From Thermoplasmata archaeon (GTDB lineage Archaea > Thermoplasmatota > DTKX01 > JAHFTX01), in the NCBI GenBank assembly GCA_023265395.1, contig JAHFTX010000005.1:1-64000 (forward strand): 64,000 bases of DNA. The letters are read 5' to 3'. Below, piece by piece: positions 1 through 64,000 of this stretch; within the stretch, counting starts at the first letter, position 1, and every line of letters begins with the position of its first letter. The translations under genes were made by a program, and so were the position numbers. Below the pieces are notes generated by a model that saw nothing but the letters and a program-made list of their open reading frames with translations, searched no databases and had not been told where the DNA came from.

Positions 1-728
1 CCGCTCTGGGCGACCACCGAGACGTCCTCGAAGATCCGCCCGCCGGCGAGCTTGACGATCACCGGAACCTTGTCCCCGGTCAGTTCGCGCAGCAGCTCCA
101 CGTGCCCTGCGAGGTCAGCGCCGTCGGCGATGTCGAGGTGGCGCGGGGGGTTGCGCACCGGGACGGCCGTGACGTCGAAGACCTCTCGGACCCACTTGTC
201 CATGGTCGTCGCGAGCTCCTCTTGGTGGCTGAAGGCCATGTCGATGACGACGCCCACCCCATGACGCAGGGTCGTGGTGTCGATGGCATAGCGCCCCTTG
301 GACCACTTGGTGAAGTAGCGCCCCTTGTTCTGGTGGAGGACCTCCTGCTCCTCCAGCGATGGTCGGCCGTCCCCCCCGCACAGAGGCACGCCCGCCAGGC
401 ATGCGCCCAAGGTGAGGGCGAGCCGGGTGGCATGGTCGACCGTCCCGAGGCTGAAATCGGCCAGGAAGAGCGGGGAGGGCCAGACCATCCCGTCGGAGAA
501 GTGGAGCTCGGCATTGACCTCCTCAGCGATCGCTGGAGCATTGGAGGGGGTGACCACAAGTTGTTCGAGGCCGCCATCGCCCAGCACGGGGCCCCAGCGC
601 CGGGTTGGGGTGCGCCCATGGGCGGCCAGGTGACGGATGTGACTGATGACGTCCTGGATCGTCTGGGCCTGCCCTGCCGCTTGCAAGGGCGACGGCAGCG
701 CCGCCTCTTTCTGGGACGCCACGGCCAT
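1..728 (-). CDS. FMN-dependent glutamate synthase-like protein (alpha-hydroxy-acid/GltB domain), partial, runs off left edge
   Basis: Not in ORF track because it has no stop inside the window. Hand translation from ATG at 728 (minus): MAVASQKEAALPSPLQAAGQAQTIQDVISHIRHL...AELHFSDGMVWPSPLFLADFSLGTVDHATRLALTLGACLAGVPLCGGDGRPSLEEQEVLHQNKGRYFTKWSKGRYAID...LTGDKVPVIVKLAGGRIFEDVSVVAQS; resembles GltB FMN-binding domain. Confidence 0.65.
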   Translation of the reverse strand, partial: MAVASQKEAALPSPLQAAGQAQTIQDVISHIRHLAAHGRTPTRRWGPVLGDGGLEQLVVTPSNAPAIAEEVNAELHFSDGMVWPSPLFLADFSLGTVDHATRLALTLGACLAGVPLCGGDGRPSLEEQEVLHQNKGRYFTKWSKGRYAIDTTTLRHGVGVVIDMAFSHQEELATTMDKWVREVFDVTAVPVRNPPRHLDIADGADLAGHVELLRELTGDKVPVIVKLAGGRIFEDVSVVAQS

Positions 729-796
729 CCATAGAAGGCGGGGTATTTGCGGCTTTGGGGCCGGGCCTTTCACCACCGTTGGCTCGCGGACTTAAA

Positions 797-824
797 CAAC
801 CGTACCACGGTTGGCCTTAAGGCC
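797..824. promoter_or_regulatory. Two adjacent palindromes: CAACCGT-ACC-ACGGTTG (797-813) and GGCCTTAAGGCC (813-824)
   Basis: Read directly in the divergent intergenic region between the 728(-) and 851(+) starts. Confidence 0.6.
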
Positions 825-850
825 GATACGCCTTTATCGCCAGGGTCGCC

Positions 851-2110
851 ATGGTGCCGCTGCGACGGGGTGGGAAGGTGGTCCGGCTTGGCCTGCTTGC
901 GACCTTGACCCTGGGGCTGCTGCTGACCGGCCTTGCGCCGCTGGGCGTCGTCGCGCAGGACGTCACCTACCAGGTCGTCGATGCCCAAGGCGACAGCGCC
1001 TCGGCCATCGACTCCCGCGACTTCGTCGCAGCGGGGATCATCGAGGAGACGGGCTCGACCATCAAGGTGCAGATCGCCATCGTGGCCCTTGAGTCGATCA
1101 CCAACCCCAACGACCTGCCGGACCTGCCCCAGATCGAGTACGAGTTCTACTTCACCGCCGGCGGCTCCTCGTACGCTGCAGCAGCAATCATCCGCGTCCA
1201 CGGACCGCTGGCCGCGACCGCCAGCTACGAGCTCCGCTCGGTCGATGCGAGCACGACCCCACCGACGGAGACCACCCTCAAGGCTGCCCAGGGAGGCAAC
1301 TACGACCTGGCGAACAACGTCGTCGAGCTGACCATCTCCAAGAGTGACCTCAACACCCCGCAAGAGGGCGACGTGGCCACCCGCACCTACGGCGCGGTCT
1401 GGTTCTCGACCTTCACCGGGGCGCCCACCTTCGCCTACACCAACCGCACCCTCGAGGACCGTGGCCCTGACAGCGGCTTTGGCGACGACTACGTCTTCCT
1501 TGGCGAGATGCAGGACCGTTTCGAGGTGACGATGAGCCTGACCGGTCCGTCGCTGGCCAACGCCACCTTCGAGACCCCGGCACAGTTCCCCTTCAACGTC
1601 TCCAACAACGGCACGGCGATGGAGGACTTGACCTTCAACTACACCCTGGTCACCGGGACCATCAACGACTGGAAGGTCTCGATCGCACCCCCGAAGCTGC
1701 AGGTCCAGCCCCATGAGAGCGGACGCATGGTGCTGTCGGTACGCCCCAGCAGCAACAAGGTCGCGGCTGGCAGCCAGCTGCAGCTGTTCGTCTTCGCCAA
1801 CTCCGCCTCCAACAACACGACCAACTCGGTGAAGGTGACAGTGCAGTTCTCGGCAGGTCCGGCACCGGTGCCCCCCCCAAAGAACCCGGGCAAGGAGGTC
1901 GTCGGCGCGCTGGTGGCCTACGCGCCCTACATCCTCGTCCTGGTCGCAGCGGTCGTCGGCCTCGTGCTGGTCGGTCGCGTCCGCGCATCGCGGCGGGCCC
2001 GGAAGGAGTTCGATCGCTCCGGCGCGCCCGCACCGCCCGTGGTGCCCCCACCGCCGACCGTCCTGGGCACGGCGGGCAAGTCCCAAGTCGTCGAGTTCGA
2101 GGATGCCTGA
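851..2110 (+). CDS. Secreted/membrane-anchored protein with C-terminal TM helix and short cytosolic tail
   Basis: N-terminal hydrophobic signal (LGLLATLTLGLLLTGLAPLGVVAQ), N-glycosylation sequons, C-terminal TM YILVLVAAVVGLVLVGRV + basic RASRRARKE. Confidence 0.75.
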   Translation: MVPLRRGGKVVRLGLLATLTLGLLLTGLAPLGVVAQDVTYQVVDAQGDSASAIDSRDFVAAGIIEETGSTIKVQIAIVALESITNPNDLPDLPQIEYEFYFTAGGSSYAAAAIIRVHGPLAATASYELRSVDASTTPPTETTLKAAQGGNYDLANNVVELTISKSDLNTPQEGDVATRTYGAVWFSTFTGAPTFAYTNRTLEDRGPDSGFGDDYVFLGEMQDRFEVTMSLTGPSLANATFETPAQFPFNVSNNGTAMEDLTFNYTLVTGTINDWKVSIAPPKLQVQPHESGRMVLSVRPSSNKVAAGSQLQLFVFANSASNNTTNSVKVTVQFSAGPAPVPPPKNPGKEVVGALVAYAPYILVLVAAVVGLVLVGRVRASRRARKEFDRSGAPAPPVVPPPPTVLGTAGKSQVVEFEDA

Positions 2111-2162
2111 GCCGGGCCCTGCCTGGGGAGCTCCCTCCTCCTTGGTTCGCCCGCCGTAGCCA

Positions 2163-2936
2163 TCAGGCCGAGCTCGCGGGGGGTCGGCGTGGTCGGGAGG
2201 CCGCACCGCTTCGCAGCGCCAGGATCGGCCCGATGGTGACATAGCCAAGGACGAGGGCCAGTCCCACTGCCGCGAGGGCCTCGAAGAGCGGTCGGCTGAC
2301 GACCCCCGGCCGCACGTACTGGAGCGCCAAGGCTCCCATGACCGCACCGACGCCGATGGCAAAGGCGATCCCGACGCGTCCGCCCAGCTTGGGGTAGGGG
2401 ACGGGGGAGACCATCAGCAGTGCGCAGAGCATCCCCAGCAACGACGGGACGAGCGGCTGCGCAGCGAACAGCTGGCTGCTGACCACGACGGCGAGCGCCG
2501 TCGCCGGGGTCGGCAGCCCCGTGAACCCGACGTACTGGTGGCCGACCTTTGTGTAGCGGACCAACCGCGCCAGCCCGAGCACCCCCACGGCCGCTGCCGA
2601 GGCCAGCGCAAGGGCGCTGATCGGGCCGCGGTAGGGCACCCCAGAGGCGACGGCCAGCAGCACCGCCGGAGCGACGCAGAAGCAGACCCCGTCGCTGAGG
2701 CTATCGAGGGTGACCCCAAAGTCATGCTTGGTCCCAAAGCGACGGGCAGCGGCACCATCCATCCCGTCGAGCACCAGGGCGACGACGATCAATCCGGTCG
2801 CAAGGGTCTGGTCGTGCCAGACCACCAAGGACGCGATCGCCACCAGCCCGCAGGACATGGCACAGAGGGTCAGGATATCGGCGATCCCGACCAGCCGCAC
2901 CCGCGCCAGCAGGTCCACCGCGCCACGACGGCCCAA
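2163..2936 (-). CDS. pssA: CDP-alcohol phosphatidyltransferase, archaetidylserine synthase-like
   Basis: Motif DGMDGAAARRFGTKHDFGVTLDSLSD (DGxxAR...G...D...D), multiple TM segments. Confidence 0.8.
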   Translation of the reverse strand: MGRRGAVDLLARVRLVGIADILTLCAMSCGLVAIASLVVWHDQTLATGLIVVALVLDGMDGAAARRFGTKHDFGVTLDSLSDGVCFCVAPAVLLAVASGVPYRGPISALALASAAAVGVLGLARLVRYTKVGHQYVGFTGLPTPATALAVVVSSQLFAAQPLVPSLLGMLCALLMVSPVPYPKLGGRVGIAFAIGVGAVMGALALQYVRPGVVSRPLFEALAAVGLALVLGYVTIGPILALRSGAASRPRRPPASSA

Positions 2937-2997
2937 GGCACCATCAAGGCTTCGGGACCAGCGCAGGGCTCAAGGCCAACCCCGGTGTTCTAGGGCC

Positions 2998-4371
2998 GTG
3001 GCCTCTCCTGTCGGCGGCTCGACGCACCCAGACGAGGGCGAGCGGATCGACCCCTGGTCGTCGCGCCAGTTTGCCGACTACCAGCGCCTCTTCGACCGTT
3101 TCGGGATCGAGCCGTTCGACCCTTCAGGGCTCCCCCAGCCCCAGCGGCTCTTCCGACGGGGCGTGGTCTTTGGCCAACGGGGCTTCTCCTACATCCAGCG
3201 CGCCATCGACCGCAAGGAACCCTTCGCGGTGCTGACGGGGCTGATGCCCTCGGGGTACATGCACATCGGTCACAAGATGGTCATCGACCAGGTCCGCTAC
3301 TTCCAGTCCCTTGGGGCGGAGGTGTTCCTGCTGGTGGCCGACTACGAGGCCTACGCCACCCGCGGACGGAGTCTCGCCGATGGTCGCAAGATCGCCATCG
3401 AATCCTACCTGGCCAACTACATCGCGATGGGTCTCGACCCGCAGCGCACCCAGGTCTACTTCCAGAGCAGCCGCACGGCGGTGCGTGACCTTGCCCTGAT
3501 GCTGGGAACCAAGGTCACCTGGGCGACCATGCGGGCGATCTACGGCTTCGGGGATTCGACGACCATGGCGCATGCCGCGGCGCCACTGGTGCAGGTGGGA
3601 GACATCCTCCACGTCCAGCTCGAGCGCTACGGCGGGCCGCGGCCGACCCTCGTCCCCGTCGGCGTCGACCAGGACCCACACCTTCGCCTGACTCGGGACA
3701 TCGCCGCAGCCCATCGGATGGTCAACATCACCGCCACCGCCGATGGCCGCCTGGGGGTCTTCGTCCGTGGCGACGAACGGATCACCGAGCTGCTCGATGC
3801 AGCCCAGGCCGCCCTCAAGGGCGCTGGCTACCGCGCCTTCGAGCGCAACGATCCCTACAAGGCCCTCTATCTGACGGGCGTGGCGCCCACACCGGCCGCC
3901 CTGCTCGAGCTCGACGTGGCCCTGATGCCCCTCGAGCGTGCGTTTGGGACCTTCCCCTTCTTCCCCCCCTCGGCCAGCTATCACCGCTTCCAGACGGGGC
4001 TGACCGGCGGCAAGATGAGCAGCTCGATACCGGCCAGCTCGGTGTTCATGAATGATTCTCTGGAGGAGGTCTCCAAGAAGATCCGCTCCGCCAAGACCAC
4101 CGGCGGCGCCACCGTCGAGGAGCACCGTGCCCACGGCGGCAAGCCCGAGGGCTGCACCATCTTCGAGATGCACCAGTACCACTTGGTCGACGACGACCGG
4201 GCCCTCGACGACATCGCCCGGCGGTGTCGCTCGGGGGAGCTGCTCTGCGGCACCTGCAAGGGGGAGGCCGCCGAGGGGATGGTCCGCTGGCTCAAGGACC
4301 TCCAAGAGCGCCGACCCGTCGCGCTCGAGCGGCTCCCCGAGTTCCTGCACGAGGACCTGAGCGGAGGATAG
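2998..4371 (+). CDS. trpS: Tryptophan--tRNA ligase (archaeal type)
   Basis: Class I signature PSGYMHIGHKM and GGKMSSS; probable GTG start at 2998 rather than the upstream ORF start at 2710. Confidence 0.85.
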   Translation: MASPVGGSTHPDEGERIDPWSSRQFADYQRLFDRFGIEPFDPSGLPQPQRLFRRGVVFGQRGFSYIQRAIDRKEPFAVLTGLMPSGYMHIGHKMVIDQVRYFQSLGAEVFLLVADYEAYATRGRSLADGRKIAIESYLANYIAMGLDPQRTQVYFQSSRTAVRDLALMLGTKVTWATMRAIYGFGDSTTMAHAAAPLVQVGDILHVQLERYGGPRPTLVPVGVDQDPHLRLTRDIAAAHRMVNITATADGRLGVFVRGDERITELLDAAQAALKGAGYRAFERNDPYKALYLTGVAPTPAALLELDVALMPLERAFGTFPFFPPSASYHRFQTGLTGGKMSSSIPASSVFMNDSLEEVSKKIRSAKTTGGATVEEHRAHGGKPEGCTIFEMHQYHLVDDDRALDDIARRCRSGELLCGTCKGEAAEGMVRWLKDLQERRPVALERLPEFLHEDLSGG

Positions 4372-4375
4372 GCCC

Positions 4376-6085
4376 TCAGAGCACCAGGTGGCGCGCGACG
4401 CCACGTGGGTCGAGTGCCGCCATGATGGCGCGCTGCTGCGGAGTCGGCTCAGGGAGCACCGCAGGCACACCCGAGGGGGGAAGGTGCAGAGGGAATCCCG
4501 TGCATGCGGCGATCTCCGCAGCCGTCGCGTCGCCCACGGTCGAGTGAAGCCGCGCCCGTCGACCTGGCGCCTCGAAGTCGAAGACCGCCAGGGGGGTCAC
4601 CAGTGTGACCGGCCCTCCTCCGAGGAATTCCCGCACCCGTGTGGAACCCGGCGGTCCGTGGCCTGCAGCGGAGACCGCATCGACGCGGGCGACGAGCGTG
4701 CGCACATCGTGTCGCGTCAGATACAGGACCACCCGCCCAGCGCGTGCGGCCATGCTCAACCCCGCACTGCCCGGACCGCGGAGCGTCGGCCGCTGCTGGT
4801 CGCCCACGCCGATGAGGTTGCAGTTGCCCCAGGCATCGACCTGCAGGCCCCCGGCGAAGAACAGGTCGATCCGCGGGCGACCTTGGAGGTCGAGCGCTGC
4901 CGGGAGGTCGAGGAGCGCCTCGGCCATGGTGTACTGCGCGTCGCAGGAGCTGTGGGCCATCGGCGCGAGCGTGGGGTTGACCCCTCCACCCCCACCGTTG
5001 ATCCACCAGAGGTTGGGGGCGAACGTCGCGCGGGCAAGGCCACAGGCGAGCGTCGGCAGCGCCGAGTTGGCCCCGAGGATGACGACCTCGCCATCGCGCA
5101 GCTCTGCCGCAAGCGCGACGACCATGCGCTCGGCAGCGGTCGGTCGCGGGTCAATCCCGCCGGCGCTGGTCGGTGCTGGCTGACACACGGAGTCCATCGT
5201 CCCCGCCGGGAGCGCCGAGGCGTATCGTCCTTCGTCGGCGCACCCGTCGACGAATCGGGCGAGATAGGACTGCGCGCCCGCCGCACACTGGGCCACGTAG
5301 GTGCGGACATGGTCATCATCGATGCGGTAGCGCCCATGGGAGGCACAGGGGTGGCACCCCATCGGTGCGACCACGAGGGCGTCGACGAGGAAACCGGGGA
5401 TGGTCGAGGACCTCCCGCTGCTCGGCCCAAGGTGGTCGACGACCTCTTCGACTTGGAGGATCACGTGGTCTGCAGCGTAGGCCATCAAGACGTCGGTGAA
5501 GGGCGATCCGAGGAGCTCTGCCGTGCCGAAGGGGTCGGCACGTTGGGCGTGGAGCAACGCGACCGAGGGGCGCAGGGCGGGGACGGCCAGCAGCGGGGGC
5601 CCGCCGAAGGGGTCCTGCAAGGGACGGTAGTCGCTCGGGTTGAGGGTGGGGAGGTCAGTCCCCTCGACGCCGCGGGGCAGGGGCATCATCGGCAGCCCCG
5701 CAGCGGCTGCGCGCAACCCCTGGATGATGAAGGCCTCCTCAGCCTCTCGCACCCGCAGGGGAGGGTCGCCCTGCTCGACGGCGCGGCGGAAGTTGGGCGC
5801 CAGGCCATGATGTTCCAATCCGATGTAGGCGACCACCACCGCATCGACCAGTCCCGACCCGATCAGCAGGTCGGCACCGATGCTGGCGGATGGTGAGGTC
5901 ACCAGCGTCGCGATCCGCCGTCGGGACCGGATCAGCTGGCGCACCAGCGCCATCGGCACGTTGTGCAGGTGCATCCCGCCGAGCGCGACCATCGCGCCGC
6001 TGGGGACCAGCTGCTCGATCGCGTCGGAGGCAGGTGCGAGCTTGGGGCGGCGCGGAGGAGTGGGCATGGACCGTGCACGCTGCAA
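4376..6085 (-). CDS. Fused class I CoA-transferase-like protein (GctA-like + GctB-like halves)
   Basis: N-half ATLVTSPSASIGADLLIGSGLVDAVVVAYIGLEHHGLAPNFRRAVE and FIIQGLRAAAAGLPMMPLPRG (A subunit-like); C-half DGEVVILGANSALPTLACGLARATFAPNLWWINGGGGGVNP...PRIDLFFAGGLQVDAWGNCNLIGVG (B subunit-like). Start may be 6067. Confidence 0.75.
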   Translation of the reverse strand: MQRARSMPTPPRRPKLAPASDAIEQLVPSGAMVALGGMHLHNVPMALVRQLIRSRRRIATLVTSPSASIGADLLIGSGLVDAVVVAYIGLEHHGLAPNFRRAVEQGDPPLRVREAEEAFIIQGLRAAAAGLPMMPLPRGVEGTDLPTLNPSDYRPLQDPFGGPPLLAVPALRPSVALLHAQRADPFGTAELLGSPFTDVLMAYAADHVILQVEEVVDHLGPSSGRSSTIPGFLVDALVVAPMGCHPCASHGRYRIDDDHVRTYVAQCAAGAQSYLARFVDGCADEGRYASALPAGTMDSVCQPAPTSAGGIDPRPTAAERMVVALAAELRDGEVVILGANSALPTLACGLARATFAPNLWWINGGGGGVNPTLAPMAHSSCDAQYTMAEALLDLPAALDLQGRPRIDLFFAGGLQVDAWGNCNLIGVGDQQRPTLRGPGSAGLSMAARAGRVVLYLTRHDVRTLVARVDAVSAAGHGPPGSTRVREFLGGGPVTLVTPLAVFDFEAPGRRARLHSTVGDATAAEIAACTGFPLHLPPSGVPAVLPEPTPQQRAIMAALDPRGVARHLVL

Positions 6086-6200
6086 GGTGGCGTCACGAGT
6101 CGCGCGACACCTTTATGGACGTCGCACCCATCCGCCGCGTCGACGATAATCCTGCGCACCTGCGTGGCGCCAGGGAGCCAGGGGCGATCGTCGGAGGCTT

Positions 6201-6707
6201 ATGGCGACGACGAAGACGGGCACCTCGAGTGTGAGCACCCCGGGGACCATCGAGGTGCGCCCGGCCACCGCCGAGGACCACGGACCGCTGGTGGACCTGG
6301 TGCTGCAGGCCTGGGACGCCCAAGCCGTCGCCGAGGGGCTCGACCCCAAGAGCCGACCCAGCCAGCGGCGGGTGCGTGCGACACTCGTCGATGCCGGCGA
6401 GGATGGGCGCCGCAGCCTGTTGTTGGCCGTCGAGGACGGCACCATCGTCGGCTTCGGGGAGATGTGGGTCCTGCCCGACCTCTTCGTCGGCGGGGAGGTC
6501 GCCCTGTTGCGGACGCTCTACGTCGACCCACGGTTGCGCGAACAGGGCGTCGGGACCGTGCTCGTCGAGCGGCTGCTCGAGGTCGCCCACGCCCGTGATG
6601 CACGCACGGTGCGGGTCACCAGCAGCATCGACAACGTCGAAGGTCTGTCGTTCTTCCAGCGCCGCGGGCTGCGCAGCACCGGACTGGTCCTGACGCGCAA
6701 CCTCTAG
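6201..6707 (+). CDS. GNAT family N-acetyltransferase
   Basis: TLYVDPRLREQGVGTVLVERLLEVA acetyl-CoA motif (R/QxxGxG/A-like); SIDNVEGLSFFQRRGLRSTGLVLTRNL. Confidence 0.85.
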   Translation: MATTKTGTSSVSTPGTIEVRPATAEDHGPLVDLVLQAWDAQAVAEGLDPKSRPSQRRVRATLVDAGEDGRRSLLLAVEDGTIVGFGEMWVLPDLFVGGEVALLRTLYVDPRLREQGVGTVLVERLLEVAHARDARTVRVTSSIDNVEGLSFFQRRGLRSTGLVLTRNL

Positions 6708-7963
6708 CCCGATGGCTGGATCGAATCCGACGGCCCTTGCTCCTCGAGCGGGCGCACCTCGAAGGGCTCCCCACAGGTGGGGCAGGCATCGGGGATCCGT
6801 TCGGGGTCGACCGCAGCACCACAGCCGACGCAGAAGACCTGCTGGCCAAGGTCCACCACCTCGAAGGCCGCGGCGGTCTTGCGCACCTGTGCCGGCATCG
6901 TGTAGCGGAACAGCAGGAACCAGAACAGGCTCACCCAGCCCAGGAAGATCACCCATCCGGCGTTGGCGTGGACCCACAGCAGGTGCTGCAGGCCGTCGGC
7001 GGCGGTATCGGTGTAGTAGCCCGTGAGCACGATGATCAGCATGCGCAACAGGTTGGCAGCGTAGGCGGCGCCGATCCCCAGCAGCAGGACCCCCGCCAAG
7101 CGCGCTCGAAGGTGCCCGAACTCGACCAGCACATAGCTGGTGAAGGCCGAGGCGAAGATCGTGAAACTGTAGATCCCGCTGCAGCTGGTGGAGATCCCCA
7201 AGCTGACGATGCCCCCCTGGGCCAGCTCGAAGTCGAGGTAGATCCCGCGAGGCTGCGCGTAGATCCCAAGGGCGTTGAGCATCCCCGCCAAGGGCGGCGC
7301 CAGCAGCGTCGAGCTGTAGATGTCGACGTCGAGCTGCTGGTCGTTGCTGGTGGCCCGGATCACCAGCAGCGGCAGCACCAGCCATACCATCAGGGCCAGC
7401 GAGAACATCAGGGCGAAGTCGCGCTCTTTTGCCCAGGAGCGCGGGACGGCGGGATAGGCCACCAACAGCGCACCCAGCAGGAGCGCGACCACATCGGTGG
7501 TGCCATAGAGCGTGTCGGGGTCGGCGCGCAGCACCACGCCATTGTTGTAGGCGACGTCGGCGAGTATCAGGACGATCCCCGCCGGCGCGAGCAGCCATAC
7601 CCGCCTGCCATCGGCGCCGATGACCGATCCGAGCAGCCGCGCGGCCAGGGAGGGGCCTTCGGGTTCCTCCCCAAAGAAGGGGGCAGGTACGGGAGGGTGG
7701 TGCCTCGTCCTGGTCGGAGGGCTGGCCTCCACCCCCTTGGAAGCCGCGGCCCGGAGGTCGCGGACCTCAAGGGCGACGTAACTGAGGCCCCCCAAGGCCA
7801 TCAGGGCGCCGACACCCCACATCCAGGGGTAGACAGCGACGAGCTTGTTGGAGGAGACGGCAAGGTCGACGCCCTCGACTCCGATCAGGAGCGCAAGGAA
7901 CACACGCAGGAAGGTCCACAGCCTCTCCCTGGGTCGGCTCCTGCCCGACTGCGCGACTGCCAT
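6704..7963 (-). CDS. Exosortase/archaeosortase family protein with C-terminal zinc ribbon
   Basis: Multi-TM protein with LGISTSCSGIYSF (Cys), AANLLRMLIIVL (Arg), HANAGWVIFLGW (His) triad context; C-terminus FCVGCGAAVDPERIPDACPTCGEPFEV. Confidence 0.85.
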   Translation of the reverse strand: MAVAQSGRSRPRERLWTFLRVFLALLIGVEGVDLAVSSNKLVAVYPWMWGVGALMALGGLSYVALEVRDLRAAASKGVEASPPTRTRHHPPVPAPFFGEEPEGPSLAARLLGSVIGADGRRVWLLAPAGIVLILADVAYNNGVVLRADPDTLYGTTDVVALLLGALLVAYPAVPRSWAKERDFALMFSLALMVWLVLPLLVIRATSNDQQLDVDIYSSTLLAPPLAGMLNALGIYAQPRGIYLDFELAQGGIVSLGISTSCSGIYSFTIFASAFTSYVLVEFGHLRARLAGVLLLGIGAAYAANLLRMLIIVLTGYYTDTAADGLQHLLWVHANAGWVIFLGWVSLFWFLLFRYTMPAQVRKTAAAFEVVDLGQQVFCVGCGAAVDPERIPDACPTCGEPFEVRPLEEQGPSDSIQPSG

Positions 7964-8135
7964 GCCCTCTCCGCAGGTGCCTGGCTTGTAGGGATGGGTT
8001 ATTAACGTCTTGCCCCGCCTCCGCAGGGGAGCGGGCCTGGCGCAGCACTCCTACGACAACGCGGGGGAAAGCACTATGGGGTGGCATCCTGCTCGATGCT
8101 TCTGCGACGTCAGCGCCCATCGCAGAGGAGGTTGC

Positions 8136-11100
8136 ATGCTCCAGACCCGCCATCACTCGAAGGGCATCGGGGCGCGCCTTGCCCGGCTGGTCCTGCTGCT
8201 CGTCGCCGTGCTGACCCTGCCGGCGTGGGGGGGGATTCCCGTCGGCAGCCTCTCGCCCTCGATCACCATCAGCAGCCCGGAGGCCGACGACTTCTTCGAC
8301 ATCGACATCGCCCATGTCAGTGGCACCGCCAGTGCGCCCACCAACCAGTGGAGCCAGGGCAGCAAGCAGCAGTTCGACCAAGGGACCCACACTGGCACCT
8401 ATGCGACCACCGCTGGGGAGGTCATCGTCCATCCCGCCCCTGGGGCATGGACCCGGCAGAACGGCACGCAGCCGGTGCTCGACGTTGGCGCTGCAGCTAG
8501 CTTCGATGACGAGGGTGTGGCTTGGCCGTCGACGGTCGTCGAGGGCTTGACCACGATGATGTATTACAGCGGCTACGACGGGGTGCAGTTCCAGATCGGC
8601 CTGGCCAACTCGACCGATGGGATCACCTTTGCCCGACAGAACGGTGGCGCCCCTCTGATCCCCTTCGGCCCCAACGGGGACTTCGATAGCTTCCACGCCA
8701 AGGAACCGTGGGTGGTCAAGGACGGAGCGACCTGGCGCATGTGGTACACCGGCTGGGATGGACTCAAGGAGCGGATCGGCTACGCGACCTCCGCAGACGG
8801 GCTCAGCTGGGCAAAGCAGGGGATGGTCCTCGATGTCGGCGCCAACGGTGCCTTCGACGACTCGGGGGTCGGTTCGGCCTCGGTCGTCAAGGATGGCGGG
8901 ACCTGGGTGATGCTCTTCTCCGGCTTCGATGGGGTCTCGTGGCGGATCGCGCGGGCGACCTCGCCCGACGGCAGCACCTGGACCAAGCAGGGCGTCGTGC
9001 TCAACCTGGGGGAGCCCAACGGCTTTTCAGGTACTGCAGTCCGCGCGGGGCGTATCCTCGCCGAGGGGACACGCTCCATGGTGTTCTACACTGGCGTCAG
9101 TGGCGCTGGCAAGGCCGTCGGCTACGCCATCGGCGTGCCCGATGGTCCCTTCGAGCACCTGACGGGGACGACTGCCAGCTTCAGCGGGACCGCTTCGTCG
9201 TGGGACGAGGAAGGCGTCTGGGCCGGGACCATCGAACGTGACGCGACGTCCTATACGATGTACTACACCGGGTACGATGCCACCACGACGAGGATCGGGC
9301 TAGCCACCGCCCCCGTCACCGGCGGCAGTGGGACGTTGCTCAGCGCGGAGATCGATTTTGGAGGGCCGGTCGACTTCGGCACCATCGACTGGGTCGCTGC
9401 CACTCCCGGGGGCACGACCCTGACCGTCGACGTGCGCCACCGCGGCGGCACAGGGACCTGGACGACCTTCAGCGGCGTCAGCAAGGGTGGGTCGACGCCA
9501 GAGGCGACTAGCCGGTACCTGCAGTACCGCCTGACGTTGACGACGAGCGACCCGTCGCTGTCTCCAAGCCTGACCAACATCTCGCTGACCTACGTCGCCC
9601 CCCTGACCACGGTGGAAGTCACCTCGGACTTCTCGCTCTGGCGACTGGCGTCGGGCACCAGCGCCTGGTCGATCGACCTGCCACTGCCCGAAGGCGAGGT
9701 CACCATCGGGGCACGTGCCACCGACTCGACGGGTGACGTCAGTCCCATCCCCACGGTCGACATCAGCGTCGACAGCAAACCGCCCACGGGCAACGTCACC
9801 ATCGACCTCCCGGGGAACTTCAGCACCTCTCGCACCGTGCCGCTGAGCTTCAACGCCACCGACCTCTCGGGCGTCGAGTCGGTGCAGCTGGGGCTCACCC
9901 CCAACCTGCAGAACGAGAGCTGGCTGCCGTACGCAGCGTCGATGCCCTACACCTTCCCCGTCGGCGATGGGCCTGAGACCATCTACGCACGCTTCCGCGA
10001 CCCCTACGGGCATGTCGGCATCGTCTCCTCCGACAGCATCACGGTCGACACCTCGCCCCCGACCCTCAACGTCACCGTCGAGGGGACCCCCTCAACCGAT
10101 GGCCTGCTCACCTACGTCACCGCACGGCGGGTGATCCTCCACCTGCTCCTCGACGACACCTTGGGCGTCGATGCGATGCGCATCTCCACCAATGCCGACT
10201 TCAGCGGGGCGATCTGGGAGGAGCCCGTCGAGACGCGCAGCTTGATCCTTCCCGACAAGGAGGGCAAGGTCCGCCTCTACGTCGAGGCACGGGACATCTC
10301 GGGACTGAGTGTCCAGACCACGCTCGACATCGTCCTCGATACGGTGCCCCCAAAGGCGTCGTTGCTGATCAACTCCGGTGCCCTGACCGCGCTCAGCCGC
10401 TTCGTGACCCTCGCGGTCGAGGCGGAGGATAGCAACGGCATCGAGGGGATCCGCCTGAGCAACGCCTCCGACTACAGCGACGGGAGCTGGTTCGTCCCGA
10501 CGACCAACGTCCTCGAATGGCAGCTCAACGTCGACGAGGGCGTCACGCAGCTCTACCTGCAGGTGAAGGACCACGCCGGCCTGCTCGCCAACGACAGTGC
10601 CATCGTCGACATCGTGACCATCCCTCCCGAAGGGACGGTGGTGATCGAGCAGGGGGCGAACTACACCAACCGTCACAACCTCCGGGTGGCCTTCGCCGTC
10701 CCCGAGGACATCTCCGTCGACCAGATGCGCGTCGGGCTGCAGCCGGACCTCAGCGATGGCACCTTCGACCTCTTTGCCGACGACCTCGAGGTCGAGCTGC
10801 CTGCCAACCGCAGTGACGGGCCGGTGACGGTCTACGTCCAGTTCAAGGACTTCTTCGGGGGCTTGACCAACATCTTCTCTGACGATATCACCATCGACAC
10901 CACCGCGCCCAAGCTCGTGGTCAGCGCCCCCCGGAACTCGACGGTGTGGGACCAGGCCAAGCTCCCGATCAAGGGCACCGCCACCGACGAGCGCAGCGGG
11001 ATCGCCCTCGTCGAAGTCTCCCTCGACGGCGGTCGATATGTCAAGGCCGCCGGGACGGCGGACTGGGCATACACCCCCTCGGTGGACCCGTCCAAGAACC

Positions 11101-11285
11101 ACAACATCACGGTCCGGGTCACGGACGGTGCCGGCAACACCGCCACCGCGAATGTCATCATCTTCAAGCCCAAGCACGACAAGGAGACCCCGATGATCGA
11201 GCCTGTGGGGCTCGTTGCCGCGATCGTCGTGGCATTGGCCTTGACCAGCCTGCGGCACAAGGCGCTCAAGGGACGCAGGGAGTGA
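8136..11285 (+). CDS. Secreted multidomain protein: GH43-like beta-propeller repeats + Ig-like domains + C-terminal sorting-signal-like TM/basic tail
   Basis: Start ATG 8136 with GAGGAG upstream; signal peptide; repeats such as MMYYSGYDGVQFQIGLANSTDGITF and MWYTGWDGLKERIGYATSADGLSW; C-term ETPMIEPVGLVAAIVVALALTSLRHKALKGRRE. Confidence 0.75.
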   Translation: MLQTRHHSKGIGARLARLVLLLVAVLTLPAWGGIPVGSLSPSITISSPEADDFFDIDIAHVSGTASAPTNQWSQGSKQQFDQGTHTGTYATTAGEVIVHPAPGAWTRQNGTQPVLDVGAAASFDDEGVAWPSTVVEGLTTMMYYSGYDGVQFQIGLANSTDGITFARQNGGAPLIPFGPNGDFDSFHAKEPWVVKDGATWRMWYTGWDGLKERIGYATSADGLSWAKQGMVLDVGANGAFDDSGVGSASVVKDGGTWVMLFSGFDGVSWRIARATSPDGSTWTKQGVVLNLGEPNGFSGTAVRAGRILAEGTRSMVFYTGVSGAGKAVGYAIGVPDGPFEHLTGTTASFSGTASSWDEEGVWAGTIERDATSYTMYYTGYDATTTRIGLATAPVTGGSGTLLSAEIDFGGPVDFGTIDWVAATPGGTTLTVDVRHRGGTGTWTTFSGVSKGGSTPEATSRYLQYRLTLTTSDPSLSPSLTNISLTYVAPLTTVEVTSDFSLWRLASGTSAWSIDLPLPEGEVTIGARATDSTGDVSPIPTVDISVDSKPPTGNVTIDLPGNFSTSRTVPLSFNATDLSGVESVQLGLTPNLQNESWLPYAASMPYTFPVGDGPETIYARFRDPYGHVGIVSSDSITVDTSPPTLNVTVEGTPSTDGLLTYVTARRVILHLLLDDTLGVDAMRISTNADFSGAIWEEPVETRSLILPDKEGKVRLYVEARDISGLSVQTTLDIVLDTVPPKASLLINSGALTALSRFVTLAVEAEDSNGIEGIRLSNASDYSDGSWFVPTTNVLEWQLNVDEGVTQLYLQVKDHAGLLANDSAIVDIVTIPPEGTVVIEQGANYTNRHNLRVAFAVPEDISVDQMRVGLQPDLSDGTFDLFADDLEVELPANRSDGPVTVYVQFKDFFGGLTNIFSDDITIDTTAPKLVVSAPRNSTVWDQAKLPIKGTATDERSGIALVEVSLDGGRYVKAAGTADWAYTPSVDPSKNHNITVRVTDGAGNTATANVIIFKPKHDKETPMIEPVGLVAAIVVALALTSLRHKALKGRRE

Positions 11286-11290
11286 TCGCC

Positions 11291-11602
11291 ATGGATGACG
11301 ATGAGCCCGAGGGCGGTCCGAGCTACCTCTGCCCCGACTGCCGAACACCGGTAGGGCCCGACGAGGATGTCTGTGCCGACTGCGGATGCGAGTTCGAGAC
11401 GGGGGACTTCGAGTGCATGATCTGTGGCACCACGGTCGCCCCCGAGACTTCCAGCTGCCCCGCGTGCGGCACGGAGTTCATCGACCCTGCCCAAGCACTG
11501 CTGCGGGTGCCCCTGCGCACGCTGGGTGGGGCCCCGGAGGATCGCCGGGCGATGCGCAAGGCCTACTTCCATGGCGAGCTCAAGGACGACGCTGACGAGT
11601 AG
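11291..11602 (+). CDS. Small zinc-ribbon protein
   Basis: MDDDEPEGGPSYLCPDCRTPVGPDEDVCADCGCEFETGDFECMICGTTVAPETSSCPACGTEF; two CxxC...CxxC ribbons; starts 6 nt after the upstream stop. Confidence 0.75.
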   Translation: MDDDEPEGGPSYLCPDCRTPVGPDEDVCADCGCEFETGDFECMICGTTVAPETSSCPACGTEFIDPAQALLRVPLRTLGGAPEDRRAMRKAYFHGELKDDADE

Positions 11603-11721
11603 TATCAGCGCCACCGACCGCGCCTGACGTCGCCGCCACCGCATGCTTCTTAAGGGACCACCTTGCTGGCTGGGGGTCTGCGCCGCCTTGTTGGTCGGGG
11701 CGGCCATTTGGTGAGGCGCCG

Positions 11722-14370
11722 ATGCGGGGGAAAGTCATCGGCCGCACACGACTGCGCATCCCTGCTGCCCTGCTCCTGGGACTGGTCTGTCTCGCTGCCA
11801 GCGTGCCGCTGGCGGCGGGCGTCGAACCTGCGTCGCAACGCCATGGCACCTTCTCCGAGGGCGTGCGCGCGGCCGTGAGTTCCTCGGGGACCTTCGGCGA
11901 GGTCGTCGCCGTTGGCACGGCCAGCAAGCTGGTGCTGCAGGATGGGGTGGGCAGCGAGGTGTGGTCCCACCCGCTGACCACCCCGGCGGCGTTGCTGCGC
12001 GTCAGCGATAGCGGGAACGCCTTCGTGCTCTCGACCCTAGGCAACCAGATCCAGACGTTCCAGCGCCCATCGGGCACGCCGGTGTGGAGCTACCAGGCCA
12101 ATAGCACGGTCATCGATGTGCAGATCGATCCCACCGGCAACCACGTGGCAGCGATCATCGCCGCGCACACACTGCTGCTCTTCGACTTCACCGACGGCAC
12201 GCCGCAGGAGGTCGTAGGAATCGATGGTGCACCGACCGTCGCGACCTTCTCCCACGACGGTGGCTACATCGCGGTCGGCAACGACGAAGGGGTGACCAGC
12301 CTCTTCCGCACCGAGGATGGCGCCGCACTGTGGTCCAAGGAGCACAGCGGCGCGGTCAGCTCGGTCGCAGTCGACCAGAGCACGACCCATGTGCTGATCG
12401 GCACCTCCTTGGGCAAGGCGTTCCTCTATGAACGCACCGGGGCGACGGCCACGCTGTTGTGGCAGATGCAGCTGGGTGGGGGCAACGCCCGGGTGCTGCT
12501 CTCGGGAGACGGGACCACTGCCGTCGTCGGTAGCGACGGCGACTCCCTGCGGATCGTCGACGCTGCCACTGGGGGAATCCGCGCGACGGTCAGCGACGGA
12601 GCCAACACTCACACCCTCCAGGGGTCAGAGGGGCTGGCGCGCCTCTTGGTGCGCACGACAGACGGGAAGATGGTGCTGATCGATTCTCCGGCAGGGACCA
12701 CCCGATGGATCGCCGCCTCTGACCTCTACGCAGGGGGTTCCTTGCGCCTCGATGGCAGCCGTGTCGTCGGCTGGGGGGGGGAGCGACTCGATGTGTTCAC
12801 CGACGAGCCCAGCGACAGTGGGCCGGGGATCGAGCTGCCCAAGCCGCCGCACGTGACCCTGACCTCTGATGTGCTGCGGTTGACCGACAGCAGCGGCCGC
12901 CTGACCTGGAACTGGCAGCTGACCGGCCGCACCAGCGGCACCGTCCATCACCTGGTGGCGCAGTACACCTTGGTGTTCTCCGATGGGACGCACGTCGACG
13001 GGCCCCTCTGGCGCACCCCAGCCAATGAGTCCGGGCCCACCCTGAGCTTCCTCGGTACCGGCCCCGGCGGGGGGATGGACCTCTCCACCTTCCGTCTGAG
13101 CTACATCGGCTCCGAGTCCCGTCCGACCGCTCCGGCCCGCGACGCACGGGTGACCTCCTTCATCGTGACCGTCCGCGCCTCCCAAGGAGCGCAGGAGCTG
13201 GTCGTCGACACGCAGACGGATTCACAGATTGCAAAGGCCTTCCTCGTGGGCAGTGGCCCTCAGGACGACGATGAGGACACGCCGGCGACCCCGATCATCA
13301 GCCTCGCCTGGTGGCTGGGGCTGGGGACGCTCAACCTCGCGGTCTTGGTGATCATCGTCGTCGTCGGCGTCACCGTCAGCTTCAGCGCCGTGCGGCTGGT
13401 CCGTCAACGCAGGGAGTTGCGGGACCGCGGCGATTCACTCACGGCCCGTTCCCGGGTGCAAGAGAAGGTCCAGCAGAGCAGTGGCTCGCGTGCACTCGTC
13501 AGCGGCAGTGCCGTGCTCCCGGCCGTAGACCTGCCCAAGACCATCAGCATGCCCACAACGACGAGTACGACGACGCAGGCGACAGCTCCGGCGCAGTCGC
13601 GCAAGCGCCCGGAGGCCGCCACTCCCACGACGGCCTCGGTCCCCACCTCCGAGGAGCCCTCCGCCCGGATCGCCCCCGTGACACCCAAGGCGCGGATCGC
13701 CACGGCCGACGCCATCAAGGCCGCCAAGGCCGCCGGCTCCCTCGAGCGGATCGGGGATACCTCGGCGGAGGAGCCTGCACCGATCAAGGCCAGCCGCCTT
13801 GCGCCCGCAGTCGTGGCAGCCGCTCCTCAGAGCCAAGCGGTTTGGGGCAAGGGAACGGCACCGACGACATCGAAGAAGTCCGCAGCGGAGGAACCGTCGC
13901 AGCCGCCGGCGCCGCCGGTGGGGCAGATGTGGGATTCATTCGGTCCGCCGCAGCGGGTGATGGTGTTCGAGGTCACCAAGGTGCGCTACACCCGCAAGAT
14001 GGCGATGAGCGACTGGGGGACGCTCGGCCCCGAGGCCCGCGCATCCATCGAGGCGGCGACCCCGCAGGTCGCTGCACTCTGGCGCGAGGTCAACGCCCCG
14101 ACCCCCACGGAGGACGAGCAGACAGCACGCGACCCTCCCACCGATGAGGTGCCCGAGGGGCCCAAGCCTGCCTTCGCACCGATGCCCGCACCACCTGCCA
14201 CCCTCCAAGCCGCCGCACCAGCGGCTTCCGGTGCGCCCGCTCCTGAGGAGGGCCGCAAGGCCGTCGCCAAGCTGCGCTGCCCCTCCTGCAAGAGGATCTT
14301 CCCGATCTACAACAAGGAGAAGGGCGCACAGATCGACTGTCCGCACTGTTCCTACTCCGCGACCATCTGA
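11722..14370 (+). CDS. Membrane protein: secreted WD40/PQQ-like beta-propeller + TM + disordered linker + cytosolic zinc ribbon
   Basis: Signal peptide RIPAALLLGLVCLAASVPLAAG; propeller-like repeats; TM LNLAVLVIIVVVGVTVSFSAV; C-term LRCPSCKRIFPIYNKEKGAQIDCPHCSYSATI. Confidence 0.8.
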   Translation: MRGKVIGRTRLRIPAALLLGLVCLAASVPLAAGVEPASQRHGTFSEGVRAAVSSSGTFGEVVAVGTASKLVLQDGVGSEVWSHPLTTPAALLRVSDSGNAFVLSTLGNQIQTFQRPSGTPVWSYQANSTVIDVQIDPTGNHVAAIIAAHTLLLFDFTDGTPQEVVGIDGAPTVATFSHDGGYIAVGNDEGVTSLFRTEDGAALWSKEHSGAVSSVAVDQSTTHVLIGTSLGKAFLYERTGATATLLWQMQLGGGNARVLLSGDGTTAVVGSDGDSLRIVDAATGGIRATVSDGANTHTLQGSEGLARLLVRTTDGKMVLIDSPAGTTRWIAASDLYAGGSLRLDGSRVVGWGGERLDVFTDEPSDSGPGIELPKPPHVTLTSDVLRLTDSSGRLTWNWQLTGRTSGTVHHLVAQYTLVFSDGTHVDGPLWRTPANESGPTLSFLGTGPGGGMDLSTFRLSYIGSESRPTAPARDARVTSFIVTVRASQGAQELVVDTQTDSQIAKAFLVGSGPQDDDEDTPATPIISLAWWLGLGTLNLAVLVIIVVVGVTVSFSAVRLVRQRRELRDRGDSLTARSRVQEKVQQSSGSRALVSGSAVLPAVDLPKTISMPTTTSTTTQATAPAQSRKRPEAATPTTASVPTSEEPSARIAPVTPKARIATADAIKAAKAAGSLERIGDTSAEEPAPIKASRLAPAVVAAAPQSQAVWGKGTAPTTSKKSAAEEPSQPPAPPVGQMWDSFGPPQRVMVFEVTKVRYTRKMAMSDWGTLGPEARASIEAATPQVAALWREVNAPTPTEDEQTARDPPTDEVPEGPKPAFAPMPAPPATLQAAAPAASGAPAPEEGRKAVAKLRCPSCKRIFPIYNKEKGAQIDCPHCSYSATI

Positions 14371-14441
14371 CTTGCCCCTGCCCCTCGCCAGGCCGGTGGG
14401 CGGCGAGCTCGGATGGTGTCATCGGAGCACAGTGCGACAGA

Positions 14442-15503
14442 TTGAAGGCGTCGCCGCTCCCACTGCTGCTGATGGCAGGCGCGATCCATCCGGTCGGTAC
14501 CGGTCCGAGCATGCCGTCCCTCAGTGACGTCGGCGCGTTGTTGCGGTCCGCCAAGACGGTCGTGCTGACGACCCACGTCAACCCCGATGGGGATGGCATC
14601 GGCGCCCAGATCGCCCTCTGCGCCGGCTTGCGACGGCTGGGGATCAAGGTGCTCGTCTGCAACCCCTCCGCAGGACCGAGACGACTCCGGTTCCTCGAGA
14701 ACCGGCTGCCGCTGCTGCCCCAGGCGGAGCTCCCCAAGGTGCTCACCGAGGCGGACCTGGTGGTGATGCTCGATGCCAACGAGTGGTCGCGGACGACGGT
14801 CATCGAGCCGTTGCTCGACGCCTCGACCGTCCCGCGGTTGATCATCGACCACCACCCGCTGGTGACCACCGCCGTGGGCGTCGCGCTCGTGGTCCCGACG
14901 GCGGCCTCCACCGGCTCGCTGGTGCACGAGCTGCTCACGACCATGGGGGTCGCCACCGACCTCGAGATCGCCCAGGGGGTCTACGTCAGCATCGTCTCGG
15001 ACACGGGCAACTTCCGGTTCTCCAACACCACCCCCGATGTCCATCTGGCCGCAGCCGAGTTCCTGCGGCTGGGCCTGCGGGGGCACGAGCTCTATGACCG
15101 ATTGCACAACGACCGCACGCCGCAGAAGCTGCGCCTGCTGGGCGAATGCCTGCAGGCGGTCCAATACCATCTCGAAGGCCAGCTGGTCATCATCCCCATC
15201 ACCATCGAGGCGCGCAAGCGGTTGGGGGTACGCCCCGAGGAGTTGCACGACTTCGTCGATGAGATCCGGTTGCTCGAGGAGGGTGAGGTGTTCGCTTCGG
15301 CGTCGGAGCTACCCGATGGTCGGATCCGCTTCTCGGTGCGTTCGCGCGACCGCGTGGATGTGTCGGCCCTCTGCCGCGCCTTTGGCGGCGGGGGCCACGT
15401 CAAGGCCTCGGGGGCGATCATCGAGGGGACGATGCAGCAGGCCATCGAGGCCTTCGTCACCTCGGCATCGACCGTCTTGCCGCTGCCCCCGCAGAGCCCC
15501 TAG
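14442..15503 (+). CDS. DHH/DHHA1 family phosphoesterase (NrnA-like)
   Basis: LTTHVNPDGDGIGAQIAL, LIIDHHPLV, GGGGHVKASGAIIEG motifs. Start may be 14511. Confidence 0.85.
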   Translation: MKASPLPLLLMAGAIHPVGTGPSMPSLSDVGALLRSAKTVVLTTHVNPDGDGIGAQIALCAGLRRLGIKVLVCNPSAGPRRLRFLENRLPLLPQAELPKVLTEADLVVMLDANEWSRTTVIEPLLDASTVPRLIIDHHPLVTTAVGVALVVPTAASTGSLVHELLTTMGVATDLEIAQGVYVSIVSDTGNFRFSNTTPDVHLAAAEFLRLGLRGHELYDRLHNDRTPQKLRLLGECLQAVQYHLEGQLVIIPITIEARKRLGVRPEELHDFVDEIRLLEEGEVFASASELPDGRIRFSVRSRDRVDVSALCRAFGGGGHVKASGAIIEGTMQQAIEAFVTSASTVLPLPPQSP

Positions 15504-16279
15504 GGGTCTCGTTCCCAGGCGTGCTCGGCACGCCCCAGGGCCTCGGCGAGCAAGAGGTGGGTCATCCAGCCATCGGGATGTCCCTCCTTGTAGTGGATCG
15601 GATGGGGGTCCTTCTGCAGGGCGGCACTGGCGCGAAGCCCGGCTTCGATGGCCTCCTGCAGCTGACCGCGCAGGGCCTTGGGCGCGACCTGCAGGCGGCT
15701 TGCGGCGACGAGGGCTTCGAGCAGCGGTGGGCCGGGCCGGCGCAGCGGGACCACCACATCGCCTTCGGCGGCTTCGACCTGTGCACGCACCTTGGCCTTG
15801 CGGAAGGGACCGAAGTCGTCGCTACCGGTGATCTCCCCGCGTTCGACGACCCGCGCATGGAGCCGAGCAGCGACATCGAAGAGCATCGGGATCCCCTCAC
15901 TCCACTCCAGTTCGTCATCGAACAGCTCGGGGGTGCTGTCGCCATGCCCCTTGAGGGCGGCGCGGGCGACCAGGTCGAGCTGGTCAGCCGTGACGATGTT
16001 GACCCCAAAGCGGGTTCCGACCCTCAGCGTGTCGAAGGTGTTGGAGGGGGAGAAGAGCCGCAGCATCAGGTGCTCGCCGACACGTCGGATCCCGATCGCC
16101 GCAGCGTTGGGGTGGTCTCCCAATGAGGTCACCACGGTCTCGATCACGACCCCCTGTGGGAACATCTGTTGCCACTGCAGCGGGGCCCGTTCCTGCTCGG
16201 GCGCAGGGTGATGCGCCACGGCCCCACCGCCCACCAGGGCCGAATCGAACGCTTCGCGCTCCTGTCGCATCAGTGCCAT
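15500..16279 (-). CDS. DUF447 family protein
   Basis: VIETVVTSLGDHPNAAAIGIRRVGEHLMLRLFSPSNTFDTLRVGTRFGVNIVTADQLDLVARAALKG; DUF447-like; starts within the end of the upstream gene. Confidence 0.75.
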   Translation of the reverse strand: MALMRQEREAFDSALVGGGAVAHHPAPEQERAPLQWQQMFPQGVVIETVVTSLGDHPNAAAIGIRRVGEHLMLRLFSPSNTFDTLRVGTRFGVNIVTADQLDLVARAALKGHGDSTPELFDDELEWSEGIPMLFDVAARLHARVVERGEITGSDDFGPFRKAKVRAQVEAAEGDVVVPLRRPGPPLLEALVAASRLQVAPKALRGQLQEAIEAGLRASAALQKDPHPIHYKEGHPDGWMTHLLLAEALGRAEHAWERDP

Positions 16280-17262
16280 CCCCGCGGCATGGTCAGGCCG
16301 CGGAGCAGGCCGACCTGCAGGGCCGCGGCGGTCAGGTCGGCGGTCGTCCCTGGGTTGAGGTGCTCCTGCCGGAGCCAGCGATCGAGGCCATCGAGGGCCT
16401 CCGCGGGGACCGGATCGGCCAAGGACGAGCCCTCGAGGAGCTCCGCGGCCTTGCGTTGGACGGTCGCGGCGGCTGCTTCGCCTCCCTTGCCGGCGACGAG
16501 CGAATCGGCGCGCGCCGCCAGCAGCTCGAGGTAGCAGCGTGTCGTCGCCAGCCGCAATCCCAAGGGCCACAGACGCCACAGCGCCGGCAGGCCCACCGTC
16601 AGGGTCAGCTCGAAGCCGCTGCAGTACTCCGCGGCGATGGCGTTGAGGTGCAGGCCGGTGGCCATCCACTGCTGGAGGGAGAGGTCGGCCTCCTCGAGGC
16701 GTCCACGGGTGTCGGGGTCGGCAGCGTCGAAGCGGCTCTGGGGCAGGGGTCGCAGCCCCCCCGGCGACGATGCCTGGATGGCATCGAAGACCGCCAGCGT
16801 GTCCTGCAGGGTGAGTGAACCGATCAGCTGCCGCAGCAACGTGCGCATCCCCCGCAGCTCGCCTACAGGCAGGGGTACCCCCGGCTCGCTCGACGCCAGG
16901 GTCGGCCCGAGCGTCGCCGCGACCCGGGCGATCGGGTAGCACAGCAGGATGGACCCGAGGTGGACGTTGCCGCCCCCTTGGGCGTGCAGCGAGTCGCGCA
17001 CGCCCTGGAACATCACGTCTCCGAGTGGTTGCCGCGGGTCGATCGCCCGCTGGAGCGAGGGACCGAGGCTCAGCGCGCTCGCGACGAAATGGGGGAAGGC
17101 GCTTCGGCCATCATCGGAGAGGGGCGAGACGTTGCCGGGCTTGGGGGTCGAGACCTCGAGGATCAATGCCAGCTGGGTCCGTTGGATGACCGTCTGGGAC
17201 CAGGGAACGGCTGGCGGAGCGCGCGCAGAGGCACGGGTGCCGACCGTCGCCTGCGCGTTCAC
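16270..17262 (-). CDS. Triphosphoribosyl-dephospho-CoA synthase family (CitG-like)
   Basis: LILEVSTPKPGNVSP signature; GTG start at 17262 overlapping the upstream TGA (GTGA). Confidence 0.8.
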   Translation of the reverse strand: MNAQATVGTRASARAPPAVPWSQTVIQRTQLALILEVSTPKPGNVSPLSDDGRSAFPHFVASALSLGPSLQRAIDPRQPLGDVMFQGVRDSLHAQGGGNVHLGSILLCYPIARVAATLGPTLASSEPGVPLPVGELRGMRTLLRQLIGSLTLQDTLAVFDAIQASSPGGLRPLPQSRFDAADPDTRGRLEEADLSLQQWMATGLHLNAIAAEYCSGFELTLTVGLPALWRLWPLGLRLATTRCYLELLAARADSLVAGKGGEAAAATVQRKAAELLEGSSLADPVPAEALDGLDRWLRQEHLNPGTTADLTAAALQVGLLRGLTMPRGWH

Positions 17263-17717
17263 GCGACCTCGATGCCCGCGGGGGAGACCCCGGCCTTGGC
17301 GCCCTTTCCACCACCCTTCTTCCCAAAGGCGATCTGGGGGATGGGGAAGGGGGGCCGCAGGCGCAGGTCCCGGGCGATGACGACCGCTTCCGTCAGGCAG
17401 AATGCGACCACGGCGGAGTGGACCACGGAAGCGACCTCCGAGGCCATCGTCCCCTTGCTCTGCCACTGCTCGACGATGGAATCCCGCTCGGTGGCCTCTC
17501 CGGTCAGTTGGAGGTTGCCGGTGAGCACGATCGTGCCGGCAGGGCCGTAGTTGACGGTGAAGCGGAACTCCATCTGGACCTTGGTGTCGTCGAGCCGATC
17601 GACGGTGGTGACCGTGCTGTTGGTCTCGATCTTCGTCGGTTCGACGCGATCGCCCCGACGGCCATAGCGGCGCGCCTCGATCCCGGCGAGCTCGACCCCT
17701 GCCACCGCGACCGTCAT
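17259..17717 (-). CDS. Conserved archaeal hypothetical protein, possibly SecB-like fold
   Basis: 152 aa, beta-rich pattern TKIETNSTVTTVDRLDDTKVQMEFRFTVNYGPAGTIVLTGNLQLTGE...LRLRPPFPIPQIAFG; SecB-like assignment is a weak guess. Confidence 0.55.
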   Translation of the reverse strand: MTVAVAGVELAGIEARRYGRRGDRVEPTKIETNSTVTTVDRLDDTKVQMEFRFTVNYGPAGTIVLTGNLQLTGEATERDSIVEQWQSKGTMASEVASVVHSAVVAFCLTEAVVIARDLRLRPPFPIPQIAFGKKGGGKGAKAGVSPAGIEVA

Positions 17718-17768
17718 GGAGTGGTGACGGCGCGCAGGGGGATAAGGGCGTTTCGGAGCTGCCCGCGC

Positions 17769-18272
17769 TCAGAACAGGGAGAAGGCCCCGCCCAAGAGGA
17801 GGCTGAGCGCCAGCATCAGCACTCCGGCGATCGTGACCCCGGCCGCGATCGCCCCGAGCGCCGCAGTCCGGGGAAGGTCGAGCAGGTAGACCAGCAGCGC
17901 GCCCGTCCACGCACCGGTAAAGGGCAAGGGTATGGCCACGAATACGATCAGGGCGACCAGGCCACCGCGCACCATGCGGGGTCCGTGGCGGGCGCGGGTC
18001 CGCTCGAACAACCGCCCGAGGAAACGGTCACAGCGGGGGAAGCGGCGGAACCACGCCTCGACGGGGGGGGCGCCCCAGAGGATCGCCGGGATCGGGAGCA
18101 GGTTGCCCAGGATGCTCGCCAGCAGCACGACGCCCCAGTCGAGATGGTAGACCAAGATGCCGATCGGGACGGCACCCCGCAGCTCGACGAAGGGGAGCGT
18201 CGCGATGATGATGAGCACGGCGACCGGCGGCAGGAAGGCCAGTGCCGCCAGGAGCGCTTCGGTCAGACCCAC
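17769..18272 (-). CDS. Small multidrug export protein family (COG2426-like)
   Basis: LPFVELRGAVPIGI, GNLLPIPAILW, FVAIPLPFTGAWTGALLVYLLDL, multi-TM. Confidence 0.85.
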   Translation of the reverse strand: MGLTEALLAALAFLPPVAVLIIIATLPFVELRGAVPIGILVYHLDWGVVLLASILGNLLPIPAILWGAPPVEAWFRRFPRCDRFLGRLFERTRARHGPRMVRGGLVALIVFVAIPLPFTGAWTGALLVYLLDLPRTAALGAIAAGVTIAGVLMLALSLLLGGAFSLF

Positions 18273-18314
18273 ATCACCGCATCCGTGGCGCGGGCCATGA
18301 AGGTTGTTCGGGTC

Positions 18315-18614
18315 TCAGACGGCGAGCAGGAGCAGGTGGGGGATTCCGTCGATCCTCAGGATGGTCTCTTCGGAGGCAAGACCTGCGGCGAGGGCCACAC
18401 CGATGGTGCGCTCGCCCACGAGGTTGGCCATCGGCGCCACCTGGAGGAGTTGGGCGAGGGTCTGCTCATCGACCCGTTCACCATCGTAGAATGCTCGGTG
18501 GACCTCCAGCCGCAGCTTGCCCGAGTGGAAGGTGCGACCGAGCAGCTCCTCGTCGGCCGCAGCGATGACAATCCCTTCGGGGGAACGGTGTCGCTTGAGG
18601 GCGATGGGAGGCAC
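18315..18614 (-). CDS. DUF424 family protein
   Basis: AAADEELLGRTFHSGKLRLEV...FYDGERV...APMANLVGERTIGVALAAGL...ILRIDGIPHLL. Confidence 0.8.
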   Translation of the reverse strand: MPPIALKRHRSPEGIVIAAADEELLGRTFHSGKLRLEVHRAFYDGERVDEQTLAQLLQVAPMANLVGERTIGVALAAGLASEETILRIDGIPHLLLLAV

Positions 18615-18653
18615 CGCCCTTGCTGCATGGCGGCGACGATAAAGACGCCGCCT

Positions 18654-19811
18654 CTACTTCTGTTGACGCCCACCACGAGAGCGTCGCCGTGGCCGTGCCG
18701 ACGCCCTGTTTGGCAGGCTGGAGGGGATGGGGGGCTTCGCTGGCGCCGGGTGGGAAGGGGGGGCCATCTGCTGCCGGGCACGGAGCCGTCGGGCCCGCCG
18801 CCGCTGCGTCGGGGTCAGCTGTGGCGGACGATTGCGCGGTGGGGTGGCAGCCGCAGGTCGCGGCGGGTGGGCCATGGTCGGCGGCGGCGGCCGCGGGGTA
18901 CGGCGTGGCCGCTGCGCAGGAGCGTGCACCGCCGGTGGAGACGAGGTTGCTGGTGCGTGCGCGGCCGCGACTGGACGCCCACCACGCCCGGACCGACCAG
19001 CCGACGGAGACGTGCCTCGCGGTCGTGGGGCTGGGGCCCGTGCGCCGCGCCGCGGGCTGCTGCCGCCCCGTGGCTGCCGTACCCCGACCTCTCGCGACCG
19101 CTGCCGCGGCACTCGGGAGCCGCTCAGGGCCGGGGATCGGCCATCGAGCTCACGGGCAGATTGGCGCGCGAACTCATCCGCCAGCTCGACCGCGCCGCGG
19201 CGCACCAGCTCCTCATGGAGCTGGCGTCCTCGCTGAGCGGTCAGCAGGTCGGAACGGCTGCGCTCGACCAAGGACCGGGCGACATCCTGCTTGTGCCGCA
19301 TCGGGAGCAGACCGCTCGGGAACTCCACCATCAGCAGGAGTTCGGTGACGTCCTCGAGCAGCTGGAAAGCCGAATCGGCGGTTGGGTAGTCGCCTGCACG
19401 CAACGCCTCGTGCATCGAGCGCCGAAGCTCGCCCGGCACGTCACCAAGCCCGAGCAGCCACGCGCTGCTGGTGATGTCGAGCTGCTGCCGCGTCGGCAGC
19501 GGATCGCCATGGAGCAGGGCCATCAGCAGCTCCGCTTCGGCGAACTCCTGCAGCGCTTGCTCGACGGTCCCCCCGTAGAAGAGCTCGGGGAAGTGGTCGC
19601 GCGTCGCCAGCAGCGGGCGGACACACCGGCGCATCTCCCGCAGCGGAGGGGCTTCGGGTTCGCCGCGGTGCAGCGCACCGATGACGCCCTTGGATGCGCG
19701 GATGACCTCGCGCGCGTGGCGCTGGACCTGCTCGCGTGCCTCGTCGAGGTTCTCGAGGTCGCTGACGACCTCGTCGTAGGTCGTCCGGTCCACCTTTCCC
19801 ATGAGCGGCAC
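18654..19811 (-). CDS. Translin family RNA-binding protein with long basic Pro/Arg-rich C-terminal tail
   Basis: Translin-like core REVIRASKGVIGALHRGE...VEQALQEFAEAELLMALL...WLLGLGDVPGELRR...LLLMVEFPSGLLPMRHKQDVARSLVERSRSDLLTAQRGRQL; then ~160 aa low-complexity R/P/A/S tail. Confidence 0.75.
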   Translation of the reverse strand: MPLMGKVDRTTYDEVVSDLENLDEAREQVQRHAREVIRASKGVIGALHRGEPEAPPLREMRRCVRPLLATRDHFPELFYGGTVEQALQEFAEAELLMALLHGDPLPTRQQLDITSSAWLLGLGDVPGELRRSMHEALRAGDYPTADSAFQLLEDVTELLLMVEFPSGLLPMRHKQDVARSLVERSRSDLLTAQRGRQLHEELVRRGAVELADEFARQSARELDGRSPALSGSRVPRQRSREVGVRQPRGGSSPRRGARAPAPRPRGTSPSAGRSGRGGRPVAAAHAPATSSPPAVHAPAQRPRRTPRPPPPTMAHPPRPAAATPPRNRPPQLTPTQRRRARRLRARQQMAPPSHPAPAKPPIPSSLPNRASARPRRRSRGGRQQK

Positions 19812-19900
19812 TGGCCCAGCGAGGCCAAAAGGCTGCCTGCCCGGGTGCGGCAGGGATGCCGAAGGAGGGTTTATCGGCCGCGAGGGCCGATCAGAGGGCG

Positions 19901-21133
19901 ATGGGCACGCGGCAGGTCGACGTGGTCATCGTCGGGGGCGGGCCCGCGGGCTTCGCCGCCGCGGCTCCGATCGCAGCGGCAGGCTTCTCGACGCTGGTCG
20001 TCGAGGAGCATCGGCGCGTCGGCCTGCCGATCCAGTGCAGTGGGTTGGTCACGTCGCGGGTGCTCGAGATGGTCCCGTCAGGCTCAGAGCTGATCCACCA
20101 TGAGGTCGAGGGGGTCTTGGTGCATGACCCGAGGGGGAGGTGCCTGCACGTCGACGGCAGGCGACCCCGCGCCTATGTCATCGACCGTGCCGGGCTCGAC
20201 CAGTGCTGTCAGCAATCAGCCATCGCGGCGGGGGCGACGGTCGAGGAGGGGGTGCGCGCCACTGCGGTCGAGCGCACCCAACGGGGTGTACGGCTGCACC
20301 TGAGCGCCTCCAAGGGCACGACGCGCACGATCGACGCGTCCTTGGTGATCGGCGCCGATGGGGTCCAGTCCAACGTCGCCCGGTGGATGGGCCTGCGGCG
20401 ACCACGAGACCTCGCGGCCGCCGTCGAATGGCGCGGTGCGGGGTTGCAGATCGACCCGCGCTTCGTCGCGGTGTTCATCGGCACCACGGTCGCCCCGGGC
20501 TTCTTCGGCTGGGCGATCCCCCATGGCCAAGGCCATGGGGCGATTGGCGTGGGCAGCTGCACCTCCGACACGCCGGCGCTCGAGTTGCTGCGACGATTGA
20601 CCGCGCAGGAGGGCGGGTACGCGGGGCCCATGACCACGACCTTCTCGCGCCAGCAGGAGCTGTGCGGGGTGATCCCGCTCGACCTGGTCGCCAAGCCCTA
20701 CGGGGACAACGTCATGACCGTCGGCGATGCCGCCGGCCAGACCAAGCCCCTTTCCGGTGGCGGCATCTACACCGGTCTGGTCTGTGGCAGGATCTGTGGC
20801 CAGACCGCGGTCGGGGCGCTGGGGGCGCACGACCTCAGTGCGGACCGACTCAAGCGGTATGCCCAGGCAGTCGACGCCGGTGTCGGCAAGGAGCTACGGG
20901 CCGCCTATCGGCTGCGCAAGGTGTTCCGGCAGCTCAACGACCAACAGTTGTCCGACCTGCTGGAGACCCTCGATGACCGAGGGCTGCTGCAGATGGTCAT
21001 CGCCCACGGCGACATCGATTTCCCTGGCAACCTCGCCGCACGGATGCTTCGTGCCGCACCGGCGTTGGCGCGGTTCACTCGCCCCTTCCTGCGCGCGGTG
21101 CTCCGCCCGACGACGACGCTGGCGCCCGCCTAG
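19901..21133 (+). CDS. Geranylgeranyl reductase family FAD-dependent oxidoreductase
   Basis: VDVVIVGGGPAGFAAAAPIAAAGFSTLVVEE, CSGLVTSRV, NVMTVGDAAGQTKPLSGGGIYTGL. TATA-like tttatcgg upstream. Confidence 0.85.
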   Translation: MGTRQVDVVIVGGGPAGFAAAAPIAAAGFSTLVVEEHRRVGLPIQCSGLVTSRVLEMVPSGSELIHHEVEGVLVHDPRGRCLHVDGRRPRAYVIDRAGLDQCCQQSAIAAGATVEEGVRATAVERTQRGVRLHLSASKGTTRTIDASLVIGADGVQSNVARWMGLRRPRDLAAAVEWRGAGLQIDPRFVAVFIGTTVAPGFFGWAIPHGQGHGAIGVGSCTSDTPALELLRRLTAQEGGYAGPMTTTFSRQQELCGVIPLDLVAKPYGDNVMTVGDAAGQTKPLSGGGIYTGLVCGRICGQTAVGALGAHDLSADRLKRYAQAVDAGVGKELRAAYRLRKVFRQLNDQQLSDLLETLDDRGLLQMVIAHGDIDFPGNLAARMLRAAPALARFTRPFLRAVLRPTTTLAPA

Positions 21134-22017
21134 GGTTGCGTGGGCCCATCGTCCTGACGTTTGGGCAACTCCCTCTTGCGCTCCCGCCGCTTCCGGCGCC
21201 GCCGACGGGTGCTGGTCTCGACCTTGGCCTTCCCGCTCAGGCGGAGCACCACCGCGGTCATCCGCGGGGAACCTCGGTGCTCGTCGACGAGGTAGAACAT
21301 CAAGGCGAGCACCCCGGTGAGGACCGCCGCGCCCAGCAGGAGATAGAACGGCCATTGCGGGACGGAGGTGCGGATGGAGAAGCTGATGTCGACGAGGATG
21401 CCGTCGACCTGCAGCAGCGTGAGATTGACCCCGCCAGGGTCACTCTCGTTGGCCGTGTCGAGGGCCGCCTGCCATTGCTCCTTCGTGAAGTGGCCGACCG
21501 AGCGCATCCGATGGGACTGGCCATCGAGCCAGAAGTCCAGCTGGCTGCGGATGAAGTAGGTCCCCTCGATGTTCTCGCTCCTGGTCTGGAGGGTCAGTCG
21601 GATGGGCAGGGTCGCCATCGGCGCGATGATCGAGAAGGGGAACGTGGCCCGCTGGCCCGCACCTTCGCGGATCGACGGGGCGCTGGGCAGCGATGCGATA
21701 GGTTGGGAGCCATCTAGGGTCGCGAAACGAAAGATCTCGGTGACGAGGGTGACGTTCTCCATCGGCGCGTCGTAGCGATTGGTCAGGGTGAAGTTGACCA
21801 CGCCACGGCTGCCCGGGACGATCCCCTCCGGCGGTGTCGAGAAGTCGTTCATGTACGGGATGTGCTCGGGATCCGAGATCTCGGGTGAGGGTTCGGCGGC
21901 TCCGCTCTGCACCAGCGGCAGCAGGAGCATCGCCGCAAGAACGCTCAAGTAGGCGCGTCGTCGTCGCACGTCCGCGCACCAGCGGGCCACCTCCACGAAC
22001 AGCCCGCCGAGGACCAT
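21130..22017 (-). CDS. Membrane protein with extracytoplasmic domain, C-terminal TM and very basic cytosolic tail
   Basis: Signal-like YLSVLAAMLLLPLVQSGAA, TM FYLLLGAAVLTGVLALMFYLV, tail TRRRRRKRRERKRELPKR. Start 22017 or 22062. Confidence 0.65.
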   Translation of the reverse strand: MVLGGLFVEVARWCADVRRRRAYLSVLAAMLLLPLVQSGAAEPSPEISDPEHIPYMNDFSTPPEGIVPGSRGVVNFTLTNRYDAPMENVTLVTEIFRFATLDGSQPIASLPSAPSIREGAGQRATFPFSIIAPMATLPIRLTLQTRSENIEGTYFIRSQLDFWLDGQSHRMRSVGHFTKEQWQAALDTANESDPGGVNLTLLQVDGILVDISFSIRTSVPQWPFYLLLGAAVLTGVLALMFYLVDEHRGSPRMTAVVLRLSGKAKVETSTRRRRRKRRERKRELPKRQDDGPTQP

Positions 22018-22018
22018 T

Positions 22019-22915
22019 ATGCTTGCCCCACCGTCTGGCCGCGACGGGCGCCACCGCGCCACCCCCTTCGATTCAGTGGTGGTCGCCGCGCGAAAGGCTG
22101 GGCTGCCCGAGGAGGAGGTCCGCAGGCTTCCCCGGCGGTGGCACCGCTATGGAGCGGTCGTGCTGCTCCGGCCGCGCTTGGACTGGACGCCCCCGCAGGA
22201 CCTGCTGCCAGAGATCGGTGCCTGCTTCGCGCGGGGGCTGGGTGCCACCAGCGTCGGGGTCGTTCGCGGAGCGGCACGTGGGGAGCGGCGAGAACCCGAC
22301 GTCCAGCGGATCTTCGGACCGAGCACTGTCACGATGCTACGCCAGGACGGAATCGCCTACGTCCTCGATCCGACCCACGTGCTCTTCTCCCCAGGGAACC
22401 TCAACGAGCGGATCAGGATGGGGCGCCTTGACGCCCGTGGTGAAGTCGTCGTCGACCTCTTCGCGGGGGTGGGATACTTCTGCCTGCCCTTGCTGGTCCA
22501 CGGCGGCGCCGCGAGGGTCGAGGCCTGCGACATCAACGCCCTCTCACTGACATGGCTGCGCCAGGGCGCTGCGGCCAATGGCGTCGAGGGTCGGCTGCGC
22601 ACCCATCACGGCGACTGTCGGCAGGTCGCGCCCACCGGTGTCGCTGACCGCGTCGTGCTCGGCCACTGGGGGGAGACCGTCGCCTTCTTGCCGACGGCCA
22701 TGGACGCCGTCCGCGCAGGGACCCTCGCGACGCTTCACGTGCACGACATCGTCGCCACCCCTGCGGGAGGCGTCGATGGTCCCTGGGTCGGGGCGCTGCG
22801 GCAGGCGATCGATCGAACCCAGGCGGAGATCCGTTCGGTGCAGGTGCGCAGAGTCAAGGCCGCGGGCGCCGGCCTCGACCATCTGGTGTGCGACCTCGTC
22901 GTCCACAAGGACTAG
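22019..22915 (+). CDS. Class I SAM methyltransferase, TYW2/Trm5 (Taw) family
   Basis: YVLDPTHVLFSPGNLNERIRMGRLDARGEVVVDLFAGVGYFCLPLLVHGGAARVEACDINALSLTWL. Confidence 0.8.
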   Translation: MLAPPSGRDGRHRATPFDSVVVAARKAGLPEEEVRRLPRRWHRYGAVVLLRPRLDWTPPQDLLPEIGACFARGLGATSVGVVRGAARGERREPDVQRIFGPSTVTMLRQDGIAYVLDPTHVLFSPGNLNERIRMGRLDARGEVVVDLFAGVGYFCLPLLVHGGAARVEACDINALSLTWLRQGAAANGVEGRLRTHHGDCRQVAPTGVADRVVLGHWGETVAFLPTAMDAVRAGTLATLHVHDIVATPAGGVDGPWVGALRQAIDRTQAEIRSVQVRRVKAAGAGLDHLVCDLVVHKD

Positions 22916-22955
22916 CACCCAGAAGCCTCAAATGCCCTCCCTTTGATGCCGCGCC

Positions 22956-23906
22956 GTGTTCGACGCCGTGGAGTTCGAGCAGGAGGCGACCGCCGCCTTG
23001 CGAGAGCAGCTGGATGGGCCAGCGGTCATCGCGCTGAGCGGCGGCGTCGACAGCACCGTCGCTGCCGTGCTGGCCCACAAGGCCGCCCCGACGGCGTTGA
23101 CGGCGGTCTTCGTCGACACCGGATACATGCGCAAGGACGAGTCTGCGCGGATCCGCGCCATGCTCGAACCCTTGGGGATGCAGCTGCGAATCGTCGATGC
23201 GGCCGCGCGCTTCTACGCGCAGCTGGCCGGGGTCACCGACCCTGAGGTCAAGCGCAAGCGCATCGGGGCGACCTTCATCGAGGTGTTCGCTGCAGTCGCC
23301 GCCGAGATCGACGCAAAGGTGCTCGTGCAGGGGACCATCGCCCCCGACTGGATCGAGAGCGGCGGCGGGCTGCGGGACACCATCAAGTCCCACCACAACG
23401 TCGGTGGGTTGCCCGCTGACCTGGGGCGTCTGCGGTTGGTCGAACCTCTGCGGGACCTCTACAAGGACGAGGTCCGCACCCTGGCTCGTCACCTCAAGCT
23501 GCCCAATGCCGAACGGCAGCCCTTCCCCGGACCGGGGCTGGCCATCCGTGTCCTTGGCGAGGCGACCCCGAAGCGGACCGCGACCGTGCGTGAGGCGGTG
23601 GCCATCGTCGAGGAGGAGTTCGAGGCTGCGGCAGGGCGCAAGGAGATGGAGCTGCCCTGGCAGTACTTCGCCGCATTGCTGCCCGTACGGACCGTCGGCG
23701 TGCACGGTGACCTCCGCGCCTATGGCGAGGTCATCGTCGTGCGGGCAGTCCAGAGCCTCGACGGCATGACCGCTGCCTACAGCAAGATCCCGCACTCGGT
23801 GCTCGAGCGCATCTCCATCCGCATCACCAATTCGCTTCGACACGACGTCAACCGCGTCGTCTTCGACGTCACCAACAAGCCGCCCGGGACCATCGAGTGG
23901 GAGTAG
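22956..23906 (+). CDS. guaAB: GMP synthase subunit B (ATP pyrophosphatase)
   Basis: ALSGGVDSTVAAVL, VQGTIAPDWIESGGGLRDTIKSHHNVGGLP, PFPGPGLAIRVLGE, VVFDVTNKPPGTIEWE; GTG start. Confidence 0.92.
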   Translation: MFDAVEFEQEATAALREQLDGPAVIALSGGVDSTVAAVLAHKAAPTALTAVFVDTGYMRKDESARIRAMLEPLGMQLRIVDAAARFYAQLAGVTDPEVKRKRIGATFIEVFAAVAAEIDAKVLVQGTIAPDWIESGGGLRDTIKSHHNVGGLPADLGRLRLVEPLRDLYKDEVRTLARHLKLPNAERQPFPGPGLAIRVLGEATPKRTATVREAVAIVEEEFEAAAGRKEMELPWQYFAALLPVRTVGVHGDLRAYGEVIVVRAVQSLDGMTAAYSKIPHSVLERISIRITNSLRHDVNRVVFDVTNKPPGTIEWE

Positions 23907-23941
23907 GGCACCCCGCCCCAGCTCCGCGGGGGCAGCTCGGC

Positions 23942-24148
23942 TCAGGGGCGCGTGCCCGACCCGAGCAGGCAGACCATCCCCCCGCTGGCTGCAAGGCCGC
24001 TGCCCAGCAGGATCCACAGCGGCCCGCGCATGAAGGTCGCAGGCACCAGATAGGCCCCCTGCAACGCCCAGACTATCCCCATCAGCAGCAGCACGCCCCC
24101 CAAGAGCGTGATCCCCGGCCTCATGGGTGCCGCAGGGATGCGCTCCAT
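23942..24148 (-). CDS. Small membrane protein (68 aa)
   Basis: MERIPAAPMRPGITLLGGVLLLMGIVWALQGAYLVPATFMRGPLWILLGSGLAASGGMVCLLGSGTRP; two TM segments. Confidence 0.55.
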   Translation of the reverse strand: MERIPAAPMRPGITLLGGVLLLMGIVWALQGAYLVPATFMRGPLWILLGSGLAASGGMVCLLGSGTRP

Positions 24149-24196
24149 GGGGGAGCGCAGGTCCCAGAGGGATAAAGGACCGCCGCCCGTTGCGGG

Positions 24197-25747
24197 GTGA
24201 TGGCGCGCATCCGCAGGGCCCGCCACCTGGCGAGCCTGTGGAAGGCGGTCCGTCCTTTGCTCTCTTGGCAGCGCCTCGCCGCTGGAGTCGTCGCTGGGGT
24301 CGCGGCATTGGGCCTGACCTTCCTGCTCCGGCTGCTCGGCATGGGAGTCTTCGTGCCCGAGCTGGCCGTGGACTGGGTGGTCGTGCGAATCCCCGGAGCC
24401 CTCGAAAGCGCCTTCATCGGTGCGCTGGGCAAGGGCGCCAAGGTCCTGGCCCTGAGCGTCGCGCTGCTGCTGGTGCTGCTCGCCTACGGACTCCCGGCAT
24501 TGGCGTTCCGTGCGGTCCAGCGCCGGATCGTCCACCGCTGGAGGGTGATGCTCCTCTACGCCGCCGGGATGGCGCTGACCCTCCTGCTGGTGGTGCTGCC
24601 GTTTTTGGGCTATGGTCTGGGCGGTTCAGGCACTAATGTCGGCCTTGGCCCTGCGGTATTCAGCCAGGTGCTGGGCGCCGCGATCTATGCGGGCGTCCTC
24701 GATGCACTGCTGGTCGACCTAGCCGCCCGACACCCCCGAGGTTTCTCCTTGAGCCGGCGGCGATTCCTGACCCTCGCCGTCGGGGCGACCGCAGCGGCAG
24801 GCCTGGCGGTCTACGGCCTCTCGCAACAACTCTCCCACGCCGCCCGGCTCTCCTTTGCCTCCGTGCCTGAACTGCTGCGGTCGGAGGTCACGCCCACGGG
24901 AGAGTTCTACGTCATCTCCAAGAACGTCGTCGACCCTGCCATCGACTCGAGCCGCTGGCACCTGCGGGTCGACGGCCGCGTCGATCGGCCTGCGACCTAC
25001 GACTACCGCACCCTCTCCGAGCGGGAAGTGGTCGAACTCCCCGTGACCCTCGAGTGCATCAGCAACGAGGTCGGGGGGGACCTCATCAGCACCGGGCTCT
25101 TTGGCGGGATCCCGCTCTTTGGATTCCTCGAGGAGCATGGGCTGGAGCCCCAAGCACGCTGGGTCGGGCTGCACTGCACCGATGGCTACACCATCGGGGT
25201 CCCCCTGAGCGTGGTGCAAGGCTCGGGCGCTCTCCTGGTGCTGCGCCTCAACGGTGCGCCGCTTCCAGGAGCCCATGGTTTCCCCGCACGGGTGATCGTC
25301 CCCGGATGGTACGGCATGTTCTCGGCCAAGTGGCTCGAGCGGATCTCGGTGCGCAATGAGCCCCTCCGCGGCTTCTGGCAGCAGAAGGGATGGGCGGACG
25401 AGGGGACCGTGCACACCACCGCCATCATCGCCACCCCTGCACCCGAGTCGGTCGTCGAGCTGCCCGCGACGATCGGTGGCGTCGCGTTCGCCGGCACACG
25501 CGGGATCGCAGACGTGCAGATCAGCACTGATGGGGGCGGCGGTTGGGAGCCAGCCGAGCTGACGCACACCCTCGACGGGCCCACCTGGGTGCTGTGGACC
25601 TACACCTGGCAGCAGGCCGCCCCCGGGCGGCACCGGGTCATGGTGCGAGCGACTGACGGGGCGGGGCATCTGCAAGGGAGCGCACGGGCATCACCATTCC
25701 CCGATGGCGCGACGGGGATCGACCACGTCGACCTGCTGGTGGCGTAG
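24197..25747 (+). CDS. Membrane-anchored molybdopterin-dependent oxidoreductase (sulfite-oxidase-like)
   Basis: N-terminal multi-TM, then WHLRVDGRVDRPATYDYRTL...TLECISNEVGGDLISTGLFGGIPL...GFPARVIVPGWYGMFSAKWLERI; C-terminal dimerisation-like domain. Confidence 0.8.
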   Translation: MMARIRRARHLASLWKAVRPLLSWQRLAAGVVAGVAALGLTFLLRLLGMGVFVPELAVDWVVVRIPGALESAFIGALGKGAKVLALSVALLLVLLAYGLPALAFRAVQRRIVHRWRVMLLYAAGMALTLLLVVLPFLGYGLGGSGTNVGLGPAVFSQVLGAAIYAGVLDALLVDLAARHPRGFSLSRRRFLTLAVGATAAAGLAVYGLSQQLSHAARLSFASVPELLRSEVTPTGEFYVISKNVVDPAIDSSRWHLRVDGRVDRPATYDYRTLSEREVVELPVTLECISNEVGGDLISTGLFGGIPLFGFLEEHGLEPQARWVGLHCTDGYTIGVPLSVVQGSGALLVLRLNGAPLPGAHGFPARVIVPGWYGMFSAKWLERISVRNEPLRGFWQQKGWADEGTVHTTAIIATPAPESVVELPATIGGVAFAGTRGIADVQISTDGGGGWEPAELTHTLDGPTWVLWTYTWQQAAPGRHRVMVRATDGAGHLQGSARASPFPDGATGIDHVDLLVA

Positions 25748-25760
25748 CGCCCAACGTGGA

Positions 25761-27305
25761 CTAGAACGCGCTCTCGTCGACGGCTGCCTCGCCGTAGGAT
25801 TCCCCTTCTTCGGCCTCGGCCACCTCGCCGGGCCGCTCGACGCGCATGCCGCGGGTGAGGATGAAGGGGGCGATCGAGGCCGATGCGGCCGCCCAGGTGG
25901 TCGCCATCTTGGTCTCCTTGCTGATGCCCATGACCTCGCCCAGCACCGTGCCGATGTCCCCGACGAGCTTGAAGGCGTTGGGAGCGACGGGGATCAGCTC
26001 GCCACCCTCGATCAGGAAGCTCGTGGCGCGGTTGCTGCTGCTGAAGGTCGTCCCCCCCAGACGCATCGGATAGGTGTACCACGTCCGCGGCAGGTAGATC
26101 GCCGGGCCGTCGCACTGTTCCACCAGCTCGTCGAAGGTTCGGTCGCCGGGGCGCACGACCGTGTTCGTCGCCGAGGGCGCAGGGTCGACCGTGGCCAGCC
26201 GGCCAGGGCGCAGACCGAACCGGAAACCGTTGCCGCTGGTGGGGCGGCCGTAGAGGTTGGCGAAGTAGCTGTTGCTGAGCGTGCCGACCAACCGCCCTTC
26301 GGTGACCAAGGGGGTCACGGCGGTGACGACGCCCTCGTCGTCGTAGGACTTGGAGGCCATGCCCTGGGGCAAGGTCGGGTCGTCGACGATGGTCAGCGCT
26401 TCGGAGACGACCTGCGCGCCCTCGGCAGGCTCGAGGACCTGGCGACCATTGTGCTCACGCGAGACCGTCGGCAGCCACGAGAGGCCGTAGTAGCAGGTCG
26501 ACAGGGTCGTCGCATGGGCGAAGAGGTTGTCGATGATGTCTGCCACAGCGTAGGGCCCGAGCAGCACCGTGTAGTCCCCCTCCGGGACGGTCTCCTGCAC
26601 CGGGCGGATCCGAGCAAGCTCGAGTGCGTCGTTGGCCGCGGCCGCCCCATCGAGCGCACCCAAGTGTCGGCCGCTGCTCCATCCGACGCCGCTGCTGACG
26701 ACATCCGCGCCCTCGACCCACTCGGCGGTCAACTGTGCGACGGTGAAGGTATCGATGGCGTCCTCGACGGCGATGCCGTTGGTGGAACGGATCGCCATGC
26801 GCTCGCTGACGGCGATCATCGAACCTGCCAGGTCGAGATAGGGCCGGTCGACAGCGGCGATCGCCGCCTCGGCGGCGGCGGCCAGAGGCTCGGCGACCTC
26901 CCCGGCGACGATCGCCGGGTCATGGGGCAGGCGCACCGGCGTGCGCGAGAGCGGGGTGGCCAGGTCGACGAAGTCGGGGTCGTCCGGCTGCGCGGCGGCC
27001 GAGCGATGGGCCTGCTCGACGATCTGCTGCAACTCGGGCTTGGTCAGGTAGCTGGTCGAACAGACGCCGATGCGCTGGCCGATGACCAGCCGCACAGACG
27101 CCGCGGCGTTGCGGATGGTGACCATCTGCTGGCTGAGCGGACCGATGGTGCGGCCATGGTAGCGCAGCGTCTCGAGCCGTGCCTGGGTGAGCATGTTGGC
27201 CGAAGCGTAGGCTTCGACCCCGCGGACGTCACCGAACCGCTCCCCCTGGGACTGGAGGTATTCGACGGCGGAGGCCAAATCAAGGGTCGCTGCAGTGGAG
27301 GCCAT
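25761..27305 (-). CDS. TldD/PmbA family protein (TldE-like subunit)
   Basis: 514 aa; C-half LPRTWYTYPMRLGGTTFSSSNRATSFLIEGGELIPVAP; lacks HExxxH; directly downstream of the TldD-like gene. Confidence 0.8.
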   Translation of the reverse strand: MASTAATLDLASAVEYLQSQGERFGDVRGVEAYASANMLTQARLETLRYHGRTIGPLSQQMVTIRNAAASVRLVIGQRIGVCSTSYLTKPELQQIVEQAHRSAAAQPDDPDFVDLATPLSRTPVRLPHDPAIVAGEVAEPLAAAAEAAIAAVDRPYLDLAGSMIAVSERMAIRSTNGIAVEDAIDTFTVAQLTAEWVEGADVVSSGVGWSSGRHLGALDGAAAANDALELARIRPVQETVPEGDYTVLLGPYAVADIIDNLFAHATTLSTCYYGLSWLPTVSREHNGRQVLEPAEGAQVVSEALTIVDDPTLPQGMASKSYDDEGVVTAVTPLVTEGRLVGTLSNSYFANLYGRPTSGNGFRFGLRPGRLATVDPAPSATNTVVRPGDRTFDELVEQCDGPAIYLPRTWYTYPMRLGGTTFSSSNRATSFLIEGGELIPVAPNAFKLVGDIGTVLGEVMGISKETKMATTWAAASASIAPFILTRGMRVERPGEVAEAEEGESYGEAAVDESAF

Positions 27306-27306
27306 G

Positions 27307-28770
27307 TCACGCTGCCCCAGAGATGCGCCCGGTGCCGACCATCAGCGGGCCGCCATTGCCGACGCGCATCAGTTGCATCGGGTCGCCCTTGCCGCAGTTG
27401 GGGATCTGGTGGAGCGCGAAGGTCTTCGGGCCGCCCACTCGATAGACCGAGCGCAGGTACTCGGGCGTGCGCGCGATCAGGCTGATGTTCTTGAGCATCT
27501 GTCCCACGTGACCATCCTTGATCTCGTAGCCCTCATAGGCGGCGATCTGCCAGCGATAGCGGCGGCTGTCGATGGAGGGGATCGACATGTGTCCCAGCAG
27601 CACGCCATCGTGGATGTCCTCGATGGTCTCCTCGAGCGTCGCCGGACCTTCCGGATCGGCCTCGAAGTAGGTGTTGGTCATGCGGATCATGGGCAGGACG
27701 GAGGCCGAGGAGGCGCGCATCGCCCCGCTGGGGGACCCACCGGTGATCGCGGCAGTCTGCCGGTTCTCGAGGAAGTTGCAGAGCTTCCCCCCGACGATGT
27801 GCTCGATCCGCTGCGCAGGTACTCCCTCGTCGTCGTAGAAGAAGGTCCCGTAGAACCCGGCGTGTCGATCGTTGGGGGTGGCGTCGCTGACCGCGTGGAT
27901 GAGCTCGGAGCCGACCTGCTGGCCCGAGAGGTCCTTCCACCACGCCCGTCCAGCCCAGGCACTCTCCCCGCCGAGGATCCGGTCCCCTTCGACGGGATGA
28001 CCGACGATCTCGTGGACCTTGAGCGAGTTGAACTCTGGATGGGTCACGACCGTGGTCTCCCGCTGCTTGGGGGTGATCGCCTGCGTCACCAGGCGGGAGG
28101 TCTTGGTCGCGACCTCGAGGCCCAGCGCCATCGGGTCGATGCGGTCGATGTGCTCCCAGCCGCCCGTGGCCCCGAAGGCGCGGAAGTAGGCCTGCGAGGT
28201 GCCGGCGTGGTGTGCCGCGGCATAGAGGTCGCCGCTGACATGGAGGCTGTCCTCGACGATGCGACTGCCCTCGGTCGAGGCGAAGGTGCGGGTGAGCTCC
28301 TCGTGGTAGATGCCACTCACCGCCATGCGCATCGCCGGGACCCCCATCATCGCGGTACTGATCGCCGCGGCCAGGTGCTGCTTCTCCTCCAGTGGGATGG
28401 GGGTGCGCGTGCGGGGCAGCTGCACCTTGCGGTGGACCGGGGTGATCGGCGCCAGCTCGACCCGCTCGAATCGCGCCGCGGCCTTGGCCAGGCGGACCGC
28501 TGATGCCACCAGTACGAAGAGTTGGGGGCCGACCTCCTCCTGGCTCGAGATGTCGCCGGAGGCGAAACCCCAGGTGCCGCCAGCGAGTGCGCGCACACCC
28601 GCGCTGGTGCCAGCGGCGACGTTGACGCACTTGACGATGCCGTTCTCCGCCTGGGCGCCCTCGTGGCCGCCGCTCTCGACCCGCACGTCGGCGTAGGTCG
28701 CCCCCGCCTGCAGGGCCTGGTCCATGGCACGATCCACCAGCGACTCATCGACATCCAAGTGCACGATCAT
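27307..28770 (-). CDS. tldD: TldD family metallopeptidase
   Basis: HExxxH motif VHEIVGHPVEGDRILGGESAWAG; ATG at 28770; 1 bp gap to tldE start. Confidence 0.85.
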   Translation of the reverse strand: MIVHLDVDESLVDRAMDQALQAGATYADVRVESGGHEGAQAENGIVKCVNVAAGTSAGVRALAGGTWGFASGDISSQEEVGPQLFVLVASAVRLAKAAARFERVELAPITPVHRKVQLPRTRTPIPLEEKQHLAAAISTAMMGVPAMRMAVSGIYHEELTRTFASTEGSRIVEDSLHVSGDLYAAAHHAGTSQAYFRAFGATGGWEHIDRIDPMALGLEVATKTSRLVTQAITPKQRETTVVTHPEFNSLKVHEIVGHPVEGDRILGGESAWAGRAWWKDLSGQQVGSELIHAVSDATPNDRHAGFYGTFFYDDEGVPAQRIEHIVGGKLCNFLENRQTAAITGGSPSGAMRASSASVLPMIRMTNTYFEADPEGPATLEETIEDIHDGVLLGHMSIPSIDSRRYRWQIAAYEGYEIKDGHVGQMLKNISLIARTPEYLRSVYRVGGPKTFALHQIPNCGKGDPMQLMRVGNGGPLMVGTGRISGAA

Positions 28771-28874
28771 CCACTCACCCACCGGTGGCAGCGCCCCAGG
28801 CGCCTCCCACCCCAGGCGGACCATCCTGGCGCAGGATGATAAACCTCGCTCTGCCGCCGGGCGTGTGACCGGGC

Positions 28875-31241
28875 TCAGCCGCTCAGCGGGGCGACCGCTG
28901 CGCGGGCGGCCGCCAGCCGTCGTCGGCGCTTGCGCTGGTCGAGCACCAGAGCGGCAGCGCCGACCGCCAGCGCGGCCAAGAGGATCACCAGCATGGGGAA
29001 GGGCGTGCCTTCGGTGCGGCGCTGGTCCATCAGCGGCGGTAGGAGCGCCTGGTCGAGCAGATACCAGCTGGTGGTCAGCTCGACGCTGCCGCCGCCATAG
29101 GCCGGCGAGGGAGGGGCTGGCCGGAGCACGGCGATGATCGCCCCATACCCCGCGTGTGTGGCGTTGAGCTGCGTGCCCGCGGCGGCGTCGAGGGTCAACC
29201 GGAGGCTGATGGTGTACTCGACGCGCCACTCGACGTAGTTGCGATCGGGCCACGGGAGCCGCGGGAGCTTGAACCCCGAGCCGATGGTGTCGAACGTCCA
29301 GGGGCTGCCGTCGGCGCCGCTGACTTGGATCGTCTCGACCTTGGTGCCCCCGTTGCGCAGGTCCAGCGGCCCGGTGTGGTCGGCGCTGCCGTCGCCGTCG
29401 GTGTCGATGGTGAAGGTGATGTCCCCGGCGGAGAGCTGCCCCAGGTCGTAGGGGACGTAGGACATGGTCACCTCCATCGAGGTCGTCCCGTTGGGGACGA
29501 AGACCACCTTGGTCTGGTTGACGCTGGTGACGCTGAAGCCATCGCCGTCGTCATACCGGCTGTACTCCCCCTGCCACGAGGTCACCAGGGTGTCGGTCGC
29601 AAAGGGCGTGGAGTTCTCGCGGAGCACCCGCTCGTAGACGGCCAAGGCGTCAAGAACCGTGACCTCCCGTGCGGGGTTGGCCGTGCGCAGTCGCTCCAGC
29701 GTCAGGGCAAGGCCGATGGCGCGGTGGGCGTCGACGATCCCGTAGCCTTGCGCATAATCGAGGGGCAGCCCCTCGTGCCCGGTGCTGTTGTCCTGCGTGG
29801 GGACGCCCGTGTCGGCGGAGACCGGCAGGTGGTGTGCCGTCGACTCGACGATCCATTCGATCTCGTGGATCCGCGTGTAGGGGTTGGTGTACCACTCGGG
29901 GGTCTCGTTGCAGGCGCAGTCCTCGTGCAGCTCGGCGACCCGCAGCGAGGGGGCCGCCTGCCACAGCAGCGCGGCCAATCCCGCGACATGGGGTGTCGAC
30001 ATCGACGTGCCGCTGATCGCCAGGTAGTAGGGGTTGGAGTTGCCGCCCGAGTAGGTCCCGGAGCTGATCAGGGTGCGCCGCGCACTGGTGGACCAGATGC
30101 TCCGCCCCGGGGCGCCGATGTCCGGATAGGTCTCGAGCATCCCGACCTTGCCGCGGCTGCTGAAGTCGGTCACCGCACTGCCATCGTGCTCGTAGGCGGC
30201 GACCTCCAGTGCGATGGGAGTGTTGCCCTCCTTGGAGGTGGTGATGGTCCCGCCCTCGGGGTCCGTGCGTCCCTCGTTGCCGGCGGACCAGGTCGTCAGC
30301 ACGTTGTTCTCATAGGTCAGGCGCATGATGATCTGGCTGAGCGCGGATTCGTTGTCATAGGCCTCCTCGACGGTGTGCCACGAATTGGTCGCGACACGGA
30401 TGTTGAGGGGGTTGGCGCCCGGCCTGCTGTTGGTGAAGACCCATTCGAGGGCCGTCAGGTAATCGCCCGCCGTCGGGTCCCACAACGTCACCCCTGCCAG
30501 CGAAGCACCGGGGGCGACACCGCGCCGTGCACCTGCTGAGGCCTCCCCGTTGCCCGCGACGGTGCCCGCAACATGGGTGCCATGGCCGTAGTAGAGGTCG
30601 GAGTTGGAGGTCTCCACCCAGCGGTCCGACCCCGGCGAGGCGAGGTAGACGTTGGAGACGGTCTTGCGACCGTAGTCGAGGTCGGGGTGGTCGGCGTCGA
30701 TGCCGGTGTCGACGACCGCGACCGTCACCCCCGAGCCGTCGATACCGCCCTCGATCGGGCCGCCGGCATCCGAGAGGATCGTCGCCCAGGCCTTGGTGGC
30801 GTTGATGACGGTGGTACTCACATCCATGTCGATGGTGCCGCGGGCATTGCGCTCGACGTAGGTGACCCACGGGTGGAGGCTGAGGGCTTGGATGGTTGAC
30901 GCCGGGGCGCGCACCCAGAGCACCGGCAACGACTCGTACCGATGGATGACGGTACCTCCGGACGCCTCCACGAGCGCGACTGCGTGTCCGTCGGCCGGTT
31001 GTTCCGTCGGGCCCGCGATGACCGGACCGAACCGGATCAGCGCTTCGATGGGATCTGTCGGCGCAGCTTGGCGCAGGAGGTTGGCCATGCCTCCGCTGAG
31101 CTTGGAGCCATCGGCGGCGGGCGCGAGGGCACTGGCCGAGAGCGCTGGCGCCAAGGCGCCCAGCAACACGCTCAGCAGGAGGACCGACGCCAGGCGACCA
31201 AGTCCAGCCCGGTCAAGTCTGCGATGCGCGATGCGCCCCAT
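28875..31241 (-). CDS. Secreted S8 subtilisin-like serine peptidase with C-terminal TM anchor
   Basis: Catalytic motifs VAVVDTGIDADHPDL, YGHGTHVAGTVAG, ISGTSMSTPHVAGLAAL; C-term TM MLVILLAALAVGAAALVLDQRKRRRR. Confidence 0.9.
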   Translation of the reverse strand: MGRIAHRRLDRAGLGRLASVLLLSVLLGALAPALSASALAPAADGSKLSGGMANLLRQAAPTDPIEALIRFGPVIAGPTEQPADGHAVALVEASGGTVIHRYESLPVLWVRAPASTIQALSLHPWVTYVERNARGTIDMDVSTTVINATKAWATILSDAGGPIEGGIDGSGVTVAVVDTGIDADHPDLDYGRKTVSNVYLASPGSDRWVETSNSDLYYGHGTHVAGTVAGNGEASAGARRGVAPGASLAGVTLWDPTAGDYLTALEWVFTNSRPGANPLNIRVATNSWHTVEEAYDNESALSQIIMRLTYENNVLTTWSAGNEGRTDPEGGTITTSKEGNTPIALEVAAYEHDGSAVTDFSSRGKVGMLETYPDIGAPGRSIWSTSARRTLISSGTYSGGNSNPYYLAISGTSMSTPHVAGLAALLWQAAPSLRVAELHEDCACNETPEWYTNPYTRIHEIEWIVESTAHHLPVSADTGVPTQDNSTGHEGLPLDYAQGYGIVDAHRAIGLALTLERLRTANPAREVTVLDALAVYERVLRENSTPFATDTLVTSWQGEYSRYDDGDGFSVTSVNQTKVVFVPNGTTSMEVTMSYVPYDLGQLSAGDITFTIDTDGDGSADHTGPLDLRNGGTKVETIQVSGADGSPWTFDTIGSGFKLPRLPWPDRNYVEWRVEYTISLRLTLDAAAGTQLNATHAGYGAIIAVLRPAPPSPAYGGGSVELTTSWYLLDQALLPPLMDQRRTEGTPFPMLVILLAALAVGAAALVLDQRKRRRRLAAARAAVAPLSG

Positions 31242-31381
31242 CGGCCCTAGGCAGCTGGCAGGCGTTGATGAGGTTTCTGGTGCCTCCAGCACCGACGGTG
31301 CGTCAGTCCCAACGGCTCTGCCCCGCTCGGAGGCTTCTGACCCTCCCAAGGCTCAAATGGCGGAGGGGGCTTGCCCCGGTG

Positions 31382-32725
31382 ATGGTCGACTACCCCGCCG
31401 ACATCCTCGGCGCGATGGGCAACACCCCGCTGGTCCGGATCGACCGGCTGCGCGGTGGACGCGCCCCGACGCTGCTGGCCAAGCTCGAGTTCTACAACCC
31501 CGGAGGATCGGTCAAGGACCGCATAGGGATCTCGATGCTCAAGGCCGCGATGGACGAGGGCAAGCTCCGACGCGGCGGGACGGTGGTCGAACCCACCAGC
31601 GGCAACACGGGAGTCGGCTTGGCGATCGCGGCCAACCTGCTGGGGCTGCATGCGGTCTTCACGATGCCCGACAAGATGTCGGAGGAGAAGCGGCGCCTCT
31701 TGCGCGCCTATGGTGCCGAGGTGGTCATCTGTCCGACCAACGTCGCCCCCGAAGACCCACGATCCTACTACGTCGTCGCCCGGCAGCTGGCTGCCGAGCG
31801 CAACGGGTTCCTCCCCGACCAGTACAGCAACCCCAACAACCCCCTGGCCCACTACCGCACGACCGGGCCGGAGATCTGGCGACAGACCCACGGCCGGATC
31901 ACCCACCTGGTCGCGGGTGCGGGCACGGGTGGGACCATCAGCGGCGCGGGCCGCTACCTCAAGGAGCAGAACCCCAAGGTCCAGATCGTCGGCGTCGACC
32001 CGGAGGGCTCCATGCTCTCTGGGGGGAAGGTGCACCCCTACAAGATCGAGGGGATCGGCGAGGACATGATCCCCGCCACCATCGACCTTGGACTGATCGA
32101 CCGGTGGGAGGTCTGCTCCGACCGCAATGCCTACCTGATGGCCCGCCGCGTCGTCAAGGAGGAGGGCTTCTTGATCGGCAGCAGCGGTGGCGCGGCCATC
32201 TGGGGAGCGCTGCAGGTGTGTGACGGCCTCTCCGCCGAGGCCGTGGTGGTCGTCATCGTCCCCGATGGCGGCGACCGCTACCTCTCCAAGCTCTTCAACG
32301 ACGCCTGGATGCGCGACAACGGCTTCCTCGATGACACGAGCCTGACGTTGCTCTCCGTCCTCGAAGGGAAGGGAGACCGCATCCCCCAGGTCGTGTCGGT
32401 AGCACCTGGGGCATCGCTCAAGGAGGCCTATCGCCTGATGCGCACCCACGACATCTCCCAGCTGCCGGTGCTCGACGAGGGGCGCAACGTCGGCCTGATC
32501 GAGGAACGCGCCCTCCTGGCGCGGGCGATGGAGGACCCCAAGGTGCTCGAACGCCCGGTCTCCGCCCTGATGGAGGCGCCGCTGCCCGAGGTCCAGGGGG
32601 GCCTCTCCCTCGAAGCAGCGATGCGGCACTTCTCCAAGGAGACGCCGGCCTTGCTCGTCAGCAGGGCGGGCACGATCATCGGGCTGGTCTCCAAGGGCGA
32701 CATCGTCGAGCGGCTGGCACGGTAG
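31382..32725 (+). CDS. Cystathionine beta-synthase-type PLP enzyme with CBS domain pair
   Basis: MGNTPLVRIDRL, YNPGGSVKDRIG, EPTSGNTGVGLA, GAGTGGTISG; C-term CBS repeats. ATG at 31382. Confidence 0.9.
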   Translation: MVDYPADILGAMGNTPLVRIDRLRGGRAPTLLAKLEFYNPGGSVKDRIGISMLKAAMDEGKLRRGGTVVEPTSGNTGVGLAIAANLLGLHAVFTMPDKMSEEKRRLLRAYGAEVVICPTNVAPEDPRSYYVVARQLAAERNGFLPDQYSNPNNPLAHYRTTGPEIWRQTHGRITHLVAGAGTGGTISGAGRYLKEQNPKVQIVGVDPEGSMLSGGKVHPYKIEGIGEDMIPATIDLGLIDRWEVCSDRNAYLMARRVVKEEGFLIGSSGGAAIWGALQVCDGLSAEAVVVVIVPDGGDRYLSKLFNDAWMRDNGFLDDTSLTLLSVLEGKGDRIPQVVSVAPGASLKEAYRLMRTHDISQLPVLDEGRNVGLIEERALLARAMEDPKVLERPVSALMEAPLPEVQGGLSLEAAMRHFSKETPALLVSRAGTIIGLVSKGDIVERLAR

Positions 32726-32736
32726 GGAGAGGAACG

Positions 32737-33990
32737 ATGGCACCCAAGCGGAAGAAGGACGCCCGCACCTCGGGAGCGGTCGAACAGCACCTGGTGCACC
32801 CGAGCGACCCTGCCTTCGCCTCGCTGCACCCGGCGACGCGCGCCGTGCACGCCGATGGCACTCCCGATGCGCGCACCGGCGCACTGACGGTGCCCATCTT
32901 CGCGACCTCCACCTACCGCCAGCATGCGCCGGCGGTGCATGATGGCTATGACTACTCGCGCGCCGACAACCCCACCCGCGAAGCCCTCGAGCGCGCGCTG
33001 GCGGTGCTCGAGCGTGGCAAGGGAGCGCTCTGCTACGCCTCGGGGATGGCCGCGATCACCACCGTGACCCAGCTGCTCTCCAGCGGCGACCACGTGGTTC
33101 TCAGCGACGACGTCTATGGCGGGACGTTCCGCCTCTTTGCCCAGGTGCTCGGCCGCCAGGGGATCGCCTTCACCACCGCCGACCTCACGAGAGCAGCGGG
33201 CTTCGAGGGTGCGCGTTCCCCACGGACGAAGCTGGTGATCGCCGAGAGCCCCTCCAACCCGCTGCTCAAGGTCGTCGACCTGCGCGCGCTGGCTGAGCAG
33301 ACCCATGCCGCAGGCGCGCTGCTGCTGATCGACAACACGTTCGCCTCCCCCGTGCACCAGTCACCGCTGGCGCTGGGGGCCGACATCGTGGTCCACAGCA
33401 CGACCAAGTACCTGGGCGGACACAGCGACCTGATCGGTGGCGCCCTGGTCGGCGATGACCCCCAGCTGCTGGCGCAGCTCAAATTCCTCCAGAAGGCTGT
33501 CGGGGCGGTGCCCAGTCCATTCGACTGCTTCCTGACTCTGCGGGGGATCAAGACGCTGCATGTGCGCATGGCGCGTCACAGCGCCAACGCGCTTGCGCTG
33601 GCGAGGATGCTGCAGGAGCACCCCAAGGTCTCCGCGGTCCATTACCCCGGGCTCCCCTCCGACCCCGGTCACGCGATTGCCGCTTCGCAGATGCAGGGGG
33701 GCTTCAGCGGCATGCTCTCCTTCGAGACGGTCGGGGGGCTGGCGGACGCGACGGCGATGGTGCGCGGCTGCCGGGTCTTCACGCTCGCCGAGAGCCTCGG
33801 CGGCGTCGAATCGCTGATCGAGCACCCCGCGTTGATGACCCACGCCTCGCTGCCGCCCGACGTGCGGGCGGCCCAGGGGATCGGGGACACCCTCATCCGG
33901 CTCTCCGTGGGTATCGAGGACCTCGCAGACCTCCAGAAGGACCTCCAGACAGGGCTGCGCCGGGTGCAGGGCCGGCGCCGGCTCACCTAG
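32737..33990 (+). CDS. Cystathionine gamma-synthase/lyase family PLP enzyme
   Basis: YDYSRADNPTREALERALAVLE, LIDNTFASP, VVHSTTKYLGGHSDLIGG; 11 bp downstream of CBS gene. Confidence 0.9.
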   Translation: MAPKRKKDARTSGAVEQHLVHPSDPAFASLHPATRAVHADGTPDARTGALTVPIFATSTYRQHAPAVHDGYDYSRADNPTREALERALAVLERGKGALCYASGMAAITTVTQLLSSGDHVVLSDDVYGGTFRLFAQVLGRQGIAFTTADLTRAAGFEGARSPRTKLVIAESPSNPLLKVVDLRALAEQTHAAGALLLIDNTFASPVHQSPLALGADIVVHSTTKYLGGHSDLIGGALVGDDPQLLAQLKFLQKAVGAVPSPFDCFLTLRGIKTLHVRMARHSANALALARMLQEHPKVSAVHYPGLPSDPGHAIAASQMQGGFSGMLSFETVGGLADATAMVRGCRVFTLAESLGGVESLIEHPALMTHASLPPDVRAAQGIGDTLIRLSVGIEDLADLQKDLQTGLRRVQGRRRLT

Positions 33991-34010
33991 GCAGCGGCGA
34001 CCGGGCCGCC

Positions 34011-36974
34011 TCACTTGTCTGAATCGCCCTTGCCACGGCCGGCGACGCGCACCCGCTTGGCGGGAATCGCCTCAGGCTCAGCCTCCGCTGGGGAGGCCAG
34101 GTCTGAGCGCACCCGCGCGGGGTGTCGCTCCACGTCGTGGCGGTGTGTGCCCGGACGCTCCGAATCGCCTTCGTGGACATCCGAGAGCGGCCAGTGGTGG
34201 CGCAGCAGCAGGAAGGCCAGCAACACCACGAGCAGGATCAGCACCGCCATCATCCCGATCACCCCAAGGGGCAGGGTGGTGACGGTCTTCGGCGGAGGTG
34301 GGGCGATGGCCAGGGGCAGTTGGAGGTCGAGGGTGGTGCTCTGACCCTTCTCGACGACCACCGAGTCAGCGCTGTCGCCGATGCGCCCCTCCTTGGAGGC
34401 GACGACGCGGTAGGCGCCCTTTTGGAGGGTCAGCGAATACGTACCGCTGGGACCGACGACCGTGGTCGCCACGGTCTTGCCAGCGCCGTCGAGGACTACC
34501 AGCAGCGCCCCTGAGACCGGGACCCCTGCGCCATCGGTGATCGTGCCCTGGAGGGTGCCCGTCTCGTTGGGGAGCGGGAGGTCCTCGTCGGCCAGCGTCA
34601 GTTCCTCGAGGTTCGCCGTGAAGGCGTCACTGATGGAGAGACCGCTCTGCGCCATGCGCACGGTCGCGCTCAGGTCGTAGGTCCCCAGACCCTGCCCGGC
34701 GGGGGGGTTCCACAGGAAGTGCGCCTTCCACTGCCCTTCGTCGACCTGCTCGACGACCAGGCCGTGGTTGCCGTGGGACTGCGAGTCGACGAGCGTGAGG
34801 ACGTTGTTGCCCTGGTCGCGGACCTTGATGGTCACCAGGAAGGAGTCGGCAGTCGCCGCCTCGGCGAGTTGGAAGTCGAGGCTGAGGTTGGTGATGGCGT
34901 CGGTCAGGACGTTGACGTAGCGAGGGTTGGCGATGGTGGTCCCCGCGGTCAGAGTCGGCGCGACAGGCGGTGTGATCAGGTCCAACTCCTCGAGGTTGTT
35001 GGAGAACAGGTCGACGGCGACCAGTCCATGGTGGTCGGTGATGCTCGCCTGCAGATCGTAGGTCCCTGCGACCAACCCGGTGGGGACGGCCCATCGGAAC
35101 TGGGCGCTGTAGGCGGTCCCGCCAGTGCTGTGCAGGGTGAGGTTGGGCGCGCCAAGGTCGCCGTCATCGAGCACCTGCAGGACCGTCTCGTTTCCATCCC
35201 GCACTTCGAAGCTGACGGAGAACGATTCGAGCCCTGGGCTCTCCGGATGGGTGAAGTTGACCCAAAGCAGGATCTGGTCGATGCCCATCGAGGCATTGGT
35301 GGGGCTTGCTCCAGTCGCTCCAGAGGCAACCTGCGGCCCCTGGGGCGCACGGCTGAGGACCAGTTCGTTGCTGTTGGAAGAGAAGGAATCGACCGCAGTG
35401 CCGTTGGCCGTGTCCCGAATCGACATCTGCAGGTCGTAGGCGCCGACCGTCGCGTTGTCTGGGGGATTCCAGCTGAGGGAGGCAAGGTAGCTGCCAACAG
35501 CGATCCGCGTGACGGTCAGTCCGCTATTGCCATGGTGTTCGTCCTGGACGAGCGTCAAGACGTTGTTGGCCTCGTCCCGCACCGCGAACGTGATGGCGAA
35601 GACGCTGACGGCCAAGTCGTCGGCGTGGGCGAAGGCGGCGCCCAGCTGGGTCGTCGAGGGTCCATCGACCTGCAGGATGGCTGGGGTCGCACTGGTGGTA
35701 CCAGGCGTCAGGGTCGGCAGGTTGGGGGCGGCGAGGACCTCGACCTCGTCGGGATTGTTCCCGAAGGTGTCGGTGGCGATCCCACCAGAGGTGAAGTCAT
35801 CGATCACCGCCTCGAGGTCATAGGTGCCCAGGGGAGTGCCCTCCGCGGGGACCCACGGGTAGGTCGCTGCGTAGCTGCCGTTGCCGAGGTCGCTGATGCT
35901 CACCCCTTGGTGACCATCCCGGGCGGCAGCGACGAGGGTGACGATGCCCCCGGCGGAGTCGCGCACCCGCAAGGTGATGCCAAAGGAATCGACCGAGGGC
36001 GAATCCTCGTCGGAGAAGGGGACCCGCAACTGCGTGCTGCTGGTGCCGTCACGTACCACCGTCGGAGGGTTGGCGAAGGTGCTGCCCAGCGCCACCACCG
36101 GTGGTTGCGAGGGCGGCAGGCTCAGGCGCACTTGGCCGCTCCAGTGCCGTGTCAGGGGCGTGTCGTTGGAGGTGAAGAGGTCCACCTCCAAGCCATACCA
36201 CCACCCGTCGATGGGGGAGACGACATCGTGGTCAAGGTCGCTGCCTAGGTCGAAGGCAAAGCGCACCAGCGCCCCGCTGGTGTTGAGCGCCGGAACTCCC
36301 AGCTGGTCGATGCCCAGCGTCTGCGTGTCGCCAAAGAAGTTCGAGAAGGTGACCGAGCTGTTGGCGGCCGCCGCAGCGCCACCGGCAAAGGCCTCGACGT
36401 AGACGATGTCGGTGGGGCCGAAGGTGGTGCTGGGGACCGAGTAGTCGGGATCGGCGTAGGTGGTGAACTCCTTGGCGACCACCGCGCCCCCGCCGATCAC
36501 CAAGGTGTCGGCGAACAGCAGGCGCTGATCCGAGGGCGCCGGACCCTCCTGCAGGCGCAGCTCGAGCTTGTAATGGTCAGTGGTGAAGCCGTTGCCCAAG
36601 GAGGCGACGAATGAGGTGTTGTAGACGAACTCGGGGACGGAGGAGACCAGCGAGAAGGCGTCGAGCTGCTGGTAGATGACCAGCCCGGTGGAATTGACCA
36701 TGCGAAGGCGGTTGTCGTCTCCGGTGCCGACGCCATCGAGGACACTCGAGCGCACTTGGACGTGGACGGTCTCGTTGAGCGCGAATTCGGTGTCACTCGA
36801 GCCATCGTCATGGGAGATCCGCACCACGGTCGCCCCTTCAGAGAACCCGGCGCTGGGCTCGTTGCCACTGCCGGAGGTGCGCGGACCTGTGCCAGGGTCA
36901 GCTGATCCAAGGGCTAGGGCCGGCACCAGGAGCAAGAAGCCCAGGAGGACGATGGCGATCGAACGTATCCCCAT
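34011..36974 (-). CDS. Secreted repeat protein: four ~120-aa tandem repeats + carboxypeptidase-regulatory-like domain + TM
   Basis: Repeat cores FxITFxVRDEANNVLTLV...HGNSGL...YxASxxWNPP...GTYDLxxxIxD...DxFSxNxxEL seen four times; GTLQGTITDGAGVPVSGALLVVLDGAGKTV; TM LGVIGMMAVLILLVVLLAFLLL. Confidence 0.75.
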   Translation of the reverse strand: MGIRSIAIVLLGFLLLVPALALGSADPGTGPRTSGSGNEPSAGFSEGATVVRISHDDGSSDTEFALNETVHVQVRSSVLDGVGTGDDNRLRMVNSTGLVIYQQLDAFSLVSSVPEFVYNTSFVASLGNGFTTDHYKLELRLQEGPAPSDQRLLFADTLVIGGGAVVAKEFTTYADPDYSVPSTTFGPTDIVYVEAFAGGAAAAANSSVTFSNFFGDTQTLGIDQLGVPALNTSGALVRFAFDLGSDLDHDVVSPIDGWWYGLEVDLFTSNDTPLTRHWSGQVRLSLPPSQPPVVALGSTFANPPTVVRDGTSSTQLRVPFSDEDSPSVDSFGITLRVRDSAGGIVTLVAAARDGHQGVSISDLGNGSYAATYPWVPAEGTPLGTYDLEAVIDDFTSGGIATDTFGNNPDEVEVLAAPNLPTLTPGTTSATPAILQVDGPSTTQLGAAFAHADDLAVSVFAITFAVRDEANNVLTLVQDEHHGNSGLTVTRIAVGSYLASLSWNPPDNATVGAYDLQMSIRDTANGTAVDSFSSNSNELVLSRAPQGPQVASGATGASPTNASMGIDQILLWVNFTHPESPGLESFSVSFEVRDGNETVLQVLDDGDLGAPNLTLHSTGGTAYSAQFRWAVPTGLVAGTYDLQASITDHHGLVAVDLFSNNLEELDLITPPVAPTLTAGTTIANPRYVNVLTDAITNLSLDFQLAEAATADSFLVTIKVRDQGNNVLTLVDSQSHGNHGLVVEQVDEGQWKAHFLWNPPAGQGLGTYDLSATVRMAQSGLSISDAFTANLEELTLADEDLPLPNETGTLQGTITDGAGVPVSGALLVVLDGAGKTVATTVVGPSGTYSLTLQKGAYRVVASKEGRIGDSADSVVVEKGQSTTLDLQLPLAIAPPPPKTVTTLPLGVIGMMAVLILLVVLLAFLLLRHHWPLSDVHEGDSERPGTHRHDVERHPARVRSDLASPAEAEPEAIPAKRVRVAGRGKGDSDK

Positions 36975-37064
36975 GCGGGCGCAAGCCTGGGTGGGGGTCG
37001 GGGGGCGTACGGGGACAAGCAGCCTGCTGGGGGGTTGGGGGGCGAGCATCGGTCCGCCTCATGG

Positions 37065-37084
37065 TCTTTCGTCCTTGCGAAAGA
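37065..37084. promoter_or_regulatory. Inverted repeat TCTTTCG-TCCTTG-CGAAAGA adjacent to minus-strand TATA-like taaatatc
   Basis: 7-bp perfect arms, read directly. Confidence 0.5.
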
Positions 37085-37149
37085 TATTTACCGGAATAAC
37101 CCCAAAATAGTATAAAAACAATTCGACGATGGGGAGGCACCCGCGAGGG

Positions 37150-37190
37150 CGTGCGTCCCGGGGGCCTCCCTTCGGGAGGGCTGAAGCACG
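37150..37190 (+). promoter_or_regulatory. Stem-loop upstream of L40e (outer CGTGC/GCACG, inner CCTCCC-TTC-GGGAGG)
   Basis: Perfect complementary arms; preceded by TATA-like tagtataaaaac (~37108-37119). Confidence 0.4.
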
Positions 37191-37235
37191 AAGGTATTTA
37201 TGAGGCACCCCCGGTCGGGCCGTCGGTGAGACGCC

Positions 37236-37385
37236 TTGGCACGCTTTGACGAGGCAGTCGCCCGCACCCTCATCAAGAAGGTGTGCATGAACTGCTCCGC
37301 GCGCAACTCGATCCGCGCGACCTCCTGCCGCCGTTGCGGCTACAAGGGCCTGCGGCCCAAGAACAAGGAGAGCAAAGCGGAGTAG
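37236..37385 (+). CDS. rpl40e: 50S ribosomal protein L40e
   Basis: Absent from ORF track (<60 aa, TTG start): [49 protein letters not shown], with the C4 zinc finger and GYKGLRPK. Confidence 0.92.
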
Positions 37386-37508
37386 GGCTTCCCGCATCGG
37401 GGGCCGCCTGCAGGTCGACGGGGGCACACATACCAAGCCCTTAAGATAGGGGACGTGTTAGCAAGGCGCACGGCTCGCAGGCGTTGAACTGATTTCGAGC
37501 GGCGGGTC

Positions 37509-37877
37509 GTGAGGACCTGGCGCGGGGCGGCCGGCGGTGAGGTTGTCGACGTGGCACGTGGGCGCAGAGGGCCAGCCGGGCGTTCGGGGCTGATCTCGAA
37601 GCTGGGCAATGAAGTCGAGCTGTTGCAGCGGCACATTCGCATGTTGCAGATCATCCAGGACCATCAGCCCATCGGGATCATCCGGCTTGCCGAGATGGCG
37701 GAACAGCCCCAACACAAGATCCGCTATTCGTTACGCATCCTCGAGCAGGAGAACCTCATCAAGCCCTCACCCGAGGGGGCGGTCGCCACCGAGCGCGCCA
37801 AGCCCTTCCTGCGAGACCTCCGGCGGGTCGTCGCGGAATTCTCGTCGACCTTCAATCGACTCAAGAAGGATCTCTAG
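37509..37877 (+). CDS. Winged-HTH transcriptional regulator-like protein
   Basis: HIRMLQIIQDHQPIGIIRLAEMAEQPQHKIRYSLRILEQENLIKPSPEGAVATERAKPFL wHTH pattern. Confidence 0.65.
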   Translation: MRTWRGAAGGEVVDVARGRRGPAGRSGLISKLGNEVELLQRHIRMLQIIQDHQPIGIIRLAEMAEQPQHKIRYSLRILEQENLIKPSPEGAVATERAKPFLRDLRRVVAEFSSTFNRLKKDL

Positions 37878-37915
37878 AGCCCTCCGATAGCCGGGCTGCG
37901 GGACCCTGGTCGGGA

Positions 37916-37987
37916 CGCCGTCGACCGGATTCGAACCGGCGACCACTCGGTTAACAGCCGAGCGCTCTACCGCTAAGCTACGACGGC
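37916..37987 (-). tRNA. tRNA-Asn(GTT)
   Basis: RC GCCGTCGTAGCTTAGCGGTAGAGCGCTCGGCTGTTAACCGAGTGGTCGCCGGTTCGAATCCGGTCGACGGCG: full cloverleaf, anticodon loop CTGTTAA. Confidence 0.95.
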
Positions 37988-38138
37988 AACGGGGGCTGCC
38001 CAACGGGCAATCGTCCTTTAAGCATTGCTCCAGCGCCGACATGAAGGCGGTCTCGAGACGGCCAGGGTGCGTCTGCTTCCCTCCCTCGCTGAGCGGCCCC
38101 CAGCAAAGTTCATACGCCGCAGCGGGGTGGTCGAGAGG

Positions 38139-41100
38139 ATGCAGGCCCAGGCGCGGCCCGGCGCCCCCTTGCTGGCGTCGTCGGCCATCCTCGCACCCTC
38201 GTTGCTCCCCCTGGCGCTGCTGGTGCTGACACTCACCCCGGCAATGCTCCAGGCCACGGCCGATCTTGGGCCGGGACCGCCGGTCGATGGCGACTGGGTG
38301 GTCAGTGGGACCGAGAGTTACAGCAACCGCACCCTGCTGGTCAACGGCTCGCTGCGCATCCAGTTCCCCGGTCTGTTGACCCTGACCGACACCGTCGTCC
38401 TGTTCAACTCCTCCGACAGCAGCACCCGGTCGATCGAGGTCGCAGGCGGCGGGAGCCTGAGCGCCACCAACACCTTCTTCCAGGCCATCGGCGGCAAGGA
38501 GACGCTCTCGATGGTGCTCAACGGCACGGTCGTGCTCACCAACGTCACCTTGCAGAATGCCACCTCGCCGGGACCGAGCGTCTATGGAATCGCCATCAAC
38601 GGCGGTGCACTGGTCCAGATCCGCAAGAGCACCATCCTGCGCTGCGAGGGCGTTGGCGTCCTCCTCAACGGACCACTGGACACGCTGATCGAGGACACGA
38701 CCATCCGCCAGTGCGGTACGGGGATCCGCATCGAGGACCAGAGTGCACCCAGCGGGATGGGACCGACGATCCGCGGCAGCCTCATCACCGATACCGACAG
38801 CAATGGGATCTACGCCGGCACCAACACCCAGGGACTGATTGCCAACACCACCATCTCGGAGGGGCACGCCCGGGCCCTGACGCTCCAGAAGAGCGCCATC
38901 GAGGTCGCCGATGGCAACCTCTCGACGGCACGGGAGGGCCAGGTGGCCGTCTTCGTCTTCGGGGGCGCGCCCCTGCTGACGCACAACGTCATACGCTCCA
39001 ACGGCACGGGGGCGCGCATCGCCGGTGGCTCGTCGGCCGTCGTCTCCAACAACACCTTCCATGGCAACGGTGCGGCGATGGGATTGGGAGTCCTGGTGAC
39101 GGAGGACAGCCCTGCGCTGGTGCGCGACAACACCTTCGATGACCTCATCCGCGTGGGCATCCGTGTCAGCGGAGGCTCAGCGGCCCAGCTGCGGCAGAAC
39201 CGGTTGGCCAACCTCACCGAGGCGGGCGTCGACGTCGAGACCACCTCAGCGCCGATCATCGATGGCAACGTCTTCGACGGCGGGGCCGTCGGGGTGCGGT
39301 CGAGCTCCTCCGCGCCATGGGTGGTGGGCAACACCTTCGTGTCTCAGACCTCGGCCGCGGTCAACATCAGTGGGTTTGGCCTGGCCAATGCGCTCATTGG
39401 CGGCAACACCTTCACGGGCGGCAACGTCGGGGTCCGCTGCAACATCGGCGGCCCCTCAATCATCGACAACGTCTTCAGTTCGGTGGCACTGGCGGCGATC
39501 CGGTGCAACGATGCGGCACCCTCGGTGCTCCAGAACGAGGTCTCCGGTGGCGGGCACGGCATCGAATTGACCGATGTCGGTGGTGGCAGTGTCCAAGGCA
39601 ACCATCTCGTCGGCGTCGAACAGGCGATCGTCCTCACGCGGAGCCCGAGGACGATCAGCGGCAACACCATCGAAAACTCCGGCTTCGGCCTAGTGGTGCG
39701 ACAGACCCAGGTGGAGGCTGAGGGCAACACCTACACCGACTCCACCTTCGCCGACTACCTGCTGGCGGAGCAGACCCTGGTGACGACCCATACGGACCGC
39801 TTCGCCGACGATGGCGTGATCGTCGATGGCACCAGCATGGTGGAGGTCGAGGCGAGCAAGGGGTTCCGCATCCACAGCAGCGACGGATCCCTGCTGGGCA
39901 ATGCCCGAGTCACCTTCCAGAACAGCTCAGGGGAGGTGGTCTATGGCAACCTGGTCTCCTCCCCCGTTGACGGGACCATCGACCCGCGGACCTACGTGCT
40001 GCGGACCTTCAGCGCCCAAGGTTGGGATGTCCGCACCCCCATCACCGCGACCGTGCGAGCAGACCTGCTCGATCCCTTCGACAACGTCACGACCGTGACC
40101 TTCGACAACAGTACGTACCAGGACCTGTACTACGACTTCCGGCCCACGATCGTCAGCGGGGGATTGCTCGTGGCCGACGAGGGCCAGCCCCTCTGGCTCG
40201 ACCTGAGCGCCAGCATCTCCGATCTGGACGACCCCAAGGGCACGTTAGGAATCTCCAGTGACGACCCGGCGGTGCAGGAGATCGATGGGCTGCGCTTGGC
40301 GCTGCAGTACGATGACGTGCCCCAGGAGTGGCCCTTCCTGACGGTGCTCCGTCTGACCCTGCACGACCCGCTAGCAAGTAGCCAGGCCGAGGTCCAGGTC
40401 AAGGTGTTCCCACAGAACGACCTCCCCCGGTTGCTGGCGCCGATCCCCAGCGCGACCGTCGAGGAGGGGGAGAGCTGGCAGCTCGACCTGCATGCGAGCT
40501 TCGATGACGAGGAACACCCGGAGAACCTCACCTTCAGTTCGAACTTCCCCGACGCGTTGACTTTCGACGAAGGGAGCCGCACCGTGACCTGGGAGCCTGC
40601 GGCCAATGCCACGAGCCTGCAAGGGGTCGTCATCACTGCCTCCGAGCGCGAGGCCCCGGTGCAGGTGGTCCATTCCAACCTCTTCGATCTCTCCTTCGTG
40701 CCCTTCAACGACCCGCCGATCTACCTGGGAGGACTGCGGGGCAAGCAGGTTCTCGAGGACACCACGCACGAAGTGCGCTTGGACGATCTCTTCACCGACG
40801 AAGAGGACCCCGACGGCCTCGTCTTCACGGCCAACTACGACGAGGTGGTGATCGATCCGGTCTCCCGCGCCGCCAGCTGGACCCCGACCCAGAGCAGCCG
40901 TGACCTGATCAACCTGCAATTGAGCGCGCATGATGCCACCGACCCTGAGCTGGTGACCCAAAGTGCCCAGGTCAACTGGATCGCCATCAAGGTCGACGAC
41001 CCGCCAGTCTACCGCGGCGGGCTGGGGGACGTCAACGTCACGGAGGGTGGCTTCTGGGACCACTCCCTCGACGACCTGTTCTTCGACGAGGAGGGGACAC

Positions 41101-41843
41101 CGCTGACCTTCTCGGTCAACAAGCCGCTGGCCAGTAGCGGGCTGCTGATCGAGCGTTCGCCCCAGGGAGGGTGGATCATCCTCTGGCGACCGACCGTCGA
41201 TAACGGGGGAGAGAACCTCACCTCGGTGATCATCACGGCCTACGATTCGCGCCACCAGTCAGCCCAGAGCATCCCCTTCAACCTCACCTTCACGCCCATC
41301 GACGACGGGCCGCCCGGCGGCCCCGTGCGCGTCGAAACCATCCCCGCCTGGGTCTGGGGCGCCCTGATCGTCGGCGCCGTGGTGCCCGCCGCGGGACTGC
41401 TGCTGCACCGTCGCTACATCACCGAGCGCTATGAGTTGCGTGAGCTGTTCCTCATCTACCATGACGGACGCCTGATCACCCACGCACGGGCGACCGAGGA
41501 GGAGGCGATCGACGAGGACATCCTCGCCTCGATGCTCACGGCGATCCAGGAGTTCGTCAAGGAGTCGCTGGGCAACAAGGGCACCGCCGCTGGGACGGGA
41601 GCGGGGGTCGTCAAGGACCTCGATGAGATGACCTATGGGGACCTCCGCATCGTCATCGAGCGCCGCGAGGACATGTACCTCGCGGCCGTCATCAAGGGAT
41701 TCCCAGCCCGGCGGTTACGCAACCTCATGCAGACGCTGATGGCCCAGATCGCCGCTGCCTACGGGCCCGTCCTGGAGAATTGGGATGGCGACAACAAGCG
41801 CCTCCCGGCGATCCAGGCCTTCTTGATCACGATGTTCCTCTGA
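38139..41843 (+). CDS. Surface protein: right-handed parallel beta-helix + cadherin/Ig-like domains + TM + cytosolic longin/roadblock-like domain
   Basis: Signal LLPLALLVLTLTPAMLQATA; NosD-like repeats (VSNNTFHGNG, VVGNTFVSQT, IGGNTFTGGN, ISGNTIENSG); TM VWGALIVGAVVPAAGLLLHRRY; C-term ELFLIYHDGRLITHARATEEEAIDEDILASMLTAIQEFVKESLG...GDLRIVIERREDMYLAAVIKG. Confidence 0.8.
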   Translation: MQAQARPGAPLLASSAILAPSLLPLALLVLTLTPAMLQATADLGPGPPVDGDWVVSGTESYSNRTLLVNGSLRIQFPGLLTLTDTVVLFNSSDSSTRSIEVAGGGSLSATNTFFQAIGGKETLSMVLNGTVVLTNVTLQNATSPGPSVYGIAINGGALVQIRKSTILRCEGVGVLLNGPLDTLIEDTTIRQCGTGIRIEDQSAPSGMGPTIRGSLITDTDSNGIYAGTNTQGLIANTTISEGHARALTLQKSAIEVADGNLSTAREGQVAVFVFGGAPLLTHNVIRSNGTGARIAGGSSAVVSNNTFHGNGAAMGLGVLVTEDSPALVRDNTFDDLIRVGIRVSGGSAAQLRQNRLANLTEAGVDVETTSAPIIDGNVFDGGAVGVRSSSSAPWVVGNTFVSQTSAAVNISGFGLANALIGGNTFTGGNVGVRCNIGGPSIIDNVFSSVALAAIRCNDAAPSVLQNEVSGGGHGIELTDVGGGSVQGNHLVGVEQAIVLTRSPRTISGNTIENSGFGLVVRQTQVEAEGNTYTDSTFADYLLAEQTLVTTHTDRFADDGVIVDGTSMVEVEASKGFRIHSSDGSLLGNARVTFQNSSGEVVYGNLVSSPVDGTIDPRTYVLRTFSAQGWDVRTPITATVRADLLDPFDNVTTVTFDNSTYQDLYYDFRPTIVSGGLLVADEGQPLWLDLSASISDLDDPKGTLGISSDDPAVQEIDGLRLALQYDDVPQEWPFLTVLRLTLHDPLASSQAEVQVKVFPQNDLPRLLAPIPSATVEEGESWQLDLHASFDDEEHPENLTFSSNFPDALTFDEGSRTVTWEPAANATSLQGVVITASEREAPVQVVHSNLFDLSFVPFNDPPIYLGGLRGKQVLEDTTHEVRLDDLFTDEEDPDGLVFTANYDEVVIDPVSRAASWTPTQSSRDLINLQLSAHDATDPELVTQSAQVNWIAIKVDDPPVYRGGLGDVNVTEGGFWDHSLDDLFFDEEGTPLTFSVNKPLASSGLLIERSPQGGWIILWRPTVDNGGENLTSVIITAYDSRHQSAQSIPFNLTFTPIDDGPPGGPVRVETIPAWVWGALIVGAVVPAAGLLLHRRYITERYELRELFLIYHDGRLITHARATEEEAIDEDILASMLTAIQEFVKESLGNKGTAAGTGAGVVKDLDEMTYGDLRIVIERREDMYLAAVIKGFPARRLRNLMQTLMAQIAAAYGPVLENWDGDNKRLPAIQAFLITMFL

Positions 41844-41971
41844 GCGGAGGCGCCGTTGCGGCGCAGGATGAAGCCTTTTATACTCCGCGCCCGGTCGCGA
41901 AGGTGCCCGCGCGATTGGGTGGTGGCATCACCGCCCAAGGGTGCGCGGACCCACCTGGGAGGTGCCCGCCG

Positions 41972-42853
41972 ATGCAGTGGGGATTGCACAACCGGCTCGC
42001 GCGCATCATCCGACCATCCGACCACCGCTGCGTGATGCTGGCGGTCGACCATGGCTACTTCCTCGGGCCGACGCGCAAGCTCGAGGATGCACGGTCGACG
42101 ATCACGCCCTTGCTGCCCTACGCCGACTGCTTGATGGTCACTCGCGGCCTCGTGCGCACCTGCGTCAACCCCGACACCTCGACGGCCATCATGTTGCGCG
42201 TCAGCGGCGGCCCCTCGGTAGTCGGGCCAAGCCTCGCAGACGAGGCGATCACCACCGCCTTCGAGGATGCGTTGCGGATCAACGCTGCGGGGGTCACCGC
42301 CTCCATCTTCGTGGGCACCCCCTACGAGCGGCAGACCGTGGCGGGGTTGGCCGAGCTGGTCAACCAGGGCGAACGCTACGGCATGCCGGTGATGGCGGTG
42401 ACCGCGGTTGGCAAGGAGCTCGAGTCACGCACGGCGCGGTTCCTGGGACTGTGCTCGCGCATGGCCGCCGAGATGGGTGCGCACATGGTCAAGACCTACT
42501 ACTGCGAGGACTTCGGCAAGGTCGTCGAGAGCTGTCCGGTGCCCATCGTCATCGCGGGGGGTCCCAAGCTCGATACCGAGCGGGACGTCTTCGAGATGGT
42601 CGCCAACGCCGTCGCCCTCGGTGCCGTCGGCTGCGACATGGGCCGCAACATCTGGCAGCATGATCACCCGATCCCGATGATCACGGCCATCCGCAAGATC
42701 GTCCACGACGGTTACGACGCCAAGGACGCCCACGACCACTTCACCACGGCCTGCAACGCGCGCCACGTCGCGCAGCGGGGCGCTACGCCGCGCACCACCA
42801 AGGGTCGCACCGCCAAGGCCGCCACGCGCAAGGGCCGCCCTTCGCGCACCTGA
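41972..42853 (+). CDS. LsrF/class I aldolase family (DeoC/FbaB superfamily) with basic C-terminal extension
   Basis: MLAVDHGYFLGPTRKLED...PYADCLMVTRGLVRTCV...GMPVMAVTAVGKELESRTARFLGLCSRMAAEMGAHMVKTYYCEDFGKVVESCPVPIVIAGGPKL...GCDMGRNIWQHDHPIPMI; closest by eye to LsrF. ATG 41972 with GGAGG-like SD. Confidence 0.8.
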   Translation: MQWGLHNRLARIIRPSDHRCVMLAVDHGYFLGPTRKLEDARSTITPLLPYADCLMVTRGLVRTCVNPDTSTAIMLRVSGGPSVVGPSLADEAITTAFEDALRINAAGVTASIFVGTPYERQTVAGLAELVNQGERYGMPVMAVTAVGKELESRTARFLGLCSRMAAEMGAHMVKTYYCEDFGKVVESCPVPIVIAGGPKLDTERDVFEMVANAVALGAVGCDMGRNIWQHDHPIPMITAIRKIVHDGYDAKDAHDHFTTACNARHVAQRGATPRTTKGRTAKAATRKGRPSRT

Positions 42854-42862
42854 GGTGCCGCC

Positions 42863-43906
42863 ATGGCCCTGCCGGCGACCATGGACGTCGCCACCTACTA
42901 CCGCAACGACGACGTGCGCATCGAACGGATGCCACTGCCCCACATCGGGCCGGGCGAGATGCTCCTGCAGGTGCGCGCCAGCGGCATCTGCGGCAGCGAT
43001 GTCATGGAGTGGTATCGTGCGCCCAAGGCCCCGTTGGTGCTGGGCCATGAGGTCAGCGGCACCGTCGATGCCATCGGCGCAGGCGTCGAGCACTTTGCGG
43101 TCGGGGATCGTGTGATGGCGACTCACCACGTCCCCTGCCTCCGGTGCCACCACTGCCTGCGGGGCCACCAATCGGTCTGCGACGAGCTGCGGACGACCAC
43201 CTTCGAACCCGGGGGCTTTGCCCAGTACATCCGCCTCCCCGCCGCCAACGTCGAGCGTGGCACGCTGGCGCTGCCTCCGCAGGTGGACTTCGACAGCGCG
43301 ACCTTCATCGAGCCGCTGGGGTGCGTCGTGCGTGGGCTGCGCCTCGCCCGGTGGGCCGTGGGTGACTCGGTGCTGGTGATGGGCAGCGGGATCACCGGGT
43401 TGCTCAACCTGCTGGCGCTGCATGCCCAAGGGGCAGGGACGGTGGTGCTCACGGACCTGGTCGACTATCGACTGAGGATGGCTCGCAGCTTGGGCGCGAC
43501 GGCCGCCGTGCGCGCCGATGGCGACGTCGCGGCGGCGCTGCGCAGCGCCAACGAGGGTCGGTTGGCCGACCTGGTCATCGTCTGCACCGGCGCACCGCGA
43601 GCCCTCGAGGGGGCGCTCGACCTCGTCGAGCGCGGGGGCACCATCCTCTACTTCGCGCCGGCCGAGCCGGCCTACCGGCTGTCGCTCCCCTTCACCCGCC
43701 TGTGGAAGGACGAGGTGAACCTGACCACTAGCTATGCCGCATCGCCCGGTGACCTTCGCATCGCGCTGGCCCTCCTGGCCAATGGGCGCGTCGATGTCCG
43801 CCAGATGATCACCCATCGGCTGCCGCTGCAGCAGGCGGCGCAAGGGTTCTCGCTGGTGGCCGCGGCAAGCGAATCGATGAAGGTCATCCTCCACCCGAGC
43901 GGATGA
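42863..43906 (+). CDS. Zinc-dependent alcohol/threonine dehydrogenase family protein
   Basis: ASGICGSDVMEWYR, LGHEVSGTVDAIGAGV, VPCLRCHHCLRGHQSVC structural Zn site. Confidence 0.88.
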   Translation: MALPATMDVATYYRNDDVRIERMPLPHIGPGEMLLQVRASGICGSDVMEWYRAPKAPLVLGHEVSGTVDAIGAGVEHFAVGDRVMATHHVPCLRCHHCLRGHQSVCDELRTTTFEPGGFAQYIRLPAANVERGTLALPPQVDFDSATFIEPLGCVVRGLRLARWAVGDSVLVMGSGITGLLNLLALHAQGAGTVVLTDLVDYRLRMARSLGATAAVRADGDVAAALRSANEGRLADLVIVCTGAPRALEGALDLVERGGTILYFAPAEPAYRLSLPFTRLWKDEVNLTTSYAASPGDLRIALALLANGRVDVRQMITHRLPLQQAAQGFSLVAAASESMKVILHPSG

Positions 43907-43939
43907 GACGCGCGACATCGGCTGCGCACCCTGCGGCGA

Positions 43940-44012
43940 TGGGCCCAGTCGGATTCGAACCGACGACCACTCGGTTATGAGCCGAGCGCTCTGACCCCTA
44001 AGCTATGGGCCC
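43940..44012 (-). tRNA. tRNA with CAT anticodon (elongator Met or Ile2)
   Basis: RC GGGCCCATAGCTTAGGGGTCAGAGCGCTCGGCTCATAACCGAGTGGTCGTCGGTTCGAATCCGACTGGGCCCA; 7-bp acceptor, anticodon loop CTCATAA. Confidence 0.93.
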
Positions 44013-44100
44013 GGCAGGATGGGGGCGGCACCGCATCCGCGCGGCGGCCGCTACCGTATGGCGCAGGGCTGAACGTCGCAGCCATGGCCGGAAGGGGGAG

Positions 44101-44173
44101 TGGGACCGCTGAGATTTGAACTCAAGTCGCATGCACCCCAAGCATGTAGGATACCAAGCTACCCCACGGTCCC
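44101..44173 (-). tRNA. tRNA-Pro(GGG)
   Basis: RC GGGACCGTGGGGTAGCTTGGTATCCTACATGCTTGGGGTGCATGCGACTTGAGTTCAAATCTCAGCGGTCCCA; loop TTGGGGT. Confidence 0.93.
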
Positions 44174-44239
44174 ACGGGAGTTCAGCGACGCAGCACCGGC
44201 GCGCACCGGTGGGGCCGCTGCACCATTGGATGGTCCCAC

Positions 44240-44431
44240 TCAGTCATAGACCATCACGTCGTCGATCAGTTCCGAGTGGGAGAGGATCATGCGGCGGCAG
44301 CAATACCGCTCGAGGCCGAGTTCGTCGAGCGCAGCCTTTGGGCTGCCGCCCATCTTGATCTTGGTCTGGAAGGCCTCGTAGGCCGAGCCGACCACGCGGC
44401 CGCAGGTGAAGCATCGAATCGGGATGATCAT
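44240..44431 (-). CDS. rpoN: DNA-directed RNA polymerase subunit Rpo10 (N)
   Basis: [21 protein letters not shown]...[23 protein letters not shown]. Confidence 0.95.
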
Positions 44432-44452
44432 CGTCGTGTTCCTCGGGGTTCC

Positions 44453-44881
44453 TTAGCGGTAGGACTTCTGGCGCTTCTTGCGGGCGCCGCGACCCAGTTG
44501 GTGCTTGGGCTCGCGCTGTCGGCTGTCGTTGACCAGCAGGCCACGGTCGATCCGACGGTAGCGCTCCTCCAGCGCCGTATCGCCGGTGAAGTCGACCAGG
44601 CCACGGGCGATGGCGGTGCGCACGGCAGCCGCTTGACCCATGGTGCCGCCACCCGAGACGACGACGGCGATGTCGACCTCCTTGACCACGTCTCCTGCGA
44701 TCGCCAAGGGCTCGAGGATGCGCAGGCGCGCCAGTTCGGGCGTGACGATCTCCACCGGCTGGCTGTTGACCCGAACCCGGCCCTTGCCCTTGGTGACGGT
44801 GGCACGGGCGGTGGCGCTCTTGCGCTTGCCGCTGGTGGTGCTGACCTTGTTGGCCTTCTTCTTGGAGGTGCGCTTGGACAT
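44453..44881 (-). CDS. rps9: 30S ribosomal protein S9
   Basis: [22 protein letters not shown]...[22 protein letters not shown]...[23 protein letters not shown] at 44881. Confidence 0.95.
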
Positions 44882-44891
44882 GGAGATTCGC

Positions 44892-45344
44892 CTACGCCTG
44901 CTTGCCCGAGTTGGGGCGCTCGGTGATGAAGGTGGCGCCCAGCTCCTTGGAGACCTCGCCCAGGAGCATGAAGCGCGCCCGGGAGCGGTAGACGGGGATG
45001 TGCTCGAACTGCTGGCCCTTGAGGTCGCTGGGAACACCGATGTGCACCGTCAGCCGTTCATAGGCTGAGCGTCCCCGTGGCTTGTGGTAGGGGAGCATCC
45101 CACGGACGGCGCGCTTGAGCAGCCGGTGGGGCATCCGCGGGAAGAAGGGGCCGCGACGCACCGAGCCGCGAACACGACGCTCCCGGTACTTGGCCATGAT
45201 CTGAGCCCGGGAACCGGTGACCACGGCGTTTTGGGCGTTGACGATGACGATGGTCTCGCCCGCCAACAACCGTTTGGCCGCGGTGGAGCTGATGCGCCCG
45301 AGCGCACCATCGGTGGCGTCGATGTAGCCGACCTTGTCGTCCAT
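44892..45344 (-). CDS. rpl13: 50S ribosomal protein L13
   Basis: [51 protein letters not shown]...[34 protein letters not shown]. Confidence 0.95.
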
Positions 45345-45347
45345 TTG

Positions 45348-45710
45348 TCACCCCAGCAGCAGCAGCTTGCTCCCCTTTGGGTGGTCGGCACTCAACTGTG
45401 CCAACGTCAGGGCCTTGCCGCCGGCCTTCTCGATGCGCTCCTTGGCCTTGCCCGAGTAGGCATAGGCCCCCACCGTCAGCTTCTTCGTCAGCGCCCCCGT
45501 GGCAAGGACTTTGCCCGGGACGACGACGGTCGCACCATCGGGCGCATGGCGATCGAGGTGGTGGAGATTGAGTTCGGCCCAGTGTCGGCCTGGTCCCGAG
45601 AGACGGTCGGCGACCGTACGCCACACCGGGGCGTCATTGGTCCGGGCCACGAGGCGCAGCTGGTCGATCAGGCCGACCAGGTTGGGATTGGTCTTGGTGG
45701 TCTGTGCCAT
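45348..45710 (-). CDS. rpl18e: 50S ribosomal protein L18e
   Basis: MAQTTKTNPNLVGLIDQLRLVARTNDAPVWRTVADRLSGPGRHWAELNLHHLDRHAPDGATVVVPGKVLATGALTKKLTVGAYAYSGKAKERIEKAGG; ATG at 45710. Confidence 0.93.
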   Translation of the reverse strand: MAQTTKTNPNLVGLIDQLRLVARTNDAPVWRTVADRLSGPGRHWAELNLHHLDRHAPDGATVVVPGKVLATGALTKKLTVGAYAYSGKAKERIEKAGGKALTLAQLSADHPKGSKLLLLG

Positions 45711-45902
45711 GCTCAATACGCCCCTGCGGCCGGGCAGGCCGGGCTGTCCCCAACCCAGGAACCTCACTTAAACCTAGCGGGCGGCCTCGAAGGGAACAGG
45801 GGAGGCCCAGCAGAAGTGCGCGGGCCTTGGGTCGACCCTCGATGGGGGGCCACCCCCTCGACCGCGCAGCGGTGCTCGGCCAAGGGGGCGGTTGGGCTGG
45901 GA

Positions 45903-46970
45903 TCAGCCGAGGCGGACATCGGTCCGCTCATCTGGACGGACCAAGTCGCCGCGCAGCGGGCGGTCCCCATCTGCTGGCGGACGGTCGGGACCGTCGCAGC
46001 CGGAGGAGGCCATTGCGCGCAGGTGGTGCATCTGCCGCTGGTGTGCACCCGCTGCCGCATGGACGCGGTCGAGCTCGAAGGTGACCTGAACGGCCTGCGC
46101 GTGCAAGGCACCCATCGCGCGACCAAGCGAATCGAGACGACCTTGAAGCGCATTGGCTTCCTGGCGCAGCTGATGGAGGGCATCGCTCAGACGGCGCTGC
46201 TCCTGCTCGTTGGTGCGAATCGCATCGGCAAGACGAGTGAGCTCACTCTGTTCGTGGGCTGCACGGCTGCGCAGACGCGCGTGCTCGGCGTGGGCATCGA
46301 GGAGCTGGGAGCGCAGGCGTGCGGCCTCGTCGGAGGAGAGGCCACCGGCTGCCAAGGTCCGCTCGAGGGCGGCGATCTGGTGGTTGACCGACTGGAGGGC
46401 CACGCTGGTGCGGTCGGAGGAGGCCCGGAGCCGTTGCAGCTGATTGTGCAGCTGGACCCCTTCACGGGTGGTTCCCACCAGCGATTCGTGGGTCTGTGCC
46501 AACTCAAGCCAGGTGCCGGCGAGCTCATCGCTCAAGGCGCGGTAGCTCTCTCGCTGCTCGGCGACCGACTGGTGCAGCCGGGCCAGGTGGTGGCGTAGGA
46601 CCGCCGAGCGATCCTCCAGTGCCTGCAACGAGCGTGCATCGCTCGATAGGGCGTGGGCGATGCGTTCGCATCGATCGGGGGTCTCGGCCGGATCGGGGCG
46701 GTCGCAGCGCACCTGGGAGGTCCGGTCCATCGGACGACCCTCTGGCCGCGCCGTTGGGTCGCAGCGCGCCAATCGTGCGTCAGGACGCCCATCAGGTCGG
46801 GAATCCCCGATGGCCGGACGGTCCGTATCACCGACGCTGCCCTCGCGCGTCGGCTCGGTCGTTCGCTGGTCATTCTCATCGGCAGTGTTCGCACTGACGC
46901 CGGCCAGCACTCCGCTGGACAGCAGGGCGAGCACGGCAATCGTCGCGAGGGTCGGTTGCAATCGCATCAT
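45903..46970 (-). CDS. Exported coiled-coil protein with Asp/Arg/Pro-rich termini
   Basis: Signal peptide MMRLQPTLATIAVLALLSSGVLAGVSA; long heptad-like region; AAGGAGGCG SD ahead of the start; TATA-like gtttatcc upstream. Confidence 0.7.
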   Translation of the reverse strand: MMRLQPTLATIAVLALLSSGVLAGVSANTADENDQRTTEPTREGSVGDTDRPAIGDSRPDGRPDARLARCDPTARPEGRPMDRTSQVRCDRPDPAETPDRCERIAHALSSDARSLQALEDRSAVLRHHLARLHQSVAEQRESYRALSDELAGTWLELAQTHESLVGTTREGVQLHNQLQRLRASSDRTSVALQSVNHQIAALERTLAAGGLSSDEAARLRSQLLDAHAEHARLRSRAAHEQSELTRLADAIRTNEQEQRRLSDALHQLRQEANALQGRLDSLGRAMGALHAQAVQVTFELDRVHAAAGAHQRQMHHLRAMASSGCDGPDRPPADGDRPLRGDLVRPDERTDVRLG

Positions 46971-47198
46971 CTGGTTCGCCTCCTTGGGCTATCCCTGTCG
47001 TGCGCACTTGGAGGATAAACCACGATGGGGTCGAACGCTGAAAGGTAGGACAGATGCTGAATGAATGACCCCGGTGGCCGGATGGATCAGATGCAGCGGC
47101 AAGGAACGCATGACCTGGATCGGGGGGGGGCAGGTGAATCGCCAAGAGTGGATGTGCCGGCGCTGTTGATGGTTGAAATACGCCAGATTGCTGGCCTA

Positions 47199-47224
47199 TA
47201 TCGTCTAAATGTGCCAAGACGATA
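47199..47224. repeat. 8-bp perfect inverted repeat TATCGTCT-N10-AGACGATA in AT-richer intergenic DNA
   Basis: Read directly. Confidence 0.5.
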
Positions 47225-47530
47225 CCATTAATAGCGTAGATAGCAACGAAATCCGTGAGAATATCGTCGCTTTCCAAACATCCAGATCGCGGCCAGGCGT
47301 TTCCTGCCCATTGGTCCCAATGGAGGTCACTCACGATTGATCCAGCGAGCCGTGGAGCCTGGGGGCGGATCGCTCTCTTGGTGTGGCCAGCCAAGGCATT
47401 GTGAACGCGGCGGACCTGCGAACATCGAGGCAAGCATGCACGGGCTCCAAGGCCCTGTGGTGGCCATCTGGCCGGACCCACCCTCTTTATTAATGGTGGG
47501 ACCCTGCGGGGTGGGGGTCGGTACGGCCCC

Positions 47531-47573
47531 TGGCTGGTTCCAGCCATAAAGGCCGCCCTACGGGATGGGGCGG
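47531..47573 (+). promoter_or_regulatory. Two hairpins in putative 5' leader (TGGCTGG-TT-CCAGCCA; CCGCCC-N9-GGGCGG)
   Basis: Located between TATA-like ctttattaat (~47484) and ATG 47588. Confidence 0.4.
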
Positions 47574-47587
47574 TCGAGGGGTCCGAC

Positions 47588-50500
47588 ATGCTTGGGGGGC
47601 ACCCGCGGCGGAGCCGCACCCTGGCGATTCTGCCACTGGTGGCGACGCTCCTGTTGCTGGGCGGGACCCCGCTGGTCGCGTGGGCAGCCAGCGCCACATC
47701 CTCAGTGGCGGAGGGCAGCGCGGCGCAGGGTCGCGCCGGGTTCATCCTTGGCCCCTGCCGCTACAGCGGCATCGGCGACTGGCTGATCGACTGCCGCGTC
47801 ATCTACAGCGCGAGCACCCTCGAGGTCAATGGGGACATCACCCTGATTCCGGGCGGCGAGCTGGTCCTGACCAACGGCACGTCCCTCATCCAGCAGGACC
47901 CCGCCAACAACCGTCGGCTGTTGATGCAGAGTGGTTCTCGCGTGGAGGTCGCCACCGGTGCGACGCTGCAGGTCGGCGACTTCCTGACCGAGCCCAATCA
48001 TTTGATCATCGTCAGCGAGGGGGGACGGATTCGTTCTGGCGGACAGGTGGAACTCCTGACAGGCGACCTGACGATGACCAACAGCACATGGGAGAACTAC
48101 GCTGCGACCGGGGGTGCGGGGCTTCCCGGGGAGGTGGCCACGTTCCTGGTGAACGAATCGACGGCGGCATTCCATGGTGTGACGCTCCGCTCCTATGGCG
48201 GCAAGGGCGGGCGCGACAGTCCCGAGACCTTCGGCGCCCCTGGAGGCAGCTCGACCGTCGCCGTCAATGCCGGAGCAATCGGGGCATCGGTGCTTGACTT
48301 CCGCGGTGGCGACGGCGGCGACGGCCCCAACGGCGGCGCCGCCAAGTCCGCCTTCGGCGGCGGCACGGGCGGGCAGGCCAACGCCAGCCTCTCGACAGGC
48401 AGCCTCAGCGGTGGGAGCCTCACCGTCGTCGGCGGCCGTGGCGGCCGTGGCGGCGCCGGGGGACCTGGAGGGACCAGCAATGGAGGCAGCGGCGGACCCG
48501 GCGGCGACGGTGGTGCAGCGCTGCTCAACATGGGCGATGCCCAAGGCGAGGCGGCGATCGACGAAGGGGAACGCCTGGCTATTGGCGGCGGCGATGCCGG
48601 TGACGGGGGTGCTGGAGGGAGCTCCGACGCCGCCAACGGCGGCAACGGCGGCAACGGCGGTCGTGGCGGTCGCTCGTTCATCGAGGTGCGGTGCAGCAAT
48701 TTCGCCCTCGGTCAAGGAGGCGACGTGCGCGCCTCCGCCGGTGACGGTGGCAAGGGTGGCCAATGGGGTGCGCTCAACCCCGGCGCCCCCTCGGGCAAGG
48801 ACGGTTCCCCCGGCGCTGGCGGCACCGGCGGCGATGTCGAGGTGTGGCTCGCGTGCAGTGCCGAGGTCGACGTCGATCAGGGAAACGTCACGGCCTACGC
48901 GGGCCAGGGCGGCAAGGGCGGCGTCGGCGAGAGCGTCGGCGGCGATGGAGGCAATGGTGGGAGCGCGACGCTTCAGGTCAACGCGAGCTCCTCGATCGCG
49001 TTCCGCGGGAGTGCGACTCTGCACTGCAGTCTGGGTGCACGCGGCGGCGATGGTGGCAACGGCGCCCCCGTCAACGGCGCAGGCAAGAGCGGCAACGGCG
49101 GGGTCGGAGGAGTGAGCAACATCTTCCTTCACACCTGGGACCGCTCCCCCACCGACACCATCGTCGGGGACTACTGCAACCTGGTCTCCGAGCCGCCCTT
49201 GGGCGGGGTGAGCGAGACCTTCCCCAACGCCCCTTTCACCCGTGGCAGCTCCGGTGCCCCAGGCTCGAGCCGTCTGGTCTTCGACACCCAGCAGACCACC
49301 CTCTCCCACTCCATCACCGGGACCCTGCTGGAGGGGTTCGACGGCACCGACCACGGGACGCTACGGGAGGTCGAGGTCCACAACGCTGACCGCGCCGCGG
49401 TCATCGACCCGATTCCCGGCGGCCCGCCGGTGCAGGCGCAGGTGGAGGTCTACTACACCCTGTGCGTGCGTGCCCGACCTGGGGACGTCGGGCCCCCGCC
49501 GGCATCGGCGACGGTCAAGGTCTTCGTCGGGGCCGACGACCCCGCTCCCTTGAGCCGACCCATCGGCGGGCCGTCGTTCCAGACCTGCTTTGCCGATGTG
49601 CTGGCCCAGGTCATCACGGTCACCACCAGCGACATCCGTGAGATCACCGTCACCGCTGAGTACCCCGATGGTGCATTGGCCAAGTCGCAGAAGCTGGTGG
49701 TCACCCGCAGCCTGACCTGCGGACCTCCGGTGACCAAGGACAACTGCATCCAGCTGGTCGCGACGGGCAACCGCGCCGCTCCTTCGGTCACCATCGACAA
49801 CCCGATCGCCACCGAGGTGATCAAGTCCGAGAACCTCGCCGGCGGCATCTACTACACCTCGGGCGAGGCCCGCGCTGATGAGGACCGTGAGGGGGACATC
49901 GGCGAGGTAGTCATCCGCATCCGCAGCGACCCCGAGACCGGCAGCGGGGAGATCAAGGCGGAGTTCCGTTGGGTCAAGGAGGGTGGCGCCTGGCGCCTGA
50001 TGGGCTCGGTGTTGCCTGGCCAAAGCCCCGCGTCGATCGGGCCGCAGCGGATCCGTTGGGAGGTCCCCTGGAACATCGGGGCCTTCGACAACCAGACCAA
50101 GGCCTACCTCTACCCCACGGGGATCTACCTGCTCTCGGCGCGCACCTTCGACGGCACGTTCTGGTCCGACGACCTCGGCCGCGGCGGGGTGCTCTTCTCC
50201 GACATCACCGTGACCATCCAGCAGCCGCCCATCCCCGTCGAGCCGCCGCTCCTCGACCCGACCTACAAGTTCGACCCCTCCTGCACGATCCTCGTGCGTA
50301 CCGACGGTTGCACCGTCATCTTCGAGGCCCCGCCCATCGTCAGCGTACCCGCGGGCATCAGCGTGCTCCGCATGGAGTGGGATTTCAACAACGACGGCAA
50401 AGCCGATCGCAGCTACATCCCTGGTACGGCCAGCGGCCAGGTGCCGGACACCCCTGCCAACGTCGAGGTGGTCTTCCAGGAGCCAGGACTCAAGCAGGCG

Positions 50501-52609
50501 CGGTACACCGTCTATCCTGACCTGGGGCGCGCCATCATCAAGAACATCCGCATCACTGTCGCCAAGGAGCCCCTGCCGCCGGTACAGCAGGACCTGTTCC
50601 CGATCTATGCCGGCGTGGCGGTCATCATCGGCGCCTTCGGTGCCGTGGTGATGCTCAACAACCTGCAGTACCGCCGCAGGGTCCTCGACCGAATCGAGGA
50701 GCTGCGGACGGTCAGCCGTGTCGAGATCGAAGGGATCTTCTGCCCCCGCTGCAACTTCGAGCTACCTGCAGCGGGGGCCGCCTGCATCCGTTGTGCCGCT
50801 ACCGATGCGGTCGGCGATGTACGAGCGGTCATCAGCAAGATCCGCACCCGCGGTGTCAACCTCGTCGACGCCGAGGGGGTCCTCAACGATGCCGTGGACT
50901 TGCTCGAGCAGGGCTCCTTCATCGAGGCCATCGCCAAGGCAGAGGACGCCCGGAAGAATACCCAGGTCATCTCCCAGGACTTCGTCAACGTCGAAGCGCT
51001 CGTCAAGGTCCACGAGAAACGACTCCAAGACCTCAAGGACGAGTTCGGGCGGCGTGTCGAGCTGCCCGAGTCGCCTGCCGACCGTGAGCTCTACCAGGCC
51101 AAGCTGGCCCTGGGCCGGGGCGATTTCCCGACGGTCTTCTCGCACCTGACGAACGTCGAAGGGACCTACGAGCTGTCTCGCGACCAGTGGCGGCTGTTCA
51201 TGGTCGATGACAAGATCCTGACCGTCGACCGGATGATCGCCAACGTCCGCTCCCGTGGAATCAAGGTCGGAGAGGCGGAGGACCTCGTTGCCAAGGCCCG
51301 CGCCGCCTACACCAGCGGGGAGAAGGCCCAGTCCCTGCAGACCATCGAGGAGGCCGAGCGGGCGATCCGCGAGATCAACAAGACCTTCATCAACGCCTCG
51401 GAGAAGCTCCAGAACGCCGAGGGGAGGTACGCCGATGGCATCGCCAAGGGCACCATCGAGGGGATGCAAACGGAGGGGCAGGCCGCAGCGGAGCGCGCTG
51501 GTGGGCTGCTCGAGCAGCTGCGCCAGGCCTTCCGGGACGGCCTCTATCCCAACGTCCTGGAGATCTATCGCGAACTCGACAAGGTCCTGCCCAAGACCAA
51601 GCGCAAGGCCAAGGACCTCGACTGGCCCGACCAGGCCGAGCGGCTGACCGAGCAGGTGGCCGCCTACGCCGCCAAGGAGCAGGCGGAGGCGCAGGCCAAG
51701 CCGACCTTCTCCTTTGCGTCGAGCAGCGAGACCCCCGAACCGCCGACGGTACTGGAGGCGCGCGCGCAGATCGCTCGAGCCCTCGAGCTCGTCGCCCAGG
51801 CCCAGGCGGCAGGGTTGGACGTCACCGACCCTGTGACGATGGTCTCGACCGCGCAAGACCGTGCCCAAGTGGGTCAGACCTCCGAGGCCAAGGACCTGGC
51901 CACCAACGCGGCCTTCCTGATCGGGGAACTCCTGCGGGCCCTGGGAATCTCCATCGACGAGGCTCGGGTCGCCGCGGCGATGGCCACCGCCGGGGGCTCG
52001 ATGGGTGCGGCGGAGTACGCTACCGAACACCCGCAGGCTGCGACGGCTCCGGGGCCATCACACGGCGCTGGGGGCGACAGCCTCGAAGCTGCCCTTGCGG
52101 CCGCACAGGCAGCCTCCCTGGCGGAGGGCCAGACCCCTACCCCAACGGCCGCTTCCGCCGCTGCAGCGACGACCGCGCAGGCGATGCAGGCCGAGAGCAA
52201 GTCCTCCTGCCCTGGCTGCAGCAAGCCCATCAAGGCACGCTGGAAGACCTGCCCCTACTGCGGCATCGACCTCGCCAGCCCAGGGCCTGCACCCGCCGGA
52301 CCGGCACCGGCGGAGCAGGTGCAGACCTACTCTGACCCCAACGAGGTGGTGACGACGCAGGAGTACGCTTCCGGTCAAGCGGACTCGGCCCCCGGGTATG
52401 GGCCAGAGAGAGCGACCTCGCAGGCCTATGCGCCCGTGTCGACCGAGCAGAGCCTTGAGTATCAGCCGCAAGTCCAGGAACTGCGGGCCGAGAGCCCCGC
52501 AGTGCACCCCTCCCCTGCCCCCGAGGAGGCCGCGAGCACGTGCAGTTCGTGCGGCAAGAACCGCAAGTCCCGGTGGAAGAGCTGCCCCTACTGCGGCCAG
52601 GTGTTCTAG
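47588..52609 (+). CDS. Giant (1673 aa) membrane protein: Gly-rich beta-helix-like ectodomain + TM + ~650-aa cytosolic helical region with three zinc ribbons
   Basis: Signal TLAILPLVATLLLLGGTPLVAWA; GGDGGDGPNGG/GGRGGRGGAGGPGG region; TM YAGVAVIIGAFGAVVML; IFCPRCNFELPAAGAACIRCAA, SCPGCSKPIKARWKTCPYCGIDL, TCSSCGKNRKSRWKSCPYCGQVF. Confidence 0.85.
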   Translation: MLGGHPRRSRTLAILPLVATLLLLGGTPLVAWAASATSSVAEGSAAQGRAGFILGPCRYSGIGDWLIDCRVIYSASTLEVNGDITLIPGGELVLTNGTSLIQQDPANNRRLLMQSGSRVEVATGATLQVGDFLTEPNHLIIVSEGGRIRSGGQVELLTGDLTMTNSTWENYAATGGAGLPGEVATFLVNESTAAFHGVTLRSYGGKGGRDSPETFGAPGGSSTVAVNAGAIGASVLDFRGGDGGDGPNGGAAKSAFGGGTGGQANASLSTGSLSGGSLTVVGGRGGRGGAGGPGGTSNGGSGGPGGDGGAALLNMGDAQGEAAIDEGERLAIGGGDAGDGGAGGSSDAANGGNGGNGGRGGRSFIEVRCSNFALGQGGDVRASAGDGGKGGQWGALNPGAPSGKDGSPGAGGTGGDVEVWLACSAEVDVDQGNVTAYAGQGGKGGVGESVGGDGGNGGSATLQVNASSSIAFRGSATLHCSLGARGGDGGNGAPVNGAGKSGNGGVGGVSNIFLHTWDRSPTDTIVGDYCNLVSEPPLGGVSETFPNAPFTRGSSGAPGSSRLVFDTQQTTLSHSITGTLLEGFDGTDHGTLREVEVHNADRAAVIDPIPGGPPVQAQVEVYYTLCVRARPGDVGPPPASATVKVFVGADDPAPLSRPIGGPSFQTCFADVLAQVITVTTSDIREITVTAEYPDGALAKSQKLVVTRSLTCGPPVTKDNCIQLVATGNRAAPSVTIDNPIATEVIKSENLAGGIYYTSGEARADEDREGDIGEVVIRIRSDPETGSGEIKAEFRWVKEGGAWRLMGSVLPGQSPASIGPQRIRWEVPWNIGAFDNQTKAYLYPTGIYLLSARTFDGTFWSDDLGRGGVLFSDITVTIQQPPIPVEPPLLDPTYKFDPSCTILVRTDGCTVIFEAPPIVSVPAGISVLRMEWDFNNDGKADRSYIPGTASGQVPDTPANVEVVFQEPGLKQARYTVYPDLGRAIIKNIRITVAKEPLPPVQQDLFPIYAGVAVIIGAFGAVVMLNNLQYRRRVLDRIEELRTVSRVEIEGIFCPRCNFELPAAGAACIRCAATDAVGDVRAVISKIRTRGVNLVDAEGVLNDAVDLLEQGSFIEAIAKAEDARKNTQVISQDFVNVEALVKVHEKRLQDLKDEFGRRVELPESPADRELYQAKLALGRGDFPTVFSHLTNVEGTYELSRDQWRLFMVDDKILTVDRMIANVRSRGIKVGEAEDLVAKARAAYTSGEKAQSLQTIEEAERAIREINKTFINASEKLQNAEGRYADGIAKGTIEGMQTEGQAAAERAGGLLEQLRQAFRDGLYPNVLEIYRELDKVLPKTKRKAKDLDWPDQAERLTEQVAAYAAKEQAEAQAKPTFSFASSSETPEPPTVLEARAQIARALELVAQAQAAGLDVTDPVTMVSTAQDRAQVGQTSEAKDLATNAAFLIGELLRALGISIDEARVAAAMATAGGSMGAAEYATEHPQAATAPGPSHGAGGDSLEAALAAAQAASLAEGQTPTPTAASAAAATTAQAMQAESKSSCPGCSKPIKARWKTCPYCGIDLASPGPAPAGPAPAEQVQTYSDPNEVVTTQEYASGQADSAPGYGPERATSQAYAPVSTEQSLEYQPQVQELRAESPAVHPSPAPEEAASTCSSCGKNRKSRWKSCPYCGQVF

Positions 52610-52742
52610 GGCGCCGGAGGGGCGTTCGAGGACCCCCCACAACCTTTAACCTCCGACGACCGGCACTCGGGTGCACCTGTGCGGGCGAGGAGTGGGTGGC
52701 TGGGCCTCCCCTCACCGACCTGTCCACGGGGTGGTGGTCAAC

Positions 52743-55688
52743 ATGGCCCGCGGTGCCCAAGGTCTGCTGTCGTTGCTGTCTGTCCTGCTGCTGCTGAGTG
52801 CCCCGGTGATGGCGCTGGCGCAACCGAGCGCCCCGGCAAGCGATTCCCCGTTCACTCCTGATGGATCCAGCGCTGGTGAGCACCTGACGCAGCCGTATGC
52901 CCTGGAGCCGCGACCGGTCACCCCGTCGAGCTCCCGCGCCGCGCCTGACTACCCCGACGGCTTCGTCGAATTCGAGATGGGCGGCGTCTCCGAGTACCAC
53001 ATGATCATCCCGCGCGACACCGACCTCGAACGTGCTGAAGTGACCCTGCGTGCCTCGGCGGTGCAGGCACCCGTGCCGCTGACCTACTATTACAACTACA
53101 GCATCGTTGGCAGCTCCAACGCCTGGTCGGGCCAAGGCAGCTCCTCGGCGACCGGTCCGCCCGAGAACTACGAGAGCAGCCCCTTCATCCCTGGCGACTT
53201 CACCCAGATCGCCACCGACGATGGCGTCGCCAAGAGCACCCAGATCACGGGAAGCCAGAATCCGTATCACCACTTCGCCGTCTCGCTGCAGAAGTTCCCC
53301 ATCACCCAGCTGACGATCAGCTGGAAGGGACGCGCCTCGACGGTCGAGAGCCCCAGTTCAGCCACCGCCACCATCTACGTCTACAACGGCGTCACGGAGG
53401 AGTGGGAGTCCATCGGGAGTAATTCGGCCTCCACCTACACCCGCATCGACTTCACCACGTCGGAGGACGCCGACGACTACCTCGCGCCGGACGGATACAT
53501 GCACATCCTGGCGCTGGGGGAACGCTCCCAACAGCAGTGGGGCTCGATCTGGGCGACCATCTACACCGATTGGCTGGAGGTCAAGGCGGTGACCAGCTGG
53601 TGGTATACGTTCAACCCCTCCCTCGACATCGGCGGCAACGGCGGCACCCCCGACTGGCTCTACTTCGGCGTGTTCCGCACCGAGCAGACCCTCGACGAGC
53701 CCGACTTCAAGAACCGCATCCAGGAGGCGATCGATGTCGCCACCGCTGCGGCCAGTCCCGACCAGTACAACATCGATGTGGTGTTCAAGTTCAGCAGCCT
53801 CACCAAGGGGAAGATCGAGCTGGTCAACTGGGTGCTCAAGAAGGAGTCACCCCCCTACATATTCCTCCCCGATGAGACCTTCACCATCCTCGAGGACATC
53901 GACACCCCCAAGCTGATCGACTTGTGGGACTTCACCTCCGATGACGGCGAAGTCGCCGCGATGATCTACTCTGTCGCCAAACAGGAGGACAGCTCCAGAC
54001 TGAGCGTCCGCATCAACGCCGATGGCCACCACCTCGACGTCGAGACCCCCACCAACGACTGGTCCGGCAGCGCCTGGTTCCAGATCCAAGGCAGTGATGA
54101 CACCCTCAAGACCTCCACGAGCAACAAGTTCCACATCGGCGTCACACCCGTCAACGACCGGCCGAAGCTGATCAACCCCGGGCTGCTGGTCGCCGACGAG
54201 GGGGTGCCCTTCACCTACGTGCTCCGTGCCACCGACCCCGACGGTGATGACCTGATCATCAGCACCAACACGGACCTGTTCAGCCTCCAGCCCGTCCCCG
54301 GCACCCCCAACTCGGCGTTGATCGCCTTCACCCCCACCAACGAGCAGGTCGGGGAACACCCGCTGAGCATCGTCATCACCGACCCATCGGGATGGGCGGA
54401 CAACCGCATCGTCGTCCTCAACGTCAGGGACCTCAACATCGACCCGACGCTCGATACCATCGACGACATCGTCGCCACAGAGGACAAGCCCTTCGAGCTC
54501 CAGCTGATGGCCGAGGACGAGGACCTGCCCAACGGTGACGTGTTGCGATTCGCCGATGACAGTCCCTTCTTCGACGTCAGCCGCGACGGTAAGATCTACT
54601 TCATCCCCACCAACGAGATGGTCGGCACCTCGCAAGTGACCTTCTCGGTCGCCGACGCCCGTGGGGGCTATGCCGAGCAGACCGTCTCTGTGACCGTGAT
54701 CAACGTCAACGACCCACCGGTCATCCCCGACATCCCCGCCCAGATCGCCCTTGAGGACGAACCCTTCGAGCTGCGGGTCGACGCCTTCGACCCTGACTTT
54801 GGGGACCAGCTGCAGTTCAGCGATGACTCGGAGATGTTCGACATCAACACGCGCACCGGGAAGATCACCTTCAACCCGACGCAGGAGAACGTCGGGACCC
54901 ACAAGATCGCGATCACCGTCAAGGACAAGCACCAGTCCCCCGACCGGGCGACCTTCACCCTCGAAGTCATCAACGTCAACGACCCACCGGCCAACGCCAC
55001 CATCACCATCAACCCCCCCGATGGCAAGATCGTCCAGGGTGACAAGATCATCCTCGAGGGGACGGCCACCGATTCCGACAAGGACGAATTGGAGTACTCC
55101 TGGGAGGACAGCAACGGCATCAACCTCGGGACGGGCCGCTCCTTCGTCTCCTCAGACCTGCCTCCGGGGAGCCATGACCTGATCTTGGTGGTCAAGGACG
55201 AAGCGGGGCTGACCACCACAGCGACGGTGACGATCAAGGTCGAGTCGGCCAACACCGGTCCTGCAGGGACCACCACCGTCGGCGGCGTCCCCTACTTCGT
55301 GCTGCTGGCCATCGTCGCCACCGCCGTCGTCGCTGGCGGGCTGGTGGTGTGGCACCGCACCAAGCCTCTGGCCGAGGAGCTGGCCGAGGCCGACACCATC
55401 GAGATGCCGCTGCCGCCACCCGGGAGCGTGCCTGGGCCTGCCGTCGGCCTGCCGCCGCCAGTCGCGGGCAGCGGATACCTTGGCGCGGCCGAGGACTCCT
55501 ATGCGCTCCCGCCCCCGGGCGGAGCACCGCAGATGCTCCCAGCGAGCACCGATGTCAGCTTCGACGCCAACGGCACTGCTGTTGGCGCTGGACCGCCTTG
55601 CCCCCACTGCGGCGCTGCCGGCATGATGCCCCTAGGATCGAGCAACGCATGGGTCTGCCCCGCCTGCGGCAACACCCAGTCGATGTAG
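52743..55688 (+). CDS. Surface protein: cadherin-like/Ig-like repeats + TM + cytosolic zinc ribbon
   Basis: Signal LLSLLSVLLLLSAPVMALAQ; repeats ending VTVINVNDPPVIPDIP and LEVINVNDPPANATI; TM YFVLLAIVATAVVAGGLVVW; C-term PPCPHCGAAGMMPLGSSNAWVCPACGNTQSM. Confidence 0.85.
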   Translation: MARGAQGLLSLLSVLLLLSAPVMALAQPSAPASDSPFTPDGSSAGEHLTQPYALEPRPVTPSSSRAAPDYPDGFVEFEMGGVSEYHMIIPRDTDLERAEVTLRASAVQAPVPLTYYYNYSIVGSSNAWSGQGSSSATGPPENYESSPFIPGDFTQIATDDGVAKSTQITGSQNPYHHFAVSLQKFPITQLTISWKGRASTVESPSSATATIYVYNGVTEEWESIGSNSASTYTRIDFTTSEDADDYLAPDGYMHILALGERSQQQWGSIWATIYTDWLEVKAVTSWWYTFNPSLDIGGNGGTPDWLYFGVFRTEQTLDEPDFKNRIQEAIDVATAAASPDQYNIDVVFKFSSLTKGKIELVNWVLKKESPPYIFLPDETFTILEDIDTPKLIDLWDFTSDDGEVAAMIYSVAKQEDSSRLSVRINADGHHLDVETPTNDWSGSAWFQIQGSDDTLKTSTSNKFHIGVTPVNDRPKLINPGLLVADEGVPFTYVLRATDPDGDDLIISTNTDLFSLQPVPGTPNSALIAFTPTNEQVGEHPLSIVITDPSGWADNRIVVLNVRDLNIDPTLDTIDDIVATEDKPFELQLMAEDEDLPNGDVLRFADDSPFFDVSRDGKIYFIPTNEMVGTSQVTFSVADARGGYAEQTVSVTVINVNDPPVIPDIPAQIALEDEPFELRVDAFDPDFGDQLQFSDDSEMFDINTRTGKITFNPTQENVGTHKIAITVKDKHQSPDRATFTLEVINVNDPPANATITINPPDGKIVQGDKIILEGTATDSDKDELEYSWEDSNGINLGTGRSFVSSDLPPGSHDLILVVKDEAGLTTTATVTIKVESANTGPAGTTTVGGVPYFVLLAIVATAVVAGGLVVWHRTKPLAEELAEADTIEMPLPPPGSVPGPAVGLPPPVAGSGYLGAAEDSYALPPPGGAPQMLPASTDVSFDANGTAVGAGPPCPHCGAAGMMPLGSSNAWVCPACGNTQSM

Positions 55689-55829
55689 GGCTGATCGGCC
55701 AGACGGACCCCGCCCCGAGCGCCCACGAAGGGTCGCTCGGGGCTCCGTGCCTAAGGAAGCGCCCGAGCTGCTCACCTGCGGGAGCATGACGATCAGTGCT
55801 GGCCACACCTGACCAGCGGAGGGAGCGGC

Positions 55830-56186
55830 TCAGTCGAGCAGCTTGATCTTCCCGACGGCGACCTCGATGGCCTTGTCGGTCGCACTATCGTTCTTGTTGC
55901 GGGTCGCGACGACCAGCAGCGAGTTGGCGCCCGCACCGGCGATGGTGGTATGGCCATCCTCGCTATGGACCACGACCTTGGAGGGCATGTCCTTGCTGAG
56001 CTCGGAGTTGGCGGTGATGGCAGCACCGAGCATGGTGGCACTCATGATGGCGAAGGTCTCGCCATGGACGTCATTGGGCACATCGGCTGCCAACAGCAGG
56101 CCGTCGCGGCTGACGACAGCGACCGCCTCGACTCCCTTGATGGCACGCAGGTCGGCCAGGATCGGCTGCAAGGTCTCGCGGCTCAT
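55830..56186 (-). CDS. Roadblock/LC7 domain protein
   Basis: LQPILADLRAIKGVEAVAVVSRDGLLLAADVPNDVHGETFAIMSATMLGAAITANSEL...KVVVHSEDGHTTIAGAGANSLLVVATR. Confidence 0.88.
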   Translation of the reverse strand: MSRETLQPILADLRAIKGVEAVAVVSRDGLLLAADVPNDVHGETFAIMSATMLGAAITANSELSKDMPSKVVVHSEDGHTTIAGAGANSLLVVATRNKNDSATDKAIEVAVGKIKLLD

Positions 56187-56671
56187 CGGTGGTCTCCCAG
56201 CGCCCAGCCACCCATCTCGCCAACGCTAAAGACGCAGCGGGGGGCTCCGGTGCTGGTGCACTCCAATTCCTTGCAATAAACCTTTTGGCCGGTGCGGCTC
56301 TCGTACAGTTTTCTTATGATTCCGCGGAGGCGGTGGCAGGTAGGAGCGGCCGAGCCCCCGGGGGTGGCCTCGATAGAGCCGTCGACGACGATCCGCCCCT
56401 CGGAGAACTCGACGCGTTCGACCCACTGACGTCGACGCAACTCCTCGCTCGCGGCGTCAAAGTATCCTTTGGCGGCAACGGAGCCGAGGGAAGCGACGAG
56501 CGTGTCGCCGAGGATCGCCCCCTCGCGTACCAGCAGGCCGAATGCGGCGTCGCTCATGACCGATTGGTAGAGTTCGCGCAGCTGGCGAAGCTCCTCCTGG
56601 GTGATGGCGACGCTGCGCATGGAGGCAGGACCGGGCAGCGAACGATAAACGTTGCCGGCGGCCATCTGCAT
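56183..56671 (-). CDS. V4R domain protein
   Basis: LYESRTGQKVYCKELECTSTGAPRCVFSVG (CxxxxxxxGxxxCxF); stop overlaps the start of the Roadblock gene (ATGA). Confidence 0.75.
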   Translation of the reverse strand: MQMAAGNVYRSLPGPASMRSVAITQEELRQLRELYQSVMSDAAFGLLVREGAILGDTLVASLGSVAAKGYFDAASEELRRRQWVERVEFSEGRIVVDGSIEATPGGSAAPTCHRLRGIIRKLYESRTGQKVYCKELECTSTGAPRCVFSVGEMGGWALGDHR

Positions 56672-56673
56672 GG

Positions 56674-59600
56674 CTAGCGGCGCCTGCGGGCCAGCGTGAT
56701 CAGGCCGCCGAGGACCAGCGCCGCGATGGCAGGCGCCCCTTCGAAGCCGGGGAAGATCGTCTGACCATCGGGGCCGTCTCCGAAACCAGCCGTTCTGTCC
56801 AAGACGAGATCGAAGGAGATGGACTGGGTGTTGCCCGCCGCATCGGTGGCGCGGAAGGTGATCTCATGGTCTCCGATCGCGTAGTCCTTGCGGTGCAGGG
56901 AGAACACCCAATGTCCGGATTCGTCGAGGCTGTTGGACTCCTTCCAGTCGTTGTCGTCGACGCGGACCTCCACGAGGCTGACCTTCGACTCGCCGTCGAT
57001 GGAATCACCCTCAAACCCGGTGACGCTCACCTTGACGTGGTACCCCTGCGGATTGGCGGGGGATGTCACCGTGATGTTGGGTGGCGTGCGGTCGAGGACG
57101 ATCGAGGCATTGACCACCGGGCTGTCGAGGCCGAACTGGTCCTGGAACTGCAGGAAGACCGTCTTGAGCCCGTCACCATCGGAGAGGGTCCACTCCTTGG
57201 TGCCGCGGTAGGCCTCCCACTGTTGGCCGCTGAACGAAGGCGTGTTGGCCAGGCGCATCTTCTCGCTTCCAAGGCGATTGAACAGGGCGATCCCCAGCGT
57301 GACGTTCTGGTTGGCGGTGACCGGCTCGCCGCCGTCGATGGTGAGGGTGCCCCCTAGGGCACGGGTGTTGACGACGATGTCATCGGAGGCTGATTCGCTG
57401 ACCAGCCCTGCGGCATCGCGGTACTGCACGTAGACCGTCACCGGCCCATTGACAGGCGGCAGCAGCAGCTGTCGCGAGGTGGCGTAGAGCTCCCACTTGG
57501 CGCCGCTGAATACTGGGCTGGTCGACAGCCGCATGTCCGTCAGCTCGTAGTCATCGTCGGCGCTGAGGGTGAGGTTGACCGTCCGTGAAGCGACCACGGG
57601 GCGCCCTCCCTCGATGATGACGCTTCCGGAGGGGGGCTGCAGGTCGACGGTGATCGTGTCGGTGGCCTTGGAGGCCAGGCCGGCGCGATCGCGCACCTCG
57701 ACGACCACACCGGTGCTCCCTCCCTCGGCACCCACCGAGAGCAGGTAGCTGACCCGCGGGCTGAAGGGCTGCCACAGGGCGGCGCCAAGGGCGGCGTCGC
57801 TCTCGGCAAGGCGCATCTCGAAGACGACGCTGGTGTCGCTGGCCTGAATATCCAGCTCGACCGAGACCGAGGGCGTGTACGCGGCGCCGTCGGCGATCTG
57901 CACCGAGAGCACTGGAGGCAGCGTATCGTAGATGATGTGGTCCGAGACGATCTGGCTGACCAAGCCGTTACTGTCCTGGAACTGGGCGTAGACCCAACGC
58001 TCGCCGTTGGTGGTGTTGCTCGAATCGAGCGCCCACGCCATGCTACTGGCAAAATCCAGCCATGGTGCGCTCGCAAGCGAGGTCTCGCTGTTGGAGACCC
58101 GCATCAAGGTGACGCCGTAGACGTCTGCGGCAGTGAAGGTCAGCATCACTGCTGGGCTGGTGGTGTAAGGCGCACCGTCATTGATGGTGACCGTACCGGT
58201 AGGGATGACGCTGTCGATGAGCAGATCGAACTTGTGGTACTGCAGATAGGGAGTGGTGTCGGTCGCTCGCAGGTAGATCGTGTTGAGGCCGTCGTTGAGC
58301 AGCAGCTGCACAGACCAGGGAGATTGGCCCGAGGCTTGTTCCCATGTGGCGTTGTTGGTGGAGACTTCGACCTTGAGGATGGCGCTGTAGTTGAGATAGA
58401 AGGCCGAGAAGGTCGGCAGCATGGTCCCATCCTCCGAGGCCATGTGCACCCGGTACTGGAAGAAGTGACCAATCGGCAGGTCGGGGCGCGTGCCTTGCTC
58501 CAGCCCCACCCATGGCGTCCAGGTGAAGCTGTCGTTGCTCGATCGACCCTCGACGGTGAGGTTCGAACCTGCCGGAGCAGAGGCTTCCCAGTCGGTCGAT
58601 GTCCAGTTGACAGTGTAGTCGGGGTTCCAGATCTGGGAGGTGAAGTTGCCCTCGAGGTCGGTCTGGGGCGCGACGGCCAGCCCGATGCAGACCCGGGTCC
58701 CATCGGCGGGGTTGGGGGCGGTCCCCTCTCCGGTGTAGTACATCAGGTACTCCTGCCCCTCCTTGAGGAGCGCGATCGCATGGACCTCCCGGTCGTCCCA
58801 GGCCGAACCGTCGTTGTCCTTCTCCAGGACCACGGCGATGGCATCCTCACCCTCTGGCGGGGTCCAGTTGGTGGCGTCGCGGCTCTCGAGGTAGCCCACA
58901 CCTGAGGCGACCCATTGCTTGTTGATCACGAAGTCGGTCTGCTGGTTGTTGGGGTTGGGCATCTGCTTGATCCCGACGAACCACATCCGATCACGGTCGG
59001 GGTCCTGGACGACCTCCGGACCATACAATCCGTCCTCGCCGAGGCCCGCGGCGGGGAAAGGGACGACGGGGCGCACCTTGCCGCGCTTGTCGAGGTTCTG
59101 CAGATCCCAGGTCAGCCCGTCGTCGTCGGAGATGGCGTAACCCACCTGCCAGGAGGAGGTCGTGCCGGCATACTTGCCGTTGTACCACATCTCCAGGTCA
59201 CCGGCGCCGTTCTCGACGATCGATGGATGATCCACGCCGCCGCCGTACCAGTCGACCGCCAGGCCGTAGGGCATCACGGGGTTCGAGGGGGCCTTGTTCC
59301 ACGTGGCCGCGGAGGGGTTGTTGGCGGTCGGCGTCGCCTTGCCCATCTGGTCGCGGCCGTTGATGCCGTTGATGCCGCCGTAATAGGCACCATATGCCGC
59401 CCCATCGCGCACGACCCCGATGCCGTTGATGGCGATATAGTCGAACGTGCCGATGCCGCCGAGCGTGATGGGCGATCCGACAGTGCCGGTGACACCGGTG
59501 CGCGTGTCGTCGATGGTCCACAACCGTGAGGCGCTCAGCCCCAGGGCGTAATCGGTCTCGGTGCCGTAGAGGACGTAGCCACCGCCAGCCAGCGGGACGA

Positions 59601-59973
59601 CGGAGTCGACGAGGTTGATGGCGTTGGGGCCGCCGGTGACGTTGCAGGTCCCGGTCAGGGGGTCGGGTTCCTTGACGAACTCACCGACCTTGGGGTCGAC
59701 GGTGATGGTCTGCGCCGACTCGTCGTAGGCGAGACCGCCGAGGGTGCCCTCGAGCAGGCCTTCGGCCGAGTCGAGCCAGGGTTGGTCCAGCGCCGTGGCA
59801 TTGCCGGTGATGGTAACGAGGTTCTGATTGACTACCGAGTCCTCGATGGGGGAGATGACGCTGATCTGGGCGCAGACCCCCAGCCAAGGGACCGCGACGA
59901 GCGCCAGCAACAGTGCGAGTCCGCTCACCCTCTGGAGCGAGCTTGGGGTGCCTGGCAAGCGGACGGGTGCCAT
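56674..59973 (-). CDS. Secreted GH43-like beta-propeller + Ig-like protein with PGF-CTERM-like C-terminal sorting signal
   Basis: Signal VSGLALLLALVAVPWLGVCAQ; GDLEMWYNGKYAGTTSSWQVGYAISDDDGLTWD, YLMYYTGEG; C-term FPGFEGAPAIAALVLGGLITLARRRR. ATG 59973; track ORF extends spuriously to 60735. Confidence 0.82.
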   Translation of the reverse strand: MAPVRLPGTPSSLQRVSGLALLLALVAVPWLGVCAQISVISPIEDSVVNQNLVTITGNATALDQPWLDSAEGLLEGTLGGLAYDESAQTITVDPKVGEFVKEPDPLTGTCNVTGGPNAINLVDSVVPLAGGGYVLYGTETDYALGLSASRLWTIDDTRTGVTGTVGSPITLGGIGTFDYIAINGIGVVRDGAAYGAYYGGINGINGRDQMGKATPTANNPSAATWNKAPSNPVMPYGLAVDWYGGGVDHPSIVENGAGDLEMWYNGKYAGTTSSWQVGYAISDDDGLTWDLQNLDKRGKVRPVVPFPAAGLGEDGLYGPEVVQDPDRDRMWFVGIKQMPNPNNQQTDFVINKQWVASGVGYLESRDATNWTPPEGEDAIAVVLEKDNDGSAWDDREVHAIALLKEGQEYLMYYTGEGTAPNPADGTRVCIGLAVAPQTDLEGNFTSQIWNPDYTVNWTSTDWEASAPAGSNLTVEGRSSNDSFTWTPWVGLEQGTRPDLPIGHFFQYRVHMASEDGTMLPTFSAFYLNYSAILKVEVSTNNATWEQASGQSPWSVQLLLNDGLNTIYLRATDTTPYLQYHKFDLLIDSVIPTGTVTINDGAPYTTSPAVMLTFTAADVYGVTLMRVSNSETSLASAPWLDFASSMAWALDSSNTTNGERWVYAQFQDSNGLVSQIVSDHIIYDTLPPVLSVQIADGAAYTPSVSVELDIQASDTSVVFEMRLAESDAALGAALWQPFSPRVSYLLSVGAEGGSTGVVVEVRDRAGLASKATDTITVDLQPPSGSVIIEGGRPVVASRTVNLTLSADDDYELTDMRLSTSPVFSGAKWELYATSRQLLLPPVNGPVTVYVQYRDAAGLVSESASDDIVVNTRALGGTLTIDGGEPVTANQNVTLGIALFNRLGSEKMRLANTPSFSGQQWEAYRGTKEWTLSDGDGLKTVFLQFQDQFGLDSPVVNASIVLDRTPPNITVTSPANPQGYHVKVSVTGFEGDSIDGESKVSLVEVRVDDNDWKESNSLDESGHWVFSLHRKDYAIGDHEITFRATDAAGNTQSISFDLVLDRTAGFGDGPDGQTIFPGFEGAPAIAALVLGGLITLARRRR

Positions 59974-59985
59974 GGCATTGATACC

Positions 59986-60003
59986 AAGGCCAAATCGGGC
60001 CTT
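59986..60003. promoter_or_regulatory. Inverted repeat AAGGCC-AAATCG-GGCCTT next to minus-strand TATA (ttataagg)
   Basis: Perfect 6-bp arms directly downstream of/overlapping TATA of the 59973(-) gene. Confidence 0.5.
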
Positions 60004-60118
60004 ATAACTGATGGTGGGACGCGCCTGGAGGGGGAGCGGCGGTGGCGATGAGCCTGCTGCCGCTCCCACCTTGACGCCGCGTTTCTCCCTCGGTATCCCC
60101 CGAGCGCGATCCTCGATC

Positions 60119-63100
60119 CTACTCCTGCGCCTGGGCGTCCATCTCCTCGAAGGACTCGCCGATCTTCCCAAGGTAGGTGTCGACCTTCTCCTGCTGACCC
60201 TTGCGGGCGAAGAAGGTCGCCATGCGCAGGTAGTTGCGGACCTTCTTGACGTCCCAGCCGGCTGCCTCGTAGGCGTCGGCCTTGGCGCCAAGGGCGTCGA
60301 GGTCCGATTGCAGCGTCGGGTCCAGGGGCGGCTCGGCCGCACTCGTCGGTGCTGCGACGACCTGCTGGCCTGCCATCGCCGCGGCGTAGGTGGGATCGGA
60401 CATCGTCGGCGGCAGCGCCATGAGCATCGGCACCCCGCCTTGGGCGGCAAGGCCCCCGCCCAAGGGCGCCAATGCGCCCACACCGGGGGCACCTGGCAGG
60501 GTGAGCGGCACGGCAGGTCCGCTGGCGCCATAGGTCGGACCCATCGTCGGGACCGACGAGAGCACCACGGGCGGGCGGTTGCGGGCGCGCTTGAGCTTGA
60601 CCTCGGCGGCACGCACCCGGCGCGACGCGTGGCCGTAGGCGACGGCCATGCCCGCAGCGACCACGAGCAGCAGCAAGACCCCATAGAGGTCCTGCAGCGA
60701 GGTGACGACGCGGTTGGCCGACTCCTGGGCTCCATCGACGAAGCTGGTCGTCGCCTCGCGTCGCTCGACCTCCGCCGAGGTGCTGGCCTCGTTGCCCACC
60801 GTGTCGGTGGCGGAGACCTCGATGCGGTTGTCCCCGAGCGCCAGTGGCACCTCGGCCGAGAAGCGTCCCAGTGCGTCGACGTCGGCGCGCTGGTCGGCGA
60901 CGGTGACCGTGGCGCCGGGCTCGGCGCGGCCCTTGATCGTCACGTGCTCCTTCTTGGTGGTCGGTTCGGTGTGGTCGAGACTCAGCTGCATGACGCTGTC
61001 GCGCACCACCGAGGTGGTCAGCGAGCGCACGTTGCCAGCGGGGTCACGGGCGCTGAGGGTGAGCAGGTTCTCACCTTCGAGGAGTGCGACGGAGGTGGTG
61101 AACTCCCCGTCAGCGAAGATCACCTTGCCGTTGACCTGCAACGTCGCGCCCGGTTCGGAGGAGCCCATCAGCTCCACCGAGGAGGCGGAGGTGACGTAGC
61201 CAGGCGCGGGGGAGGTGACCTCGAGCCTTGGCGCGAGCGTGTCGAGGGTCACCGAGGTGGTGCGGCTGAAGGGGTTGCCGTTCTCGTCGTAGGCGGTGAC
61301 CGTGATCACGTTGAGCCCCTCCTTGAGACCGACCTGCGTGCGGTAGCTCCCCACGCCGGGGTTGTAGGAGGTGACCTCGAGGCCGTTGATCACCAGCGAG
61401 CGCGCATCGGTGGTGCCCGCGACGCTGATGCGGCGGTCCCCGGTGAGCGTGTCGGGGGCGGGCGAGTCGATCGTCAGGGCCGGTGCGGTCAGGTCGACGA
61501 GCACCGACAACGTCAGGTCGGCCTCGTTACCGGCGAGGTCGACGGCGTGGATCTGGACCTGGTTCTCCCCCTCGGTGAGCCCCTGGACCGTCCCGACGAA
61601 GGAGGTCCCGATGACCTCCACCGCCTGCCCGTTGAGGGTCACGACGCTGTTGCGGTCGACGCGGCCCTGCACCTCGAGCGAGGTGCTGCCGCTGACGGAG
61701 CCCGGGCTGGGGGTGAAGACCACGATCTCCGGAGGAGTGAAGTCCCCCGTGATGGAGAAGTAGACGGAGTTGCTGTTGCCCGCCAGGTCGGTGGAGACGA
61801 AGGTGAAGGCGTTGACACCTTCGCCGACGGGGGTGGAGTAGGTGAAACTCCCGTCGGGCTTGACGGCCACGAGGGCGCCGTTGGCCTTGAGGGTCGTCCC
61901 GGGTTCGGCGGTGCCGCTGATGTCGAGGGTCGAGGTCCCGATGATCGCCCCATCGACGGGGGAGGTGACCGCCAAGGTTGGCGGGGTGATGTCCTTGAAC
62001 ACCTCGACGGTGCGGGAGTCGGAGTTCCCGAAGCTGTCGGCGACAACCAAGGGGATGGCATTGAGGCCGTCACTGCCCAAGGGCAACGTGATCTCGAACT
62101 GCCCGAAGCGGTCGACCTGGGTCGAGAACCCGCCGATGCTGAGGACCGCCCCGACATCGGTCTGGCCCCGGACAAGCACCTCGTTGCCGTTGGTGACCAT
62201 CCCGTCGACCGGGCTGGTGATCAGCAGCGGCGGGGCGACATCGTCGAGGGTGATGACCACCTGGTCATCGCTCTCGAGGACGAGGTCCCCGCTGCCCGTG
62301 CGGGCGCCGTCGGTGAGGGAGACCGTGTAGGGCGCGTAGATGTGGTCCCCTGAGGCGTCGGCATGGCGCTGGCGCAGGGTATAGTCGAGGAGCCAGCCGT
62401 CGCTGCCGGTGTTGGACGTAGCGATGGTCTGCCCGCCACTGGCGTCGGTGAAGACGATCGCGGCGTCCTGCACGGGGGAACCGTCACTCTCGTAGACGCC
62501 TTGGACGGAGGCGAGGTAGGAGTTCTCGAAGTACCCGTTGTGGTTGGCGGTGATCTTGCCGATGACGTTGCTGTTGGAGGTGATGGCGATGTCGTAGATG
62601 TAGAGGTCGGTCTGGCTGTTGCCGGTGATGACGTTGTCATTCATGTCGATGGGTATGGTGCCGGCACCGAGGTAGATGTAGAGGTAGATCCCGTAGCCCT
62701 CGTTGTTGACGATGGTGTTGCTGTTGAAGGACATCGTGTTGGGCGAGGGGTAGTAGATCATCGGCCCGCCGCCCCAGTTGCCATTGCCATTGTCGAAGAG
62801 CGTATTGCCCTCGAAGCGCAGGGAGAACAGGCTCCCCGAACCCATGTACCAGTAGAGGGTCTGGTACCCGCTGTTGATCATCAGGTTGTCCTCGAAGAGG
62901 AAGGTGTTGGCGAGGTTGGCGGGGTAGCCATAGGCATAGAAGTAGACGGTGTAGTAGTAGCCGTTGAAGAGGTTGCTCGTGATCCGCAGCGTCGTCGCCC
63001 CGGACCAGGAGTTGATGTTGGGTTGGCCCGAGCAGAAGGCGAAGGAACAGGAGTAGGAGTAGAGGTATATCGCGTAGGCGTAGTTGGTCGACGATGTGAA

Positions 63101-63562
63101 GACGTTGTTGTGCAGGTCGAGCGTCTCGGTGGTCATCTGCAAGCGGTAGAACTGTTGCAGGTCGCTGTCGTAGATCTTGAGGTTCGAACCGGAGTTTGCG
63201 TTGATCATCCAGTACCAGTTGGCGTTGCTCGTCTTGTAGGACGCATTGGCGATGATCAGTTGGCCGCCGTCATTGACGGTGATCGTGCGGCTGTTGCTGG
63301 TGTACGTCACCGCCGTGTTGTGGATGTTGACGTAGCCACCGCTGTTGATGACCAGGTCGCCGCCGACGCTATAGGTGAGGGCCGGGTAGTTGCAGACATC
63401 GCCGGCAGAGACCGTGCCGGTGGGGGTGGCAGGGCATGCAGCATCGGCGGACTGAGCGAGCAGCAGGAGCAGGAACATGCCCCCCAGGGCGCCCAGGACG
63501 ATCAAGGTGTTCCGGCTCAGCAGTAGACGGAGCATCGGGCTCCGCTCATGGGTGACGTCCAT
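60119..63562 (-). CDS. Surface protein: Tyr-rich parallel beta-helix + ~8 Ig-like (PPxxxxxSPxDG) domains + TM + helical cytosolic tail
   Basis: Signal NTLIVLGALGGMFLLLLLAQSADA; YAYAIYLYSYSCSFAF, YYYTVYFYAYGYPANLANTFLFEDNLM; repeated PPTLAVTSPVDGAIIGTSTLDISGTAEPG; TM LYGVLLLLVVAAGMAVAYG. Start 63562 (alternatives 63583, 63535). Confidence 0.82.
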   Translation of the reverse strand: MDVTHERSPMLRLLLSRNTLIVLGALGGMFLLLLLAQSADAACPATPTGTVSAGDVCNYPALTYSVGGDLVINSGGYVNIHNTAVTYTSNSRTITVNDGGQLIIANASYKTSNANWYWMINANSGSNLKIYDSDLQQFYRLQMTTETLDLHNNVFTSSTNYAYAIYLYSYSCSFAFCSGQPNINSWSGATTLRITSNLFNGYYYTVYFYAYGYPANLANTFLFEDNLMINSGYQTLYWYMGSGSLFSLRFEGNTLFDNGNGNWGGGPMIYYPSPNTMSFNSNTIVNNEGYGIYLYIYLGAGTIPIDMNDNVITGNSQTDLYIYDIAITSNSNVIGKITANHNGYFENSYLASVQGVYESDGSPVQDAAIVFTDASGGQTIATSNTGSDGWLLDYTLRQRHADASGDHIYAPYTVSLTDGARTGSGDLVLESDDQVVITLDDVAPPLLITSPVDGMVTNGNEVLVRGQTDVGAVLSIGGFSTQVDRFGQFEITLPLGSDGLNAIPLVVADSFGNSDSRTVEVFKDITPPTLAVTSPVDGAIIGTSTLDISGTAEPGTTLKANGALVAVKPDGSFTYSTPVGEGVNAFTFVSTDLAGNSNSVYFSITGDFTPPEIVVFTPSPGSVSGSTSLEVQGRVDRNSVVTLNGQAVEVIGTSFVGTVQGLTEGENQVQIHAVDLAGNEADLTLSVLVDLTAPALTIDSPAPDTLTGDRRISVAGTTDARSLVINGLEVTSYNPGVGSYRTQVGLKEGLNVITVTAYDENGNPFSRTTSVTLDTLAPRLEVTSPAPGYVTSASSVELMGSSEPGATLQVNGKVIFADGEFTTSVALLEGENLLTLSARDPAGNVRSLTTSVVRDSVMQLSLDHTEPTTKKEHVTIKGRAEPGATVTVADQRADVDALGRFSAEVPLALGDNRIEVSATDTVGNEASTSAEVERREATTSFVDGAQESANRVVTSLQDLYGVLLLLVVAAGMAVAYGHASRRVRAAEVKLKRARNRPPVVLSSVPTMGPTYGASGPAVPLTLPGAPGVGALAPLGGGLAAQGGVPMLMALPPTMSDPTYAAAMAGQQVVAAPTSAAEPPLDPTLQSDLDALGAKADAYEAAGWDVKKVRNYLRMATFFARKGQQEKVDTYLGKIGESFEEMDAQAQE
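60128..60444. repeat. Copy 1 of direct repeat (316/317 identical to 63684..64000)
   Basis: Offset 3556 bp; single visible mismatch gatctt/gacctt. Confidence 0.95.
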
Positions 63563-63573
63563 GTGCAGCACCG

Positions 63574-63586
63574 ACCGTGTCACGGT
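63574..63586. promoter_or_regulatory. Perfect palindrome ACCGTGTCACGGT between TATA (cttatata, minus) and start of beta-helix gene
   Basis: Read directly; same ACCGT-N3-ACGGT as 799-811. Confidence 0.6.
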
Positions 63587-63671
63587 ATGGCACTATATAA
63601 GGGAACTTGGATGGCGTTCCAAGGGGCGGGCGCGGCAGAGGATCGGCCCTGCCGCACCCTTGAGGCGGTGA

Positions 63672-64000
63672 TTACTGACCGCCCGCCTGGGCGTCCATCT
63701 CCTCGAAGGACTCGCCGACCTTCCCAAGGTAGGTGTCGACCTTCTCCTGCTGACCCTTGCGGGCGAAGAAGGTCGCCATGCGCAGGTAGTTGCGGACCTT
63801 CTTGACGTCCCAGCCGGCTGCCTCGTAGGCGTCGGCCTTGGCGCCAAGGGCGTCGAGGTCCGATTGCAGCGTCGGGTCCAGGGGCGGCTCGGCCGCACTC
63901 GTCGGTGCTGCGACGACCTGCTGGCCTGCCATCGCCGCGGCGTAGGTGGGATCGGACATCGTCGGCGGCAGCGCCATGAGCATCGGCACCCCGCCTTGGG
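63672..64000 (-). CDS. C-terminal part of a second paralogue of the 60119-63562 protein (truncated at right edge)
   Basis: GGVPMLMALPPTMSDPTYAAAMAGQQVVAAPTSAAEPPLDPTLQSDLDALGAKADAYEAAGWDVKKVRNYLRMATFFARKGQQEKVDTYLGKVGESFEEMDAQAGGQ*. Confidence 0.85.
   Translation of the reverse strand, partial: QGGVPMLMALPPTMSDPTYAAAMAGQQVVAAPTSAAEPPLDPTLQSDLDALGAKADAYEAAGWDVKKVRNYLRMATFFARKGQQEKVDTYLGKVGESFEEMDAQAGGQ
63684..64000. repeat. Copy 2 of direct repeat (continues past window edge)
   Basis: See 60128..60444. Confidence 0.95.

Follow-up and report, generated by a model that had tools for sequence, protein, structure and literature searches.

Archaeal surface proteins are mostly regarded as passive lattice components, adhesins or enzymes. 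In eukaryotes, transmembrane RING E3 ligases of the ZNRF3/RNF43, RNF13 and GRAIL class consist of a signal peptide, an ectodomain, one transmembrane (TM) helix and a cytosolic RING, and, apart from the possible case considered here, membrane-anchored RING ligases are discussed as eukaryotic. Archaeal ubiquitin operons with small soluble RINGs are already known, as in the ubiquitylation operon of Candidatus Caldiarchaeum subterraneum, which contains genes for Ubl, E1-like, E2-like and RING-type proteins and a JAMM/Rpn11-type protease (PMC5654768, PMC6043591). Bacterial membrane proteins that carry zinc ribbons have also been described, among them Bacillus YdjG and the ZnR-PspC proteins of the Psp network, which work with a partner combining band-7 and zinc-ribbon domains (PMC11237479, PMC9239133).

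Here, we analyze a window of 64,000 nucleotides, that is, the whole stretch presented above (contig C66:1-64000), from the 2.78-Mb, 89%-complete genome of a Thermoplasmata archaeon (G000), in which large surface proteins carry zinc ribbons in their cytosolic tails, together with HR, our name for a three-helix TPR-like repeat of ~55 amino acids (aa). The ubiquitin-like gene set of this genome and its relatives resembles that of Ca. Caldiarchaeum subterraneum in having a putative Ubl precursor with residues past Gly-Gly and E1, E2, RING-type and protease genes together or nearby. Unlike the small soluble RING of that organism, however, the RING-like domains here end an HR scaffold of ~3200 aa and several huge single-pass surface proteins. 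The layout of the latter equals that of the eukaryotic transmembrane RING E3s, and control of surface proteins is proposed for both, but the ectodomains contain NHL, Ig and CARDB domains rather than a PA domain, the RING-like domains show C4HC3 spacing and remain below Pfam cut-offs, and the proteins of the window carry ribbons and no RINGs. In YdjG and ZnR-PspC, the ribbons precede the TM part and the context is that of PspA, and the available portions of those reports mention neither HR repeats nor a giant ectodomain. The Pfam families DZR and Zn_ribbon_3, whose cut-offs are exceeded by the W-ribbons of protein A, are silent on topology and on association with HR. We found no description of the combination of these features in searches of open-access papers, which also turned up no named system with the architecture at issue, as an earlier sequence-only reading of this DNA had supposed.

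Genes and TM segments were called with our own scripts, and the comparison genomes are draft assemblies. Among the genomes searched, four besides that of the window belong to the same class (G001 to G004); the stretches of G002 and G004 were picked because they held matches. Tests of co-occurrence covered 60 genomes of the phylum, and relatedness was ignored in all statistics. The features of the window are listed in Table 1.

Table 1. Features of the window that are discussed in the text
Feature	Position	Strand	Remarks
Archaeosortase C-like protein	6704..7963	-	several TMs; ribbon at 6773-6832
Surface protein with near-absent tail	8136..11285	+	signal peptide, Ig-like ectodomain, TM, 11-aa tail
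Soluble protein with overlapping zinc ribbons (triple-ribbon)	11291..11602	+	103 aa; start 5 nt past the stop of 8136-11285
Surface protein C	11722..14370	+	882 aa: beta-propeller ectodomain, TM, 325-aa tail
Protein C TM helix			residue index 538; K/R within 15 aa: 0 before, 6 after
Protein C C-terminal ribbon, long-loop CPxC-x16-CPxC type	14278..14349	+	sole ribbon of the tail
Surface protein A	47588..52609	+	1673 aa: signal peptide, Gly-rich/beta ectodomain, TM, 651-aa cytosolic tail
Protein A TM helix	50597..50653	+	GES score 2.05; residue index 1003; K/R 1 before, 4 after
Protein A juxtamembrane ribbon CPRCNFELPAAGAACIRC	50741..50794	+	equivalent position occupied by a ribbon in L154, L180
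Protein A HR1, three-helix TPR-like repeat in tail	50795..50959	+	profile matches
Protein A HR2 in tail	51206..51370	+	profile matches
Protein A HR3 in tail	51755..51922	+	profile matches and AlphaFold2 model
Protein A W-ribbon CPGCSKPIKARWKTCPYC	52208..52261	+	whole protein above Zn_ribbon_3/DZR cut-offs; strict pattern
Protein A W-ribbon CSSCGKNRKSRWKSCPYC	52541..52594	+	4 aa before C-end of A
Surface protein B	52743..55688	+	981 aa: cadherin/PKD-like ectodomain, TM, 111-aa tail
Protein B TM helix	55296..55352	+	residue index 855; K/R 0 before, 2 after
Protein B C-terminal ribbon, not W-type	55599..55667	+	Pfam match below cut-off; single ribbon
Surface protein, HR without ribbon in cytosolic tail	60119..63583	-	HR at 60164-60301
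3' end of tandem paralogue, equal HR tail	63672..64000	-	gene 63672-67058 on C66; HR at 63711-63857

Translations and TM calls bear out the architecture originally described for proteins A, B and C, namely, a signal peptide, a beta-rich ectodomain, one TM helix and a ribbon-bearing tail: all three start with an N-terminal hydrophobic segment and contain one further strong TM segment. By the positive-inside rule, the distribution of lysine and arginine around the TM helices (Table 1) places the ribbons of all three inside the cell, and eight of the nine zinc tails evaluated overall are cytosolic by this criterion. Several further window proteins called as signal peptide plus one distal TM lack a ribbon.

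The ribbons themselves are of at least three types. Protein A contains three of them, one just inside the membrane (residue ~1052) and two close to the C-end, and exceeds the Pfam cut-offs for both Zn_ribbon_3 (36.7 bits; cut-off 27) and DZR (33.9 bits; cut-off 27.3). Proteins B and C and the archaeosortase reach only sub-threshold scores against Pfam ribbon models and carry ribbons other than the W-type, so the notion that one kind of module, or a single ribbon family, occurs on all four proteins was abandoned. Long-loop tails resembling that of protein C (pattern CPxC-x16-CPxC) were found on surface proteins encoded on contigs C25 and C39. Composition does not account for the ribbons: permutation of the tails of 38 surface proteins over 200 rounds yielded 0.045 CxxC...CxxC ribbons per round for the whole set (maximum 1) compared with nine observed, and the strict W-ribbon pattern, CPxC-x7-WxxCPxC, matched 11 times in the whole genome whereas the reversed control pattern did not match at all. 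W-ribbons mostly lie 4-8 aa before the C-end, the ribbons commonly come after low-complexity linkers, and a protein may contain up to six.

The recurrence of this architecture, also part of the sequence-only reading, is evident from the W-ribbon proteins of this genome, six of ten being surface proteins compared with 38 of 531 proteins (7%) in a 0.81-Mb sample of stretches from the same genome (p=2.2e-5). The six are protein A (47588-52609), C4:42832-46401, C23:25085-28333, C33:15852-18998, C46:44585-47854 and C46:3364-5106, the last counted with an uncertain N-terminus; the four counted as soluble are at C2:29723, C51:76137, C53:9925 and C35:29186. On contigs sampled purely for length, none of 16 surface proteins has a zinc tail and enrichment there is not significant, so that the recurrence is supported by the count of W-ribbon proteins over the whole genome; in the full, match-enriched sample, zinc tails are present on nine of 38 surface proteins. 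W-ribbons are not scattered randomly over the genome's proteins, but zinc tails are a minority feature. By extrapolation, they would occur on ~10% of the surface proteins (about 13 detected by profile and pattern searches, out of an estimated 130).

Among the relatives, the strict pattern has 3 matches in G001, 33 in G002, none in G003, which is 72% complete, and 24 in G004. By our count, surface proteins make up 14 of the 18 W-ribbon proteins examined in G002 and 10 of 16 in G004; the same architecture is found in G001 as well as in G041 and G030, which represent two other phylum families. Homologues of protein A in G002 (1826 aa) and G004 (1782 aa) align with it over the membrane-proximal region, the TM helix and the tail at 26-27% identity, and the Gly-rich ectodomain is not shared; judged from these alignments, the ectodomain of protein A varies on a conserved tail. 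Relatives of protein B in G002 are 39% identical to it across the ectodomain but have a W-ribbon at the C-end, so the zinc slot is kept while the ribbon type is swapped.

HR repeats are present in many surface-protein tails, including those of the tandem paralogues at the end of the window. The single-sequence AlphaFold2 model of HR3 of protein A (51725-51952) shows a three-helix bundle at high confidence (pLDDT 92.5, pTM 0.78). A fold search of the PDB with this model gave no significant match, the best geometry being that of 2pmr with a non-significant TM-score of 0.75, and assignment of HR to an already known fold was accordingly set aside. Individual HR units mostly match TPR models weakly; one HR protein of G004 passes TPR_2 and TPR_8.

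The HR/zinc kit is not confined to surface proteins. Soluble proteins with a beta-propeller followed by HR and a W-ribbon occur across several families within the phylum (C53 of this genome, L127, L128, L130, L151, L181, L188 and L195), and a gene encoding HR and a ribbon directly follows a surface gene in G002 (L176) and in G004 (L156). In the genome of the window, the surface protein C4:42832-46401 has an HR of this kind fused into its own tail, and this comparison of fused and split sequences suggests a joint function. The small triple-ribbon protein of the window and the nearly tailless surface protein encoded just upstream could likewise be split partners, the small protein being the detached tail. 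Each of the five genomes of the class encodes a giant soluble HR protein of ~3200 aa, although the contigs that carry it in G001 and G003 are truncated. Over the 60 genomes of the phylum, HR co-occurs with W-ribbons (17/13/2/28, p=5e-5, relatedness ignored).

These distributions bear on the proposal that the tails have a shared cytosolic partner. The HR/W-ribbon kit is found on unrelated ectodomains and on soluble proteins, as such a partner would lead one to expect; a single type of module common to all four proteins is not found. We tentatively favor a model in which the tails of protein A and its class-mates, built from a small interaction kit of HR repeats and a zinc module, would dock surface proteins onto a shared cytosolic HR/zinc scaffold. 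The zinc module, mostly near the extreme C-end, is of the W-ribbon or long-loop type, some proteins having a RING-like domain instead; what these proteins share is the tail, whereas their ectodomains differ. Candidate docking partners are cytosolic proteins of like kit: the propeller-HR-W-ribbon proteins, the HR/ribbon proteins whose genes adjoin surface genes, and the giant HR protein encoded beside E1. Physical docking is our inference; both the DZR-like W-ribbon and the TPR-like HR are short and generic, so that sharing need not imply a common partner. If the model is correct, it would provide a concrete, testable archaeal case of wiring between surface and cytosol, with a plug common to surface proteins and soluble scaffold proteins.

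The same ribbons might instead be autonomous folded caps, zinc knots that end long Pro/Ala-rich tails and guard against proteases and translocon slippage, with no shared partner. Such a role would fit ribbons that mostly lie within 4-8 aa of the C-end after low-complexity linkers, that change type between homologues and that many surface proteins do without. We consider it rather unlikely, however, since it leaves unexplained the HR repeats in the same tails, the juxtamembrane and multiple ribbons (up to six per protein), the module on soluble propeller and HR proteins, and the RING-like domains in the equivalent slot.

Through these RING-like domains and the giant HR protein, the kit overlaps with a ubiquitin-like gene set. 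In G004, one gene run comprises E1/ThiF, the giant HR gene with its RING-like end, Ubl, E2 and a JAB protease. The order giant-Ubl-E2-JAB recurs in G002, a short contig of G001 reads giant-E2-JAB, and this order was also read in G003 (L205-L210 for the four relatives). In the genome of the window, the set is split between C51 (2865-13833; E1, giant and RING) and C36 (83167-84625; Ubl, E2 and JAB). Here, the E1 gene overlaps the giant HR gene by 4 nt, the RING-like stretch forms a small ORF of its own just past the giant and has no Pfam match, and the gene for ribosomal protein L44e lies immediately downstream of JAB, which points to an archaeon. The giant HR gene adjoins E1 or E2 genes, and its product has a RING-like C4HC3 C-end in four of the five class genomes (G001-G004). 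In the genome of the window, E1 (ThiF), E2 (UQ_con) and JAB all exceed the Pfam cut-offs, as they do among the relatives' proteins scanned. The Ubl of G004 scores below the cut-offs for YukD (24.4 bits) and ubiquitin (18.2 bits); that of the genome under study has no significant Pfam match, resembles the G004 protein by eye, ends in ..PDPQGGAPLA and is encoded next to E2. In PADLOC, the ThiF-like E1 matches E1-E2 models, and E2 and JAB match no model. A second, shorter Ubl-E2-E1 cluster is present in G002 (C47) and G004 (C82).

RING-like tails were found on a 1271-aa surface protein of this genome with an NHL-repeat ectodomain (C6:40211-44026) and on surface proteins of the relatives (G002 C3:110156-112888, which adjoins the operon, and C20:31216-33753; G004 C46 and C72). 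The eight zinc ligands, which follow a RING-like order (C-x2-C, C-x-C-G, H-x2-C and C-x2-C), are invariant or nearly so in nine proteins. Against Pfam, the RING-like domains remain below gathering scores, with the best scores for zf-RING_2 (17.7 bits; threshold 27.3) and Prok-RING_1 (14.3 bits; threshold 29.1), and in a profile search of the PDB, the best matches are mostly eukaryotic RING E3s with marginal E-values (2e-4). E2 above cut-off is present in 23 of the 60 phylum genomes; 14 well-known control genomes yielded none. RING-like domains co-occur with E2 across the phylum (18/6/6/30, p=9e-6; 2e-4 with our class removed), in a test that ignores relatedness; HR shows no significant association with E2 over the same genomes (10/9/14/27, p=0.26).

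Part of the cytosolic scaffold of the docking model would then be a ubiquitin-like conjugation apparatus, which might mark, cluster or remove surface proteins, or mark targets once the outside is engaged. Such an apparatus is the most economical candidate because the RING-like giant shares a gene run with E1, Ubl, E2 and JAB in genomes of the same class and because some surface proteins have a RING-like domain in place of the ribbon. The full version, in which RING-like or ribbon/HR tails recruit E1, E2, Ubl and JAB via the ~3200-aa HR scaffold and so remodel the surface, seems to us unlikely as it stands. Conjugation activity and the control of surface proteins through ubiquitin-like marking are predicted, and ribbon-tailed proteins, as distinct from the RING-tailed ones, are putative clients. 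With their E1, E2, JAB and RING-like genes, partly in one gene run, these genomes may offer membrane-anchored RING ligases a setting in a prokaryote, and the full version, if true, would be a prokaryotic counterpart of the control that transmembrane RING E3s exert over receptors.

HR/ribbon tails could also anchor surface proteins to a submembrane lattice of giant HR and propeller-HR proteins that maintains cell shape or the envelope and is unrelated to conjugation. The conservation of the giant HR protein throughout the class and the co-occurrence of HR and W-ribbons without E2 in part of the phylum, where several genomes have both modules and no E2, are in line with this explanation. We nonetheless judge it improbable given that the giant adjoins E1 or E2 and has a RING-like end in four of five genomes, neither of which a pure lattice would need. 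Transmembrane signalling, the initial proposal, in which ectodomain sensing would be relayed via the TM helix to a zinc-ribbon-binding effector, accords with the variable ectodomain and conserved tail of protein A, with the cytosolic location of the tails and with the zinc-ribbon membrane proteins and band-7/zinc-ribbon protein of bacterial Psp networks (PMC11237479, PMC9239133), but it appears improbable too, as Pfam and NCBIfam scans detected no output domain, whether kinase, cyclase, HTH or another, in the cytosolic parts of proteins A-C or in the other proteins and neighbors examined, and the ectodomains resemble structural or adhesive domains (Ig, cadherin, PKD, beta-helix, propeller).

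The archaeosortase does end in a ribbon, as had been noticed, but it has several TMs, and its 40%-identical homologue in G002 of the same class lacks the ribbon, for which reason we dropped it as a member of the shared tail system. It scores 58.7 bits against TIGR03762, short of the cut-off of 100, and exceeds the cut-off of TIGR04178; a search of genome contigs returned a single distant proteobacterial match. The reversed build is seen in another surface protein of this genome (C57:31170-34235), in which the zinc ribbon is N-terminal, the single TM lies at residue 99 and ~900 aa follow. Three W-ribbon proteins from other genomes of the phylum (L129, L142, L166) look band-7/YdjI-like by eye alone; a Pfam scan of L129 matched nothing except the ribbons.

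Some tails appear to be in flux at the DNA level. The tandem paralogues 60119-63583 and C66:63672-67058 are 71% identical overall and near-identical in the DNA of their cytosolic tails, which suggests gene conversion of the tail. In G002, ~10 copies of a surface-protein 3' end comprising the TM, HR and W-ribbon (L170-L179, L184, L187), mostly with 87-96% DNA identity and mostly at contig ends, make up a gene family that was multiplied or converted recently and that interrupts the assembly.
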